Shown here in pieces: positions 1-48,513 of a stretch of 48,513 nt of DNA; the stretch's first letter is position 1, and every line of letters begins with the position of its first letter. Source of the stretch: Planctomycetota bacterium (GTDB lineage: Bacteria; Planctomycetota; Phycisphaerae; Phycisphaerales; SM1A02); NCBI GenBank assembly GCA_016873115.1, contig VGYB01000013.1, positions 1-48,513 on the forward strand. Direction: 5' to 3'. The translations under genes and the position numbers were made by a program. The notes below the pieces were generated by a model. It saw only the letters and a program-made list of their open reading frames with translations, was not told where the DNA came from and ran no database searches.

Positions 1-59
1 TTGGCTAGCGCGTTTGACTGGGGGTCAAAAGGTCGTGGGTTCAAATCCCGCCAGCCCGA
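1..59 (+). tRNA. tRNA-Pro (anticodon GGG), 5' end cut by the window edge
   Basis: About the last 59 nt of a tRNA can be folded. D-loop G18G19 lie at 3-4 and A21 at 7, followed by the D-stem 3' strand GCGC (8-11). The anticodon stem is TTTGA/TCAAA (13-17/25-29) around the 7-nt loop CTGGGGG, which puts GGG at 34-36 and so reads CCC/CCU. The variable loop is 5 nt. The T-arm is GTGGG-TTCAAAT-CCCGC (35-51). The acceptor 3' strand is CAGCCCG with discriminator A59. CCA is not encoded. The 5' acceptor strand and the start of the D-arm lie outside the window. Confidence 0.93.
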
Positions 60-70
60 CTCCTCACTCC

Positions 71-100
71 GAAGCGGAAGGCCCCAGCGCCTTCCGCTTC
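71..100 (+). terminator. Hairpin terminator of the tRNA-Pro gene
   Basis: Perfect 12-bp inverted repeat GAAGCGGAAGGC / GCCTTCCGCTTC with a 6-nt loop (CCCAGC), starting 11 nt after the tRNA. It is followed by GTCGTT rather than a T-run. The following 15 nt (101-115) match 15557-15571, behind another terminator, at 14 of 15 positions. Confidence 0.8.
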
Positions 101-187
101 GTCGTTCCGGGGTCGCGGAGCACGAAGTCCTTTGCAGCTAATTTTGGAAGCAATGTCCCCCACAGGGCCTTGCGGACAATGCCCGTG

Positions 188-1885
188 ATGGATTCACCGT
201 TGCCAACGAACATGCTGCCCGGGATCGCTTGGACGATCGCCTCGCTCGGTGGACTGCTCGCCGCAGGCTCGGTCGTTCATGGCGCACCGCAAGGCGGCTC
301 GGGCGCTGGTGTGCCCTACCAGCATGCCTCGTCGATCGATGGCGCGCCGCTCGAAGGCCTGGTCTTCGTGCCTCCGACGGTCAATCCGTCCACGCCCACC
401 GCACTGGTCATCTACCTGCATGGCGGTGGTGGACTTGGCATCGTGCCCCAAGGCTGGGCCACGCAGCTTCAGGCGCGCGGCTGGATCCTGATCGCACCCC
501 ACGGTCGACGCTGGGCACTGGCGGACCCGGCGCTCTGCCCGAGCAATCCCAACGCAAGCGGGATCTGCAACTGGTGCACCTCGGCCGCGTATGTGGACAA
601 TCCGTTCGATCCCGCGGTCGGTCCGGGCGAGCAGGACATCCTGGACTCGATCGCATGGGCAAGGTCGACCTACAACATCAACGCTGACCGGATCTACCTC
701 ACCGGATTCTCGATGGGTGGGCGCGGTACATACCAGATCGGGCTGCGCAATCCACACCTGTTCGCGGCCATCGCACCCTGCGCGCCGGCGTCGGACATGT
801 TCGAGATCTTCGTCCGCGATCCCAATGGACCGGACCGCTGCAAGAAGTACATGCTCCATGACGGCAACGGCGGACTCGAGCCCGGCGACAGTGGCGCAAC
901 GGACGCCATGTACTTCCAGACGAGTGCGCGGTTCCTGATCGAGAACGCGATGAACCTGCCCGTCCATCACAGCCACGGCACGCAGGATGCTCTGGCGTAC
1001 AACCTGGTGTCCCAGCCGACGCAGTACCTGCATGGCGCACACATGCTCTCGAACACATCGTTCTCGGGATGCCACGGCACCAGCGACCTCTGCTTCGGTC
1101 ACACGCCGACCTTGAGCGAACTCGCGGCGCGCTTTCCCGGGCGCTACACCTGGAGTTCCACCTTCACGCCTGTCGCGCACGTTCTTGATACGGCATGGAT
1201 CAACGGCATCTTCGGGCATTTCGATGCATCGATTCGACCTGCAACGACCCCATCGATCCTCTACAAGACCTACACGGATACCGCGCGTCGGAGCGGCTGG
1301 CTCGAGGTGGACAGCGCCGTGCCGTGGACTGGAGAGCCTGCAGCGAGCCTCGCTGACGCCGTGCCGGCGTCCAACTCGATTTCGATCCGCACCTGCCGGG
1401 CACGAGCGGTCACGGTCGATCTCCCGGCGGCTCAGCTCAGTCTCACGCCGAGCCAACCGTTGACGATGGTCGTCGGTCGACTCGATCCTGCGGGACTTGA
1501 TCCGGCACTCAACCAGAACGGGGCACCCGACCAGACGACGATCCGCGTACGAGGCGCCGCCGCATGCGGTCCACTGATCGCCACGATCAATGGACAACCG
1601 ACGCCACCAGGCTTCGTGCGTTGGAGCGGAGACGCCATCGAGCTCGGACCAATCGGGCTGCCGGTCCCGATCAGTTCGGCGCTCACCGTGACGGTCACCC
1701 AGACCTCCTGCCAATCGCCGTGCCCCGCGGATCTCACCATGGACCGAGTCATCGACGGCGCTGACCTTGCGTTGGTGCTTGCAGGATGGGGCCAGCAGGA
1801 CTCCGCGGGAGATCTCGATGGAAGCGGCAGCATCGACGGGCAGGACCTTGCCTTGGTCCTTGCGGCATGGGGGCCGTGCAGATAG
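188..1885 (+). CDS. Secreted alpha/beta-hydrolase esterase with C-terminal dockerin-like repeats
   Basis: Predicted exported 565-aa hydrolase of the PHB-depolymerase/feruloyl-esterase type (alpha/beta fold). A hydrophobic signal segment covers about residues 9-32. The oxyanion strand is YLHGGGG (about 76-82). The nucleophile elbow is GFSMGG (Ser about 175). HGTQDA (about 263-268) may supply the acid, and a His near 331 or 344 the base. The last about 54 residues form two dockerin-like calcium loops, each ending in a DLALVLAxWG motif, which are common on planctomycete exoproteins. The true substrate (polyester, or an ester on a polysaccharide) cannot be told. The start is uncertain: ATGs at 179, 188 and 212 are possible and none has a Shine-Dalgarno site. 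I prefer 188 because it overlaps the stop of a short upstream frame (TGATG). The open frame runs back into the tRNA, which is not credible coding sequence. Confidence 0.8.
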   Translation: MDSPLPTNMLPGIAWTIASLGGLLAAGSVVHGAPQGGSGAGVPYQHASSIDGAPLEGLVFVPPTVNPSTPTALVIYLHGGGGLGIVPQGWATQLQARGWILIAPHGRRWALADPALCPSNPNASGICNWCTSAAYVDNPFDPAVGPGEQDILDSIAWARSTYNINADRIYLTGFSMGGRGTYQIGLRNPHLFAAIAPCAPASDMFEIFVRDPNGPDRCKKYMLHDGNGGLEPGDSGATDAMYFQTSARFLIENAMNLPVHHSHGTQDALAYNLVSQPTQYLHGAHMLSNTSFSGCHGTSDLCFGHTPTLSELAARFPGRYTWSSTFTPVAHVLDTAWINGIFGHFDASIRPATTPSILYKTYTDTARRSGWLEVDSAVPWTGEPAASLADAVPASNSISIRTCRARAVTVDLPAAQLSLTPSQPLTMVVGRLDPAGLDPALNQNGAPDQTTIRVRGAAACGPLIATINGQPTPPGFVRWSGDAIELGPIGLPVPISSALTVTVTQTSCQSPCPADLTMDRVIDGADLALVLAGWGQQDSAGDLDGSGSIDGQDLALVLAAWGPCR

Positions 1886-1965
1886 GCCGCGCCCGCGCGC
1901 CCGTCACGCCTCCACTGCCTCTTCGGCTGACCGGTCGGTGCCGCCGCCCCGTGGATCGATGCGCA

Positions 1966-3183
1966 CTAGGCCTGCGTCACCGCCACCCAGCGACCTGTGC
2001 GTGCGCTCTCGAGCACCGCGTCGCACACATGCTGCGTGCCGAGCGCATGGCGGAAGTCGGGGTATGCGCGTGGGGACTTCGGTGCATCGAGACTGCGCAG
2101 GAACTCGTAGAGCCCGTGCACGAAGGAGTGCTCATAGCCCAGGCAGAGACCCGGCACCCACCACGTGCCGGCGTACGGATGGTCGCCGTCGGTGCAGTGG
2201 ATGCTCGACCAGCCGCGGCGGTCGCCCTGCACCGAGTGATCGAAGTAGCTCAGGCGGTTCAGGTCGTGGAGGTCCCACGCCAGGCTCTTGTGCTCGCCGT
2301 TGATCTCGAAGGTGTAGAGCGCCTTGTGGCCACGCGCATAGCGGGTGGACTCGAACACCGCCATTGAGCCGTTCTTGAACCGCGCGAGGAACGCGCAAGC
2401 GTCGTCGATCTTCACCGGCTGCTTCGTGCCGGTTGCCGTGTGGATGCGTTCCTTGATGAAGGTCTCGGTCATCGCACCCACCGACACGATGTCGCCGTTG
2501 ATCCAGCGCGCGGTGTCGATGCAGTGGGCGAGGAGGTCGCCGGTCACGCCCGAGCCCGCCACCTTCGCGTCAAGGCGCCAGAGGCCCGTACCGCCCTGCG
2601 GCAGATCGGCGGAGATCGTCCAGTCCTGCAGGAAGTTCGCGCGGTAGTGGAAGATCTTGCCGAGCTCGCCCGATGCGACGATGTTCTTCGCAAGCGTGAC
2701 CGCTGGCAGGAAGCGGTAGTTGTACCAGACGAGGTTCGGAAGCCCCGACTTCTCGACGGCTCGTGTCATCGCCGCACCCTGCTTCCCGTCGAGCGCAAGC
2801 GGCTTCTCGCAGAGGATCATCTTGCGGTGCTTCACGCAGGCGAGGGCGATCTCCATGTGGGAGTCGTTGGGCGTGCAGATGTCGACCGCATCGATGTCAT
2901 CACGCGCCACGAGCCTGCGCCAGTCGGTCTCGACATGCGAACACTGCCACGCAGCGGCGAACTCGCGCACCTTCTCCCCGTTGCGGCCGCAGACGGCCTG
3001 CAGGACGGGCCGGCGGCCCGTGCGGAAGAAGTGCCCGGCCTGGTGAATCGCGTTCGCATGCGCGCGACCCATGAATCCGTAGCCGATCAGGCCGATGCGA
3101 AGGATCCCGGGTTCGCGGACGCTGACTCTCGGAGTCGGCGATGCCGGGGTGCCCTTGGTCTTGGTGGTCTGCTTCTTTGCCAT
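1966..3183 (-). CDS. Gfo/Idh/MocA-family NAD(P)-dependent sugar oxidoreductase
   Basis: A 405-aa dehydrogenase. After a Lys/Thr-rich N-terminus comes the Rossmann fold with GYGFMG (residues 34-39), then the family signature CEKPLA (about 125-130), where Lys contacts cofactor and substrate, and the GDLLAHCID helix (about 215-223) with the catalytic Asp/His pair. Such enzymes oxidise or epimerise sugar hydroxyls; the substrate is not evident. ATG 3183 is preceded by a strong GGAGAGGAGA site. The 60 codons of open frame upstream of it are non-coding in character and overlap the neighbouring gene. It lies 23 nt behind the TIM-barrel isomerase/epimerase at 3207-4214 and is probably cotranscribed with it. 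The two enzymes plausibly act in sequence on one sugar linked to the rhamnose locus next door (inference). Confidence 0.88.
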
Positions 3184-3206
3184 GATTGGGTCTCCTCTCC
3201 GGGGCC

Positions 3207-4214
3207 TCAGCCGCCAATCGATGCACGCACGGCGAGCATCGACTTCAACACCGTGTTCCAGGTGTCCTGCTTCTCGAGCAGCGCATTCGGGAACATGCAG
3301 CCATCCCAGCAGATGTGCCGGATCCCGCGTCCGGCCGCACCGTCGAGCCACTTCGCCGAGCACGCTGGGATGTCGAGCTTGCCGTTCGGATCGTCCGCCG
3401 GACAGTGGCGGCCGGTCCTGTCATGCGACCCCGTGCCGTGCACGGTGCCGTCGCTTTGCGCGACATGGAAGTCGATCGTCCAGGGACGCAGCGCGTCGAC
3501 GAGCTTCGCGTAGGCCTTCTCGAACTCCTTCCTCGAATGTTTCGTGCCGAGCAGCGCCGTCTTGGGAGAGTTGACACCGAGCAGGTAGAGGTAGGTGTGC
3601 GCGAGGTCGGCCTGGAAGCCGACGGTCCCCGGCAGGTCGACCGTCTCGAGCACCGCGAGCATCGCCTTCCACGAGTGCATGCCGGCCCAGCAGACCTCGC
3701 CCTCGGCGGCGAGCCGCTCGCCATGGCCCGCGGCGACCATCCCTGCTTCGCGGAAGGTGGCTGCGATCCTCCGGATCGCCTTGGACTCGTTCTTCGCCGC
3801 CGCCTTCGTTCCGGTCGCACTGTCGATGCGGATCACTCCGGAGCGACGCACGCCGTGCTCATTCAGGACACGACCGATGCGACAGGCCTTGCGCACCGCG
3901 TCGATGAATCGCGCCCGCTCCTCGGCAGAGCCCATCGCGCTGTCCCCGACAGTCCCAGGCCAGACCGGCGCCACGAGCGAGCCGACCGCGAGGCCCTTCG
4001 CGGCGATCCGGTCCGCCATCCGTCGAAGGTCGGACTCGCTTGCATCCGGATCGATGTGAGGGTGGAACAGGAAGAGATCGACGCCGTCGAACTTCTGCCC
4101 ATCGACGGATGCTTTCTCGGTGAGCTCGAGCATGCGGTCGAGCGAGATCGGGGGGTGATCGGTTCCCGGCTCCTTCCCGACGAGACCCGGCCACATGGCG
4201 TTGTGAAGCTTCAT
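3207..4214 (-). CDS. Sugar phosphate isomerase/epimerase, xylose-isomerase-like TIM barrel
   Basis: A 335-aa protein of the AP-endonuclease-2/xylose-isomerase-like fold. Candidate metal ligands on the barrel strands are Glu in EGEVCW (about 171-176), Asp and His in QADLAHT (about 201-207), and His in DFHVAQSDG (about 248-256). The family interconverts keto- and aldo-sugars or 3-epimers using a divalent metal; the substrate here is unknown. ATG 4214 has an AAGGAG site 7 nt upstream, and a TACCGT hexamer lies at 4236-4241, so it may also have its own promoter inside the 66-nt gap after the cupin gene. It sits between a cupin and a Gfo/Idh gene, all on the minus strand, which suggests one sugar-processing unit. 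Confidence 0.83.
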
Positions 4215-4280
4215 GGCATTCTCCTTGGAGCAGACACGGTACGAAGCACTGGACGGGTCATGGCCTCACCTGCACGATGA

Positions 4281-5540
4281 TCAGGGCCGGTGCGCACCGA
4301 CCCTCGGTGCGTCAGGGTTCACTTCGGGACCGAAGTAGCGAAGGCAGACCAGCGGCTCGGTCGTCGAGGCGTTGGTGAAGGTGACTCCCCGGCGCGCGCC
4401 GGCCTCGGTGCAGAAGTACTCGTCGTTGGTGAGCTCGCGGAAGCGGATCAGTCGTGGGCTCGACAGCGGCTCGCCGTTGATCGTGCCGGTCCCCTGCACG
4501 CAGGTCAGGCCGTACGCGCCGTTGTCGGTGATGGTCGCCGTGGCGCCCGGCTCGACCGTCAGTTCCTTCGCGGTGAAGCATTCGAAGCCGTTCATCGTCC
4601 CGTAGATGATCCAGCGGTCGTGCCAGCCATCGCCCTTCGCAGCCGTCACCGGCTCGAGGTAGCGGTTCGCCTTGAAGTTCGGGTCGACATTCTTCTCCCA
4701 ATCGAGTTGCTCGACAATGAAGTCGAGGTCGCGGTGCTTCTCCTTCGGCATGTCCTTGACGAGAAGTTCCCACGGCACCGGGCGACCTTCGACGAGCGAC
4801 TGGTACATCGCGAAGACATCGCTTCCCCACTGCGGTTCGTAGGTGCAAAGCGAACCCGGTGCGTGCAGGACGCGCGGCTCCATGATCCATCCCGTGCCGA
4901 CCTTCAGGCGATAGGCCTGCGACAGGTCGAGGATGCCGTTGTCGCCTTCGTTCCACCGCTCGAGGCAGCGGCGCACATCTTTCTTCGTCGTGCCCGGCAC
5001 GAGACCCATGAAGGTGTGCGGGAAGTTGTTGCCGACCGGATTGTGCTGCGGTGGGAAGTAGTACGCCTCGGGCTTCCCCTCCTGCCCGACGAGCGCAGCC
5101 TGCGCGTCATCCTGGTGCATGTGGTGAGGGATCGGCCCCATGTTGTCGAAGAACTTCGCATACACGGGCCACTTGCCGTAGCGCGACCAGATGCGCTCAC
5201 CGATCAGGTCGCTGCCGCATTCGGCCACGGCTTGCTTGAGCGTGAAGCGCTCGCGTCCAACCACGCAATACGACAGCCCCTCGTCGGGCTCGCGGTGATC
5301 GTTCGCGGCTTCGGTCGTCGAACTGAACCAACGCTCGTCGATGCCGCCGCGATGCAGCCCGTACGCGTAGGTGTCGTCTGGGTGCAACTTGATCCGCAGG
5401 CCCGGCTGCAGGAAGGACCGCGGCACCCAGCAGGGCGCGAGCCGCAGCAGCCCTTGCGTTCGAGAGAGTTCCGCACTGACCGTGCGAAGGATGCCTTCCT
5501 TGCGAACGGTCAGTTCGGTGGTCGAGGTCGGAGCTCGCAT
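4281..5540 (-). CDS. Cupin-fold phosphomannose-isomerase-like protein
   Basis: A 419-aa protein resembling class I mannose-6-phosphate isomerase-like cupins. The first cupin core holds a metal-site cluster HHMHQDD (residues 139-145) with a further His in PRVLHAPG (about 222-229). A second, smaller cupin barrel occupies about residues 330-410. It probably binds a metal and isomerises a sugar or sugar acid, but the reaction is not determined. It is the first gene of the left arm and is divergent from the L-rhamnose isomerase gene across 189 bp, which suggests a related sugar. Start at ATG 5540: upstream codons are non-coding in character, there is no Shine-Dalgarno site, and a GATACTGC box sits 6 nt before the ATG, as at other lead genes in the window. 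Confidence 0.72.
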   Translation of the reverse strand: MRAPTSTTELTVRKEGILRTVSAELSRTQGLLRLAPCWVPRSFLQPGLRIKLHPDDTYAYGLHRGGIDERWFSSTTEAANDHREPDEGLSYCVVGRERFTLKQAVAECGSDLIGERIWSRYGKWPVYAKFFDNMGPIPHHMHQDDAQAALVGQEGKPEAYYFPPQHNPVGNNFPHTFMGLVPGTTKKDVRRCLERWNEGDNGILDLSQAYRLKVGTGWIMEPRVLHAPGSLCTYEPQWGSDVFAMYQSLVEGRPVPWELLVKDMPKEKHRDLDFIVEQLDWEKNVDPNFKANRYLEPVTAAKGDGWHDRWIIYGTMNGFECFTAKELTVEPGATATITDNGAYGLTCVQGTGTINGEPLSSPRLIRFRELTNDEYFCTEAGARRGVTFTNASTTEPLVCLRYFGPEVNPDAPRVGAHRP

Positions 5541-5546
5541 GGTGCG

Positions 5547-5552
5547 GCAGTA
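5547..5552 (-). promoter_or_regulatory. Candidate -10 box of the cupin gene (near match)
   Basis: Minus-strand TACTGC (inside GATACTGC) ends 6 nt before the ATG at 5540. It fits the lead-gene pattern except that the last base is C. In the GATACT register the gap is 8 nt. Confidence 0.35.
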
Positions 5553-5596
5553 TCGCGCATTCGGCGGACCAAGGCCGGCTGGCCACGATGCACCCA

Positions 5597-5625
5597 ATGC
5601 CGCGGAGGATCCGGTCCCGCGGCAT
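5597..5625. promoter_or_regulatory. Inverted repeat in the divergent rhamnose promoter region (candidate operator)
   Basis: Perfect 9-bp inverted repeat ATGCCGCGG / CCGCGGCAT with an 11-nt spacer that itself contains GGATCC. It lies between the divergently read cupin gene and L-rhamnose isomerase gene, about 57 bp and 105 bp from their starts. The position suits a shared repressor or activator site. No regulator gene is present in the locus, so the binding protein is unknown. Confidence 0.4.
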
Positions 5626-5716
5626 CCACGAGCCTGCGACGCCGGACAGGTCCCCGCAGTCCACGCGCCCAACGCCCGAGAACGCCGCAGCCGGCACGCC
5701 GGGACTTCGGATCTCG

Positions 5717-5722
5717 TACTGT
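5717..5722 (+). promoter_or_regulatory. Candidate -10 box of rhaI, leaderless position
   Basis: TACTGT ends 7 nt before the ATG at 5730. No Shine-Dalgarno site lies between. Transcription starting about 7 nt after the box would begin at the start codon. Confidence 0.45.
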
Positions 5723-5729
5723 GGGCTCC

Positions 5730-6932
5730 ATGGCATCGCCATCCCACCCGAGCGACCGGACCCTCGCCGCCATCCTCCCACGGCTCGGCCGATTGTCGAT
5801 CGAACTGCCCTCATGGGGCTTCGCGGATACCGGGACCCGGTTCGGCAAGTTCCTGCAGGACGCGGCGGCCCTGAGCCTCGACGACAAGCTCGATGACGCG
5901 GCCGAAGTCCATCGCGTCACCGGCTGCTGTCCGCAGGTCGCCGTCCATGTGCTGTGGGATGTGCCCGAAGGCGGCGCATCCGCACTCGCGAACGCCGCGG
6001 CACAGCGCGGTCTGCGCATCGGCTCCATCAATCCGAATGTCTTCCAGGACCAGTGCTACAAGCATGGCTCGGTCTCGAACGAGGACCCGTCGATCCGGCG
6101 CCGTGCGATCAACCACCTGCTGGAGTCGGTGCGACTGGGTCAGGCGGTCGGCTCGCGCACCCTCGCACTCTGGTTCGCGGACGGGACCAACTATCCGGGA
6201 CAGGGCAGCATGATCCGCCGCAAGCGCTGGTTCACCGAGGCCCTTGCCGAAGTGCACGCCGCGATGCCTGCCGGCATGACGATGCTCGTGGAGTACAAGC
6301 CCTTCGAGCCCGCCTTCTACCACACCGACATTGCCGACTGGGGCATGGCGTGCGCGCTCGCGCGCCGGGCAGGACCGCAGGCCAAGGTCCTGGTCGACAC
6401 CGGTCATCACCTTCCGGGGCAGAACATCGAGCACATCGTGGCGTTCCTCGCCGACGAAGGCATGCTCGGAGGCTTCCACTTCAACGACCGCCACTACGCC
6501 GATGATGACCTGACCACCGGTTCAATCGACCCCTACCGGGTCTTCAGGATCTTCGTCGCGATCGCGGAGGCCGAGCGTGCGCTCGGACACGACCTGCCGA
6601 TCGACTACATGATCGACCAGTCGCACAACCTCAAGCCCAAGATCGAGGCGATGGTGCAGACCGTGACGACGGTGCAGGAACTCTTCGCGAAGGCCCTGCT
6701 CGTCGATCTGGACGCGCTCGATGAAGCGCGGCGGCGACGGGACATCGTGGCCGCCGAGGAGTGCCTGAAGCACGCCTTCGCGACCGATGTGCGTGCAGTG
6801 CTCGCAGCGTGGCGCGAGTCGCGCAGCTTGCCGGCCGACCCGCTCGCTGCGCACCGATCGTCTGGCTATGAGTCCCGTGCAGCGGCCGCTCGACTGCCGC
6901 GCAAGCGCGCGTCCGGTGGTTCGTACGCATGA
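5730..6932 (+). CDS. rhaI: L-rhamnose isomerase, RhaI type
   Basis: Converts L-rhamnose to L-rhamnulose, the first step of the phosphorylating rhamnose pathway, in the cytoplasm. The 400-aa protein matches the Pseudomonas stutzeri/Gram-positive type of sugar isomerase, not E. coli RhaA. Metal ligands are recognisable as Glu188 (VEYKPFEP), Asp223 (LVDTGHH), His250 (GGFHFND) and Asp296 (MIDQSHN). Their spacing of 35, 27 and 46 residues equals that of the P. stutzeri ligands E219/D254/H281/D327 as I recall them. Second-site residues His226, Asp258 and Asp260 are also present. It heads the right arm: its TGA overlaps the ATG of the kinase frame (ATGA at 6929-6932), so translation is probably coupled. 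Confidence 0.93.
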   Translation: MASPSHPSDRTLAAILPRLGRLSIELPSWGFADTGTRFGKFLQDAAALSLDDKLDDAAEVHRVTGCCPQVAVHVLWDVPEGGASALANAAAQRGLRIGSINPNVFQDQCYKHGSVSNEDPSIRRRAINHLLESVRLGQAVGSRTLALWFADGTNYPGQGSMIRRKRWFTEALAEVHAAMPAGMTMLVEYKPFEPAFYHTDIADWGMACALARRAGPQAKVLVDTGHHLPGQNIEHIVAFLADEGMLGGFHFNDRHYADDDLTTGSIDPYRVFRIFVAIAEAERALGHDLPIDYMIDQSHNLKPKIEAMVQTVTTVQELFAKALLVDLDALDEARRRRDIVAAEECLKHAFATDVRAVLAAWRESRSLPADPLAAHRSSGYESRAAAARLPRKRASGGSYA

Positions 6933-9900
6933 GCACCCGTCGTCACATCGCGATCGATCTCGGCGCATCGGGAGGGCGCGTGATCGAGGTGCGCATCGGC
7001 GCGGGTGAACTCAGGATGATCGAACTCCACCGGTTCGCCAACGCGCCAGTGACCGCACCGCATGCCGGCACAACGCTGCTCCACTGGCCGATCGAGCTGA
7101 TCTGGGCCGGGATCCTGGACGGCCTGCGTGCGGCGGCCCGGGGCGGCCGCGTCGATTCGATCGGCATCGACTCCTGGGCGGTCGACTACGCGCTCATCGA
7201 TGGGCACGGCGAGCTGGTGCGTCCGATCGCCGCGTACCGTGATCCCCGCACGCGGGAACCCTTCGCCCGGCTTCGTGCATCGCTTGGGGATGATGAGATC
7301 TATCGACGGACCGGCATCGCCTTCCAGCCCTTCAACACGATCTACCAGCTCGCCGCCGATGCGGTCGACCCGACTCGACCGCTGGATCGAGCGGAGCGGA
7401 TGCTGCTGCTGCCGGACTACATCGCCAGCCGCCTCTGCGGTGCGATGGTCGCCGAGCGCACCAACGCGAGCACCACGCAGCTGCTCGATGCGCGCACCCG
7501 CTGCTGGTGCCCGCGCCTCGCGGCCGCTGCGGGCGCACCGATGCACCTCTTTCCCGACCTCATCGATGCGGACTCCGCAGAACCGCTCGGTGGGCTGCTC
7601 GCGGTCATCGCCAAGGCGACCGGACTCGCTGTCGGCACGCCCATCCTCGCGGTCAACAGCCATGACACGGCCTCGGCGGTGCTTGCTGCTCCCATCGATC
7701 CAGCGCACGATCTCTACATCTCGAGCGGTACCTGGTCGCTCGTCGGCGCCGAACTGCGCGCCGCCGTGACCAGCGATGACGCGCGCACGGCGAACCTGAC
7801 CAACGAGCTGGGTGCATTCGGCTCGGTCCGGTTTCTCCGCAATGTGGCCGGACTCTGGCTCGTGCAGCAGTTGGAGGCCGGGTTCGCCCGCGCCGGGCGG
7901 GCGCGCTCGTGGCCCGAACTCGTGGCCCTTGCCGAGGCAGCAGAACCGCTGCGCAGCCTCGTCGACCCGGACGATCCTCGGTTCTTCGAGCCCGGCGACA
8001 TGGCTGAGCGGCTGCGAGAGGCCTGCTCGGCCCGTGGCGAGCCGTCGCCGGACTCGGATGGTGCGCTCGTCCGCTGTGCACTCGATAGCGTTGCGCTCGC
8101 CACAGCCCGCGCCGTCGATGCCATCACACGCGCTGGCGGGCTCTCGCCGAGCCGGATCGTGATCGTCGGCGGCGGCTCGGCGAACGGATTCCTGAACCAA
8201 CTCGTCGCCGATGCAACCGGCCTGCCCGTCACCACCGGCCCAGTCGAGTGCACGGCCATCGGCAACGCCCTGATGCAATACGCCGCCCTCGAGGGGATCG
8301 ACTCGGCTGCTCCGCTGCGCGCGATCGTCCGGGCAGCGTCGGGGAACGATGCGATGGAACGCCATCCGGGACGCGACATGCACGCTCGGATGCAGGATGC
8401 CGCGCCGCGGCTACTGTGGTGCCGCTCCTCACTGAAAGTACCGACCTCCATGACCGCCGCCCCTTCGCCTTTCGTCAACCGCACCTGGAACGACACCGAC
8501 TCGGCGCGGCTCGACCCCGTCGATCTGCTGGTCTATCGATCGAACCGCCTCGGCGACGACCAGCGGGTCACCAACACAGGCGGCGGCAACACCTCGAGCA
8601 AGGTGATCGAAACCGATCCGCTCACTGGTGCCCGTGAGCGTGTTCTCTGGGTGAAGGGATCCGGCGGCGACCTGCGCACCGCAGGGCGAGAGTTCTTCTC
8701 CTCGCTCTCGCTCGACAAGCTGGAGCAGCTCAAGTCCGTCTACGCCGCGCGAACGCCGCGTGGAATCAAGACCCAGGCCGAGGATGACATGGTCGACCTC
8801 TACCGGCACTGCACCTGGAACCTCAATCCGCGTGCCACCTCAATCGACACCCCGCTGCATGCCTTCGTGCCCCACGCCCATGTGGACCACACCCATCCCA
8901 ACGCGCTCATCGCCATCGCCGCCTGCACGCGGGGCAAGGAGGCGATGCGCGAGGTCTTCGGCGACGAACTCGAATGGCTTCCGTGGATGAGGCCGGGGTT
9001 CGAGCTGGGGCTCGCGCTCGAACGGCTCTGCGCCGACCATCCCAGCGCGGTCGGCGCGATCATGGGCCAGCACGGTCTCATCAACTGGGCCGATGACCCG
9101 CGGGAGTGCTACGACCTCACGCTCTCCCTGATCGCCCGCGCGGCGGAGTATCTGGCGGCCCACGACAGGGGAACGAAGACCTTCGGCGGATGCAAGGTCG
9201 CCGCTGCCTCGGACGAGGCGCGTCGTGCCCTGCTGGTGCGGTTCCTCCCCTTCCTCCGTGGCAAGGTCTCCACGCGCCGGCGCATGATCGGCACCGTCCA
9301 CCATGACGCAGCCACGCTCGAGTTCGTCTCGAGCGCCGATGCGGCACGCCTGGCCGAGCTCGGCACCTCGTGCCCGGATCACTTTTTGCGCACCAAGATC
9401 AAGCCGCTCTTCCTGGACTTCGATCCCAACACGGGCTCCTTCGACGACCTCTGCGCCAAGACGGAGGCCGGCCTTGCGCAGTATGTGAAGGACTATGCGG
9501 CGTACTACGACGCCTGCCGCCATCCCGACAGCCCGGCCATGCGGGCACCCGAACCAACCGTGATCCTGGTGCCCGGGATCGGCATGATCGCCTGGGGGTC
9601 GTCGAAGTCCGAGAGCCGAACCACGGCCGAGTTCTACCGGTGTGCGATCGAAGTGATGCGGGGTGCCGAGTCGATCGGCGGGTACGGCGCGCTGCCTCGG
9701 CAGGAAGCATTCGACATCGAGTACTGGCGACTTGAGGAGGCCAAGCTGCAGCGGATGCCCAAGCCCAAGCCGCTGGCCGGGCATGTGAGCGTGATCGTGG
9801 GTGCTGGCAGCGGCATCGGCCGGACGACCGCGTCGATGCTTGCCGCCGACGATGCCTGCGTGGCCTGCGTCGACCTCGATGCAACCGCTGCCGGAGAGAC

Positions 9901-10636
9901 GGCGCGTGGTCTTGAGCGATCGGTCGGCAAGGGCATTGGCGTCGCCGGCAGCGGGATCTCGGCATGCGGACCGTCGATCGCGCTCTCCTGCGACGCGACC
10001 GACCGCAGCGCCGTGCGTCGCATGCTCGACGATGTCACGCTGGCCTACGGCGGCATCGATGAACTGGTGGTGACCGCCGGACTCTTCCCGACGCCCGGGC
10101 CGGATGGCCGCACCAGCGATGGCGACTTCATGCGAGCGATGCAGGTCAATGTGCTTGCACCGGCGGTGCTCATCGAAGAAGCAGCCGCGACGATGGCCCC
10201 GCAGCGACTCGTCTGCAGTGCTGTGGTCACGACGAGCGTCAATGCCGTCGTCGCCAAGAAGGGATCCAGTGCCTACGACGCATCCAAGGCGGCGGCAAAC
10301 CATCTCGTGCGTTCGCTCGCCGTGACCTTCGCGCCGTTCCTGCGCGTGAATGCCGTGGCACCGGCGACGGTGATCGAGGGCAGCACGATGTTCCCGCGGG
10401 CCCGGGTGATCGCGAGCCTGCGGAAGTACTCGATCCCCTTCGAGGAATCGATGACCGATGCCCAGCTCGTCGAACGCCTTGGTCGCTTCTATGCCGAGCG
10501 CACGCTGCTGAAGGTGGTGATCTCGCCGCAGGACCAAGCGGCTGCCATCCGCTTCTTGGCAGGACCGGAGAGCTCACGCACGACAGGACAGGTGCTCCAT
10601 GTCGACGGTGGTCTCGCCGATGCCTTCGTGAGGTGA
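6929..10636 (+). CDS. rhaB: Rhamnulokinase fused in frame to rhamnulose-1-phosphate aldolase/lactaldehyde dehydrogenase
   Basis: One open frame of 1235 codons covers the two remaining core steps. Residues 1 to about 475 are an FGGY kinase: DLGASGGR (10-17), catalytic Asp246 in NSHDTASA, SSGTWSLVG and VGGGSANGF. It would phosphorylate L-rhamnulose. From about residue 508 follows a class II aldolase domain (TGGGNTSSK, WVKGSGGDL, metal His in HAHVDHTHP, GQHGLINW). It cleaves rhamnulose-1-phosphate to DHAP and lactaldehyde. A C-terminal SDR domain (GAGSGIG, YDASK) oxidises or reduces the lactaldehyde. The aldolase-dehydrogenase pairing is the known bifunctional RhaD/YuxG type; the extra kinase is unusual. 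The linker of about 30 residues reads like intergenic sequence, so a missing stop, or an independent start at ATG 8450, remains possible. Confidence 0.85.
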   Translation: MSTRRHIAIDLGASGGRVIEVRIGAGELRMIELHRFANAPVTAPHAGTTLLHWPIELIWAGILDGLRAAARGGRVDSIGIDSWAVDYALIDGHGELVRPIAAYRDPRTREPFARLRASLGDDEIYRRTGIAFQPFNTIYQLAADAVDPTRPLDRAERMLLLPDYIASRLCGAMVAERTNASTTQLLDARTRCWCPRLAAAAGAPMHLFPDLIDADSAEPLGGLLAVIAKATGLAVGTPILAVNSHDTASAVLAAPIDPAHDLYISSGTWSLVGAELRAAVTSDDARTANLTNELGAFGSVRFLRNVAGLWLVQQLEAGFARAGRARSWPELVALAEAAEPLRSLVDPDDPRFFEPGDMAERLREACSARGEPSPDSDGALVRCALDSVALATARAVDAITRAGGLSPSRIVIVGGGSANGFLNQLVADATGLPVTTGPVECTAIGNALMQYAALEGIDSAAPLRAIVRAASGNDAMERHPGRDMHARMQDAAPRLLWCRSSLKVPTSMTAAPSPFVNRTWNDTDSARLDPVDLLVYRSNRLGDDQRVTNTGGGNTSSKVIETDPLTGARERVLWVKGSGGDLRTAGREFFSSLSLDKLEQLKSVYAARTPRGIKTQAEDDMVDLYRHCTWNLNPRATSIDTPLHAFVPHAHVDHTHPNALIAIAACTRGKEAMREVFGDELEWLPWMRPGFELGLALERLCADHPSAVGAIMGQHGLINWADDPRECYDLTLSLIARAAEYLAAHDRGTKTFGGCKVAAASDEARRALLVRFLPFLRGKVSTRRRMIGTVHHDAATLEFVSSADAARLAELGTSCPDHFLRTKIKPLFLDFDPNTGSFDDLCAKTEAGLAQYVKDYAAYYDACRHPDSPAMRAPEPTVILVPGIGMIAWGSSKSESRTTAEFYRCAIEVMRGAESIGGYGALPRQEAFDIEYWRLEEAKLQRMPKPKPLAGHVSVIVGAGSGIGRTTASMLAADDACVACVDLDATAAGETARGLERSVGKGIGVAGSGISACGPSIALSCDATDRSAVRRMLDDVTLAYGGIDELVVTAGLFPTPGPDGRTSDGDFMRAMQVNVLAPAVLIEEAAATMAPQRLVCSAVVTTSVNAVVAKKGSSAYDASKAAANHLVRSLAVTFAPFLRVNAVAPATVIEGSTMFPRARVIASLRKYSIPFEESMTDAQLVERLGRFYAERTLLKVVISPQDQAAAIRFLAGPESSRTTGQVLHVDGGLADAFVR
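8450..10636 (+). other. Possible separate start of the aldolase/dehydrogenase part
   Basis: ATG 8450 (codon 508 of the long frame) would give a 728-aa protein, close to the usual length of bifunctional rhamnulose-1-phosphate aldolase/alcohol dehydrogenases. Just upstream, CGGCTACTGTGG (from 8409) resembles the promoter box of rhaI (CGTACTGTGG). The linker encoded between the kinase end and this ATG has Cys/Trp/Arg content unlike the domains on either side. No stop codon separates them, so both a fusion and an internal start are compatible with the sequence. Confidence 0.4.
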
Positions 10637-10640
10637 TCCC

Positions 10641-10961
10641 ATGCAACGCATCTGCTTCTTGCTCAAGGTCCGTACCGAGCGATTGGCCGAGTACCGCGAG
10701 CGCCACAAGGCCGTCTGGCCGGAACTGCTGGCTGCGCTCTCCAGGCACGGCTGGACGAACTACTCGCTCTTCCTGCGCGATGATGGACTGCTGGTCGGCT
10801 ACTGCGAGACACCGGACTTCGCTGCCGCCGTCGCCGGCATGCAGTCGGAAGAGGTGAATGCCCGGTGGCAGCGCGAGATGGCACCATTCTTCGAATCGCT
10901 CGGCACCGGTGCAGCCGACACCTCGATGCAAGCGCTCGACGAGGTCTTTCACCTCGCCTGA
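10641..10961 (+). CDS. rhaM: L-rhamnose mutarotase
   Basis: A 106-aa protein of the RhaM/RhaU family, a dimeric alpha-beta barrel that interconverts alpha and beta anomers of L-rhamnose and so feeds the isomerase. Family features are the N-terminal ICFLLKV strand, YRERHKAVWPEL with the catalytic His, NYSLFL, the paired Trp region NARWQREM, and the characteristic C-terminal LDEVFHL (E. coli RhaM ends in a similar LQEVFYL). It starts 4 nt after the stop of the kinase/aldolase frame, with GAGGTG as ribosome site, and closes the right-arm operon. A 28-nt copy of its 3' end reappears at 14581-14608. Confidence 0.93.
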   Translation: MQRICFLLKVRTERLAEYRERHKAVWPELLAALSRHGWTNYSLFLRDDGLLVGYCETPDFAAAVAGMQSEEVNARWQREMAPFFESLGTGAADTSMQALDEVFHLA

Positions 10962-10978
10962 CGAAGCTCCATCCCCTT

Positions 10979-10994
10979 GCGGTGGCCGCACCGC
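10979..10994. terminator. Small hairpin between convergent genes
   Basis: GCGGTG / CACCGC with a GCCG tetraloop, followed on the plus strand by a C-rich run, 18 nt after the rhaM stop and 20 nt before the end of the convergent lectin/dockerin gene. Short stem; a possible terminator for either direction. Confidence 0.4.
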
Positions 10995-11014
10995 CGCCCC
11001 CCCCACATCACTGA

Positions 11015-13309
11015 TCAGGGGCAGGCACCCCACGACCCCAGCACCACGGCAAGATCGGCACCGGAAACGAGGCCATCGCCGGTGAGATCCATCGGACAAG
11101 CACTGCAGGCACCCCAGGCACCGAGTACCCGCGCCAGATCACTGCCACTCACCTGCCCATTGCCGTCAAGGTCTGCAGGGCATGTTGCCTGCGCCGGCAG
11201 TTCCACGATGAAACCCCGCCGCTGGTTCTGTGCCCATGTGTCATCGAGGCCGATCCGAGGACCACTCTGGAACGAGTAGAAACACGCCACATCACCGAAG
11301 CCGCTCGGCTCGCCCGGTGTCCACGGATTCCACACCAAGGGCGAGCCGCCAAGCCAAGCCCAGGTAGGCGACCCGACTTCCTTGCGCAACCCGACCCACG
11401 GACCACCGTTGTAGGGCGTCATGCTCCACAGAGCGGGGAAACTCACCATCTCGCGGAAGACCCAATTCGCCTCCTCTGGAGTCTCAAGCACGGCGAGCGT
11501 GCCGCCAATCGCCTCGGCAGCAGCCGCAGCCTGCTGCCATGTCACGTGCATCGGAGCGATCACCGAACGGTATCGCTGTCCGGTGCCGCCCTCATCGACG
11601 GACCAAGTCCGCTCCTGCAAGGACGGAGGCACATCGAACTCGACAAGCGCATAGCCGAAGAGCTCGCCCTGGTCGTTCCATGAGCCGTCGGGGTAGATGC
11701 TCGCGAAGTCCTCACCGCCGGCGTCGTTGGGTTCGCCGACACTCCAGTTCGTCCACACCAGCGGCTCACCGGTGATCCAAGCCCAGCCGCCCGCCGGCTC
11801 CGCTCCTGCCCCCTGCACGAGACCGAGGGCCGTGGAACCGCCGAAGGTCGGGATCTGCACGCCGCTGCGCACGAACGACAGCTCAGCTTCGCTCGTGATC
11901 GTGGCGAGGTAGCCGCCCAGTTCGGTGGCCCGGTCCGCGACCTCGGCGAAGGGCGTGGGCGAAGGGAAGGACACCACTGCATACGCGTGGCCATTGCCAC
12001 CTGCTGACGCTGGCCACGTCGCTGCGACCGTCGTTGGCCACGGCTGCGTGATATCGACGAGCGAAAGGTCGATCTCGCCATCGCCCCAGACGTTCTTCCC
12101 GCCGACGCGGATCAGGTACGACTCGCCGGCGACACCCTGGAACGCCGTGCGCGACGTCCCACCGGGACAGCCGAACGCATCGTCACCACAGGCCAGCAGC
12201 ATGCCGTTGCAGGCGTCATACACGGCCAGGCGAGTATCGAAGCCAGCATGACCGCACGTCGAGACAGCGATGCCGTTGTCGAAGGGCGCAGTGCAGACGA
12301 ACCAGACGTCATTCGTGAAGGCACCGCCGGTCTGGACATCGCTGCACTCGGTGATGAGCAACGGCCCATCGGTGTTGCAGTTGCGGGTCGTGAAGGGAAT
12401 GCGGCCAAAGTCAAGCCGCTTCGGTGCTGCGCAGTTGTCATGTTCCGGCGCAATGCCGCAGAGGACCGCCGCCTGGTTGACGCACAGCACATCCCAGTCC
12501 GATGCGCAGCACGATGGATCCGCCGCACAGACAGCCGAGCAGCAGTTGATGTCGTTGCAGCCCGGTCCCTGATGTTCAAGCCCGCAATTTGCACCGGTGC
12601 CGCAGCTATCGGGCGGCGGGGGCGAGTAGGTCCCGACCATCGTGGTGTTGCCGAAGGCGACCTCGGTGTGAAGCAGGAAGGTCAATCCGGGGAGGGCGTC
12701 AACCGTGGTTTGACTGTCGATCGCCCCGATGGTGAGCTGCGACACCTGCATCGCACCGCCACCGATCGCGAAGGTCCCGCCGAAGGGCGAGAGCGAGTTC
12801 ACATCAAGGGCACCGGCCGATGACGAGAACGGACTCGTGATCGTGTAGTCGCCCCTCACTCGCCACGTGGTCCCGAAGTCGGCTCGACCGGACGGAATGA
12901 TGGTGGCCTGCGATGGTGCCACCAGCGTGGCCGAAAGCCCTGCGAGATTCACTGTGACCGGAACGCAGCCGAAGATGGGCGAACAGAAGAGGTCGTACCG
13001 GAGCGTGCCGCCACTGAATCCGAATCGCCCCTCCTGGATCACGACGCCGTCGTGTGGCGGTTGGTTGGGGCTGATCGTGAAACGACCGTTGCCGTCCATG
13101 GCTACGAGGATGGAATCCACATCGGTCTCGCTGTCCACGCCATCGGTGACGGTGATCGCGAGCGTGATGACCGCGGTCGCACCGGGGGGCACGGCGACGG
13201 GGACGTCAAAGGACGCCGAGGCGGTCGCGAGCGGTGCCAGCAGGAGCGGTGCCAAGGCGCGTCCCATGGCGCGGCCGGGGGACCACACGGGTCGAGAGGT
13301 TCGGGTCAT
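11015..13309 (-). CDS. Secreted multidomain protein: two C-type-lectin-like domains plus dockerin-like repeats
   Basis: A 764-aa exported protein. The signal peptide (about residues 1-32) includes the ALAPLLLAPLATASA stretch. The N-terminal third is beta-rich and unassigned. A Cys-rich motif follows (GCNDINCCSAVC, DPSCCASDWDVLC), then a NDNCA-type beta-sandwich segment with FDTRLAVYD. Two C-type-lectin-like domains come next. The first has GGYLATITSEAE, WTNWSVGEPNDAGG and SWNDQ. The second has GGTLAVLETPEEA, WNPWTPGEP and a DDTW core. Two dockerin-like loops with CPADLDGNGQVSG and CPMDLTGDGLVSG close the protein. The lectin modules suggest carbohydrate or surface-ligand binding; no enzyme motif is visible. 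Start at ATG 13309 with only a weak AGGA site; ATG 13264 is an alternative. It is convergent with rhaM and divergent from the sorted protein at 13623. Confidence 0.8.
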   Translation of the reverse strand: MTRTSRPVWSPGRAMGRALAPLLLAPLATASASFDVPVAVPPGATAVITLAITVTDGVDSETDVDSILVAMDGNGRFTISPNQPPHDGVVIQEGRFGFSGGTLRYDLFCSPIFGCVPVTVNLAGLSATLVAPSQATIIPSGRADFGTTWRVRGDYTITSPFSSSAGALDVNSLSPFGGTFAIGGGAMQVSQLTIGAIDSQTTVDALPGLTFLLHTEVAFGNTTMVGTYSPPPPDSCGTGANCGLEHQGPGCNDINCCSAVCAADPSCCASDWDVLCVNQAAVLCGIAPEHDNCAAPKRLDFGRIPFTTRNCNTDGPLLITECSDVQTGGAFTNDVWFVCTAPFDNGIAVSTCGHAGFDTRLAVYDACNGMLLACGDDAFGCPGGTSRTAFQGVAGESYLIRVGGKNVWGDGEIDLSLVDITQPWPTTVAATWPASAGGNGHAYAVVSFPSPTPFAEVADRATELGGYLATITSEAELSFVRSGVQIPTFGGSTALGLVQGAGAEPAGGWAWITGEPLVWTNWSVGEPNDAGGEDFASIYPDGSWNDQGELFGYALVEFDVPPSLQERTWSVDEGGTGQRYRSVIAPMHVTWQQAAAAAEAIGGTLAVLETPEEANWVFREMVSFPALWSMTPYNGGPWVGLRKEVGSPTWAWLGGSPLVWNPWTPGEPSGFGDVACFYSFQSGPRIGLDDTWAQNQRRGFIVELPAQATCPADLDGNGQVSGSDLARVLGAWGACSACPMDLTGDGLVSGADLAVVLGSWGACP

Positions 13310-13622
13310 TGGTGTTGGTCCTGGTGGCGATCCCGCTTCGGCCTGACGGCCCTCCACAGGACGCCCCAGAAGGTGCTTCCCAAGCGAGGCCACGCAAGGA
13401 GTTAGTCCGGGAATCCGGGAAAACGCAGCGCAGCGGGCCACGCTCTGCCCGGTGGATCCGCGGCCTCGCTCGAGGGCCGACCTCGCACGCCGATGGCCAA
13501 CCCGTGCGTTTTTGACCCCCCTGATTTGCCTCGGGCCTCGTTTGCGTTAGTTTGGCGGTGGAGTTCCCGTGTGTCGGGGGCCGTGTCATGGAGAGCGGGA
13601 TCAGGGCCAGGAGCCTGTTCTC
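13310..13622. other. 313-bp divergent intergenic region
   Basis: Lies between the divergently transcribed lectin/dockerin gene and the sorted exoprotein gene. No coding potential recognised. For the plus-strand gene a weak promoter can be drawn: TTGCCT (13526-13531), a 16-nt spacer, then TAGTTT (13548-13553), giving a leader of about 60 nt that contains CCAGGAG just before ATG 13623. No convincing promoter was found for the minus-strand gene. Confidence 0.4.
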
Positions 13623-14399
13623 ATGCGTTCGACCCTCTCCGTCTGCGCGCTTGTGCTTGCTGTCGCCGCTTCGGCCGATGCCGCGCTCACCGCCATTTAC
13701 CGCACGAACACCAACAACGACGTCGCCGACAGCTACGGCACGTACAACAATCTTTATAGCCTCGGCAGCCACTCGTCGGGCGGCAACACGTCGATCAGCC
13801 CCAGCCTGTCGAGCATGCGCCACACCTACATCTTCGGCGATTTCGTCGGAGGTCAGACCGCCGACCCGTACATGTACCGGACGGTGCTCAACAGCAGCAA
13901 CCAGATCACCCAGATCATCCGGTACGCCGCGCCCACGAGCGATCCGATGGCCAACCTGCGCACGAACACCGGCGGCCAGGTGTTCAACCTCTCGCAGGCG
14001 TGGAACTGGGAGGACGACTTCTACCACGACGGCACTGCGTTCTATCGCAACGCCACCGGTTCGAGCAGCAACTTCGGCGTCACCCGCTACGCCACCTTCA
14101 TGGACTTGGTGAACAACACCAACGGCACGTTCTACAACTACGGCGCGAACTACGGTTTCAACGACCGCTTCTTCGGCTTCGAAGGCAAGATCTACCGAAC
14201 CAACACCGGCGGTCCCGGCGGCTCGGTCAATGGCTTCGCGGTCTACAACAGCTTCAATGACCTGTTGAGCGGCAACGTTGCGCAGACCATCAGCAGCGTC
14301 AACTACTCCGCCGGTGACCTGTACATCGCGGTCCCGGCTCCGGGCGCGATGGTGCTGCTCGGTGTGGCCGGACTCGTCGGCGCGCGTCGCCGCAAGTGA
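13623..14399 (+). CDS. Exported protein with PEP-CTERM-like sorting tail
   Basis: A 258-aa secreted protein of unknown function. The signal peptide is residues 1-21 (MRSTLSVCALVLAVAASADA). The mature part is rich in Asn, Thr, Ser, Gly and Tyr, with no enzyme motif. The C-terminus has PAPGAMVLLGVAGLVG followed by Arg-Arg-Arg-Lys, the Pro/Ala-Gly, hydrophobic helix, basic tail arrangement of PEP-CTERM-type signals processed by an exosortase. No exosortase gene is in the window. A CCAGGAG site lies 9 nt before ATG 13623, which supports this start over the upstream in-frame ATG. Its neighbour at 14833-15507 has the same tail and the same kind of terminator, so the two are probably handled by the same export machinery. 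Confidence 0.82.
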   Translation: MRSTLSVCALVLAVAASADAALTAIYRTNTNNDVADSYGTYNNLYSLGSHSSGGNTSISPSLSSMRHTYIFGDFVGGQTADPYMYRTVLNSSNQITQIIRYAAPTSDPMANLRTNTGGQVFNLSQAWNWEDDFYHDGTAFYRNATGSSSNFGVTRYATFMDLVNNTNGTFYNYGANYGFNDRFFGFEGKIYRTNTGGPGGSVNGFAVYNSFNDLLSGNVAQTISSVNYSAGDLYIAVPAPGAMVLLGVAGLVGARRRK

Positions 14400-14425
14400 C
14401 TCGCGGCATCCTCGTGACATGACCC

Positions 14426-14452
14426 GCGGGGTCGGCGTTGCGCCGGCCCCGC
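14426..14452 (+). terminator. Hairpin terminator after the first sorted exoprotein
   Basis: GCGGGGTCGGC / GCCGGCCCCGC, 11 bp with one G-T pair and loop GTTGC, 27 nt after the stop. Followed by TGTCGTGG rather than a T-run. Confidence 0.75.
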
Positions 14453-14472
14453 TGTCGTGGACGAGCGTCGAA

Positions 14473-14580
14473 TCACGGTTCGGGAGGCTGGCGATCGCTG
14501 CAGGCCTTCGTGCAGGCCGTCCACGCCCGCGCGATACCGAGCCACAGCAGTGCATTGCCGATGAAGCCCACGACGCGCAC
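14473..14580 (-). pseudogene. C-terminal remnant of a small membrane protein gene
   Basis: On the minus strand this encodes VVGFIGNALLWLGIARAW and then a diverged tail ending in QPPEP and a stop. It is clearly related to the C-terminal part of the small membrane protein at 16223-16465 (same VVGFIGNALLWLGIARAW, ending QPPAP). Around 14521-14577 the DNA is nearly identical to the intact gene. The N-terminal half is missing: upstream of the first shared codons the frame meets a stop after four codons. Confidence 0.7.
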
Positions 14581-14608
14581 CGACGAGGTCTTTCACCTCG
14601 CCTGACGA
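14581..14608 (+). pseudogene. Remnant of a rhaM 3' end
   Basis: Exactly 28 nt identical to 10937-10964, the last codons of rhaM (DEVFHLA plus stop) and the bases after it. The similarity continues as TCCATCCCC (14612-14620) as in the DNA after rhaM. It abuts the membrane-protein remnant with no spacer. It contains the small palindrome CGAGGT-CTTTC-ACCTCG. Confidence 0.65.
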
Positions 14609-14701
14609 CGATCCATCCCCCCCCCACCCCGGTGCGCTCCAATCACCCATGGACCAAGAACTTACGCTTCGTAGCCCCGGCAAATCAATTTCAGAGTTTC
14701 C

Positions 14702-14730
14702 TTGTTCGTTCAGCCCTTAGGGGTTAGAGT
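14702..14730 (+). promoter_or_regulatory. Candidate promoter of the second sorted exoprotein gene
   Basis: TTGTTC, 17-nt spacer, TAGAGT, in the most AT-rich part of the 14400-14832 intergenic region. It implies a leader of about 95 nt. That leader contains a GC hairpin (GCGCGGC / GCCGCGC at 14784-14799) and a CCGGAG site before ATG 14833. Confidence 0.4.
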
Positions 14731-14832
14731 GCATTCAGCGTCGGAGAGTGCGAATTGGGACTGATGTGCGGGGAACGGGGCGAGCGCGGCGAGCCGCGCG
14801 TGTCCGTACATCCCTCACCGGAGTTTCGTCCC

Positions 14833-15507
14833 ATGAAGAGCACCCTGTTCGCGGCCGTCGGCATCGCGAGTCTGAACGTCGCATCGGCATCCTTCGCGGC
14901 ATACGGATTCACCTACACCGACTCGTCGAACGACCTGTTCGACAACGGCTTCGCCAACCTCGACATCACGAGCGTCTTCATCACCGACAACGGCGCCAAC
15001 CTGAGCATCTCGGTCACCACGCGTGGCTTCCAGAACTGGACGAAGTACATGATGTACTTTGACACAGCCAGCGGCGGCACCAACAGCAACGCCTGGAACC
15101 GTCCGGTGAACCTCACCTCGGACATCGAGTACTACATCGGCTCATGGGTCGATTCGGGGGCGTTCTCGAACAACTCCCAGCTGGTCCACTGGACCGGCTC
15201 CTCGTGGGGCTGGGGCAGTGAGCAGTACCTGTCCAACTCGGTCAGCGGCAACACGGTCACCTGGACCATGTCGCTCGCATCGCTCGGCCTCTCGGCCGGC
15301 AGCGTCTTCAAGTTCGATGTCGCCACCTCCGGCGGCCAATCCTCGGACCCCGGTATCGACCACCTGAGCCGAAGCGATGCTGCGACCCCCGGGTGGGGCT
15401 CGCCCTCGACTTCAGGCATGTTCCTGACCTACACCGTCAGCCCTGCCCCCGGCGCGATCGCGCTGCTGGGCATGGCCGGACTCTTCGGCACCCGTCGCCG
15501 CACATGA
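14833..15507 (+). CDS. Exported protein with PEP-CTERM-like sorting tail
   Basis: A 224-aa secreted protein of unknown function. The signal peptide is about residues 1-22 (KSTLFAAVGIASLNVASASF). The mature region is predicted beta-rich, with Ser/Asn/Trp-rich strands such as WTGSSWGWGSEQYL, and no catalytic motif. The tail PAPGAIALLGMAGLFG plus Arg-Arg-Arg-Thr is a PEP-CTERM-like sorting signal. ATG 14833 is preceded by CCGGAG at a suitable distance; the 26 codons of open frame upstream do not look coding. It follows a 433-bp intergenic region with two gene remnants and its own promoter, and ends in a strong hairpin, so it is probably monocistronic. Confidence 0.82.
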   Translation: MKSTLFAAVGIASLNVASASFAAYGFTYTDSSNDLFDNGFANLDITSVFITDNGANLSISVTTRGFQNWTKYMMYFDTASGGTNSNAWNRPVNLTSDIEYYIGSWVDSGAFSNNSQLVHWTGSSWGWGSEQYLSNSVSGNTVTWTMSLASLGLSAGSVFKFDVATSGGQSSDPGIDHLSRSDAATPGWGSPSTSGMFLTYTVSPAPGAIALLGMAGLFGTRRRT

Positions 15508-15528
15508 TCCCCATCTGAATCCTGATCT

Positions 15529-15555
15529 GCAGGGCCGGCTCAGTGCCGGCCCTGC
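15529..15555 (+). terminator. Hairpin terminator after the second sorted exoprotein
   Basis: Perfect 11-bp repeat GCAGGGCCGGC / GCCGGCCCTGC with loop TCAGT, 22 nt after the stop. Followed by TGTCGTTGCGGGG. The convergent tag gene ends 28 nt further on. Confidence 0.8.
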
Positions 15556-15582
15556 TGTCGTTGCGGGGTCGGCCCGATCCGG

Positions 15583-16173
15583 TCAGCAGCGTGCCAGCCT
15601 CGCGCACGCCCGATGGCGCGGACAGGTCACCAGATGCTCGTTGAACATGCCAACGGCCTGCATGAAGGCATGCACGATCACGGGGCCGCAGAATGCGAAT
15701 CCGCGCTTCTTGAGTACCTTGGCGAGCGACTCGCTCTGCGGGGTCTGCGCGCGGATGTCCGCTGCGCGCTTGAGTTGCAGGTCCACCGTGCGATGCCCGA
15801 CATGGCTCCACAGCAGGTCGCGGAAACTCCCATCCCCGGCATCCATCACCTTCATCCATGCCCGTGCATTGCCGATCGCTGCGTCGATCTTCGCGCGTGA
15901 GCGGATGATGCCCGCATCCGTGAGCAGGCGCTGGACATCCCGCTCCGTGAAGCGGGCGACGCGTTCGGGATCGAAGCCCTTGAACGCGCGCTCGAAGGCC
16001 GGGCGCTTGCGCAGGATCGTGAGCCATGAGAGCCCTGCTTGAAACCCATCGAGGACGAGCTTGGCGTAGAGCGCCCGGTCATCGGTGACCGGCACGCCCC
16101 ACTCGGTGTCGTGATAGGCCACATAGACCGGGTCAGTCCCGCACCACCAGCATCTATGGGCTTGCCCAAGCAT
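15583..16173 (-). CDS. tag: DNA-3-methyladenine glycosylase I
   Basis: Excises 3-methyladenine from alkylated DNA, starting base-excision repair. The 196-aa protein has the helix-hairpin-helix fold signature of Tag: an N-terminal RCWWC (Zn ligand Cys8), YHDTEWGVP with Zn ligand His21, GFQAGLSWLTILRKR, and DAGIIRSRAKIDAAIGNARA. The C-terminal zinc half is NEHLVTCPRH (His and Cys). In E. coli Tag the residue before the conserved Gly of the xGxQAGLSW motif is the base-contacting Glu38; here it is Asp42, a conservative change. ATG 16173 has no Shine-Dalgarno site but a TAGCCT box 6 nt upstream. It is convergent with the sorted protein gene and separated from the membrane-protein gene by 49 nt. 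Confidence 0.92.
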   Translation of the reverse strand: MLGQAHRCWWCGTDPVYVAYHDTEWGVPVTDDRALYAKLVLDGFQAGLSWLTILRKRPAFERAFKGFDPERVARFTERDVQRLLTDAGIIRSRAKIDAAIGNARAWMKVMDAGDGSFRDLLWSHVGHRTVDLQLKRAADIRAQTPQSESLAKVLKKRGFAFCGPVIVHAFMQAVGMFNEHLVTCPRHRACARLARC

Positions 16174-16179
16174 GAACGA

Positions 16180-16185
16180 AGGCTA
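16180..16185 (-). promoter_or_regulatory. Candidate -10 box of tag, leaderless position
   Basis: Minus-strand TAGCCT ends 6 nt before ATG 16173; no Shine-Dalgarno site. Confidence 0.45.
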
Positions 16186-16222
16186 GCCGCGGCACATGCT
16201 GCCACGGGACCGCGGTGTCACA

Positions 16223-16465
16223 TCAAGGCGCAGGTGGTTGGTGCCTATCACCGCCCGGCGTGCAGTTCCCCCACGCCCGCGCGATGCCAAGCCAGAGCAG
16301 TGCATTGCCGATGAAGCCCACGACGCGCGCAATCGGCAGTTCTTCGAAGGGCACGCCGGCACCAGCGGCGATCGCGAACAGCGCGGCCAGAACGGCGCCT
16401 GTCAGCAAGAAACCACCCATGCAGGCAAGCGCGGGTGTGACGGGGTTCCTCGGCAGATGCCGCAT
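16223..16465 (-). CDS. Small two-helix membrane protein
   Basis: An 80-aa protein with two hydrophobic segments, about residues 12-35 (ALACMGGFLLTGAVLAALFA) and about 46-64 (VVGFIGNALLWLGIARAW), joined by a short loop with FEELP. The tail is polar and Pro-rich. No family recognised. It starts 10 nt after the stop of the glycosyltransferase gene and is probably cotranscribed with it. No Shine-Dalgarno site is visible. A TAGCAT hexamer 7 nt upstream includes the glycosyltransferase stop codon and may be coincidental. A truncated relative of its C-terminal half lies at 14473-14580, so the sequence has been duplicated locally. Confidence 0.65.
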   Translation of the reverse strand: MRHLPRNPVTPALACMGGFLLTGAVLAALFAIAAGAGVPFEELPIARVVGFIGNALLWLGIARAWGNCTPGGDRHQPPAP

Positions 16466-16475
16466 GGGCAGGATG

Positions 16476-17339
16476 CTACGGCGGCCCGCGCCGGCGTGTG
16501 GGTTGGTCCGCGCCCCGTTCCAGTTCACGCACCTTCAGGCCGATTTCCCAGAAGTAGCTGGCCTTGAGGAAGGCGTAGGCCAATCCGGCATGACCGTCCA
16601 TCCATCCACCGCGTCGAACATAGGTGTCCAGGAAGTAGACGCCAGGCAGCCACCACGCCCCGATGGATCGGTACTTGCGGCGTTGTCGGGGCGTGAGCCC
16701 TGCCTCCGCGAGCTGTCCCTGGCGACGGAGCATGGCCGTGCGCTGGGCCTCCCACGAGGAATACTCATTGTGCTTGCGCAGCCAATGCTCAAGCCCACGA
16801 TCGTCACGGTGGTCGATCCTTGAGACGAGGTCACCGAGCGTTCCCTTGAGGATCGGGTGCTCATGGATCTCCATGTCCAGATGGCTCCAGCGATCCTCCT
16901 CGATGCGTTCGTACTCACCGGCACCGACGCGAAACAGCGCGAGCTTGCGATTCACATCGCCGTGACGCAGTCGCTTGCCAAGGAACCACGTGTCGTAGTT
17001 GATCCAGAATCCTGAGTGTCCGGTGGAGGGCAGCGTGCGTTCCAGCTCATCGCAGAAGGCGTCGTCGACGAACTCGTCGGCATCGAGGAAGAAGACCCAC
17101 GGCGTGATCGGTGCATGGTGACGCAGGAACCAATTGCGCTTCTTCGGAAAGTGACCATCCCACGCGAAGTCGATGACATGCGCACCATGCTCGATGGCGA
17201 TGGCCTTGGTGCGATCCGAGCTTCCCGAGTCAATGACCACCACGCGCTCAAACCGCGACAACCGTGCCAGGCACGCCGGCAGGTTGCGCTCCTCGTTGCG
17301 CGCGGGAATCGCGACCGTGACTGGGAGCCGAGCGGGCAT
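16476..17339 (-). CDS. Family 2 glycosyltransferase, WaaE/KdtX-like
   Basis: A 287-aa GT-A fold transferase. The N-terminal strand is VTVAIPARNEERNL, followed by VVVIDSGSSDRT, which binds the nucleotide sugar, and the metal-binding DxD in FFLDADEF (Asp86-Ala-Asp88). Downstream are HEHPILKG and the Tyr-Ser-Ser-Trp-Glu-Ala-Gln helix seen in WaaE/KdtX lipopolysaccharide-core glucosyltransferases. No transmembrane helix is obvious. Likely role: adding a sugar to a lipid-linked or core oligosaccharide at the inner face of the membrane; donor and acceptor unknown. ATG 17339 has no Shine-Dalgarno site but a GATACTGA box just upstream. It is followed after 10 nt by the small membrane protein. Confidence 0.85.
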   Translation of the reverse strand: MPARLPVTVAIPARNEERNLPACLARLSRFERVVVIDSGSSDRTKAIAIEHGAHVIDFAWDGHFPKKRNWFLRHHAPITPWVFFLDADEFVDDAFCDELERTLPSTGHSGFWINYDTWFLGKRLRHGDVNRKLALFRVGAGEYERIEEDRWSHLDMEIHEHPILKGTLGDLVSRIDHRDDRGLEHWLRKHNEYSSWEAQRTAMLRRQGQLAEAGLTPRQRRKYRSIGAWWLPGVYFLDTYVRRGGWMDGHAGLAYAFLKASYFWEIGLKVRELERGADQPTRRRGPP

Positions 17340-17587
17340 GACCCCGTCAGTATCGGCACTGCGATCACACCCCCTCAACCCGGTGGAGGAAATCGCCTTA
17401 CTGCCGATCACTTATCACCACCCAGGGGTGCAGGATTCCCCCTTGGGCCCCTCGAACGCCGCGGTCATTGGTGGCCCGCACTGCCCCACAGACGGCCGCC
17501 CCGCCACAGGCACCTTCCCATGGTGTGCGCCCTTCAGGACCCGTTGCAGGGCATCGCTCGTGGCAGGCGTGCCGGGAAGGACGGCGA
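17340..17587. other. 248-bp intergenic stretch without a recognised gene
   Basis: Lies between the glycosyltransferase start and the end of the SMUG1-type glycosylase gene, both on the minus strand. Short open frames here are Arg/Pro-rich and unconvincing. The only signal seen is the GATACTGA box at 17347-17354 next to ATG 17339 (TACTGA register gap 7 nt, GATACT register gap 9 nt). Confidence 0.4.
17347..17352 (-). promoter_or_regulatory. Candidate -10 box of the GT2 gene (near match)
   Basis: Minus-strand TACTGA (inside GATACTGA) ends 7 nt before ATG 17339. The sixth base is A rather than T. Confidence 0.35.
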
Positions 17588-18307
17588 TCAGTCGAGGAAG
17601 CCGCACGCCGTGAGCTGGGCCCTGGCCTGACGCTCCCAACCACGATTGGCCGCGGGGCTTGCCGGGCTTGGATGCAGCACCGTGTGCACGGCCGTATCCG
17701 GTGGCAGTGCGCCCATCGCTCGGTCGCGCGCGAACCCGCCGACGCCGATCACCATCCCCGGCTCCAACACGCGGACGATGCGAACGAGCGCACGATCGCA
17801 GGCTGCTTCGATGGGTCCGCGCACCGAGGGCGGCAACTTGTCGGGGGTGAGGTTGGCCCCGCTCTCAGCGAGGAACGCAAGCGGGCACCAGTTCCAGACG
17901 AACGCGCTTCGGAAGAAGCGGGTGCGTGTCTCGAACGCGTCGCGCATCAAACCCCAGAAGCGTCGGCCACTGACTTCGCTCCGACGGCAGGCGAATCCCT
18001 CGATGGGCCGCCGTGGGTGCTGCCGTGCAGGCGGCGTGATCGGCTCGTCGATGCCGAGGAATCCCCGCGCCGCCGCGACTTCACCGAACGGCACGCCCGT
18101 CTGCGCCATGCCGAAGGGCCCGGGATTCATGCCCACGAACAGTGCCCGCGGACGGGCACGCGCCATCAGGCAGTAGGCGCGGTGCGCGGACCACGCGTAC
18201 TCGATGGGGTCATAGGTGAATGCCAACGATGTCGGAGGATGCAATGACGAGAGTTCACGCGAGAGGGCTCGCGTGATCCGGACGATTGACCCGCTGGGCT
18301 GGCTCAA
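17588..18307 (-). CDS. Uracil-DNA glycosylase, SMUG1-like (family 3)
   Basis: Removes uracil and oxidised pyrimidines from DNA. The 239-aa protein carries the SMUG1 motifs: motif 1 GMNPGPFGMAQTGVPFG (about 59-75, with Asn61 as the water-positioning residue), FVWNWCPL with the conserved Asn139, and motif 2 HPSPASPAANRGW (His212). The upstream frame allows a TTG start at 18307 whose TTG overlaps the TGA of the SYLF lipoprotein gene (TTGA), so translational coupling is likely. The next in-frame ATG lies within the conserved domain at about residue 48, which argues for a non-ATG start. SMUG1 is better known from animals; bacterial members exist but are scattered. It lies about 1.4 kb from tag, another base-excision glycosylase gene. 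Confidence 0.88.
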   Translation of the reverse strand: MSQPSGSIVRITRALSRELSSLHPPTSLAFTYDPIEYAWSAHRAYCLMARARPRALFVGMNPGPFGMAQTGVPFGEVAAARGFLGIDEPITPPARQHPRRPIEGFACRRSEVSGRRFWGLMRDAFETRTRFFRSAFVWNWCPLAFLAESGANLTPDKLPPSVRGPIEAACDRALVRIVRVLEPGMVIGVGGFARDRAMGALPPDTAVHTVLHPSPASPAANRGWERQARAQLTACGFLD

Positions 18308-18861
18308 TCAAAGTCCGAAGCGGCGTGGTAGTTGAATTGCTGCCCACCGACCGACGCCTCGAGCATGAGCCCCACCGGGTTGACGATGAACACCGCCACG
18401 CCACCCTGGTAGTCGACACTCGCACCAGCACCCGCCTTCACGGCCACCGCCGAAGCCTGCGCCGCGAGCGCGAACTGTCCACCCTTGAACTCCTGCATCG
18501 CTTCCTTGGTCTGGAAGAAGATGATCTCGCCGAAGCTCTGTCCACCGATCTGGGCGCCGACCGAGCCTTGGCTGACATCGCAGTACCCGATCAGCTTGCC
18601 CGATGCCGTGCGCAACTGGCCCTTGCCATACGCGCCGCCGAAGATGAAGCCGCCCTTGCCGATGTCAGGGAACGCTGCGAAGGCTTCGCAGCCCCCGAAG
18701 AACTTCTTCATCGAGGGATCCTCTGCCTTGATGCGCGTGATGAAGGCATCGACATCCACCGACTGCACGGTGCGTGCAGCCTCGCTCTTGGGTGCAGTCG
18801 AGCAACCAGCGAGGGTGAATGGGGTGAGGAGGATGGCCGAGAGGACGAGCGACTTGGTCAT
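18304..18861 (-). CDS. SYLF/YSC84-domain lipoprotein
   Basis: A 185-aa predicted lipoprotein: signal peptide TKSLVLSAILLTPF with lipobox LAGC, so it would be anchored to a membrane after processing by LspA (encoded at 24167). The mature part is a SYLF (YSC84, Ysc84/Las17-binding) lipid-binding domain: FGGCEAFAAFPDIGKGGFI, GKLIGYCDVSQGSVGAQIGG and GVAVFIVNPVGLMLEASVGG. These domains bind phosphoinositide-like lipids; the bacterial function is not established. ATG 18861 has a CGGAG site 6 nt upstream. An in-frame ATG at 18888 would add nine residues and has TAGTCT 7 nt before it, but that hexamer contains the galE stop codon. It is coupled to the downstream glycosylase gene. Confidence 0.82.
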   Translation of the reverse strand: MTKSLVLSAILLTPFTLAGCSTAPKSEAARTVQSVDVDAFITRIKAEDPSMKKFFGGCEAFAAFPDIGKGGFIFGGAYGKGQLRTASGKLIGYCDVSQGSVGAQIGGQSFGEIIFFQTKEAMQEFKGGQFALAAQASAVAVKAGAGASVDYQGGVAVFIVNPVGLMLEASVGGQQFNYHAASDFD

Positions 18862-18898
18862 GGTGGCTCCGTCTGGGGTGCATGCCATCGTGCGAAGA

Positions 18899-19909
18899 CT
18901 AGCAAGCCGAGCGAGTTGCAAAGGCCCATGCATCACGGACCATGTCATCAAGGCCCAGGCGCGCACGCCACCCAAGACGCTGCTCCGCCAGCGACGCATC
19001 GGCGTAGGCGGCAGCGGCATCCCCAGCCCGTCGCGGGCCGATCGCATACGGCACCTTCACGCCATTCACGCGCTCGAATGCATGCACCACATCAAGCACG
19101 CTCAGTCCAGCCCCGGTCCCGAGGTTGATGCAGTCGTGATGCATGGAGTCCAGCTGCTCCAGGGCCACCACATGCCCCCGAGCGAGGTCGACCACATGGA
19201 TGTAATCCCTGACGCCCGTTCCGTCATGCGTGGGCCAGTCCCCGCCGAACACGCCCAGTTCCGGCAGCTCACCGCGGGCAACCTTGACCACGAAGGGCAT
19301 CAGGTTGTTGGGAATGCCGAGGGGGCTCTCGCCGATGAGCGCGCTCGCGTGCGCACCCACGGGATTGAAGTACCGCAGGGAACAGACATGCCGGTCGATG
19401 CACGCATCGGCCCAACGGTCGAGCATGCGCTCGATGTCAAGTTTCGTCTGTCCATAGGGATTGATCGCACCCAAGGGATGCGACTCATCGATTGGCAGCC
19501 GCTGCGGCATCCCGTAGACCGTGCATGATGAGGAGAACACCATGCGGCGCACGCCGAACTCGTCCATCGCGGCAAGCAGGACCTCGGTGCCCCGGACATT
19601 GTTGTCGTGGTAGAGCTCGGGTTTCTCCACTGACTCCCCGACGGCCTTGAGCCCCGCGAGGTGAATGACGGCGTGCATGGGCGTGGAGCCGAAGGCAGCA
19701 CGCATGGCCTGGGCATCCCGGATGTCCGCCTCGATGCAGCGCACCGGTGCACCAACCACTTCACCGACGCGAGCCACGACCGAGCGCTCGCTCGTGCAGA
19801 AGTTGTCCAGGAGCACGGGGGTCCAGCCCGCAGCGGCGACCTCCACGGCGACATGCGACCCGATGAACCCGGCACCGCCGGTGAGCAGGATGGAGCCACG
19901 GGAGGCCAT
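18899..19909 (-). CDS. galE: UDP-glucose 4-epimerase
   Basis: Interconverts UDP-glucose and UDP-galactose (possibly also the GlcNAc/GalNAc pair), supplying precursors for surface polysaccharides. The 336-aa extended SDR has the NAD site TGGAGFIGSH (10-19), LDNFCTS, HLAGLKAVGES, the catalytic Ser in SSSCTVYG (126-133), Tyr152-x3-Lys156 in PYGQTK, and SLRYFNPVGAH. The GalE-type sequence GVFGGDWPTHDGTGVRDYIHV is also present. Start ATG 19909: there is no Shine-Dalgarno site and TACCCT lies 7 nt upstream; the frame above it is non-coding in character. It is divergent from the transglutaminase-like gene across 72 bp and 37 nt upstream of the SYLF gene. Confidence 0.93.
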   Translation of the reverse strand: MASRGSILLTGGAGFIGSHVAVEVAAAGWTPVLLDNFCTSERSVVARVGEVVGAPVRCIEADIRDAQAMRAAFGSTPMHAVIHLAGLKAVGESVEKPELYHDNNVRGTEVLLAAMDEFGVRRMVFSSSCTVYGMPQRLPIDESHPLGAINPYGQTKLDIERMLDRWADACIDRHVCSLRYFNPVGAHASALIGESPLGIPNNLMPFVVKVARGELPELGVFGGDWPTHDGTGVRDYIHVVDLARGHVVALEQLDSMHHDCINLGTGAGLSVLDVVHAFERVNGVKVPYAIGPRRAGDAAAAYADASLAEQRLGWRARLGLDDMVRDAWAFATRSAC

Positions 19910-19916
19910 GGGCGCA

Positions 19917-19922
19917 AGGGTA
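19917..19922 (-). promoter_or_regulatory. Candidate -10 box of galE, leaderless position
   Basis: Minus-strand TACCCT ends 7 nt before ATG 19909; no Shine-Dalgarno site. Confidence 0.45.
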
Positions 19923-19968
19923 GTGCGCCATGTGGCCCGTGGGCCATCGATGGCGAAGCGATCCTCCG

Positions 19969-19974
19969 TAGGAT
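19969..19974 (+). promoter_or_regulatory. Candidate -10 box of the transglutaminase-like gene
   Basis: TAGGAT ends 7 nt before ATG 19982. A CCTCCT run lies between; the sequence is not a Shine-Dalgarno site. Confidence 0.45.
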
Positions 19975-19981
19975 CCTCCTC

Positions 19982-21826
19982 ATGTGCATCCACCGTTGGA
20001 TGATGATGCTGGGGATCGCCCTTGCGATGGCGCGCACTCCCCTCCTCCATGCCCAGGCCCCAAGGCTCGACTCGAACTCGCTCTGCGCTGAAGCGGAGAA
20101 GGCGACGACAGGCACGGCACTCAACTCACTCAAGACTGGACTCGAGGCCGCGCTGCGCGCCAAGCTCGAGGCCAAGGGCTCGCGCGCTGCTGCACAGACG
20201 GCCAGCGCCGATGGACCTTCGCGTGCCATCCGACAGCTCACGCTGCTCAATCGCTGCCAGCCGATCGCCGAGTCGTGGGCCCCGACGCTCTCGTGGGTGC
20301 TCGCCACGCCCGATGCACTCGACGGACTCGCAAGCGGTGGCGAGATCGCCGGCAGCTGGACCCGCACCATGGAGGTGCTGCATGAAGTCGTGACCACGGT
20401 GGATGGCACGCGCGATGGCTTGGGGCTCCGCGTGGCGACGGCCATCGCACTGACCTGGTCGGAGCCCGTCATGGCCATGGCCGACGCTGCGCCGATCGAT
20501 CCAGTGGCCCGCTGCCGGAGTTTCCTCGCATGGGATCGCGAAGGCCAGCTCGATCCATCCTTCCGGGCGCTCTCGACATGGGAGTTGCGCTATGTCGTCG
20601 GATCGTGGGCAAGCGACGCCGACCTGGCCTGGGCGCGGGCGAACATCAAGGCCGATTGTCGCGAGCGCGGGAAGATCGGCGATGCCGTGCACGGAATGGT
20701 GAAGTACACGCTCGAGAACAAGGATGGCGTGAGCGTGCAGGAAGGCCGCAAGTTCTACGGCGGCCGCCCCATGACGCTGCCGATCATCGTCGAGGTCGGC
20801 GGGGTGTGCGGCGCGATCAGCCGGTTCGGCACGAGCATGTGCCAGGCCTTCGGCATCCCTGCCATGCCGGTGGGCCAGCCTGGGCACTGCGCCTTCATCT
20901 GGCAGAAGGAGCCCCACCAGTGGAGCCTCAACAACGATGTCTCAGGTTGGGCAGAGAGCGGTCGCCACGCGGGGATCCAGATGTCCTGGGGCAACCCCGC
21001 GTGGCTTGTCCCGATGATGCAAGCTGCACAGGCGAAACCAGCGGCCTACCTCGAAGCACAGACGCTGCTCGAGGCCACGGCCATCGCGTGGGGCAAACCC
21101 GCCGATGATCTCGCGGTGCTCGCCGAAGCGACCGAGCGCTGCCCACTGCACTTGGCGGCGTGGCGTGCGCGTGTGGCGTTGATCCTGCAGTCGAAGCAGT
21201 CGGCATCACTGGCGAAGAAGGCCCTCAAGGAAGCGGCGGTCGCGCTCGCCACGCAACCGATGGCCTTCGCGGAGATCGCGCTGGCACTTCATCCGCTGGC
21301 GGCCCCCGAGGCGGCGTCGAGCGCCGCACGGTCATGGTTCCTGGCACGCATCGATGAGCTTTCGACCATGGCCGAAGGTGGTGCCGATTCCACCCTGTGC
21401 TCGATGGCTGCCACCACGATGCTCGAGCGCGCTGCCACAGCCATGACCGCCAAGGGCACAGCAGCGGCGCGTGCGATCGTTCGCGGCAACGCGGCACCCG
21501 GCGGCGCACCAACGATCACCGCCAGCGAGGTGAAGTCGATCGCCGAGCTCTGCACGGACGGCATCAACCGCCTTGACGGTCCAGGCGGCAGTCGCCATGC
21601 GGCGTGGCGACAGGCCATGCAGCGATTGGTTGCAGGTCTCGTTGCGCAGCCGGTCGCGCGCGATCGATCCTTGGAACGCATCGAATCACAGGTCTCGAAC
21701 CTTGCGTCGTCCAATCGTGCCGATGACGCGCGCTGGCTGGCGGATCGGTTGGTCGACGCGTGCAAGGCCACCAAGGATGCGGAGTTGGAGGCCAAGGCGA
21801 CGGCACTGAGGGCATCCTTGGGTTGA
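19982..21826 (+). CDS. Secreted protein with transglutaminase-like Cys-His core
   Basis: A 614-aa protein with an N-terminal signal segment (MMMLGIALAMARTPLLHAQA, residues 7-26). The central region carries a papain/transglutaminase-like pattern: Cys276 in VGGVCGAIS, His302 in VGQPGHCAFIW, and Asn/Asp in LNNDV (316-320), a plausible Cys-His-Asn/Asp triad. The GIPAMPVGQPGHC segment is the most conserved-looking part. The C-terminal about 280 residues are Ala-rich helical and may form TPR-like repeats. Activity (protease, amidase or transferase) is not known. It is read divergently from galE with only 72 bp between. Start at ATG 19982; no Shine-Dalgarno site. Confidence 0.65.
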   Translation: MCIHRWMMMLGIALAMARTPLLHAQAPRLDSNSLCAEAEKATTGTALNSLKTGLEAALRAKLEAKGSRAAAQTASADGPSRAIRQLTLLNRCQPIAESWAPTLSWVLATPDALDGLASGGEIAGSWTRTMEVLHEVVTTVDGTRDGLGLRVATAIALTWSEPVMAMADAAPIDPVARCRSFLAWDREGQLDPSFRALSTWELRYVVGSWASDADLAWARANIKADCRERGKIGDAVHGMVKYTLENKDGVSVQEGRKFYGGRPMTLPIIVEVGGVCGAISRFGTSMCQAFGIPAMPVGQPGHCAFIWQKEPHQWSLNNDVSGWAESGRHAGIQMSWGNPAWLVPMMQAAQAKPAAYLEAQTLLEATAIAWGKPADDLAVLAEATERCPLHLAAWRARVALILQSKQSASLAKKALKEAAVALATQPMAFAEIALALHPLAAPEAASSAARSWFLARIDELSTMAEGGADSTLCSMAATTMLERAATAMTAKGTAAARAIVRGNAAPGGAPTITASEVKSIAELCTDGINRLDGPGGSRHAAWRQAMQRLVAGLVAQPVARDRSLERIESQVSNLASSNRADDARWLADRLVDACKATKDAELEAKATALRASLG

Positions 21827-21911
21827 CGGTCGAGGCGCTGGCGAGGCCGGGAACATGGACGAAACGGAGCCTCGATTTCGCACCGTTGCGATTCTGTGGC
21901 ATCATGCCCCC

Positions 21912-22745
21912 ATGACCCAGAGCAACGCGTGCCTCATCGTTGCATCCGTCCTGTGCGCCTCCTCCGCGTGGTCGGATCAGACGATCTCCTTCCGGCAGGG
22001 TGAGAACGGCTATGCCGGAACGCTGGATACATGGGTCAACCAAGACTCACCCAACTCCAGCTACGGAAACGACGGCACCCGCTGGGTCGATGACGATGTG
22101 CCCAACTCGGTCTTCAGCGACTATCGCGGCCAGGCGCTGCTTCGCTTCGATGGGATCATCGCCGACACGGCCATCCCGACCGGCAGCACGATCGTGAGTG
22201 CCACGCTCGAGATTCATGTCGTCGAAGACATCGACACGCCCTTCTGGAATCCCTATGTCGACATGTACCCGGTGATCCGTGCGTGGGATGAGGGCAGCAC
22301 CTGGAACTCCCTCGATGGCGGACTGAGCCAGCCACAGGATCTTGCCCCACGGTGGGCAAGCTTCAATGGCGACAATGAGCCCGAGGACAACTCCATCAGG
22401 CTCATCGGCGTGACCGGCTTGGTGCAAGCCTGGGCCGATGGCCAGCCCAACTGGGGCGTGGCCTTCCTTCCGGAGATCATCAACGGCAACGACGATGGCA
22501 TCGAGATCGCGACCAGCGAGTGGGGCACGGTCGGTCAACGCCCCAAGCTCACGGTCACCTTCATCCCGCCGATTCCCCCGCCGCCACCCGTCGAGGGCGA
22601 CTTCAACGGAGACGGCGTGGTGAACGGCATCGATCTGGCCCTCATCCTTGGCGCATGGGGCGCCAATGCGCCCGAGTACGACCTGAACAACGACGGCACC
22701 GTTGGTGGATACGAGCTGGCGTACGTTCTGGGTTTATGGACCTGA
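21912..22745 (+). CDS. Secreted DNRLRE-domain protein with dockerin-like repeats
   Basis: A 277-aa exported protein. The signal peptide is about residues 1-22 (SNACLIVASVLCASSAWS). Residues about 24-220 look like a DNRLRE/CBM-type beta-sandwich: QGENGYAGTLDTWVNQ, GQALLRFDGI, VSATLEIHVVE, VTGLVQAWADGQPNWGVAF and WGTVGQRPKLTVTF. A Pro linker (PPIPPPPPVEGD) leads to two dockerin-like calcium loops (DFNGDGVVNGIDLALILGAW and DLNNDGTVGGYELAYVLGLW). Such domains are structural or surface-associated; no enzyme motif is seen. ATG 21912 lacks a Shine-Dalgarno site; CATCAT ends 5 nt before it. It is 85 nt downstream of the transglutaminase-like gene and 59 nt upstream of the nucleotide-sugar dehydrogenase. 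Confidence 0.8.
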   Translation: MTQSNACLIVASVLCASSAWSDQTISFRQGENGYAGTLDTWVNQDSPNSSYGNDGTRWVDDDVPNSVFSDYRGQALLRFDGIIADTAIPTGSTIVSATLEIHVVEDIDTPFWNPYVDMYPVIRAWDEGSTWNSLDGGLSQPQDLAPRWASFNGDNEPEDNSIRLIGVTGLVQAWADGQPNWGVAFLPEIINGNDDGIEIATSEWGTVGQRPKLTVTFIPPIPPPPPVEGDFNGDGVVNGIDLALILGAWGANAPEYDLNNDGTVGGYELAYVLGLWT

Positions 22746-22789
22746 AGAGTCCCGCCAATTCCGGGCACGACACCTGCACCCCGCGGGGG

Positions 22790-22795
22790 TATCCT
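22790..22795 (+). promoter_or_regulatory. Candidate -10 box of the nucleotide-sugar dehydrogenase gene
   Basis: TATCCT ends 9 nt before ATG 22805; no Shine-Dalgarno site. Confidence 0.45.
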
Positions 22796-22804
22796 TCCGA
22801 ACCC

Positions 22805-24124
22805 ATGAATCAGACCGCCTCGGAACTCCTCAAGCGCATTGAGTCCAAGACCGCCGTCGTCGGCATCGTCGGCCTCGGCTATGTCGGCCTTCCCTTGAGC
22901 AAGGCTTTGCTCGAGTCGGGCTACACCGTCATCGGCTACGACATCGACCAGCGCAAGATCGATGCGATCCATGCAGGCACCTCGTACATCCACCACCTCG
23001 GCCAGGAGTTCTTCGATCGCCTCAAGTCCGATCGGAAGTTCAAGGCCACGAGCGACTCGAAGGAACTCGCCAAGGCCGATGCGATCCTGCTCTGCGTGCC
23101 GACCCCGCTCGGTCATCACCGCGAACCCGACCTGACCTATGTGCTCGACAGCACCCGCATGGTGGCGGGCGTCCTGCGCAAGGGACAGATCGTGGTCCTG
23201 GAAAGCACGACCTACCCCGGCACCACGCGCGATGAAATGGGACCGATCCTCGATGCCACCGGACTCAAGCGCAACGAGGACTACTTCCTGGCGTACAGCC
23301 CCGAGCGCGAGGACCCGGGGAGCATCGGTCGCAGCGCGGCGGCGATCCCGAAGCTCGTGGGCGGCACCGATGCCGTGAGCGGCCAGCTCGCGCACGCGCT
23401 CTATACCCGCGTGGTCAAGGCGGCGCACCTCGTGTCGACCGCAGAAGTGGCCGAGACCGCAAAGGTCCTGGAGAATGTCTTCCGCTGCGTGAACATCGCG
23501 CTCGTCAACGAGATGAAGATCGTGCTCGACCGCATGGGCATCGATGTCTGGGAAGTCATCGACGCCGCCAGCACCAAGCCCTTCGGCTTCATGCCCTTCT
23601 ACCCAGGGCCCGGGCTCGGCGGGCACTGCATCCCCATCGACCCCTTCTACCTGACCTGGAAGGCCAAGGAAGTCGGCGTCAGCACTCGGTTCATCGAGCT
23701 CGCGGGCGAGGTCAACACCTCGATGCCGCACTTCGTCATCGACAAGGTCATGCATGCCCTGAACGACCAACGCAAGGCGCTCAAGGGATCCAAGGTCCTG
23801 GTGCTTGGCGTGGCGTACAAGAAGAACATCGACGATCCCCGCGAGACGCCGGCCGCCGAGATCATCGAGTTGCTGATGGATCGCGGCGCGCAGGTCAGCT
23901 ATCACGACCCACATGTGCCGACCTTCCCGCGCATGCGCAAGCACGCCATCCCGCTCTCAAGCGTGAAGCTCGATGCGGCTGCGCTGAAGTCGGCGGACTG
24001 CGTGCTGGTGGTGACCGATCACGATGCGGTCGACTACCAGGCCGTGGCAGCGCATGCATCGCTCGTGGTCGACACGCGCAACGCCATGCGCAAGACCACC
24101 GGCGGCACGGTCGTGCAGGCCTGA
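22805..24124 (+). CDS. wbpA: UDP-N-acetylglucosamine/mannosamine 6-dehydrogenase, WbpA/WecC family
   Basis: Oxidises the C6 hydroxyl of a UDP-hexose to the uronate using two NAD+. The 439-aa protein has an N-terminal NAD fold (VGIVGLGYVGLPLS, 19-32), the linker-helix region EVAETAKVLENVFRCVNIAL, the catalytic loop PGLGGHCIPIDPFYL (nucleophile Cys275), and a C-terminal UDP-binding domain (VLVLGVAYKKNIDD). The EPGLGGHC-type signature and length fit the WbpA/WecC branch (UDP-GlcNAc or UDP-ManNAc) rather than UDP-glucose dehydrogenase, but this cannot be settled by eye. WecB (UDP-GlcNAc 2-epimerase) is encoded at the far right end of the window, so UDP-ManNAcA synthesis is plausible. The ATG is preceded by TATCCT and no Shine-Dalgarno site. 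Confidence 0.87.
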   Translation: MNQTASELLKRIESKTAVVGIVGLGYVGLPLSKALLESGYTVIGYDIDQRKIDAIHAGTSYIHHLGQEFFDRLKSDRKFKATSDSKELAKADAILLCVPTPLGHHREPDLTYVLDSTRMVAGVLRKGQIVVLESTTYPGTTRDEMGPILDATGLKRNEDYFLAYSPEREDPGSIGRSAAAIPKLVGGTDAVSGQLAHALYTRVVKAAHLVSTAEVAETAKVLENVFRCVNIALVNEMKIVLDRMGIDVWEVIDAASTKPFGFMPFYPGPGLGGHCIPIDPFYLTWKAKEVGVSTRFIELAGEVNTSMPHFVIDKVMHALNDQRKALKGSKVLVLGVAYKKNIDDPRETPAAEIIELLMDRGAQVSYHDPHVPTFPRMRKHAIPLSSVKLDAAALKSADCVLVVTDHDAVDYQAVAAHASLVVDTRNAMRKTTGGTVVQA

Positions 24125-24166
24125 GCGCCTCGGTCCGGAGTACCCGCACACCGCCCCAAACTGACC

Positions 24167-24829
24167 TCAGACCGTGGTCGATGGGGCGTTGGCGCTCGAG
24201 CGTGCGTTGGCCTGTGCCCGACGCTTCTCTTCGCGGCGCAAGTGCAGGTAGAGCAGCCCAAGCCCGACCAAGAGGCTGACATCAGCCACATTGAAGACCC
24301 ACGGGAAGACCTCGGTGGCGCCGCCTGGCCACGACAGTCCGAAGGGCAGGTTCCATCGCGGCAGCATGTGGAGGAAATCGCGCACGGCGCCGACGAAGAT
24401 CCGGTCGTAGAGATTGCCCAAGCCGCCCGCGATGACCAGCGCGATGCCGACATGAGCGAGCGTCATGCGCTCTCGCGTCCAGCGCGCGAAGATCCAGAGC
24501 CCGACGATGACGGCCAGCACCGAGAAGCACACGAAGAGCCAGCGCTGCTGCTGCCCGATCCCGAAGACGGCGCCGCGGTTGAGGACCAGATGGAAGTCCA
24601 GCAGGCTCCCCGGCAGCACGCGAACGCCTTCGTGGAAGGGCAGGCGGTAGGACGGGTCGGCAACCGTGTCGCGATCCGGCAGCACGATGGGGTAGCCGGC
24701 CACATGCTCGAACGACCATGCCTTGCTCCAGAGGTCGAGTGCGAGCGATGCAACGAGCACGCCCAGCAGCACGCCCCATGCCCGTGGCGACATCCAGGCT
24801 GGACGTGCTGCGATGGGCGTCGTGCTCAT
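24167..24829 (-). CDS. lspA: Lipoprotein signal peptidase (signal peptidase II)
   Basis: Cleaves prolipoproteins after lipid modification, in the cytoplasmic membrane. Several hydrophobic helices are present. Family motifs: FHLVLNRGAVFGIG, GGLGNLYDRIF, catalytic Asp151 in VRDFLHM and Asp183 in FNVADVSLLVG. At 220 aa it is longer than the usual about 160. The extra length lies in a loop at about residues 45-75 and a charged C-terminal tail (RREEKRRAQANARSS). Substrates in this window include the SYLF protein and MltA. It starts 30 nt after the stop of the DksA-like gene with no ribosome site of its own that I can see, and probably shares its promoter. Confidence 0.93.
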   Translation of the reverse strand: MSTTPIAARPAWMSPRAWGVLLGVLVASLALDLWSKAWSFEHVAGYPIVLPDRDTVADPSYRLPFHEGVRVLPGSLLDFHLVLNRGAVFGIGQQQRWLFVCFSVLAVIVGLWIFARWTRERMTLAHVGIALVIAGGLGNLYDRIFVGAVRDFLHMLPRWNLPFGLSWPGGATEVFPWVFNVADVSLLVGLGLLYLHLRREEKRRAQANARSSANAPSTTV

Positions 24830-24859
24830 GGTCGGCTCACAGTCGGCGTCAAATCCCTG

Positions 24860-25897
24860 TCATTGCGAACGCGGGCGGGACTTCTCGACCTGTCGAGCGG
24901 CATCGACGGTGTACTTGGCCCAAGGCATGGCAGCGAGACGCCCCTTGGGAATCGACTTGCCGGTCAGCTGGCACATGCCATAGGTGTGATTGGCGATGCG
25001 CTTGAGTGCTTCGTCGATCTCCTGAACGATGCCGCGCTCGGCCTGGGCCATGCCGATGTTGAAGTCCTGGTCGAAGGTGTCGGTACCCACATCGGCCATG
25101 TGCAGCGGCATGTTGCTCAGGTTGCCGCCGCTGCTCTTGAGGGCCTCTTCCTCCAGGTCATGCACACGGCCCGCAAGTTCGCGACGCATGCGGTTGAGGA
25201 TGTCGCGGTAGCTCTCAAGCTCCTTCGGCGTCAGCTTGGTCTTGGCGAGCGCGGCCGGTGCCGTCTCGGCTGGCTTGGCGGCTGCGGACTTGGCGGCGGA
25301 TCTCGGAGCGCGGGCGATCTTGATCCCCTTCAGGCTCAGCGTGCGAACGCGACGGCCGCTGATCATGACGAGCCCGGGCTGCGGTGAGGCCTTCTTGGAA
25401 GGCTGGGTCGGTGCGGCCGCGGCCTGCACGGCTGCAGCCGCAACCGAAACGGCATTCGCGTAGTCGATCTTCTTCTTGGGGGTCTTGTCGGTGTTCTCCG
25501 GGCCTGGCTTCTTCTTGGGCTTGGGCTTGGCGATCACCGGAGGCGGAGCGCCCTTGCTGCGCTTGGGCGGGGTGGGAGGCGGACCGAAGAGCGGCGGAAG
25601 GATCCCACGACGCTTGGGTGGAGGAGGAGGCGGTGCTTCGGTGATCTTGCCGATGTGCGCGGGCTTGACGCCGGCGGTGCCTGCCGGAGCCGGAGCCTTC
25701 CCAGGGAAGGGTTTGCCCTTTGACGCTTCGGCCACGGACTTCGATGCCGACTTGGCCGGAGCCCTCGGACGCGGACTTGCGACCACCTTCGACGCGCGCT
25801 TGGGTGACGCCTTGGAACGGTCCTTGGCAGCGGGCTTCGCCCCGCCAATCCGCTTCTTCGCTGAAGCGTTCTTAGATGCCCCGCTCTTCTTTGCCAC
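24860..25897 (-). CDS. TraR/DksA-family protein with long Lys/Ala/Pro-rich N-terminus
   Basis: A 345-aa protein. Residues 1 to about 215 are low-complexity and basic, with Lys-Ala-Ser repeats like histone-H1 tails and proline runs (PPPPPPKRRG). The C-terminal about 120 residues are DksA-like: a coiled-coil pair (SYRDILNRMRRELAGRVHDL) with an acidic tip (DVGTDTFDQDF), then the zinc-finger position YGMCQLTGKSIPKGRL and PWAKYTVDAA. Only the first of four zinc Cys is kept, so it probably does not bind zinc. DksA proteins enter the secondary channel of RNA polymerase; the tail may add DNA or RNA binding (inference). GTG 25897 is chosen because GGAG lies 9 nt upstream; a TTG at 25912 is the alternative. 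A sigma-70-like promoter lies at 26006-26034. Confidence 0.83.
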   Translation of the reverse strand: MAKKSGASKNASAKKRIGGAKPAAKDRSKASPKRASKVVASPRPRAPAKSASKSVAEASKGKPFPGKAPAPAGTAGVKPAHIGKITEAPPPPPPKRRGILPPLFGPPPTPPKRSKGAPPPVIAKPKPKKKPGPENTDKTPKKKIDYANAVSVAAAAVQAAAAPTQPSKKASPQPGLVMISGRRVRTLSLKGIKIARAPRSAAKSAAAKPAETAPAALAKTKLTPKELESYRDILNRMRRELAGRVHDLEEEALKSSGGNLSNMPLHMADVGTDTFDQDFNIGMAQAERGIVQEIDEALKRIANHTYGMCQLTGKSIPKGRLAAMPWAKYTVDAARQVEKSRPRSQ

Positions 25898-26005
25898 TGT
25901 GGAGTGCTCCAAGGACGATGGTCTTTGGCTGATAATCAGGCCATTCCACGGCGGAACGGACCACTATCGACCGAGAACACCTCGATTTCGACGAAACTGG
26001 TGTGC

Positions 26006-26034
26006 ATTTTACCACCATCTCCGTCATCTGGCAA
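26006..26034 (-). promoter_or_regulatory. Strong sigma-70-type promoter of the DksA-like gene
   Basis: Minus-strand TTGCCA (26029-26034), spacer of exactly 17 nt, TAAAAT (26006-26011): five of six consensus bases in each box. This is the best consensus promoter seen in the window. The predicted start near 25999 gives a leader of about 100 nt. The leader contains the palindrome CTGATAATCAG (25929-25939), a possible regulator site, and ends with the GGAG before GTG 25897. It probably also serves lspA. Confidence 0.7.
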
Positions 26035-26114
26035 ACGAACTGCCCGGTCCGGTGGTACGAGCAGGCTCTGCCCAACCGGATTCGCGGATGCGGCCCTCAC
26101 GAACCGGAGCGTGC

Positions 26115-27092
26115 TCAGCCCGATCGCACGCTGCCCATGCGCCGGAATTTCTCGAAGCGCATGTCGACGAGCGTGTCCGGGTCAACGCGCGACAGGTCGC
26201 GCAACTGATCGATGATCCAACCCTGGAGTGCGTCGCTTGCCGCGCGAGGATCACGGTGCGCACCACCGGCAGGCTCAGGCACGATGGCATCGATGATGCC
26301 ATTGGACAGGTTCTGCCGCGCCGTCAGCGAAAGCGCCTGCGCGGCGAGCGTATTGGTCTTCTCGTTGGCTTCCTTCCAAAGGATGGCTGCACATCCCTCG
26401 GGGCTGATGACCGAGTACCAGGCGTACTCCATCATCGCCACGCGGTCAGCCACCGCGATGCCGAGCGCGCCGCCAGAACCGCCCTCGCCGATGACCACGC
26501 TCACGATGGGCGTGCGCAGCCGGCTCATCTCGCGAAGATTCACGGCAATCGCCTCGGCCTGGCCGCGTTGCTCGCTCTCGATGCCGGGGTATGCACCGGG
26601 CGTATCGACGAGCGTGACGATCGGCAGCTTGAACTTCTCGGCAAACTGCATCTTCTGCAATGCCTTGCGATACCCGTCGGGATTGGCGCATCCGAACCTG
26701 CACCGGATCCGCTCGGCCGTCGAGCGCCCCTTCTGGTGACCGATGACCATGACCTTGAACGGACCGATGCGGGCGAGCCCGGTCACGATGGCGGGATCAT
26801 CGGCGCACTGACGGTCGCCGTGCAGCTGCGCGAAGTCGCGGCACATGGCATCCACATGATCAAGGGTCTGCGGACGCGCAGGATGCCGCGCCACCCGGAC
26901 CGTCTGCCAAGCAGTGAGCCCGCCGTAGGTCTTGGCCAGCAGCGTGTCGCGTGTCGAGCGCAGCGTGGCGAGTTCCTCGGCAAAGCGGGGTGCGGACGGG
27001 TTCGCCTCGAGCGCGTCGATCTGCTTCTCAATCTCGACGACGGGTTGCTCGAAGTCCAGCACGTAATTGCTGCTGTAGCCGGCTTTGGCCAT
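26115..27092 (-). CDS. accA: Acetyl-CoA carboxylase carboxyltransferase subunit alpha
   Basis: With AccD, transfers the carboxyl group from carboxybiotin to acetyl-CoA, the committed step of fatty-acid synthesis. The 325-aa protein is close to the E. coli length (319). Crotonase-fold features: an N-terminal helix LDFEQPVVEIEKQIDAL, DFAQLHGDRQCADDPAIVTG, GHQKGRST, FGCANPDGYRKALQKMQ, VDTPGAYPGIESEQRGQ, GEGGSGGALGIAVADRV and SPEGCAAILWK. Start at ATG 27092, where the conserved reading begins (MAKAGYSSN). The 72 codons above it overlap the divergent proC. TAGGAT lies 8 nt before the ATG. accD and the biotin subunits are not in the window. Confidence 0.95.
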   Translation of the reverse strand: MAKAGYSSNYVLDFEQPVVEIEKQIDALEANPSAPRFAEELATLRSTRDTLLAKTYGGLTAWQTVRVARHPARPQTLDHVDAMCRDFAQLHGDRQCADDPAIVTGLARIGPFKVMVIGHQKGRSTAERIRCRFGCANPDGYRKALQKMQFAEKFKLPIVTLVDTPGAYPGIESEQRGQAEAIAVNLREMSRLRTPIVSVVIGEGGSGGALGIAVADRVAMMEYAWYSVISPEGCAAILWKEANEKTNTLAAQALSLTARQNLSNGIIDAIVPEPAGGAHRDPRAASDALQGWIIDQLRDLSRVDPDTLVDMRFEKFRRMGSVRSG

Positions 27093-27100
27093 GGCCGGAG

Positions 27101-27106
27101 ATCCTA
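27101..27106 (-). promoter_or_regulatory. Candidate -10 box of accA
   Basis: Minus-strand TAGGAT ends 8 nt before ATG 27092. It lies only 15 bp from the opposite-facing box of proC. Confidence 0.45.
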
Positions 27107-27121
27107 ACGCCACCGCCGCGA

Positions 27122-27127
27122 TACCGT
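27122..27127 (+). promoter_or_regulatory. Candidate -10 box of proC, leaderless position
   Basis: TACCGT ends 6 nt before ATG 27134; no Shine-Dalgarno site. Confidence 0.45.
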
Positions 27128-27133
27128 GCACAC

Positions 27134-27937
27134 ATGGCCACCACGCTCGCCGTCGCAGGATTCGGCAACATGGGCGCAACGATCGTTCGCGGCATGCTCG
27201 CGGCCGGTCATCTGCAGCCTGACGAGGTCGTGGCCTTCGACCCCGATGCATACCGCAGCGCCGAGGCAGGCCGCCTCGGGGTTCGCGTGGCACATTCCCC
27301 TGCCGCACTCGCTGACACCTCGACCCTGCTCCTCGCCGTCAAGCCCCAGTGCTACGGCGAACTTGCCACGCAGATCGGTGCCCTGCCCCGATCCACGCTC
27401 GTGATCAGCGTGATGGCCGGCATCACGATGCAGGCGATCACCGCCGCTCACGGGACCCATGCGCGGGTGGTCCGGGTCATGCCCAACACACCTGCACGGA
27501 TCGGAGCCGGCATGTCGACGGTTGCGTTCAGCGAGATCTGCACGCCCGATGACCATGCCGCGGTCATCTCCATGTTCGAGACCATCGGACTCGTGCACCG
27601 GATCGACGAATCGCTCATGGATGCCGCCACCGCGGTCTGCGGCAGCGGACCAGCCTACATCTTCCATCTGGCAGAGCACATGATGCGCGGTGCGCGCGAG
27701 GCAGGCTTCGATGCCGCGACAGCCGATCTGCTCGTCCGACAGACGATCGTGGGAGCCGCTGAACTGCTCAGGCAGTCGTCTGATGGTCCTGCAGCGCTCA
27801 GGGGCGCCGTCACGAGCCCTGCCGGCACGACCGCTGCGGCGCTTGCGGTCCTCGATGCCGCGGGCGTGGGGGACGCGCTCGTACGGGCGATCGCCGCCGC
27901 GCGGGACCGCGGCCGCGAACTCTCCAGAGGCAGCTGA
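27134..27937 (+). CDS. proC: Pyrroline-5-carboxylate reductase
   Basis: Last step of proline synthesis: reduces 1-pyrroline-5-carboxylate with NAD(P)H in the cytoplasm. The 267-aa protein has usual length. Features: dinucleotide fold VAGFGNMGATIVRGML, LLLAVKPQCYGEL, VISVMAGIT, RVMPNTPARIGAGMS, CGSGPAYIFHLAEHMMRGA, and the dimer-helix signature GAVTSPAGTTAAAL near the C-terminus. It is read divergently from accA with only 41 bp between the two start codons. It ends 9 nt before the end of the convergent ABC permease gene, so no separate terminator is visible. Confidence 0.95.
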   Translation: MATTLAVAGFGNMGATIVRGMLAAGHLQPDEVVAFDPDAYRSAEAGRLGVRVAHSPAALADTSTLLLAVKPQCYGELATQIGALPRSTLVISVMAGITMQAITAAHGTHARVVRVMPNTPARIGAGMSTVAFSEICTPDDHAAVISMFETIGLVHRIDESLMDAATAVCGSGPAYIFHLAEHMMRGAREAGFDAATADLLVRQTIVGAAELLRQSSDGPAALRGAVTSPAGTTAAALAVLDAAGVGDALVRAIAAARDRGRELSRGS

Positions 27938-27946
27938 GCCGCGGAC

Positions 27947-29041
27947 TCAGAAGTCGCACCGACGGAAGGTCCGGACGCACCATCCCAGCACCGCGATCTC
28001 GAAGAGCATGCTGGTGCCGATGGTCCACCAGAGCGAACGACTGACGGCCTGCCGGTCCATCGCATCGCGTACTTCGCGATCGCGCACACGACCGGATCCG
28101 AAGACACCCTCCCCACGACGCTCGCGCTCGGGAGCCAGGGCGCCCGAACGGTCCACCAGCAGGCGCTCGAGCAGCTCCAGCGTCTCGCCGGTCTTGGGCA
28201 AGGGTGCCATGACGCTCATGAAGCATGTGTGCGCAAACCGCCAGTTGGCGTCATCCTCAGCCTGTGCGTCGCGTTCCTCGAGCAAGTCCTCCAGATATGG
28301 ATCCTCCGGATTTTCCGCCTCGCGCCGCAGGATCTCCCGCTCGTACGACGCGATCTCCATCGCACTGGAGGTGCGGCCCCAGTTGGTCACTGCCTCGCCG
28401 CTCTGCACGCCGAAGACGAGGAACCAGAACACCATGGTGATCAGGAGACTCGCCACCGTGCTGCGCGTGAGCAGGCCCACCAGCGCGCAGAACGCGAAGA
28501 GGTAGGAGTAGAAGAGGACAACCAATGGCACCGCCAGGAACAGCGATGGTTCCCACGAATCGCCGCGCACCCCGATCACGAGGAAACACGCACCGGTGAA
28601 CACGAACACTTGGAGCGCGGTGAAGAGGAGCCCGGTCATCCACTTCGTGAGCAGCAGGCGCCCGCGCCCGATCGGTCGCGAGAGCATCATGTCGATCGCC
28701 CCACCCGAGACGAGATCCGGAATGATCCCCGCCGTGCTCACGAGCGCGAGCACCGTGCTGCCCAAGCCGAGCCACCACTCGACTCCAAGGTTGGTGAAGA
28801 GCAACTTGTAGAACGTGGCCGGCGGCACGACCGTCGAGTTGAAGAATGGACTCTCGAATGTCCACCCGAACACGCTGATCCCCTCGGGGTCCAACCCAAG
28901 CCCGGCGATCGCGGCGACGATGACGCCGGAGAGCACGAGCGAGAGCCAGAAGAGTTTGCGCGCATTGAGCTCTCGGTACGCAGCGACCACGATCGCCCAT
29001 GTCTGGCGCGCGTAGGTGCCGTCGGGAAGATCGTGGCTCAC
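27947..29041 (-). CDS. ABC-2-type transporter permease
   Basis: A 364-aa integral membrane protein with about six hydrophobic segments: KLFWLSLVLSGVIVAAIAGL, LGLGSTVLALVSTAGIIPDL, LLFTALQVFVFTGACFLVIG, LFLAVPLVVLFYSYLFAFCA, VASLLITMVFWFLVFGV and a last one near the C-terminus. Between the fifth and sixth is a long charged extramembrane domain (about residues 220-340, rich in Glu/Arg/Asp). This layout fits ABC-2 exporters with a large loop (ABC-2 family 2/NatB-like). Substrate unknown. Its ATG overlaps the stop of the ATPase gene (ATGA, 29038-29041), so the two subunits are translationally coupled. Two Phe-Phe-x-Pro-type helical motifs and SRPIGRGRLLLTKW (cytoplasmic coupling region) are visible. 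Confidence 0.85.
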   Translation of the reverse strand: MSHDLPDGTYARQTWAIVVAAYRELNARKLFWLSLVLSGVIVAAIAGLGLDPEGISVFGWTFESPFFNSTVVPPATFYKLLFTNLGVEWWLGLGSTVLALVSTAGIIPDLVSGGAIDMMLSRPIGRGRLLLTKWMTGLLFTALQVFVFTGACFLVIGVRGDSWEPSLFLAVPLVVLFYSYLFAFCALVGLLTRSTVASLLITMVFWFLVFGVQSGEAVTNWGRTSSAMEIASYEREILRREAENPEDPYLEDLLEERDAQAEDDANWRFAHTCFMSVMAPLPKTGETLELLERLLVDRSGALAPERERRGEGVFGSGRVRDREVRDAMDRQAVSRSLWWTIGTSMLFEIAVLGWCVRTFRRCDF

Positions 29042-30024
29042 GGCGTGGCCTCCACCGCTGGCGGCGGTGCAGACGGGCGATCGCGGACGGCGCCGGGATT
29101 GAAGGTGCCGCCTGACGATGGATCCGTGACCGCGCGGAGGAAGAGGTCCTCGAGCGATTCGCGCACGGACACCGCCCGCTCGATGACTGCACCCTCCGCG
29201 CGCAAGCGATCGATCACAGGTTGCGCCTCGGTTGCGTCAGCGACCTGCAACGCGATCGTGCTGACGCCGTGCTCCACACGCACACTGCCCATCGCTGCAG
29301 CCCACTCAGGCGCCGTGCCACGCACGGTGATCTCGAAGCGCCTGCTCAGTTGCGTGAGGTCGTTGATCGTGCCCTGCGCGCAGACCTTGCCCTGCACCAT
29401 GATGGCCACGCGATCGCAGACCATCTCGATCTCGCTCAGGAGATGGCTGTTGACGAAGATCGTCCGACCCTCGCTGCGCAACCGCAGCAGCAGGTCGCGG
29501 ATCTCCTTGCGGCCCACTGGATCCACGCCATCGGTCGGCTCATCGAGCACCACCAAGCGCGGATCGTTGATCAGGCTCGCCGCCAGGCCCACGCGCTGCT
29601 GCATGCCCTTGGAGTAGGTGCCCAGGCGTCGATCAGCCCAATCCCGCATGCGCACGAGATCGAGCATCGCTTCCGTGCGCACGCGACGCTCCGTGCGCCG
29701 CATGCCGGCGAGTGCACCGAAGAAGTCGAGGACCTGGCGACCGGTCAGGTAGGCCGGGAATCGATGGTGCTCGGGCAGGTAACCCACACGCGCGAGCGCA
29801 CCCTTGTCGCCCAGCGGCTTGCCGAGGATCGTGCCGTCGCCGGCGGTGGCACGCACGACCGTCATCATGATCTTCACCATCGTGCTCTTGCCGGCACCAT
29901 TGGGGCCGAGCAACCCGAACACCTCTCCCGCTCCAACCGCAAGGTCGACGCCACGCAACGCCTCGATGCTTCCCTTGTAGGTCTTGCGCACATTGCGAAG
30001 ATCGATGACCGAGGTGTCGTTCAC
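29038..30024 (-). CDS. ABC transporter ATP-binding protein
   Basis: A 328-aa ATPase subunit that pairs with the permease at 27947. Walker A LLGPNGAGKST (38-48), Q-loop near YLPEHHRFP, signature YSKGMQQRVG, Walker B RLVVLDEPTDGVD, and the H-loop His in FVNSHLLSEIE. A C-terminal about 100-residue extension (ITVRGTAPEW onward, ending Pro-rich) is typical of ABC-2/CcmA-type ATPases of drug or polymer exporters. It starts at GTG 30024, with TAGACT 6 nt upstream and no Shine-Dalgarno site. It follows mltA, from which it is separated by a strong terminator, so it begins its own two-gene unit. Confidence 0.93.
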   Translation of the reverse strand: MNDTSVIDLRNVRKTYKGSIEALRGVDLAVGAGEVFGLLGPNGAGKSTMVKIMMTVVRATAGDGTILGKPLGDKGALARVGYLPEHHRFPAYLTGRQVLDFFGALAGMRRTERRVRTEAMLDLVRMRDWADRRLGTYSKGMQQRVGLAASLINDPRLVVLDEPTDGVDPVGRKEIRDLLLRLRSEGRTIFVNSHLLSEIEMVCDRVAIMVQGKVCAQGTINDLTQLSRRFEITVRGTAPEWAAAMGSVRVEHGVSTIALQVADATEAQPVIDRLRAEGAVIERAVSVRESLEDLFLRAVTDPSSGGTFNPGAVRDRPSAPPPAVEATP

Positions 30025-30030
30025 GACGGG

Positions 30031-30036
30031 AGTCTA
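30031..30036 (-). promoter_or_regulatory. Candidate -10 box of the ABC transporter operon
   Basis: Minus-strand TAGACT ends 6 nt before GTG 30024; no Shine-Dalgarno site. It lies downstream of the mltA terminator. Confidence 0.45.
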
Positions 30037-30086
30037 GGGGCGACGGGGGATCGAGCATCACTCATGATGCCGTGCATCAATGCGAC

Positions 30087-30112
30087 GCGGGCGGCCCACC
30101 AGGACCGCCCGC
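30087..30112 (-). terminator. Hairpin terminator of mltA
   Basis: Minus-strand GCGGGCGGTCC / GGGCCGCCCGC with loop TGGT, 11 bp with one wobble pair, 24 nt after the mltA stop. Followed by GTCGCA, again GTCG rather than a T-run. Confidence 0.75.
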
Positions 30113-30136
30113 ATCGAACGAACGAAGAAGTGGAGG

Positions 30137-31387
30137 TCACTCGCCGGTGGCTGGTGCGCCCTTCTTGGCAACCGGCGGCAGCGGGTACTGGCTCGCGTAC
30201 TCAGGCTTCAGGAAGAAGTAGTACATCGTGCCTTCGGCATACTGCGCACCGGCAAGGATCTCGGCGCTCGCGCCCACACCCATGAAGATGTCGGCACGCC
30301 CGGGCGCGACGATGGCACCACCTGTGTCCTGGTCGCACATGAAGCGATTGAACTGGACCTGCTGGTTGGCGAAGTTGATCGACTTGGTGTCCACAAGCAC
30401 GAAGCCGCCGCGGGGGTAGATCTTCTTGTCGGTGGCGAGCGAGGTGCGCTCGGTGACCTTCACGCCCAGGCTGCCGGCGGGCCAGTTGGAGCCGTCGTAC
30501 TTCGTGAAGAAGACGAAGCAGTTGTTGCGATTGATGTACTCCATCGCGCGGTCGGGGTTCTTGTCGCACCACTCGCGCACATTGGGCAGGTTCAGGTCGC
30601 GCTCGGTCAGGATCTTCTCGTCGAGCAGCGTCTGGCCCAGGCCGACATACTGGCCGTCGGTCTTGCCCGCGTAGCCGATGTACATCGTCGAGCCATCCTG
30701 CAGGGTGAGCTTGGCGCTGCCGTTGACCTGGATGATGTAGACATCGAACTCGCTGGGCAGGTAGACGAGCTCGAGCCCGCGCAGCATGCCGCTGGACTGG
30801 ATCTCGGCTCGACCGGGCCATGGGATCACGGATCCATCGGCCTGCAGCCGACCCTTGGGCTCGCCAGTGACCGGGTCGGTCACGCAGTCGGTCGGGCGAC
30901 GGTAGAGCGGGAAGCGGAAGGTGCTGTCGGGGGTCAGGCTCGCCTTGAACTCAGGCGCGTAGTAGCCCGTGAAGAGCACGGTGCCCTTGTCGTTGTAGCC
31001 CACGGTCTGCCAGCAGTCGAACATCTGCTGCATGCGGCCGAGGAACTCCTCCTCGGTCGCCGAGGACTTCACGAACTCCTTGAACGCGACGACACTGCCG
31101 GCGGCCTGTTCGTGGGTCGAGACCTCGTGGAACGGAAAGAATTGCTGGCTGCTTGGCTTCTGGAACCAACTGATGCTCTGGTCGAGCGCTTGGTCGAGGT
31201 AGCCATCGCGCGCACCCCAGGCCGTGGTCAGGCTGGGCCACTGGCTTGGATCGAGCTTGCGCAGGGCGTGACCCGAGTTCAACTGGCGGTTGTAGTCGGG
31301 CTCGGCGACAACATGCTCGCGCTGGCAGCCAGAGAATCCCACGGCGGCAAGCGCCAAGGCAACGATCGAAGCGGTCAATCCACGCAT
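30137..31387 (-). CDS. mltA: Membrane-bound lytic murein transglycosylase A family protein
   Basis: Cleaves peptidoglycan glycan strands with formation of 1,6-anhydro-muropeptides. The 416-aa protein is a predicted lipoprotein: signal MRGLTASIVALALAAVGF with lipobox FSGC (Cys about 21). MltA-domain features: LFTGYYAPEFKAS, FPLYRRPTD, LVYLPSEFDVYIIQVNGSAKL, YAGKTDGQYVGLG, and NCFVFFTKYDG with AGSLGV. The C-terminal 3D domain holds the catalytic Asp in MCDQDTGGAIVAPGRADIF and MGVGASAE. Its presence supports a peptidoglycan wall in this organism. ATG 31387 has AAGGA upstream; an in-frame ATG at 31444 would place residues before the signal peptide and is rejected. It is divergent from tatA across 200 bp. 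Confidence 0.92.
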   Translation of the reverse strand: MRGLTASIVALALAAVGFSGCQREHVVAEPDYNRQLNSGHALRKLDPSQWPSLTTAWGARDGYLDQALDQSISWFQKPSSQQFFPFHEVSTHEQAAGSVVAFKEFVKSSATEEEFLGRMQQMFDCWQTVGYNDKGTVLFTGYYAPEFKASLTPDSTFRFPLYRRPTDCVTDPVTGEPKGRLQADGSVIPWPGRAEIQSSGMLRGLELVYLPSEFDVYIIQVNGSAKLTLQDGSTMYIGYAGKTDGQYVGLGQTLLDEKILTERDLNLPNVREWCDKNPDRAMEYINRNNCFVFFTKYDGSNWPAGSLGVKVTERTSLATDKKIYPRGGFVLVDTKSINFANQQVQFNRFMCDQDTGGAIVAPGRADIFMGVGASAEILAGAQYAEGTMYYFFLKPEYASQYPLPPVAKKGAPATGE

Positions 31388-31570
31388 GGATGCATCCTTG
31401 CAACGGGGCGGGAGAAGGCGATACGACTGGGCGATTATCGGCAAAGTGCCGGAAACTCATGCACTTTGGCATTGGAATTGGCGAGAATGTACAGTCGGTC
31501 GGCCCCAGAAGGCGACAATCCATCTCAACGAGTGTTCGGATCGCCTGCCGGACTCCCCGCCACGCCCCAC

Positions 31571-31576
31571 TATCCT
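31571..31576 (+). promoter_or_regulatory. Candidate -10 box of tatA
   Basis: TATCCT ends 11 nt before ATG 31588; no Shine-Dalgarno site. Confidence 0.4.
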
Positions 31577-31587
31577 TGGAACTGCCC

Positions 31588-31848
31588 ATGACCACCACCC
31601 TCGCCATGTTCGGCATCGAAGGCCCCTACTGGATCATCATCCTCGTCGTCGGCCTCCTGATTTTCGGGCGCCGCCTCCCCGAGATCGGCCGCAATGTCGG
31701 CAAGTCGATCGTGGAGTTCAAGAAGGGCCTGAAGGATGCGAGCAACGAAGCGGAGCAGGAAGCCAACCGCTCCTCGACGCAGCACCTGCCCGGCTCGCAG
31801 CCTTCGCAGAGTTCGCAGACCCACTCGACCGAGCAGCACCGCGCCTGA
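31588..31848 (+). CDS. tatA: Sec-independent protein translocase subunit TatA/TatE
   Basis: Forms the membrane pore of the twin-arginine export system. The 86-aa protein has the standard plan: short N-terminus, one hydrophobic helix (YWIIILVVGLLIFG, residues 13-26), the hinge Phe-Gly-Arg, then the amphipathic helix RRLPEIGRNVGKSIVEFKKG, and a polar Ser/Gln-rich tail. The segment before the helix (MFGIEGPYW) lacks the usual Gln/Glu polar residue position seen in many TatA proteins but has Glu11. No tatB or tatC is in the window. The upstream frame is non-coding in character. It precedes the pyrimidine operon by 56 nt; that operon has its own promoter box. Confidence 0.9.
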   Translation: MTTTLAMFGIEGPYWIIILVVGLLIFGRRLPEIGRNVGKSIVEFKKGLKDASNEAEQEANRSSTQHLPGSQPSQSSQTHSTEQHRA

Positions 31849-31892
31849 GCGGGTGATCGCTGGAGTCGTGGCGTCCGCGGTGTCTGTCCGGA

Positions 31893-31898
31893 TACGCT
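31893..31898 (+). promoter_or_regulatory. Candidate -10 box of the pyrimidine-degradation operon
   Basis: TACGCT ends 6 nt before the preT ATG at 31905. Inside the operon the later genes have Shine-Dalgarno sites instead. Confidence 0.45.
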
Positions 31899-31904
31899 AG
31901 GTCA

Positions 31905-33242
31905 ATGCCCGCGGAGTTCCCTGTCGAACGCTCGGAAACGGCGTTCACGGACTACAAACTGCCGCTCTCCCCCGCGCAAGCTGCGGTCGAGGCCGGGCGA
32001 TGCCTCTTCTGCCACGATGCCCCCTGCGTCACGGCCTGCCCGACCCACATCGACATCCCGCAGTTCATCCGCAAGATCGCCAACGGCAACGACCGCGGAG
32101 CTGCGAAGACGATCTTCGAGTCAAACATCCTGGGCATGAGCTGCGCGCGCGTCTGTCCCGTGGAGGTGCTCTGCGTGGGTGCGTGCGTCTACAACGACCT
32201 TGACGAGCCGCCGATCCAGATCGGCAAGCTGCAGCGCCATGCCACCGATCGCGCCTTTGACGAGGGCTGGCGCTTCTTCAAGGCAGGCGCTCCCACTGGG
32301 CGGCGCGTAGCCCTGGTGGGCGGTGGGCCTGCGAGCCTTGCGGCAGCGCACGAGTTGCGCCGGCTTGGCCACGCCTGCACGATTTTCGAGCGACGCGACT
32401 TCCTCGGTGGCCTGAACACCACGGGCATCGCGCCGCACAAGTTGAAGGCAGATCGCAGCGTGACCGAGGCCGCATGGGTGCTCGAGATCGGTGGCGTGGA
32501 ACTGCGCACCGGTGCAGAGATCGGGCGGGATGTGTCACTCGCGGACCTTGAACGCGACTTCGATGCGGTGTTCGTGGGCATCGGCCTCGGTGCCGACAGT
32601 CGCGCGAAGGTTCCGGGCGAGGACCTGCCGGGCGTCCTGGGCGCCGTCGATTGGATCGAGCGCATGAAGCTCGGCGACGCAGGACTTGCGGGCGTGCGGC
32701 GCGCGGTGGTCGTTGGTGCGGGCAATACCGCGATGGACGCGGCGCGCGAGTTGCTTGCACTGGGGGTCCCCCAGGTGACGACGCTCTACCGCGGCACCGA
32801 GGATGCGATGGGCGGATACGCGCATGAGTGGCGGGCCGCAAGGGTCGCGGGCGTTCGGGCAGAGTGGCGCGCCGTGACCACGGCATTCGAGGGTGCCGGC
32901 CGGCTTGAGCGGCTGCGGTGCGTGCGCGTGGACGAGGCCCGCACACCGGTTGCGGGATCGCAGTTCACACTCGAGGCTGACCTCGCGCTGTTGGCCATCG
33001 GGCAGTCGAGGCTTGGTGCCGTGCTCGCGGGGCTCAAAGGAATCACCGTGGAGTCGGGCATCGTGCGCGTGGACGCGCACGGCTTCACGGGGCGCCCAGG
33101 CTGGTACGCCGGCGGGGACTGCGCCAACGGCGGCAAGGAGGTCGTGAACGCAGCCGCCGAGGGCATGGCCGCGGCGCGCGCCATCGATCGAGCGTTGGCG
33201 GCTGGTGGCGGCATCGGACGGAAGGAGGTGCCCCGTGGCTGA
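31905..33242 (+). CDS. preT: Dihydropyrimidine dehydrogenase subunit PreT (FAD/Fe-S electron-input subunit)
   Basis: Takes electrons from NAD(P)H and passes them to PreA, which reduces uracil or thymine to the dihydro form. The 445-aa protein resembles the glutamate-synthase small subunit/N-terminal half of mammalian DPD. Two cysteine sets for 4Fe-4S clusters: Cys33, 36, 41, 45 and Cys80, 84, 90, 94. The FAD site is VALVGGGPASLAAAHEL (135-151), followed by FERRDFLGGLNTTGI. The second nucleotide site is VVVGAGNTAMDAAREL. FAD closure is at WYAGGDCANGGKEVVNAAAEG. Its stop overlaps the start of preA, so the two subunits are translationally coupled. First gene of the operon. Confidence 0.92.
   Translation: MPAEFPVERSETAFTDYKLPLSPAQAAVEAGRCLFCHDAPCVTACPTHIDIPQFIRKIANGNDRGAAKTIFESNILGMSCARVCPVEVLCVGACVYNDLDEPPIQIGKLQRHATDRAFDEGWRFFKAGAPTGRRVALVGGGPASLAAAHELRRLGHACTIFERRDFLGGLNTTGIAPHKLKADRSVTEAAWVLEIGGVELRTGAEIGRDVSLADLERDFDAVFVGIGLGADSRAKVPGEDLPGVLGAVDWIERMKLGDAGLAGVRRAVVVGAGNTAMDAARELLALGVPQVTTLYRGTEDAMGGYAHEWRAARVAGVRAEWRAVTTAFEGAGRLERLRCVRVDEARTPVAGSQFTLEADLALLAIGQSRLGAVLAGLKGITVESGIVRVDAHGFTGRPGWYAGGDCANGGKEVVNAAAEGMAAARAIDRALAAGGGIGRKEVPRG
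33222..33228 (+). promoter_or_regulatory. Ribosome binding site deciding the GTG start of preA
   Basis: AAGGAGG, 6 nt before GTG 33235, inside the end of preT. It supports this non-ATG start over the in-frame ATG at 33205. Confidence 0.75.
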
Positions 33243-34503
33243 CCTCTCGACCCAGACCGGAGGCATCAGGTCACCGAACCCGTTCTGGCTCGCCAGCGCA
33301 CCCCCGGCCAACAGCGGCGCGCAGATCCAGCGCGCCTTCGATGCCGGCTGGGGCGGCGCCGTCTGGAAGACGCTGGGCACGCCGATCCAGAATGTGTCGA
33401 GCCGCTTCGGCGGTCATGCCATCGGCAACGCGAGAGGCGCGGGGTTCAACAACATCGAACTCATCACCGACCGACCGCTCGAGGTGAACTTCCGTGAGAT
33501 CGCGGAGACCAAGAAGCGCTGGCCACACAACCCGATCATCGCGTCGCTGATGGTCGAGACCCGCGAGGAGTGGCGCGAGATCATCAAGCGCTCGATCGAC
33601 GCTGGTGCCGACGGCCTCGAACTCAACTTCGGCTGCCCGCATGGCATGTGCGAGCGCGGCATGGGAAGCGCGGTGGGCCAGGAGCCTGCGGTCAATGAGC
33701 GGATCACCTCATGGGCGTGTGAGTTCAGCACGGTGCCGGTCCTCGTGAAGCTGACGCCGAATGTCTCCGACATCGTGCCGCATGGCATGGCCGCCAAGCG
33801 TGGCGGGGCGCACGGAGTCAGCCTGATCAACACGATCAAGAGCATCATCGCCGTGGACATCGACCGGTTCGTGCCCGAACCGAGGGTCGGCTCACTGAGC
33901 ACCAACGGGGGCTACTGCGGCGCTGCGGTGAAGCCGATCGCGCTGCACATGGTGGCAGCGCTCGCGCGCGAACCGGGCTTCGGGCTCCCCATCAGCGGCA
34001 TCGGCGGCGTGCGCAACTGGCGCGATGCGGTCGAATTCATGCTGCTCGGGTCGAGCACCGTGCAGGTCTGCACGGAAGTCATGCTGCGCGGCTACCGCGT
34101 GGTCGAGGACATGCGCGATGGACTCGAGGAGTACATGCACTCCAAGGGCTTCACGCGGGTGCAGGACATGGTCGGCAAGGCCGTCCCGGCGTTCAGCGAG
34201 TGGGGCGACCTCGACATGAACTACGAAACGGTGGCGCGCATCAACGCCGACACCTGCATCGGTTGCCAGCTCTGCATCGCAGCGTGCCACGACGGTGCAC
34301 ACCAGTGCATCCACCCGCAGGAGGGCACGCGCGTGCCCCGCATCGACGAATCGGAGTGCGTGGGCTGCAACCTGTGCCAGATCGTCTGCCCATCCCCGGG
34401 CTGCATCACCATGGATCGGGTGGACAATGGACACCCCCCGGCCACCTGGAATGACCATGTCAACCACGGCGCGACGCTGCGCCCGAAGAAGGGCTCGCAC
34501 TGA
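33235..34503 (+). CDS. preA: Dihydropyrimidine dehydrogenase catalytic subunit PreA
   Basis: Catalytic subunit: reduces uracil/thymine at an FMN site. The 422-aa protein has a dihydroorotate-dehydrogenase-like TIM barrel (PFWLASAPPANSG, GWGGAVWKTLG, FNNIELITDRP, LELNFGCPHGM, VLVKLTPNVSDI, SGIGGVRNWRDAVEFMLLGS). A C-terminal ferredoxin-like domain follows with two 4Fe-4S motifs, CIGCQLCIAAC and CVGCNLCQIVC. These link FMN to the PreT chain. It starts at GTG 33235, eight nt before the end of preT, with a strong AAGGAGG site. Where mammalian DPD has its catalytic Cys in an ACGQ context (from memory), this protein reads AVGQ; I recall the same in bacterial relatives. Confidence 0.92.
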   Translation: MADLSTQTGGIRSPNPFWLASAPPANSGAQIQRAFDAGWGGAVWKTLGTPIQNVSSRFGGHAIGNARGAGFNNIELITDRPLEVNFREIAETKKRWPHNPIIASLMVETREEWREIIKRSIDAGADGLELNFGCPHGMCERGMGSAVGQEPAVNERITSWACEFSTVPVLVKLTPNVSDIVPHGMAAKRGGAHGVSLINTIKSIIAVDIDRFVPEPRVGSLSTNGGYCGAAVKPIALHMVAALAREPGFGLPISGIGGVRNWRDAVEFMLLGSSTVQVCTEVMLRGYRVVEDMRDGLEEYMHSKGFTRVQDMVGKAVPAFSEWGDLDMNYETVARINADTCIGCQLCIAACHDGAHQCIHPQEGTRVPRIDESECVGCNLCQIVCPSPGCITMDRVDNGHPPATWNDHVNHGATLRPKKGSH

Positions 34504-34523
34504 GCGGCCCGCGAAAGGACTCC

Positions 34524-35402
34524 ATGAGCGACACGAAGCGAATCGTGCGTTGCGGACTGATCCAGTGCAGCAACCCGTTGAACGACGAGGCCCGACCCGT
34601 GGCCGACATCCAGAAGGCCATGGTGGACAAGCACATCCCCATGATCGAGGAGGCCGGCAAGCGCGGGGTGCAGATCCTGTGCCTGCAGGAGATCTTCAAT
34701 GGCCCCTACTTCTGCCCCAGCCAGAGCACGCGCTGGTACGAGGCCGCCGAGAGCGTGCCCGGACCGACCACCGAACTCATCGCGGGCATCTGCCGCAGGT
34801 ACCAGATGGTGTGCGTGGTGCCGGTGTACGAGCGCGAGATGAGCGGCGTCCTCTACAACACGGCGGCCGTCTTCGACGCCGACGGCTCATACCTGGGCAA
34901 GTACCGCAAGCAGCACATCCCGCAGGTGAACCCCGGCTTCTGGGAGAAGTTCTTCTTCAAGCCCGGCAACGGCGGCTACCCGGTGTTCACGACGCGCTAC
35001 GCCCGGGTCGGCGTCTACATCTGCTACGACCGGCACTTCCCCGAGGGCGCGCGGTGCCTCGGGCTCAACGGTGCCGAGATCGTCTTCAACCCCAGCGCCA
35101 CGGTGGCGGGCCTGAGCCAGTACCTCTGGAAGATCGAGCAGCCGGCGCACGCGGTGGCGAACGGCTACTACATGGGCTGCATCAACCGCGTCGGCACCGA
35201 GGCGCCCTGGAACATCGGCACGTTCTACGGCACGAGTTACTTCGTGAACCCGCGCGGCGAGACCATCGCTCAGGCCAGCGAGGACAAGGACGAGCTTCTC
35301 GTCTGTGACCTCGACATGGCCATGATTGACCAGGTGCGCGGAACCTGGCAGTTCTACCGGGATCGCCGGCCCGAGGCGTACGGCGAGATCACGGCGCAGT
35401 GA
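34524..35402 (+). CDS. pydC: Beta-ureidopropionase (N-carbamoyl-beta-alanine amidohydrolase), nitrilase superfamily
   Basis: Hydrolyses N-carbamoyl-beta-alanine to beta-alanine, CO2 and ammonia, the third step of the reductive pathway. The 292-aa protein has the nitrilase-fold catalytic triad: Glu56 (LCLQEIFNGP), Lys129 (GKYRKQHIPQ) and Cys167 (VYICYDRHFPEG). YFCPSQSTRWYE and VNPGFWEKFFFKPGN are typical of beta-ureidopropionases rather than generic omega-amidases. ATG 34524 has an AAAGGA site 6 nt upstream. It follows preA by 20 nt and precedes dihydropyrimidinase by 22 nt, in the same operon; the order of genes does not follow the order of reactions. Confidence 0.9.
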   Translation: MSDTKRIVRCGLIQCSNPLNDEARPVADIQKAMVDKHIPMIEEAGKRGVQILCLQEIFNGPYFCPSQSTRWYEAAESVPGPTTELIAGICRRYQMVCVVPVYEREMSGVLYNTAAVFDADGSYLGKYRKQHIPQVNPGFWEKFFFKPGNGGYPVFTTRYARVGVYICYDRHFPEGARCLGLNGAEIVFNPSATVAGLSQYLWKIEQPAHAVANGYYMGCINRVGTEAPWNIGTFYGTSYFVNPRGETIAQASEDKDELLVCDLDMAMIDQVRGTWQFYRDRRPEAYGEITAQ

Positions 35403-35424
35403 TGGCACACAGGAGAACCACGCG

Positions 35425-36879
35425 ATGAACACGCTGATCAAGGGTGGAACGGTGGTGACGGCGGAGGGCGAGCGGCGCGCCGATGTACTGGTGTCCGGTG
35501 AGCAGGTCGCCGCGGTCGGTGAACGCGTCGATGCACCAGCGGGCACGAAGGTGATCGACGCCGGCGGTGCGTATGTCATGCCTGGTGGCCTTGACCCGCA
35601 TGTGCACATGGAACTGCCCTTCATGGGCACCGTGAGCGTGGACGACTTCCTGTCCGGCACGGCGTGCGCAGCCGCGGGCGGCACCACGATGATCATCGAC
35701 TTCGTGATCCCCGCCCCGCAGCAGTCCCTGCTCGAGGCGTACCGCATCTGGCGTGAGCGCGCCCGCAAGGCCACCACCGACTACTCGTTCCACATGGCCG
35801 TCACCTGGTGGGGACCGCAGGTGTTCGATGAGATGGGGACACTCTGCCGTGAGCACGGCGTCAACAGCTTCAAGCACTTCATGGCCTACAAGAACGCCAT
35901 CATGGTCGATGATGCCACGCTCATCGCCAGCTTCGGGCGTGCGCGCGACCTGGGCGCGATCTGCCTCGTGCACGCCGAGAACGGCGACCTGGTCTTCCGC
36001 ATGCAGCAGGAGACCTTCGAGCGCGGCATCCACGGCCCCGAGGGCCACCCGATCTCGCGCCCGCCCGAGGTCGAGGGCGAGGCTGCCAACCGCGCCTGCC
36101 AGATCGCGGGCGTCGTCGGCGTACCGCTCTATGTGGTGCACACCAGCTGCCGGCAGGCGATGGATGCGATCGCGCGCGCCAAGCTCGCGGGTCACCGTGT
36201 GTTCGGCGAATCGCTGGTGCAGCATCTGGTGATCGACGACTCCGTCTACCGCGACGCTGACTGGCGCCGCGCCGCGCACCATGTGATGAGTCCGCCGTTC
36301 CGTCCGTCTGACCACCAAGAAGCGCTGTGGGGCGGCCTCCAGGGCGGCACCATCGAGGTGATCGGCACCGACCACTGCACCTTCCGCACCGACCAGAAGG
36401 CGATGGGGAAGGACGACTTCCGGAAGATCCCCAACGGCACCGGCGGGCTCGAGGAGCGCATGAGCGTGCTCTGGCATCACGGGGTGCGCACAGGCCGCAT
36501 CACGCCCAGCGAGTTCGTCGCCGCCACGAGCGCGAATGCCGCGCGCATCTTCAACATCCATCCCCGCAAGGGCACGATCGCCCCGGGAAGCGATGCAGAC
36601 ATCGTGGTGTGGGACCCGGCGGCGCACCGAACGCTCGGCGCGGCCAGGCACCATTCGCGCAATGACTTCAGCATCTTCGAGGGCATGCAGGTGACCGGTG
36701 CCGCTGCCGTCACGATGAGCCGCGGCACGGTGCTGTGGCAGAACGGCAAGCTCTCGCCCGTGGAAGGCCGTGGCCGCTACATCGAGCGCCCCTGCTTCAC
36801 CGACTACGCGCGCAGCCAGGCCGTTCGCAATGCGCACTTCGCACCACATCCCGTCGAACGCCAGGAATTCGTCCCATGA
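35425..36879 (+). CDS. hydA: Dihydropyrimidinase (D-hydantoinase type)
   Basis: Opens the dihydrouracil ring to N-carbamoyl-beta-alanine. The 484-aa amidohydrolase carries the full binuclear metal site: His59 and His61 (LDPHVHME), the probable carboxylated Lys150 (SFKHFMAYK), His183 (LVHAENGD), His239 (YVVHTSC) and Asp316 (IGTDHCTF). A beta-sandwich made from both ends (IKGGTVVTAEGERRADVLV and the last about 80 residues) completes the family plan. CAGGAG lies 9 nt before ATG 35425. Its stop overlaps the start of the next gene (ATGA, 36876-36879). Hydantoin hydrolysis as a side activity is possible and would fit the Mhp1-like permease nearby. Confidence 0.93.
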   Translation: MNTLIKGGTVVTAEGERRADVLVSGEQVAAVGERVDAPAGTKVIDAGGAYVMPGGLDPHVHMELPFMGTVSVDDFLSGTACAAAGGTTMIIDFVIPAPQQSLLEAYRIWRERARKATTDYSFHMAVTWWGPQVFDEMGTLCREHGVNSFKHFMAYKNAIMVDDATLIASFGRARDLGAICLVHAENGDLVFRMQQETFERGIHGPEGHPISRPPEVEGEAANRACQIAGVVGVPLYVVHTSCRQAMDAIARAKLAGHRVFGESLVQHLVIDDSVYRDADWRRAAHHVMSPPFRPSDHQEALWGGLQGGTIEVIGTDHCTFRTDQKAMGKDDFRKIPNGTGGLEERMSVLWHHGVRTGRITPSEFVAATSANAARIFNIHPRKGTIAPGSDADIVVWDPAAHRTLGAARHHSRNDFSIFEGMQVTGAAAVTMSRGTVLWQNGKLSPVEGRGRYIERPCFTDYARSQAVRNAHFAPHPVERQEFVP

Positions 36880-38390
36880 CCACCGCCAGCATCCCCGCCA
36901 CCGTCGGCCGCTTCGCGGCCACCTCAGACGCCTTCACGCCTTGGCATGACGCGCGCCACTGGATCGGCGGCGCGTGGCGCGACCCGGGCACCCGCCGCGC
37001 CGTGCTCGAGGTGCACAACCCGCGCCACGGCAAGGCGATGGCCCGCGTGCACCTCGGCGGCGCCGACGATGTCGATGCAGCCGTGCGTGCCGGCGCATCC
37101 GCGCAGCGCACCTGGTCGGAGTGGCCGATCCGCGACCGTGCGCATGTCCTCTACCGCCTCCGTGAGATGATGGTGCGCAACATCGACGAGCTCAGCTGGC
37201 TGGTCAGCCACGAGAACGGCAAGATCTTCAGCGAGGCCAAGGCCGAGGTTGAGAAGGGCATCGAGTGCGTCGAGTACGGCTGCTCGCTCCCGAACATCGC
37301 GGCCGGCAACCAGCTCGAGGTGAGCCGCGGCGTCGCGTGCGAGGTGGCGTATGCACCGCTCGGCGTGGTGGCGGGCGCCACGCCGTTCAACTTCCCGTTG
37401 ATGGTGCCGCTCTGGATGCTGCCGCAAGCGCTCGTTGGCGGCAATGCCTTCGTGATGAAGCCGAGCGAGCGCGTGCCGCTCTCCACCATGCGCCTTGCCG
37501 AGATGCTCAAGGAGGCCGGTCTTCCGGATGGCATCTTCAACATCGTGCAGGGTGGACGCGAGGTGGTCGAGGCCCTCTGCGATCATCCGCTGGTGAAGGC
37601 ATTCGGCTTCGTGGGCAGCACCAAGGTGGCGAAGGCCGTGTACGGCCGCGCGAGCATGGCGGGCAAGCGCGCCCTGTGCCTTGGCGGCGCGAAGAACCAC
37701 CTCTTCGTGGTGCCCGATGCCGATGTGGAGGTCACCGCCGAGAATGTGGTGGCGAGCTTCACCGGCTGCGCGGGACAGCGCTGCATGGCGGCGAGCGTGC
37801 TGCTCGCCGTGGGTGATGTCGATCACATCCTGAAGGCTGTCCGCGACCGTGCTGCGAAGATGGTGCCCGGCAAGGACATCGGCCCCGTCACCACCCAGGC
37901 CGCGCGCGACCGCATCACGGGCTATGTCGATGCCGCCGAGAAGGCCGGCGCCAGGATCGTGCTCGATGGCCGCAAGGCAGGCGCCGACGCGGGCGGCTAC
38001 TGGGTCGGTCCGACGATCATCGATGGCTGCACTCCGGACATGCCCGCAGCGCGTGACGAGATCTTCGGCCCGGTCCTCAGCGTGGTGCGCGTGCCGACCC
38101 TGGAGAAGGCCTTCGAGATCGAGGGTGCAAACCCGTATGGCAACGCATCGAGCGTCTACACCACGAGCGGCGACATCGCGCGCCGCGTGATGAGCCGCGT
38201 GGAAGCAGGCATGTGCGGCGTGAACATCGGCGTGCCCGTGCCCCGCGAGCCATTCGGCTTCGGCGGCTGGAACGACAGCTGCTTCGGTGCCGGGAACATC
38301 ACCGGCTGGGACGGCTACCGCTTCTGGACGCGCCAGCGCAAGATCACCAGCAAGTGGGCGCTGCAGCGGGACCAGAACTGGATGAGTTGA
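36876..38390 (+). CDS. mmsA: CoA-acylating (methyl)malonate-semialdehyde dehydrogenase
   Basis: Oxidatively decarboxylates malonate semialdehyde to acetyl-CoA (or methylmalonate semialdehyde to propionyl-CoA), the last step for beta-alanine or beta-aminoisobutyrate. The 504-aa protein follows the MmsA/ALDH6 branch: HWIGGAWRD, PFNFPLMVPLWMLP, KPSERVPLS, FVGSTKVAKAVY, GGAKNHLFVVPDAD, catalytic Cys303 in GCAGQRCMA, EIFGPVLSV, NPYGNASSVYT, and VPVPREPFGFGGWNDS near the end. Branch members use CoA rather than water to release the acyl group. Its start overlaps the stop of dihydropyrimidinase, so it is translationally coupled. The position in this operon supports malonate semialdehyde as substrate. 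Confidence 0.9.
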   Translation: MTTASIPATVGRFAATSDAFTPWHDARHWIGGAWRDPGTRRAVLEVHNPRHGKAMARVHLGGADDVDAAVRAGASAQRTWSEWPIRDRAHVLYRLREMMVRNIDELSWLVSHENGKIFSEAKAEVEKGIECVEYGCSLPNIAAGNQLEVSRGVACEVAYAPLGVVAGATPFNFPLMVPLWMLPQALVGGNAFVMKPSERVPLSTMRLAEMLKEAGLPDGIFNIVQGGREVVEALCDHPLVKAFGFVGSTKVAKAVYGRASMAGKRALCLGGAKNHLFVVPDADVEVTAENVVASFTGCAGQRCMAASVLLAVGDVDHILKAVRDRAAKMVPGKDIGPVTTQAARDRITGYVDAAEKAGARIVLDGRKAGADAGGYWVGPTIIDGCTPDMPAARDEIFGPVLSVVRVPTLEKAFEIEGANPYGNASSVYTTSGDIARRVMSRVEAGMCGVNIGVPVPREPFGFGGWNDSCFGAGNITGWDGYRFWTRQRKITSKWALQRDQNWMS

Positions 38391-38400
38391 GGAACCCACC

Positions 38401-39744
38401 ATGCACACCCACAGCCATCCCACGATGTCCTCGCGCGAGATGATCGACGCGTGCCTGAAGCACAGCCTGTTCTCGTGGAGCGCCACGGGCAGGGTGGATC
38501 CCATCCCGGTGGCCCGCGCCGAGGGCATCTACCTCTACGGCCCCGAGGGGCAGCGCTGGATCGACTGGAACAGCCAGTTGATGAGCGTGAACATCGGCCA
38601 CAGCCATCCCAAGGTGATCAAGGCGATCCAGGACCAGGCCGCGCAGCTCGCCTACGCCTATCCCGGCATGGCCACCGAGATCCGCGCACGGCTCTCGCTG
38701 CGCCTGGCGGAGCTGATGCCCGGCGACCTGAACACCTTCTTCTATTGCCTCGGCGGTGCCGAGGCGAACGAGAACGCGATCAAGGCCGCCCGCATGTTCA
38801 CGGGGCGGCACAAGATCCTGGTGCGCTACCGCAGCTACCACGGCGCCACGCACGGCGCCATCAGCCTGACCGGCGACCCGCGCCGCTGGCCCACCGAACC
38901 CGGCATGCCGGGTGTGGTGCGCGTGATGGATCCCAAGCCCTACGACTACAGCTTCGGCGGCAGCGACGAGGAGATCACGCGCAACAACCTGACCTACCTC
39001 GAGGAAGTGATCCAGTACGAGGGCCCGAAGAACATCGCCGCCATGTTCATCGAGACGGTCACGGGCACCAACGGCATCCTGCCGCCGCCGAAGGGCTACC
39101 TGCAGGGGCTGAAGGCGCTGCTCGAGAAGCACGGCATCCTCCTGGTGACCGACGAGGTGATGACCGGCTGGGGCCGCACCGGCAAGATGTTCGCCTTCGA
39201 GCACGGCGGCATCGTGCCCGACATCTGCACCATGGCGAAGGGCATCACCAGCAGCTACCTGCCGCTGGGCGTGATGGCCGTCAGCGACCGCATCGCGAAT
39301 CACTTCAGGGAGAATGTGTTCTGGGGCGGGCTGACCTACAACGCACACCCCATGTGCCTGGCCACGGCGCTTGCCGCCATCAATGTCGTGGTCGAGGAAG
39401 GCATGGTCGAGAACGCCGCCCGCATGGGCGGGGTGATGCGCGGACACATGGAGCGGCTCGCTGCGAAGCATCGCTGCATCCGGGAGCACCGCAACATCGG
39501 CCTGTTCGGGACGATCGAGCTCCGCAAGAACAGCAGGAACGAGCGGCTGGTCCCCTACGCCGGCACGCACCCGGTCATGCCCAAGGTGGGCAAGTTCCTC
39601 AAGGACAACGGCCTCTTCACCGTGCTGCAGTGGAGCACGCTCATGTGCAACCCGCCGCTGTGCATCAACGAAGCGCAGATGGCCGATGGGTTCGGCATCA
39701 TCGACCGGGCGCTCGACCTCGTGGACGAGGTGTTCGAGGGTTGA
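38401..39744 (+). CDS. Class III aminotransferase, probably beta-alanine (omega-amino acid) transaminase
   Basis: PLP enzyme expected to convert beta-alanine plus an oxo-acid to malonate semialdehyde plus an amino acid, joining the PydC and MmsA steps. The 447-aa protein has class III motifs: NSQLMSVNIGHSHPKV, GGAEANENAIKAAR, YRSYHGATHGA, VTDEVMTGWGRTG (Asp251 to the pyridine nitrogen) and Lys280 in CTMAKGITSS for the Schiff base. The region WGGLTYNAHPMCLATA is typical of taurine/beta-alanine/GABA-type transaminases. The amino acceptor cannot be inferred. GAGGAA lies 7 nt before ATG 38401. Last gene of the operon; the convergent permease gene ends 20 nt further on. Confidence 0.87.
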   Translation: MHTHSHPTMSSREMIDACLKHSLFSWSATGRVDPIPVARAEGIYLYGPEGQRWIDWNSQLMSVNIGHSHPKVIKAIQDQAAQLAYAYPGMATEIRARLSLRLAELMPGDLNTFFYCLGGAEANENAIKAARMFTGRHKILVRYRSYHGATHGAISLTGDPRRWPTEPGMPGVVRVMDPKPYDYSFGGSDEEITRNNLTYLEEVIQYEGPKNIAAMFIETVTGTNGILPPPKGYLQGLKALLEKHGILLVTDEVMTGWGRTGKMFAFEHGGIVPDICTMAKGITSSYLPLGVMAVSDRIANHFRENVFWGGLTYNAHPMCLATALAAINVVVEEGMVENAARMGGVMRGHMERLAAKHRCIREHRNIGLFGTIELRKNSRNERLVPYAGTHPVMPKVGKFLKDNGLFTVLQWSTLMCNPPLCINEAQMADGFGIIDRALDLVDEVFEG

Positions 39745-39764
39745 GCGGGCGTGATCGCGATCGG

Positions 39765-41324
39765 TCAGCGGCCCGCGAGGCCGAATCGGTTCCCGCGCAT
39801 GCCCTGCAGGTACACGACCCCGGCCACGCCGAACCCGATGAACCATGAGTACGGGTAGATGTGGTCCCACAGGTCCGGACCACCACCGACCATCTTCACG
39901 CTGCGCAGGAATCCGATGATGTTCGGCGCCACGCCCGCACAGAGCGCGCCGATCGCCACCCAGTTGGTGCCGCGGTAGCGCCCCTGCGGGCGGTACAGGT
40001 CCGGCACATCGAGTTCCTTGCCGCGGACCAGCCAGTAGTCGACCACCATGATCCCGGCGATCGGCCCGAGCAGGCTGCCGTATCCCACGAGCCAGTCGAA
40101 GATGTACGCCTCGGGATTCGCCAGCAGCTTCCACGGCATGATGAGGATGCCCAAGACGCCCGTGATCACGCCACCCATCTTGAAGCTGATGCGGCGCGGC
40201 GCGAGGTTGGCGAAGTCATTGGCCGGACTCACGACATTGGCTGCGATGTTCGTGGCGATGGTGGCGACCGCGACGCCGAAGAGACTGAGCACGGCCACCA
40301 CCCAGCGCGTGCCTGCATCCGCGATCAGCGGTGCATCCAGCCCGGGCGGTGCGTCTGCGCTCGTCACATGACCGAGCACCACCACCGGATCCCAGAGCGA
40401 CTTCGGGTCGCTCCCCTTCAGGATGACCTCCGCGCCGCTGGTGATCACCACTGCCATCGCGCTGAAGGCGATCATCGTGGTCGGCAGGCCGAGGGTCTGA
40501 CCCCAGAATTGCTCCTTCTGTCCGCGGCCGTAGCGGGTGAAGTCCGGGATGTTCAGGCTGAGCGTGGCCCAGAAGCAGATCATGCCGGTGAGGCTCGGCA
40601 CGAACACCTTCCAGAACTCCGCATCGGTTGCAAACGAGCTCGGGCGGTCGAACATCGGCCCCAGCCCGCCAGCACGGCCAACGATCCACCAGAGGAGCAG
40701 CCCGGCCATCACGAGGACGAGCGGCGCGCTCCAGTTCTCGAAATGCCGCACCGCGTTCATCCCGAACAGGATGATGGCGATGTTGAGTGCCCAGAACATC
40801 AGGAAGGTGATGAGCGAGGGGATGCCGAGCCCGAGCACCGTGGCATCGCCGCCGAGATGCGCGAATGCGGGCCATGCAGCCACGAGGAAGGTCTTGACCG
40901 CCTCGCCGCCGATGTACGCCTGGATCCCGAACCATCCGCACGCGACGATCGCCCGGAGGATCGCCGGCACATTCGCTCCGACAGTGCCGAAGCTGGCGCG
41001 CGCGAGCACAGGGAACGGAATGCCGTACTTGGTGCCCGGGTGAGCGTTGAGGAGGATCGGCACCAGCACGATGAGGTTGCCCAGGCCGATGGTGACGAGC
41101 GCCTGCCACCAGTTCATGCCCAGCGCCACGAGCCCGCCGGCCAGCATGTAGGTGGGCAGGCAGTGCGCCATGCTGATCCACAGCGCAGCGAAGGTGTAGG
41201 TCGACCAGGTGCGCCGCTCGGGCGGCACGGGGGCGAGGTCCGCGTTCAGGAGCGGGCTCGACTGGACATCCTCGGGAAGGTGTCGCAACTCGGCGGTGGC
41301 ATGGCCATGCGTTTCGATGTGCAT
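39765..41324 (-). CDS. NCS1-family nucleobase/hydantoin:cation symporter
   Basis: A 519-aa permease with about twelve hydrophobic segments, of the NCS1 (nucleobase-cation-symport-1, Mhp1) family. Features: NADLAPVPPERRTWSTYTF before helix 1, WISMAHCLPTYMLAGGLVAL, HPGTKYGIPFPVLARASFG, AILRAIVACGWFGIQAYIGG (helix 3 with the Trp-Phe-Gly-Ile-Gln substrate region), SLNIPDFTRYGR (Na+/substrate site), and NIAANVVSPANDF. The context next to the dihydropyrimidine pathway indicates import of uracil, thymine, dihydropyrimidine or hydantoin. It is convergent with the catabolic operon, 24 nt downstream of tdk. GGAGGAC lies directly before ATG 41324, and a TATGCT hexamer sits 14 nt before the ATG. Confidence 0.9.
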   Translation of the reverse strand: MHIETHGHATAELRHLPEDVQSSPLLNADLAPVPPERRTWSTYTFAALWISMAHCLPTYMLAGGLVALGMNWWQALVTIGLGNLIVLVPILLNAHPGTKYGIPFPVLARASFGTVGANVPAILRAIVACGWFGIQAYIGGEAVKTFLVAAWPAFAHLGGDATVLGLGIPSLITFLMFWALNIAIILFGMNAVRHFENWSAPLVLVMAGLLLWWIVGRAGGLGPMFDRPSSFATDAEFWKVFVPSLTGMICFWATLSLNIPDFTRYGRGQKEQFWGQTLGLPTTMIAFSAMAVVITSGAEVILKGSDPKSLWDPVVVLGHVTSADAPPGLDAPLIADAGTRWVVAVLSLFGVAVATIATNIAANVVSPANDFANLAPRRISFKMGGVITGVLGILIMPWKLLANPEAYIFDWLVGYGSLLGPIAGIMVVDYWLVRGKELDVPDLYRPQGRYRGTNWVAIGALCAGVAPNIIGFLRSVKMVGGGPDLWDHIYPYSWFIGFGVAGVVYLQGMRGNRFGLAGR

Positions 41325-41348
41325 GTCCTCCGCGGCACAGCATATCCC

Positions 41349-41918
41349 TCAGCGCACCATCGGCCTGAAGCATGCGGCACAGGTGGCCACGAAGTCGCCG
41401 ATCCCACCGACGACGACGCGCTCCCGGGTGGCGAGCAGCCGTTCGGTGTGGGTGCTTGGTGCACCACAGCGGCTGCAGAGTCCAGCGATGCGCCGGACGG
41501 CATCGGCACGCGGCAGCAGTGCGTCGAAGGGGGCGAACACCTCGCCGAAGTGGTCCAGATCACAGCCAGCCACCGTCACCGAGGTGCCGCGTGCGAGCAG
41601 CGCATCGATGGGCGCGACTGCCGCGTGACCGAAGAAGTGGACTTCATCAATCGCCACGAGATCGGCCTCGATCGTCAGCGCTTCGTCGAGCGTGCCAACC
41701 GGCACGGCAGGCATGCACTGGCCGGCATGCGTGACGACGGCATCCGCGGCGTACCTCGTATCGCCAACGGGCTTCAGCACCATCACACGCACTCCCTGTG
41801 CCCGCTTGCGGGTGACGATCTCGCACAGAGCCGTGGTCTTGCCAGCGAACATGGGACCGCAGATCACCTCAAGGAGGCCGACTCGCGCAGGGGCAGTGGT
41901 CGGGTTCGCTGCGGACAT
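41349..41918 (-). CDS. tdk: Thymidine kinase (type II, TK1-like)
   Basis: Phosphorylates thymidine for nucleotide salvage. The 189-aa protein has Walker A GPMFAGKTT (21-29), the base pair Asp91-Glu92 in VAIDEVHFF, lasso-region residues, and a structural zinc site with Cys148, Cys151, Cys180 and Cys183 (CSRCG and CAACF). Length and plan are standard. ATG 41918 is preceded by TAGCCT at 7 nt and no Shine-Dalgarno site. In-frame codons further up overlap the divergent DHS-like gene and read as non-coding. Proximity to pyrimidine transport may be functional, since both handle thymine-containing compounds, but the genes are not in one operon with the degradation enzymes. Confidence 0.93.
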   Translation of the reverse strand: MSAANPTTAPARVGLLEVICGPMFAGKTTALCEIVTRKRAQGVRVMVLKPVGDTRYAADAVVTHAGQCMPAVPVGTLDEALTIEADLVAIDEVHFFGHAAVAPIDALLARGTSVTVAGCDLDHFGEVFAPFDALLPRADAVRRIAGLCSRCGAPSTHTERLLATRERVVVGGIGDFVATCAACFRPMVR

Positions 41919-41925
41919 CGGCAGC

Positions 41926-41931
41926 AGGCTA
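41926..41931 (-). promoter_or_regulatory. Candidate -10 box of tdk, leaderless position
   Basis: Minus-strand TAGCCT ends 7 nt before ATG 41918; no Shine-Dalgarno site. Confidence 0.45.
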
Positions 41932-41958
41932 CGCACTGCAGCGTCCGGGCCGGAGCGG

Positions 41959-41964
41959 TACATT
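41959..41964 (+). promoter_or_regulatory. Candidate -10 box of the DHS-like gene
   Basis: TACATT ends 9 nt before ATG 41974; no Shine-Dalgarno site. It faces away from the tdk box 27 bp to the left. Confidence 0.45.
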
Positions 41965-41973
41965 CTTCGGCCC

Positions 41974-43023
41974 ATGCCCCGCGCCGATCTCCCGATCTTC
42001 CGCTTCGTTGCCAGCAACTACCGGAACTTCAATGCACGCGCCACGCGCGATGCGCTCTTTGCCTACTGGGACCACATCCAGTCAGGCGGTCGCATGTACT
42101 GGGCCATGGCTGGCGCGATGAGCTCGGCGCAGCTGGGCATCAGCCTTGCGCCAGCGATCCGTGCGGGACTCGTGCATGGCCTGTCCGTGACTGGCGCCAA
42201 CCTCGAGGAATCGCTCTTCCGCCTGGTCGCGCACGACAGCTACAAGGATTTCCCGGAGTATCGCTACTTCACCAAGCAGGACGACACGCGCATCCTCAAG
42301 CAGCGCATGCGCCGCGTGACCGACACGAGCATCCCCGAGGACGAGGCGTTCCGCGCCGTCGAGAAGATCCTGGTGCCGATGTGGAAGCGCGCGCATGACC
42401 GCGGCGAACGACGCTTCTGGCACGAGTACTTCTACGAACTCATCCTCAAGCTGCCCAAGTCAGCCTTCGAGGGCAACCCGCAGGACTGCTGGTTGCTCGC
42501 TGCCGCCAAGGCCAACCTGCCCATGGTCGTACCGGGCCACGAGGACTCGACCTTCGGCAACATCTTCGCATCGCATGTGAAGTTCGGTGACTTCAGTGCG
42601 TCGATCGTCAAGAGCGGCATCGAATACATGGCTCGTTTCTACGATGACTACGCCGTGCTCTCGAAGGGCAAGGGCGTGGGCTTCTTCCAGATCGGCGGCG
42701 GCATCGCGGGTGACTTCCCGATCTGCGTCGTGCCGAGCATCAAGTACGACCTGCAGGCGCCAGTCAAGCCGTGGGCGTACTTCTGCCAGATCAGCGATTC
42801 CACGACGAGCTACGGCTCGTACTCAGGCGCCACGCCCAACGAGAAGATCACCTGGGACAAGCTCACCGAGCGCACACCCATGTTCGTGATCGAGTCGGAT
42901 GCCACCATCGTCGTGCCGCTCATGCTGCAGGCCCTGATGGAGGCGAAGGCCAGCCCGAAGGCCGCCACGGCACTCATCAAGGCCAGTCGCGCCGAAACCA
43001 AGCGCCATCTGGCCAAGCGATGA
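41974..43023 (+). CDS. Deoxyhypusine-synthase-like protein lacking the catalytic lysine
   Basis: A 349-aa member of the deoxyhypusine/homospermidine synthase fold family. Recognisable stretches are MYWAMAGAMSSAQLG (N-terminal substrate region), VVPGHEDSTFGNIFAS, QIGGGIAGDFPICV and SYSGATPNEKITW, the last matching the SGARPDEAVSW block of eukaryotic enzymes. In human DHS the GGGxxKH loop carries Lys329, which forms the enzyme-imine intermediate. Here the loop is GGGIAGDF, with Gly246 at the lysine position. Bacteria lack eIF5A, so the classical reaction is not expected. The family is known in bacteria under 'DHS-like' without an agreed function. It may act in polyamine chemistry; no polyamine genes are adjacent. 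Read divergently from tdk. Confidence 0.82.
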   Translation: MPRADLPIFRFVASNYRNFNARATRDALFAYWDHIQSGGRMYWAMAGAMSSAQLGISLAPAIRAGLVHGLSVTGANLEESLFRLVAHDSYKDFPEYRYFTKQDDTRILKQRMRRVTDTSIPEDEAFRAVEKILVPMWKRAHDRGERRFWHEYFYELILKLPKSAFEGNPQDCWLLAAAKANLPMVVPGHEDSTFGNIFASHVKFGDFSASIVKSGIEYMARFYDDYAVLSKGKGVGFFQIGGGIAGDFPICVVPSIKYDLQAPVKPWAYFCQISDSTTSYGSYSGATPNEKITWDKLTERTPMFVIESDATIVVPLMLQALMEAKASPKAATALIKASRAETKRHLAKR

Positions 43024-43191
43024 TGACGGTACTCGGTCCAATGGCCCCCGATGCGCTCTTCGCGCCGACCGCCACGGTTGAACGGGGCACCCAACCACGG
43101 CGATCGTTCCCGTCCTGCGGCACCCCATTGCACTGGCAAGGGGTCCGGAAGGTGTCCGGGGACGCTCTTCTTGATCGATTCGCCACGATGC

Positions 43192-43218
43192 CGAGGAACC
43201 CAACGGCCAGGTTCCTCG
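43192..43218 (+). terminator. Hairpin before the small lipoprotein-like gene
   Basis: Perfect 9-bp repeat CGAGGAACC / GGTTCCTCG with a 9-nt loop, 168 nt after the DHS-like stop and 10 nt before ATG 43229. It could terminate the upstream transcript or sit in the leader of the next gene. Followed by TCCTTC. Confidence 0.45.
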
Positions 43219-43228
43219 TCCTTCAGGC

Positions 43229-43711
43229 ATGATGGCTGTCAAGGCATTTTCGACGGTCGCATGGGTCATGGCCAGTGCAGTCATGATGACCGTGGCGTGC
43301 CGACCCACGCACGCCGTCATCGATGCATCGTGGTCGTTGCGTCCCATCGATCCCGCCACGCTCGAGGATGTCTCGCGCGTGCTGTGGTGGCGGGACTCAC
43401 TCGGCGTGGTCTTCGGCACCAACGCTGCCATCGGCGACGAGGGCCCCAGCCTTGACGCGGTCCACGCCGGCTGCGCATGGCGACTGCCGATCGATCACGA
43501 CATCGACCTCACGCTGCGCAGCGAACTCGTCGGTACGCGGACCTCGGTCGAGGCATGGCGCTCGGGCGCGACCTGGTCTCTCGACATCGCACCCAACGCA
43601 TCGATCAACGCCTCGGCGTGGTGGACTGCGCTTCAGGACGAATCGCTCGGTGGACCAGCGCTCCCCGATGGCGAGGGTTCGGCGCTGGTTGGCTTCACGC
43701 TGCGGTTCTGA
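43229..43711 (+). CDS. Small exported protein, possibly a lipoprotein, of unknown function
   Basis: A 160-aa protein I do not recognise. The N-terminus is a signal peptide (AFSTVAWVMASAVMMTV), with a possible lipobox TVAC (Cys about 24) or cleavage after THA. The rest alternates polar and hydrophobic residues in beta-strand fashion (DIDLTLRSELVG, SVEAWRSGATWSLDI, SINASAWWTAL) and ends in ALVGFTLRF. A C-terminal aromatic Phe after such strands is typical of outer-membrane beta-barrel ends, although the protein is short for a barrel. Two ATGs (43229, 43232) begin the frame; no Shine-Dalgarno site or TANNNT box is visible. It stands between the DHS-like and OsmC genes, all on the plus strand. 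Confidence 0.6.
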   Translation: MMAVKAFSTVAWVMASAVMMTVACRPTHAVIDASWSLRPIDPATLEDVSRVLWWRDSLGVVFGTNAAIGDEGPSLDAVHAGCAWRLPIDHDIDLTLRSELVGTRTSVEAWRSGATWSLDIAPNASINASAWWTALQDESLGGPALPDGEGSALVGFTLRF

Positions 43712-43756
43712 TCACTGGTCCACGCCCCTCCCGAAGCCGTCACGCTAGCCTTGGGT

Positions 43757-43764
43757 GGAGGAGG
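43757..43764 (+). promoter_or_regulatory. Ribosome binding site deciding the osmC-family start
   Basis: GGAGGAGG, 8 nt before ATG 43773. It favours this ATG over the in-frame GTG at 43755, which lies upstream of the site. TAGCCT at 43746-43751 may be the promoter box. Confidence 0.6.
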
Positions 43765-43772
43765 CCTTGCCC

Positions 43773-44183
43773 ATGGTCGAGATCACGGTTCGGTACGAGG
43801 GGGAACTCCGCTGCAGTGCCCGGCATGGCCCGTCGGGCACCACGATCCTGACGGACGCTCCCGTCGACAACCACGGCAAGGGGGAGTGCTTCTCGCCCAC
43901 CGACTTGCTCGCCGCGGCGCTGCCCGCGTGCATGATGACGATCATGGGGATCGTGGCGAATCGCGAAGCGATCGATCTTCGCGGCATGACGGCGACCACG
44001 AAGAAGGTCATGTCGACCGATGCCCCGCGGCGCATCGCTTCGCTGCGGACCGTCATCACGCTGCCGATCGCGGCGGACAGTCCGCACCGAGCCAAGCTCG
44101 AGCAGGCGGCGCACACCTGCCCGGTCCACAAGAGCCTGCGGGACGCGATCGACGCCAGCGTCGAGTTCGTCTATGCGGGGTGA
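43773..44183 (+). CDS. OsmC-family peroxiredoxin-like protein
   Basis: A 136-aa protein of the OsmC/Ohr fold, thiol peroxidases that reduce organic hydroperoxides or act in osmotic stress. The reactive pair is Cys53 (ALPACMMTIMG) and Cys116 (AAHTCPVHKS). Glu38 in GKGECFSPTDLLAAAL follows the usual pattern of a charged residue before the first catalytic helix. The sequence fits the OsmC-like branch (one enzyme per cytoplasm, dimeric) more than Ohr. Partner thiols are unknown. It is followed by 68 nt and then the end of the convergent double glycosyltransferase gene. Confidence 0.88.
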   Translation: MVEITVRYEGELRCSARHGPSGTTILTDAPVDNHGKGECFSPTDLLAAALPACMMTIMGIVANREAIDLRGMTATTKKVMSTDAPRRIASLRTVITLPIAADSPHRAKLEQAAHTCPVHKSLRDAIDASVEFVYAG

Positions 44184-44251
44184 TGGACTCCACGGGCAGG
44201 CGCGACGCATCGAGCAACGCATGATGCGTGCCACACACGGAAGATCGCACC

Positions 44252-46678
44252 TCAGCGACCGACGATGTCGCTGAGGACATGATGCCAGTGCTTGCAGGCC
44301 TCCGCAGAGCAGTAGCGCTCACGATAGGCACGCTGACCCCGTTGACCCATGGCATGGGCCTGTTCGGGATGCTCCAGCAACCATCGGATGCGAGCCGTCA
44401 GGGACACCGCATCTCCGGGTTGCACCTCGAAACCGCATGTGTGCTCGCGCAGGATCGTGCCGCACTCAGTGCCATCGGGCCCGACAAAGAGCACGGGCTT
44501 GCCGGCGGCCAGGACGCTGAAGAACTTGCTCGGCAGCAACAACCCCTGCCAACCGGGCAGCAGCGAGACCAAGTGGGCATCGCCGGCATCGAGCACATCC
44601 GCGAGCTGTTCGCGTGGCTGGTAGCCCGCGAGCACCACATTGCACGCACCACAGGCGGCAATGCGTCGCTCGAGTTCAGGCTTGGCCTTGCCCTCGCCAA
44701 TGAAGAGCCAACGGATACGTTCATCATCCTTGAGGGCCTCGACGGCCCCGGCGATCGCCTCCATGTCATGCCCGATGCCGAAGTTGCCGGTGTAGAGGAT
44801 CGTGAACCGGTCACCGATGCCCCATGCGCTGCGGAGTGGGTTGTCGAGGCGGGGGCGGGACGGGAACTCCTCCGCACCGCTCCAGACCGGTATCACCGAG
44901 ACGCGCGATGCATCGGCGCCCTTGCGCACGATGACCTCGCGCATGCACTCGCCGAGCACCACGACACGGTCACTGTGGCGCAGGCAGAAACGATCGATGG
45001 ACTGGAGCAGGTGCCACAGGATGCCCTCACGCCGCATGAGGCCCGCTGCGCCGGCAACATCCGGATACAGGTCCATCGTCCAATAGACGACCTTGGTGCC
45101 CTTGACAAGGCGCAGCAGCACCCCAACCAGCGCGATGAAGGGCGGTGTCGTGAAGCAGATGACGACATCATGGCGCTTCAGCGTGAGGCAACGCAGCGCG
45201 GCAGCCCCATAGAACAATGCGAAGTCGAAGGTCCGAGGCGTGATGCCCTGCTTTCCGAAGAGCTGCAGGCCCACACGGTAGATCGAGACGCCACCGTGGC
45301 TGTCGTGCCGCCTGAGTGCGGAACCCCTCTCGCCGTAGATCGCGCGGCTGGCCACCGCGGTCGCATCATCACCCTGCCCGACGAGGGACTGACCGAGGTC
45401 ATCGGCATGCTGGGCGGTGGCTGCGACATCCGGCCAGTAGGCCTGGTTGAGCAGCAGCACACGGATGCCCTTGAGGTCTTCGAGCATCCTCATCGCAAGA
45501 CTGACGCGGTCATAGCGGGTGGCCGCTTCAACGCAGTGACCCCGGAACTTCGCGAAGAGCGTCCGATCCGACTGCAAGCGCCGGACGCCCGCAAGGAGCG
45601 CGGCTGCATCCTCAGGGGGGAACGGAATGCCCACATGCTCTCGCTCGACGATGTCGGCCGATTCACCCGCGACGCCATGCAGCACGGGAATTCCCATGCC
45701 CATGCACTCGAAGAGCTTCGATGGGATGACGGTCTCGAAGAGCGGCGTGCGTCGCAGATGGATGATGGCCGTGTCGAGAAGGGCCCAGTAGCGCGGAACC
45801 TCATCCTTCGACACGGAGTCGACGAAGCGAACGTTGCGCAGGCCCATTGAAGCGGCCATCGTCTTGAGTTCTTCCTTGCGAGCACCGTCACCGAGCAGCA
45901 CGAAGCCGATGGACTCATCGCCGGACTCCTGGGCCATGTGCGCAGCTTCGAGTACGGTCTCCAGGGCGTGGGCCAGGCCGTGGGTGCCGATGTACCCGGC
46001 CACGAAGCGCCCCTCAAGGCCGAGCTCGCGGGCCAAGGCCTCATCACGGGCCTGCGGGACGAAACGCGTCGTATCGACCCCGTTGGTGACCACGCGGATC
46101 TTGTTCGGATCAATGCCGCGCTCAACGAGGTTTTTCTTGAACGCATGCGTCACTGAGATGATCCTGAACGCCCGGCGATACAGGAACAGCTCGAGTCGCT
46201 CCATCATGTGGAGCGCCCAGGAATCCTTCATGGCCCCGACGACCTTGATCGATTCGGGCCACAGGTCGCGCAGCTCGAAGACGAAGGGACGCCACTTCAT
46301 CACCGAGACGATCCACGCCCCGACCGCCGTAAAGAACTGTGGCGAGGTGCCGATGATCAGGTCGACCTTCCGCACGAAGATGGCGCCGAAGACAGCACTC
46401 ACCATGAAGCTCAGGTAGTCGAAGATGCGCCGGGTGAACCCCTCGTTGGCCGTGATGTAGGTCCACACACGCACCACGCGGATGCCATCCATCTCCTCGG
46501 ATTGCCAGAGGCGGTTGCGGTAGCCGGGAAAGACCTTGCCCTTGGGGAAGTTCGGTACTCCGGTCATCACCGTGACACGGTGCCCCGCCTTGACCCACTC
46601 CCGACAGTGCTCGAAGGTCCGACTCGCCGGAGCATTGACTTCGGGCGGGAAGTTGTCGGTCAGGAAGAGAATGTGCAT
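44252..46678 (-). CDS. Two family-4 glycosyltransferases fused in one chain
   Basis: An 808-aa protein with two complete GT-B transferases in tandem. Half one (1 to about 400) begins MHILFLTDNFPPEVNAPA, contains FELRDLWPESI, VVTNGVDTTRF and the donor-site segment PSKLFECMGMGIPVL, and resembles WbuB-like transferases. Half two (about 405-808) begins IRVLLLNQAYWPDVAA, has WTMDLYPDVAG, VIPVWSGAEEF, LYTGNFGIGHDMEAI and LLPSKFFSVLAAGKPVLF. The join (MLEDLKG, residues 398-404) contains an ATG at 45487 but no stop and no ribosome site. Each half would add one sugar to a lipid-linked oligosaccharide, so the fusion may carry out two successive steps. It starts 1 nt after the stop of the heparinase gene in the polysaccharide cluster. 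Confidence 0.88.
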   Translation of the reverse strand: MHILFLTDNFPPEVNAPASRTFEHCREWVKAGHRVTVMTGVPNFPKGKVFPGYRNRLWQSEEMDGIRVVRVWTYITANEGFTRRIFDYLSFMVSAVFGAIFVRKVDLIIGTSPQFFTAVGAWIVSVMKWRPFVFELRDLWPESIKVVGAMKDSWALHMMERLELFLYRRAFRIISVTHAFKKNLVERGIDPNKIRVVTNGVDTTRFVPQARDEALARELGLEGRFVAGYIGTHGLAHALETVLEAAHMAQESGDESIGFVLLGDGARKEELKTMAASMGLRNVRFVDSVSKDEVPRYWALLDTAIIHLRRTPLFETVIPSKLFECMGMGIPVLHGVAGESADIVEREHVGIPFPPEDAAALLAGVRRLQSDRTLFAKFRGHCVEAATRYDRVSLAMRMLEDLKGIRVLLLNQAYWPDVAATAQHADDLGQSLVGQGDDATAVASRAIYGERGSALRRHDSHGGVSIYRVGLQLFGKQGITPRTFDFALFYGAAALRCLTLKRHDVVICFTTPPFIALVGVLLRLVKGTKVVYWTMDLYPDVAGAAGLMRREGILWHLLQSIDRFCLRHSDRVVVLGECMREVIVRKGADASRVSVIPVWSGAEEFPSRPRLDNPLRSAWGIGDRFTILYTGNFGIGHDMEAIAGAVEALKDDERIRWLFIGEGKAKPELERRIAACGACNVVLAGYQPREQLADVLDAGDAHLVSLLPGWQGLLLPSKFFSVLAAGKPVLFVGPDGTECGTILREHTCGFEVQPGDAVSLTARIRWLLEHPEQAHAMGQRGQRAYRERYCSAEACKHWHHVLSDIVGR

Positions 46679-46679
46679 G

Positions 46680-48302
46680 TCAGGTCCAGGACAGGTCGAT
46701 CCGCAGGACGGGCCCCTGCATGGCGATCAGGATGCAGTGCGTGGGGACGATCCGGCCGAACGCAGGACTCCACGACGCGGGCTCAACAACCGCCTCACCA
46801 CCCACCACGGCCAAGGATAGTGCTCGACCATCGGGCAATCGGAACCGCTCGACATCGATCGGGACGACCGACGGGTGGAGCAGCATGCGCACCCGGCACG
46901 GTTCAAACGGGAAGGAGTCCTCGATCACCAGATGTCCGGGCGTGAGCAGCCACGAGCGACGATGCACCGCGCCCCCTTGCAGGCGCGTGTAGCCATCGTG
47001 CGCTCCGCTGACGGTCACGCCGTCACCGGGGCCGATTCCGACCGACCGGGAAACGACCCGTGCGCGGCGCGCCACCCGGAAGCCGCCCCAGACCTCGCTT
47101 GAGTCGCGGCCCTCGAACTCCAGCGTGCTGTGGGACCTGGTCGATCGCTCCAGCGTGCGCTGTGCGCCGATGGCGTAGGTCGAGGTGCCGCCATTCACCA
47201 CCACACGCTGCGCACCGAGCGAGAGTTCGAAGGAGAGCGTGTCCGCGTGAGCGTGGCCGGGCTGCTCGTCGGGACCGATTCCTGCCACATCGCAGAGGAG
47301 CGTGGCCGGTCCCCGACTCACGCGCACATAACCGCTCGCCGAGAGATCCACCATCGGCGCAACCGTTGCAGGCATCGGGGCAATGCCCAACCGTGCTGCA
47401 TAGGCCACGACGCTGGCCGCATCAGGAGCGATGCCGAGGGCGGCGTCGTTGAAGAACGAGATGCCCCCATCAGGGTGCGTCATCGCCTGAAGCCACCCGA
47501 GCATTGACGCCGCCGTGCGCGACCAAGCATCTGTGATCGTTCGATCGACACGGCCGGGCCATGCGCGTGCCGCGTTGATGAGGTCAAGCAGATCCTCCAG
47601 GATCAGCGCGTGGTACATCGGACTGAGTTCGAAGTGCCCGCCATCCGCAAGGACCTGCCCCGGCAACTCCCGTTCGAGAAGTCCGAGCCCGACCCGCAGC
47701 CAGCGATCCGCTTCGGCCCCCTCGAACGCCATGCCCGCCATGGCAAGCGCCTTGGCGTTCACGAAGAGGTGATTGGCGAGCAGATGATGTTCGATGCGCC
47801 CGGCCAGCCAGCGGATCTGCACCGCGAGGCTCTGACGCAGATCGTCGGGCAGGCCGCCCCCGGCGATGCCCCACTTGAGCCAGGCCACGGATCTGAGAGA
47901 GATCGGATACGGCTCCCAGCCATGGCCGATGGCGGCGGGATTCTCGGTGACCCACCGTCGCATGAACTCCTGTTGCTCCCGTTGGCGCGTGGGCTCGGGA
48001 TCAAGCAGATCCTCGTGGTAGTGGAGGTTGTAGAGCCAGAGCTTGGGAACCGAGGGGTCGTTCCAGCAGCTCGCCCCTGAGATGTCTCGCGTCACGTTCA
48101 GGAAGGTTGCCGAACTTCCCGAGATAGAGCGTTCGCGCGCGATCGGCGCGACCCATGGACCCGACCGATGCGCCAGGGCCGGAGCGGGCGATGGATCGAC
48201 GCGTGGTCGATGCAGTCGATGCCACGCTCGTGCAGTGAACTGCCCCGGCTTGAGATGGCGCAGCGTGTGCCAGTAGCGGAGGATCGACTGGAACGCCGCC
48301 AT
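46680..48302 (-). CDS. Heparinase II/III-family protein of a polysaccharide cluster
   Basis: A 540-aa protein with an N-terminal alpha/alpha toroid (RYWHTLRHLKPGQ, LWLYNLHYHEDLL, GHGWEPYPISLRSVAWLKW, HLLANHLFVNAKALAMAG, DGGHFELSPMYHALILEDL) and a C-terminal beta-sheet heparinase II/III domain (GPDEQPGHAHADTLSFEL, VVVNGGTSTYAIG). Candidate catalytic residues are His and Tyr of SPMYHAL and His of GHAHAD. Such proteins are found in bacterial capsule and exopolysaccharide loci, where they are presumed polysaccharide lyases or trimming enzymes; the substrate is unknown. No signal peptide is obvious. It starts at ATG 48302, 17 nt after the wecB stop, and ends 1 nt before the glycosyltransferase start, so all three belong to one operon. 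Confidence 0.87.
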   Translation of the reverse strand: MAAFQSILRYWHTLRHLKPGQFTARAWHRLHRPRVDPSPAPALAHRSGPWVAPIARERSISGSSATFLNVTRDISGASCWNDPSVPKLWLYNLHYHEDLLDPEPTRQREQQEFMRRWVTENPAAIGHGWEPYPISLRSVAWLKWGIAGGGLPDDLRQSLAVQIRWLAGRIEHHLLANHLFVNAKALAMAGMAFEGAEADRWLRVGLGLLERELPGQVLADGGHFELSPMYHALILEDLLDLINAARAWPGRVDRTITDAWSRTAASMLGWLQAMTHPDGGISFFNDAALGIAPDAASVVAYAARLGIAPMPATVAPMVDLSASGYVRVSRGPATLLCDVAGIGPDEQPGHAHADTLSFELSLGAQRVVVNGGTSTYAIGAQRTLERSTRSHSTLEFEGRDSSEVWGGFRVARRARVVSRSVGIGPGDGVTVSGAHDGYTRLQGGAVHRRSWLLTPGHLVIEDSFPFEPCRVRMLLHPSVVPIDVERFRLPDGRALSLAVVGGEAVVEPASWSPAFGRIVPTHCILIAMQGPVLRIDLSWT

Positions 48303-48319
48303 GCAGTGGGCCCACGCAC

Positions 48320-48513
48320 TCAGTGCGCGAACCGCTCCTCAAGGATGGCCACGATGCGCTGCCCGGTCTTGCCGTCCCAGAGCGGCGGGATCTGGCCGCG
48401 CTTCCATTGGCCTGCGAAGAGCCGGTCGAGGGCAGGCTTGAGCGCCTTGGGATCGACGCCAAGGAGCTCGTTGGTGCCCATGGTGACCGTCTCCGGGCGC
48501 TCGGTGGTCGTAC
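48320..48513 (-). CDS. wecB: UDP-N-acetylglucosamine 2-epimerase (non-hydrolysing), C-terminal part
   Basis: Only the last 64 residues lie in the window; the gene continues beyond position 48513. The translated end reads TTERPETVTMGTNELLGVD, then RLFAGQWKRGQIPPLWDGK and TGQRIVAILEERF. The blocks TTERPE and GTNxLLG, followed by the IPPLWDGK end, are characteristic of WecB. The enzyme makes UDP-ManNAc from UDP-GlcNAc. With the WbpA/WecC-type dehydrogenase at 22805, it would yield UDP-ManNAcA for surface polysaccharide. It heads, or lies within, the minus-strand operon with the heparinase and double glycosyltransferase genes. Confidence 0.88.
   Translation of the reverse strand, partial: TTTERPETVTMGTNELLGVDPKALKPALDRLFAGQWKRGQIPPLWDGKTGQRIVAILEERFAH

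Follow-up and report, generated by a model that had tools for sequence, protein, structure and literature searches.

The stop codon of a rhamnulokinase-like gene has probably been lost from an otherwise ordinary rhamnose operon of an uncultured planctomycete. The loss appears private to this genome, and the kinase frame would read through into the bifunctional rhamnulose-1-phosphate aldolase/lactaldehyde dehydrogenase because the next gene happens to lie in the same frame, 18 nt on. The source is a draft genome in 87 contigs (G000), of which one stretch of 48,513 nucleotides, the window, was analyzed. Positions 6929-10636 of its plus strand are one open frame from ATG 6929 to TGA 10634-10636, comprising 1,235 codons free of stops. 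The initial annotation had described a kinase and a bifunctional aldolase/dehydrogenase in this single frame and proposed a trifunctional rhamnose enzyme. The open frame and the profile matches agree with the former; the proposal holds for the frame and both enzymes and is not supported as an established architecture, given the stop in the nearest relative and in 37 of 37 compared junctions.

Organization of the rhamnose operon

The genes are ordered rhaI-rhaB-rhaEW-rhaM (Table 1). The TGA of the isomerase gene overlaps the kinase ATG by 4 nt (ATGA). Scanned from 5790, the isomerase had TIGR02635 as its top NCBIfam match (489.7 bits, under the cut-off of 531.35) and reached 41.2 bits for PF01261 (cut-off 31.1). 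The mutarotase reached 103.6 bits for PF05336 (cut-off 23.4) and, as its top NCBIfam match, 57.5 bits for TIGR02625, under the cut-off of 99.6. The locus is thus, by prediction, a rhamnose route of the RhaB and RhaEW type. By eye, a TANNNT element was also seen just before the isomerase start in loci L022, L023, L024, L025, L026 and L129, and none was seen there in the more distant L017 and L031.

Table 1. Positions of genes and sequence elements in and around the fused frame
Feature	Position	Strand	Basis or remark
TACTGT, predicted -10 of the operon promoter	5717..5722	+	13 nt before isomerase ATG, leaderless type; matrix score in top 0.045% of positions
L-rhamnose isomerase (RhaI type), first operon gene	5730..6932	+	TIGR02635, PF01261
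Rhamnulokinase-like FGGY kinase (RhaB)	6929..8428	+	500 codons to lost stop; PF00370, PF02782, TIGR02627, PRK10640, 2cgj
Tract divergent from G002	7911..8490		83 differences in 580 nt versus 100 in 4687 around; log-likelihood ratio 72.8
Join, residues about 488-514	8390..8470	+	Outside conserved parts of both families (profile limits, alignment)
TACTGT, candidate -10 of an internal promoter for aldolase/dehydrogenase	8412..8417	+	Score in top 0.033% of positions; predicted transcript start about 8424-8425
TCA (Ser501), site of kinase stop TAA in G002	8429..8431	+	Nucleotide alignment with L022; junctions
Predicted bifunctional rhamnulose-1-phosphate aldolase/lactaldehyde dehydrogenase (RhaEW type)	8450..10636	+	728 codons from own ATG; NF006189, TIGR02632
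L-rhamnose mutarotase (RhaM), last operon gene	10641..10961	+	PF05336, TIGR02625

Enzymes encoded by the two halves of the frame

The kinase match spans about residues 1-487 of the 1,235-residue frame. Both FGGY domains lie above their gathering scores, FGGY_N at residues 7-252 (86.0 bits, cut-off 28.8) and FGGY_C at residues 262-453 (136.3 bits, cut-off 27), and with the catalytic Asp they mark this half as an FGGY sugar kinase. Its two best matches were PRK10640 and TIGR02627, each below its cut-off; TIGR02627 rhamnulokinase, the top NCBIfam match, gave 406.7 bits over residues 1-500, short of the curated equivalog cut-off of 527.95. The E. coli rhamnulokinase structure 2cgj aligned to residues 2-472 (E = 2.3e-91). 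On account of the best match, this alignment and the operon context, the half is named rhamnulokinase-like. The Asp of NSHDTASA, which we take to be the catalytic residue of the kinase, was conserved in all 84 loci with a match across the position, duplicate loci being counted twice.

The RhaEW-type match runs from Met508 to residue 1235 and scored over 300 bits above each of two curated cut-offs, with 971.6 bits for NF006189 (cut-off 634) and 891.9 bits for TIGR02632 on the residues from Met508 (cut-off 567.75). The domains are PF00596 at 539-737, PF00106 at 954-1148 and PF13561 at 958-1229, that is, a class II aldolase domain followed by a short-chain dehydrogenase (SDR) domain, the order demanded of a RhaEW protein. 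Three aldolase His residues and the Ser, Tyr and Lys of the SDR domain, presumably the catalytic positions, were identical in 105 of 105 loci (duplicate loci again counted twice). The catalytic motifs, earlier described as intact, were therefore retained at every residue checked in both halves. The acidic aldolase residue is Asp in the window and in 103 of the 105 loci and is therefore a family trait. On cut-offs, domain order, residues and rha locus, residues 508-1235 belong to the RhaEW family, and both activities are predicted. This half is 86-88% identical in amino acids to the separate genes in L023, L024 and L025. Aldolase N-terminal tails vary in relatives, for example with a long Ser/Pro tail in L024, and an added N-terminal domain may therefore be tolerated.

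Probable loss of the kinase stop codon

The nearest relative, G002 (contig VGXJ01000145.1, locus L022), shares 96% amino-acid identity across all 1,235 residues. Its homologue has one TAA inside the frame, matching window positions 8429-8431, where the window reads TCA, and its aldolase ATG, 18 nt beyond this stop, matches 8450. A recently lost stop had been listed among the alternatives in the initial annotation, and the TAA of G002 against the TCA of the window agrees with it; the internal start at 8450, also listed, coincides with the start of the separate gene in G002, and in other near relatives the separate gene starts close by.

Residues of the join fall outside the conserved parts of both families, in keeping with its earlier description as intergenic-looking. 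Between G000 and G002, dN/dS was 0.15 for the kinase, 0.08 for the aldolase part and 0.24 for kinase codons 441-487, and both halves look constrained by this comparison. Codons 488-506 showed four nonsynonymous and no synonymous changes besides the stop codon.

In nine other near relatives, the kinase stop, TAG or TAA, is aligned with the TGC of the window and G002 at 8420-8422, which lies three codons ahead of 8429. This pattern would fit a loss in two steps, in which the lineage shared by both had already given up the older stop, and a new TAA three codons further on was kept in G002 and is gone in the window; the reading rests on an alignment with gaps just downstream of 8420-8422.

Separate genes in relatives

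Matches were found in 13 of 41 genomes, comprising the window's own and those of its genus, family and order, and in 229 of 397 genomes of the class. Among the matches listed for the 397 class genomes, with two candidates scored per genome, only G000 spans both domains without a stop. The loci compared were a nonrandom sample, the best 80 of at least 592 confirmed in one collection scan together with loci from the genome and plasmid searches. All 37 distinct same-strand junctions of kinase then aldolase outside the window's genome, G002 included, have an intervening stop, so none of the 37 is fused. The two genes lie within 300 nt of each other in 32 of these junctions (G002 among them) and further apart in five. 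The wider five are weak tests, since other DNA of 430-1401 nt separates the genes in L039, L051, L065 and L098 and the kinase match of L046 is frame-shifted.

No fusion in reverse order was found in 17 aldolase-then-kinase loci, all with separate genes (two places appear twice). The genes are on opposite strands in four loci, and 63 loci show one domain only (E <= 1e-15). The matches of L023-L025, L029, L030 and L032-L035 share a frame, yet each has a stop between the parts, and these loci were rejected as fusions. Eleven plasmid records cover at least 80% of the query; the unannotated H1-H3 (Embleya, Streptomyces) carry separate genes in the order aldolase then kinase and were likewise rejected, and the annotation of H4-H11 lists two or more separate features each.

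A conserved trifunctional kinase-aldolase-dehydrogenase is ruled out by the G002 stop and the 37 separate junctions. The comparison of homologous loci, set beforehand as the check on a trifunctional enzyme, went against it with the stop of this close relative. The interpretation is only partly supported because the fusion was found in this draft genome alone. A literature search on rhamnulokinase and trifunctional found no paper.

Divergent tract around the stop

The stop difference lies inside a tract that takes in the last third of the kinase gene, crosses the join and extends 41 nt into the aldolase gene; it differs from G002 by 14%, compared with 2% around it. The largest log-likelihood ratio in 60 block shuffles was 29.4. 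Within the tract, positions 8151-8270 are 97% identical to G002. Over longer distances, identity to G002 was 96.5% (5691-10957), 99.0% (10831-13210) and 95.2% (13318-14578), and only 81-84% in the matching pieces of 16259-31490. The G002 assembly is 81% complete; left of 5691 it matched only in short pieces (1-115 and 120-460), and no match was found in it for 33900-48513. The drop in identity falls within a single contig both in G002 (L136) and in the window's genome, and this favors a true recombination border over a binning mistake. The pattern suggests mosaic recombination.

Part of the excess of differences reflects less constrained kinase sequence. Synonymous divergence was also raised, with a dS of 0.59 in kinase codons 441-487 and 0.06 in the aldolase part; with the excess itself, this places the stop difference in a stretch diverged at about species level and not as a lone base in near-identical DNA. 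At the 83 tract differences, the base most common among the outgroups is that of G000 in 37 cases and that of G002 in 24; for the 38 differences in 6929-7910, the counts were 22 and 4. Distances to the nine outgroups did not indicate whether G000 or G002 was the recipient. The tract that holds the stop difference has probably recombined.

Candidate internal promoter

The initial annotation had rightly noticed a promoter-like TACTGTGG, at 8412-8419, which resembles the genome's own -10 element, TANNNT. Using gene calls from a simple script, TANNNT was found to be rare in coding sense strands (90 occurrences in 344,850 nt, from 427 kb of the window's genome) and to peak 12-13 nt upstream of start codons, distances at which 42 and 20 of the 751 candidate starts, from 317 called genes, carry it. 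This peak is the mark of leaderless promoters. A score matrix was built from 70 leaderless sites of the window's genome that had been chosen for TANNNT. The window holds just two copies of TACTGT, at 5717 and 8412. As a common genome-wide signal, TACTGTGG was rejected, being rare, with five places in G000 versus 61 for the reversed control pattern.

In the window and ten near relatives, TANNNT was present within 60 nt before the aldolase start in 10 of 11 loci, at 28-50 nt, the exception being L104. It is the kinase stop itself, as TAGnnT or TAAnnT, in eight of the ten near relatives; G002 shares the TACTGT of the window. Three further loci of the family add L031, with a TACGAT that is not the stop, and L006 and L106 without the element, so that 11 of 14 family loci, window included, have TANNNT within 60 nt upstream of the aldolase start and L104, L006 and L106 have none. 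These counts come from non-independent relatives and carry no probability. Scores are poor for the TAACTT stops of L027 and L028, since A never occupies the third position among the training sites; the six remaining sites that coincide with a stop, and the TACTGT shared by the window and G002, rank in the top 0.05%.

As base rates, 6 of 25, 6 of 53 and 2 of 17 TAA or TAG stops had the form TAGnnT or TAAnnT in three genomes, and the preceding 60 nt of close tandem starts held TANNNT in 26 of 120 cases in the window's genome, 9 of 47 in G415 and 0 of 8 in G114. No TANNNT was found before the kinase start in the window or in eight relatives (the L028 start is doubtful), or before the mutarotase in the window; mutarotase starts placed automatically were unreliable and are left out of the counts. 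Of six relatives, two have the element within 60 nt past the end of the aldolase gene: that of L026 lies downstream of the following ATG, and that of L028 is located at the stop of the aldolase gene itself.

The distance from TACTGT 8412 to ATG 8450 is 38 nt, outside the genome's 12-18 nt peak. A leaderless start beside this element was rejected by eye, there being no ATG or GTG 12-13 nt downstream. Just upstream of ATG 8450, none of GGAG, GAGG or AGGA is present; these motifs precede 59 of 125 close tandem starts versus 156 of 1585 internal positions. Across 6600-10900, a sigma-70 consensus scan gave no site (shuffle mean 0.2), and two terminator-like sites were found (shuffle mean 1.3). An internal promoter for the aldolase/dehydrogenase is plausible from this sequence pattern. 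According to an excerpt of PMC10666635, a gap of about 20 nt almost abolishes termination-reinitiation coupling in E. coli and Haloferax volcanii; if that finding holds here, little termination-reinitiation would be expected across the 18 nt gap of G002.

Interpretation and alternatives

If the stop has been lost as we think probable, ribosomes on the full-length operon mRNA would make a 132 kDa kinase-aldolase-dehydrogenase fusion in which about 27 unconserved residues join the parts and each domain may work much like the separate enzyme. A shorter mRNA from TACTGT 8412, starting near 8424, may give a stand-alone aldolase/dehydrogenase of 78 kDa and 728 residues from ATG 8450. The predicted chemistry leads from rhamnulose to rhamnulose-1-phosphate, then to dihydroxyacetone phosphate (DHAP) and lactaldehyde, and on to lactate, as in known organisms with RhaB and RhaEW. 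More tentatively, and with the balance somewhat against it, the kinase stop may often serve also as the -10 of the internal promoter in this family and be pinned by that overlap; in the line leading to the window and G002, the -10 would have shifted 8 nt upstream into the kinase tail, to TACTGT 8412, and freed the stop, which would then have shifted downstream by three codons in G002 and disappeared from the window's lineage, leaving a real three-activity fusion together with the stand-alone enzyme from the internal promoter.

That the organism has the stop and makes two proteins, the open frame being a sequencing, consensus or assembly error, is improbable in our judgment, and it is the rival that we take most seriously. 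The genome is a draft, a single base (8430) decides and a base error would give the same picture, all compared junctions elsewhere retain the stop, and the base sits in a tract that may combine different strains and whose mosaic structure could yield a chimeric assembly. Yet the window frame stays open although 83 of 580 tract sites differ from G002, and for this reason we infer that a real substitution is likelier than an isolated error.

Slightly less credit is due to a selected trifunctional enzyme, in which fusion fixes the parts at 1:1 and favors the passage of rhamnulose-1-phosphate between them. The intact catalytic residues, the open frame and the otherwise normal operon would suit it, but no compared junction is fused, the join evolves like spacer by its purely nonsynonymous changes, and selection for fusion is indicated by nothing; nor does anything in the evidence indicate channelling or a selective gain. 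Still more remote is a real but inconsequential loss, with the fusion unstable or cleaved, the stand-alone aldolase from the internal start used by the cell and the kinase part tolerated: a promoter-like internal element and the native ATG are kept, as it would predict, whereas kinase production depends on the long frame.

Real private loss of the kinase stop is thus the reading that we retain. If it is correct, a gene fusion has been caught early, with a stop-bearing near relative and the differing codon identified, and provides a modest example, open to testing, of the origin of multi-enzyme proteins in operons; a moved overlapping promoter element would be a plausible reason for the stop becoming free to change. 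If the base is an error, the locus reminds us that a fused frame in a draft genome should be checked against a relative or the reads. No new enzyme class is revealed.

Comparison with known systems

Like RhaB (TIGR02627; E. coli 2cgj), the window kinase retains the SHDTASAV motif; unlike it, the kinase scores under the curated cut-off and is without a stop of its own. RhaEW, or YuxG, is a characterized bifunctional L-rhamnulose-1-phosphate aldolase/L-lactaldehyde dehydrogenase, as described in an excerpt of PMC3870299. The window half shares its order of PF00596 followed by the short-chain dehydrogenase, matches to the profile end and sits in a rha operon. In that excerpt (PMC3870299), RhaEW consists of two domains and RhaB is a kinase of its own, whereas in the window the kinase is joined in frame to the N-terminus of the RhaEW half. 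The separate rhaB and rhaEW of G002 have the same gene order and the same spacing at the amino-acid identity given above, and differ in that the kinase stops at TAA 5' of the aldolase ATG where the window has TCA.

Neighborhood of the rha operon and uneven identity to G002

The rhamnose (rha) operon is flanked on both sides by genes or frames of the opposite strand (Table). The protein with the C-type lectin domain has, judged by eye, the look of a secreted protein, and scans of the frame beside the upstream TIM-barrel gene against Pfam and NCBIfam profiles gave no matches.

Table. Features adjoining the rha operon
Feature	Position	Strand	Basis
Large protein with C-type lectin domain (PF00059), adjoins rha operon	11015-13441	-	Pfam match
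Second xylose-isomerase-like TIM-barrel protein (PF01261), upstream of rha operon	3207-4214	-	Pfam match
Frame beside the TIM-barrel gene, upstream of rha operon	4281-5570	-	Open frame

Identity to the nearest relative, G002, was 95-99% in matching pieces of the rha region (5691-14578), compared to 81-84% in those past 16 kb (16259-31490). Since this border lies within a single contig in both genomes, the step suggests a recent exchange of about 9 kb, covering the rha region, between species. The intervening 14578-16259 (about 1.7 kb) had no counterpart at the corresponding point of G002 contig C37; it contains a frame (14764-15507) whose C-terminal tail, by eye, resembles a sorting signal.

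Stop codons and promoter-like elements

In the window's own genome, G000 (427 kb sampled), TGA terminated 292 of 317 called genes, the rare stops being TAG (17) and TAA (8). At the kinase/aldolase junctions of near-relative loci L023-L028, L103, and G004, the kinase stop codon has the form TAGnnT or TAAnnT and may thus also act as an internal promoter's -10 box. Upstream of G000 start codons (contigs C1-C3 and C13), the -10-like element TANNNT peaked at 12-13 nt. Cases in genome G114 were too few for any call on this peak. The same peak preceded start codons in genome G415 (contig C3), and its position in G000 and G415 makes it probable that these planctomycetes commonly produce transcripts of the leaderless type.
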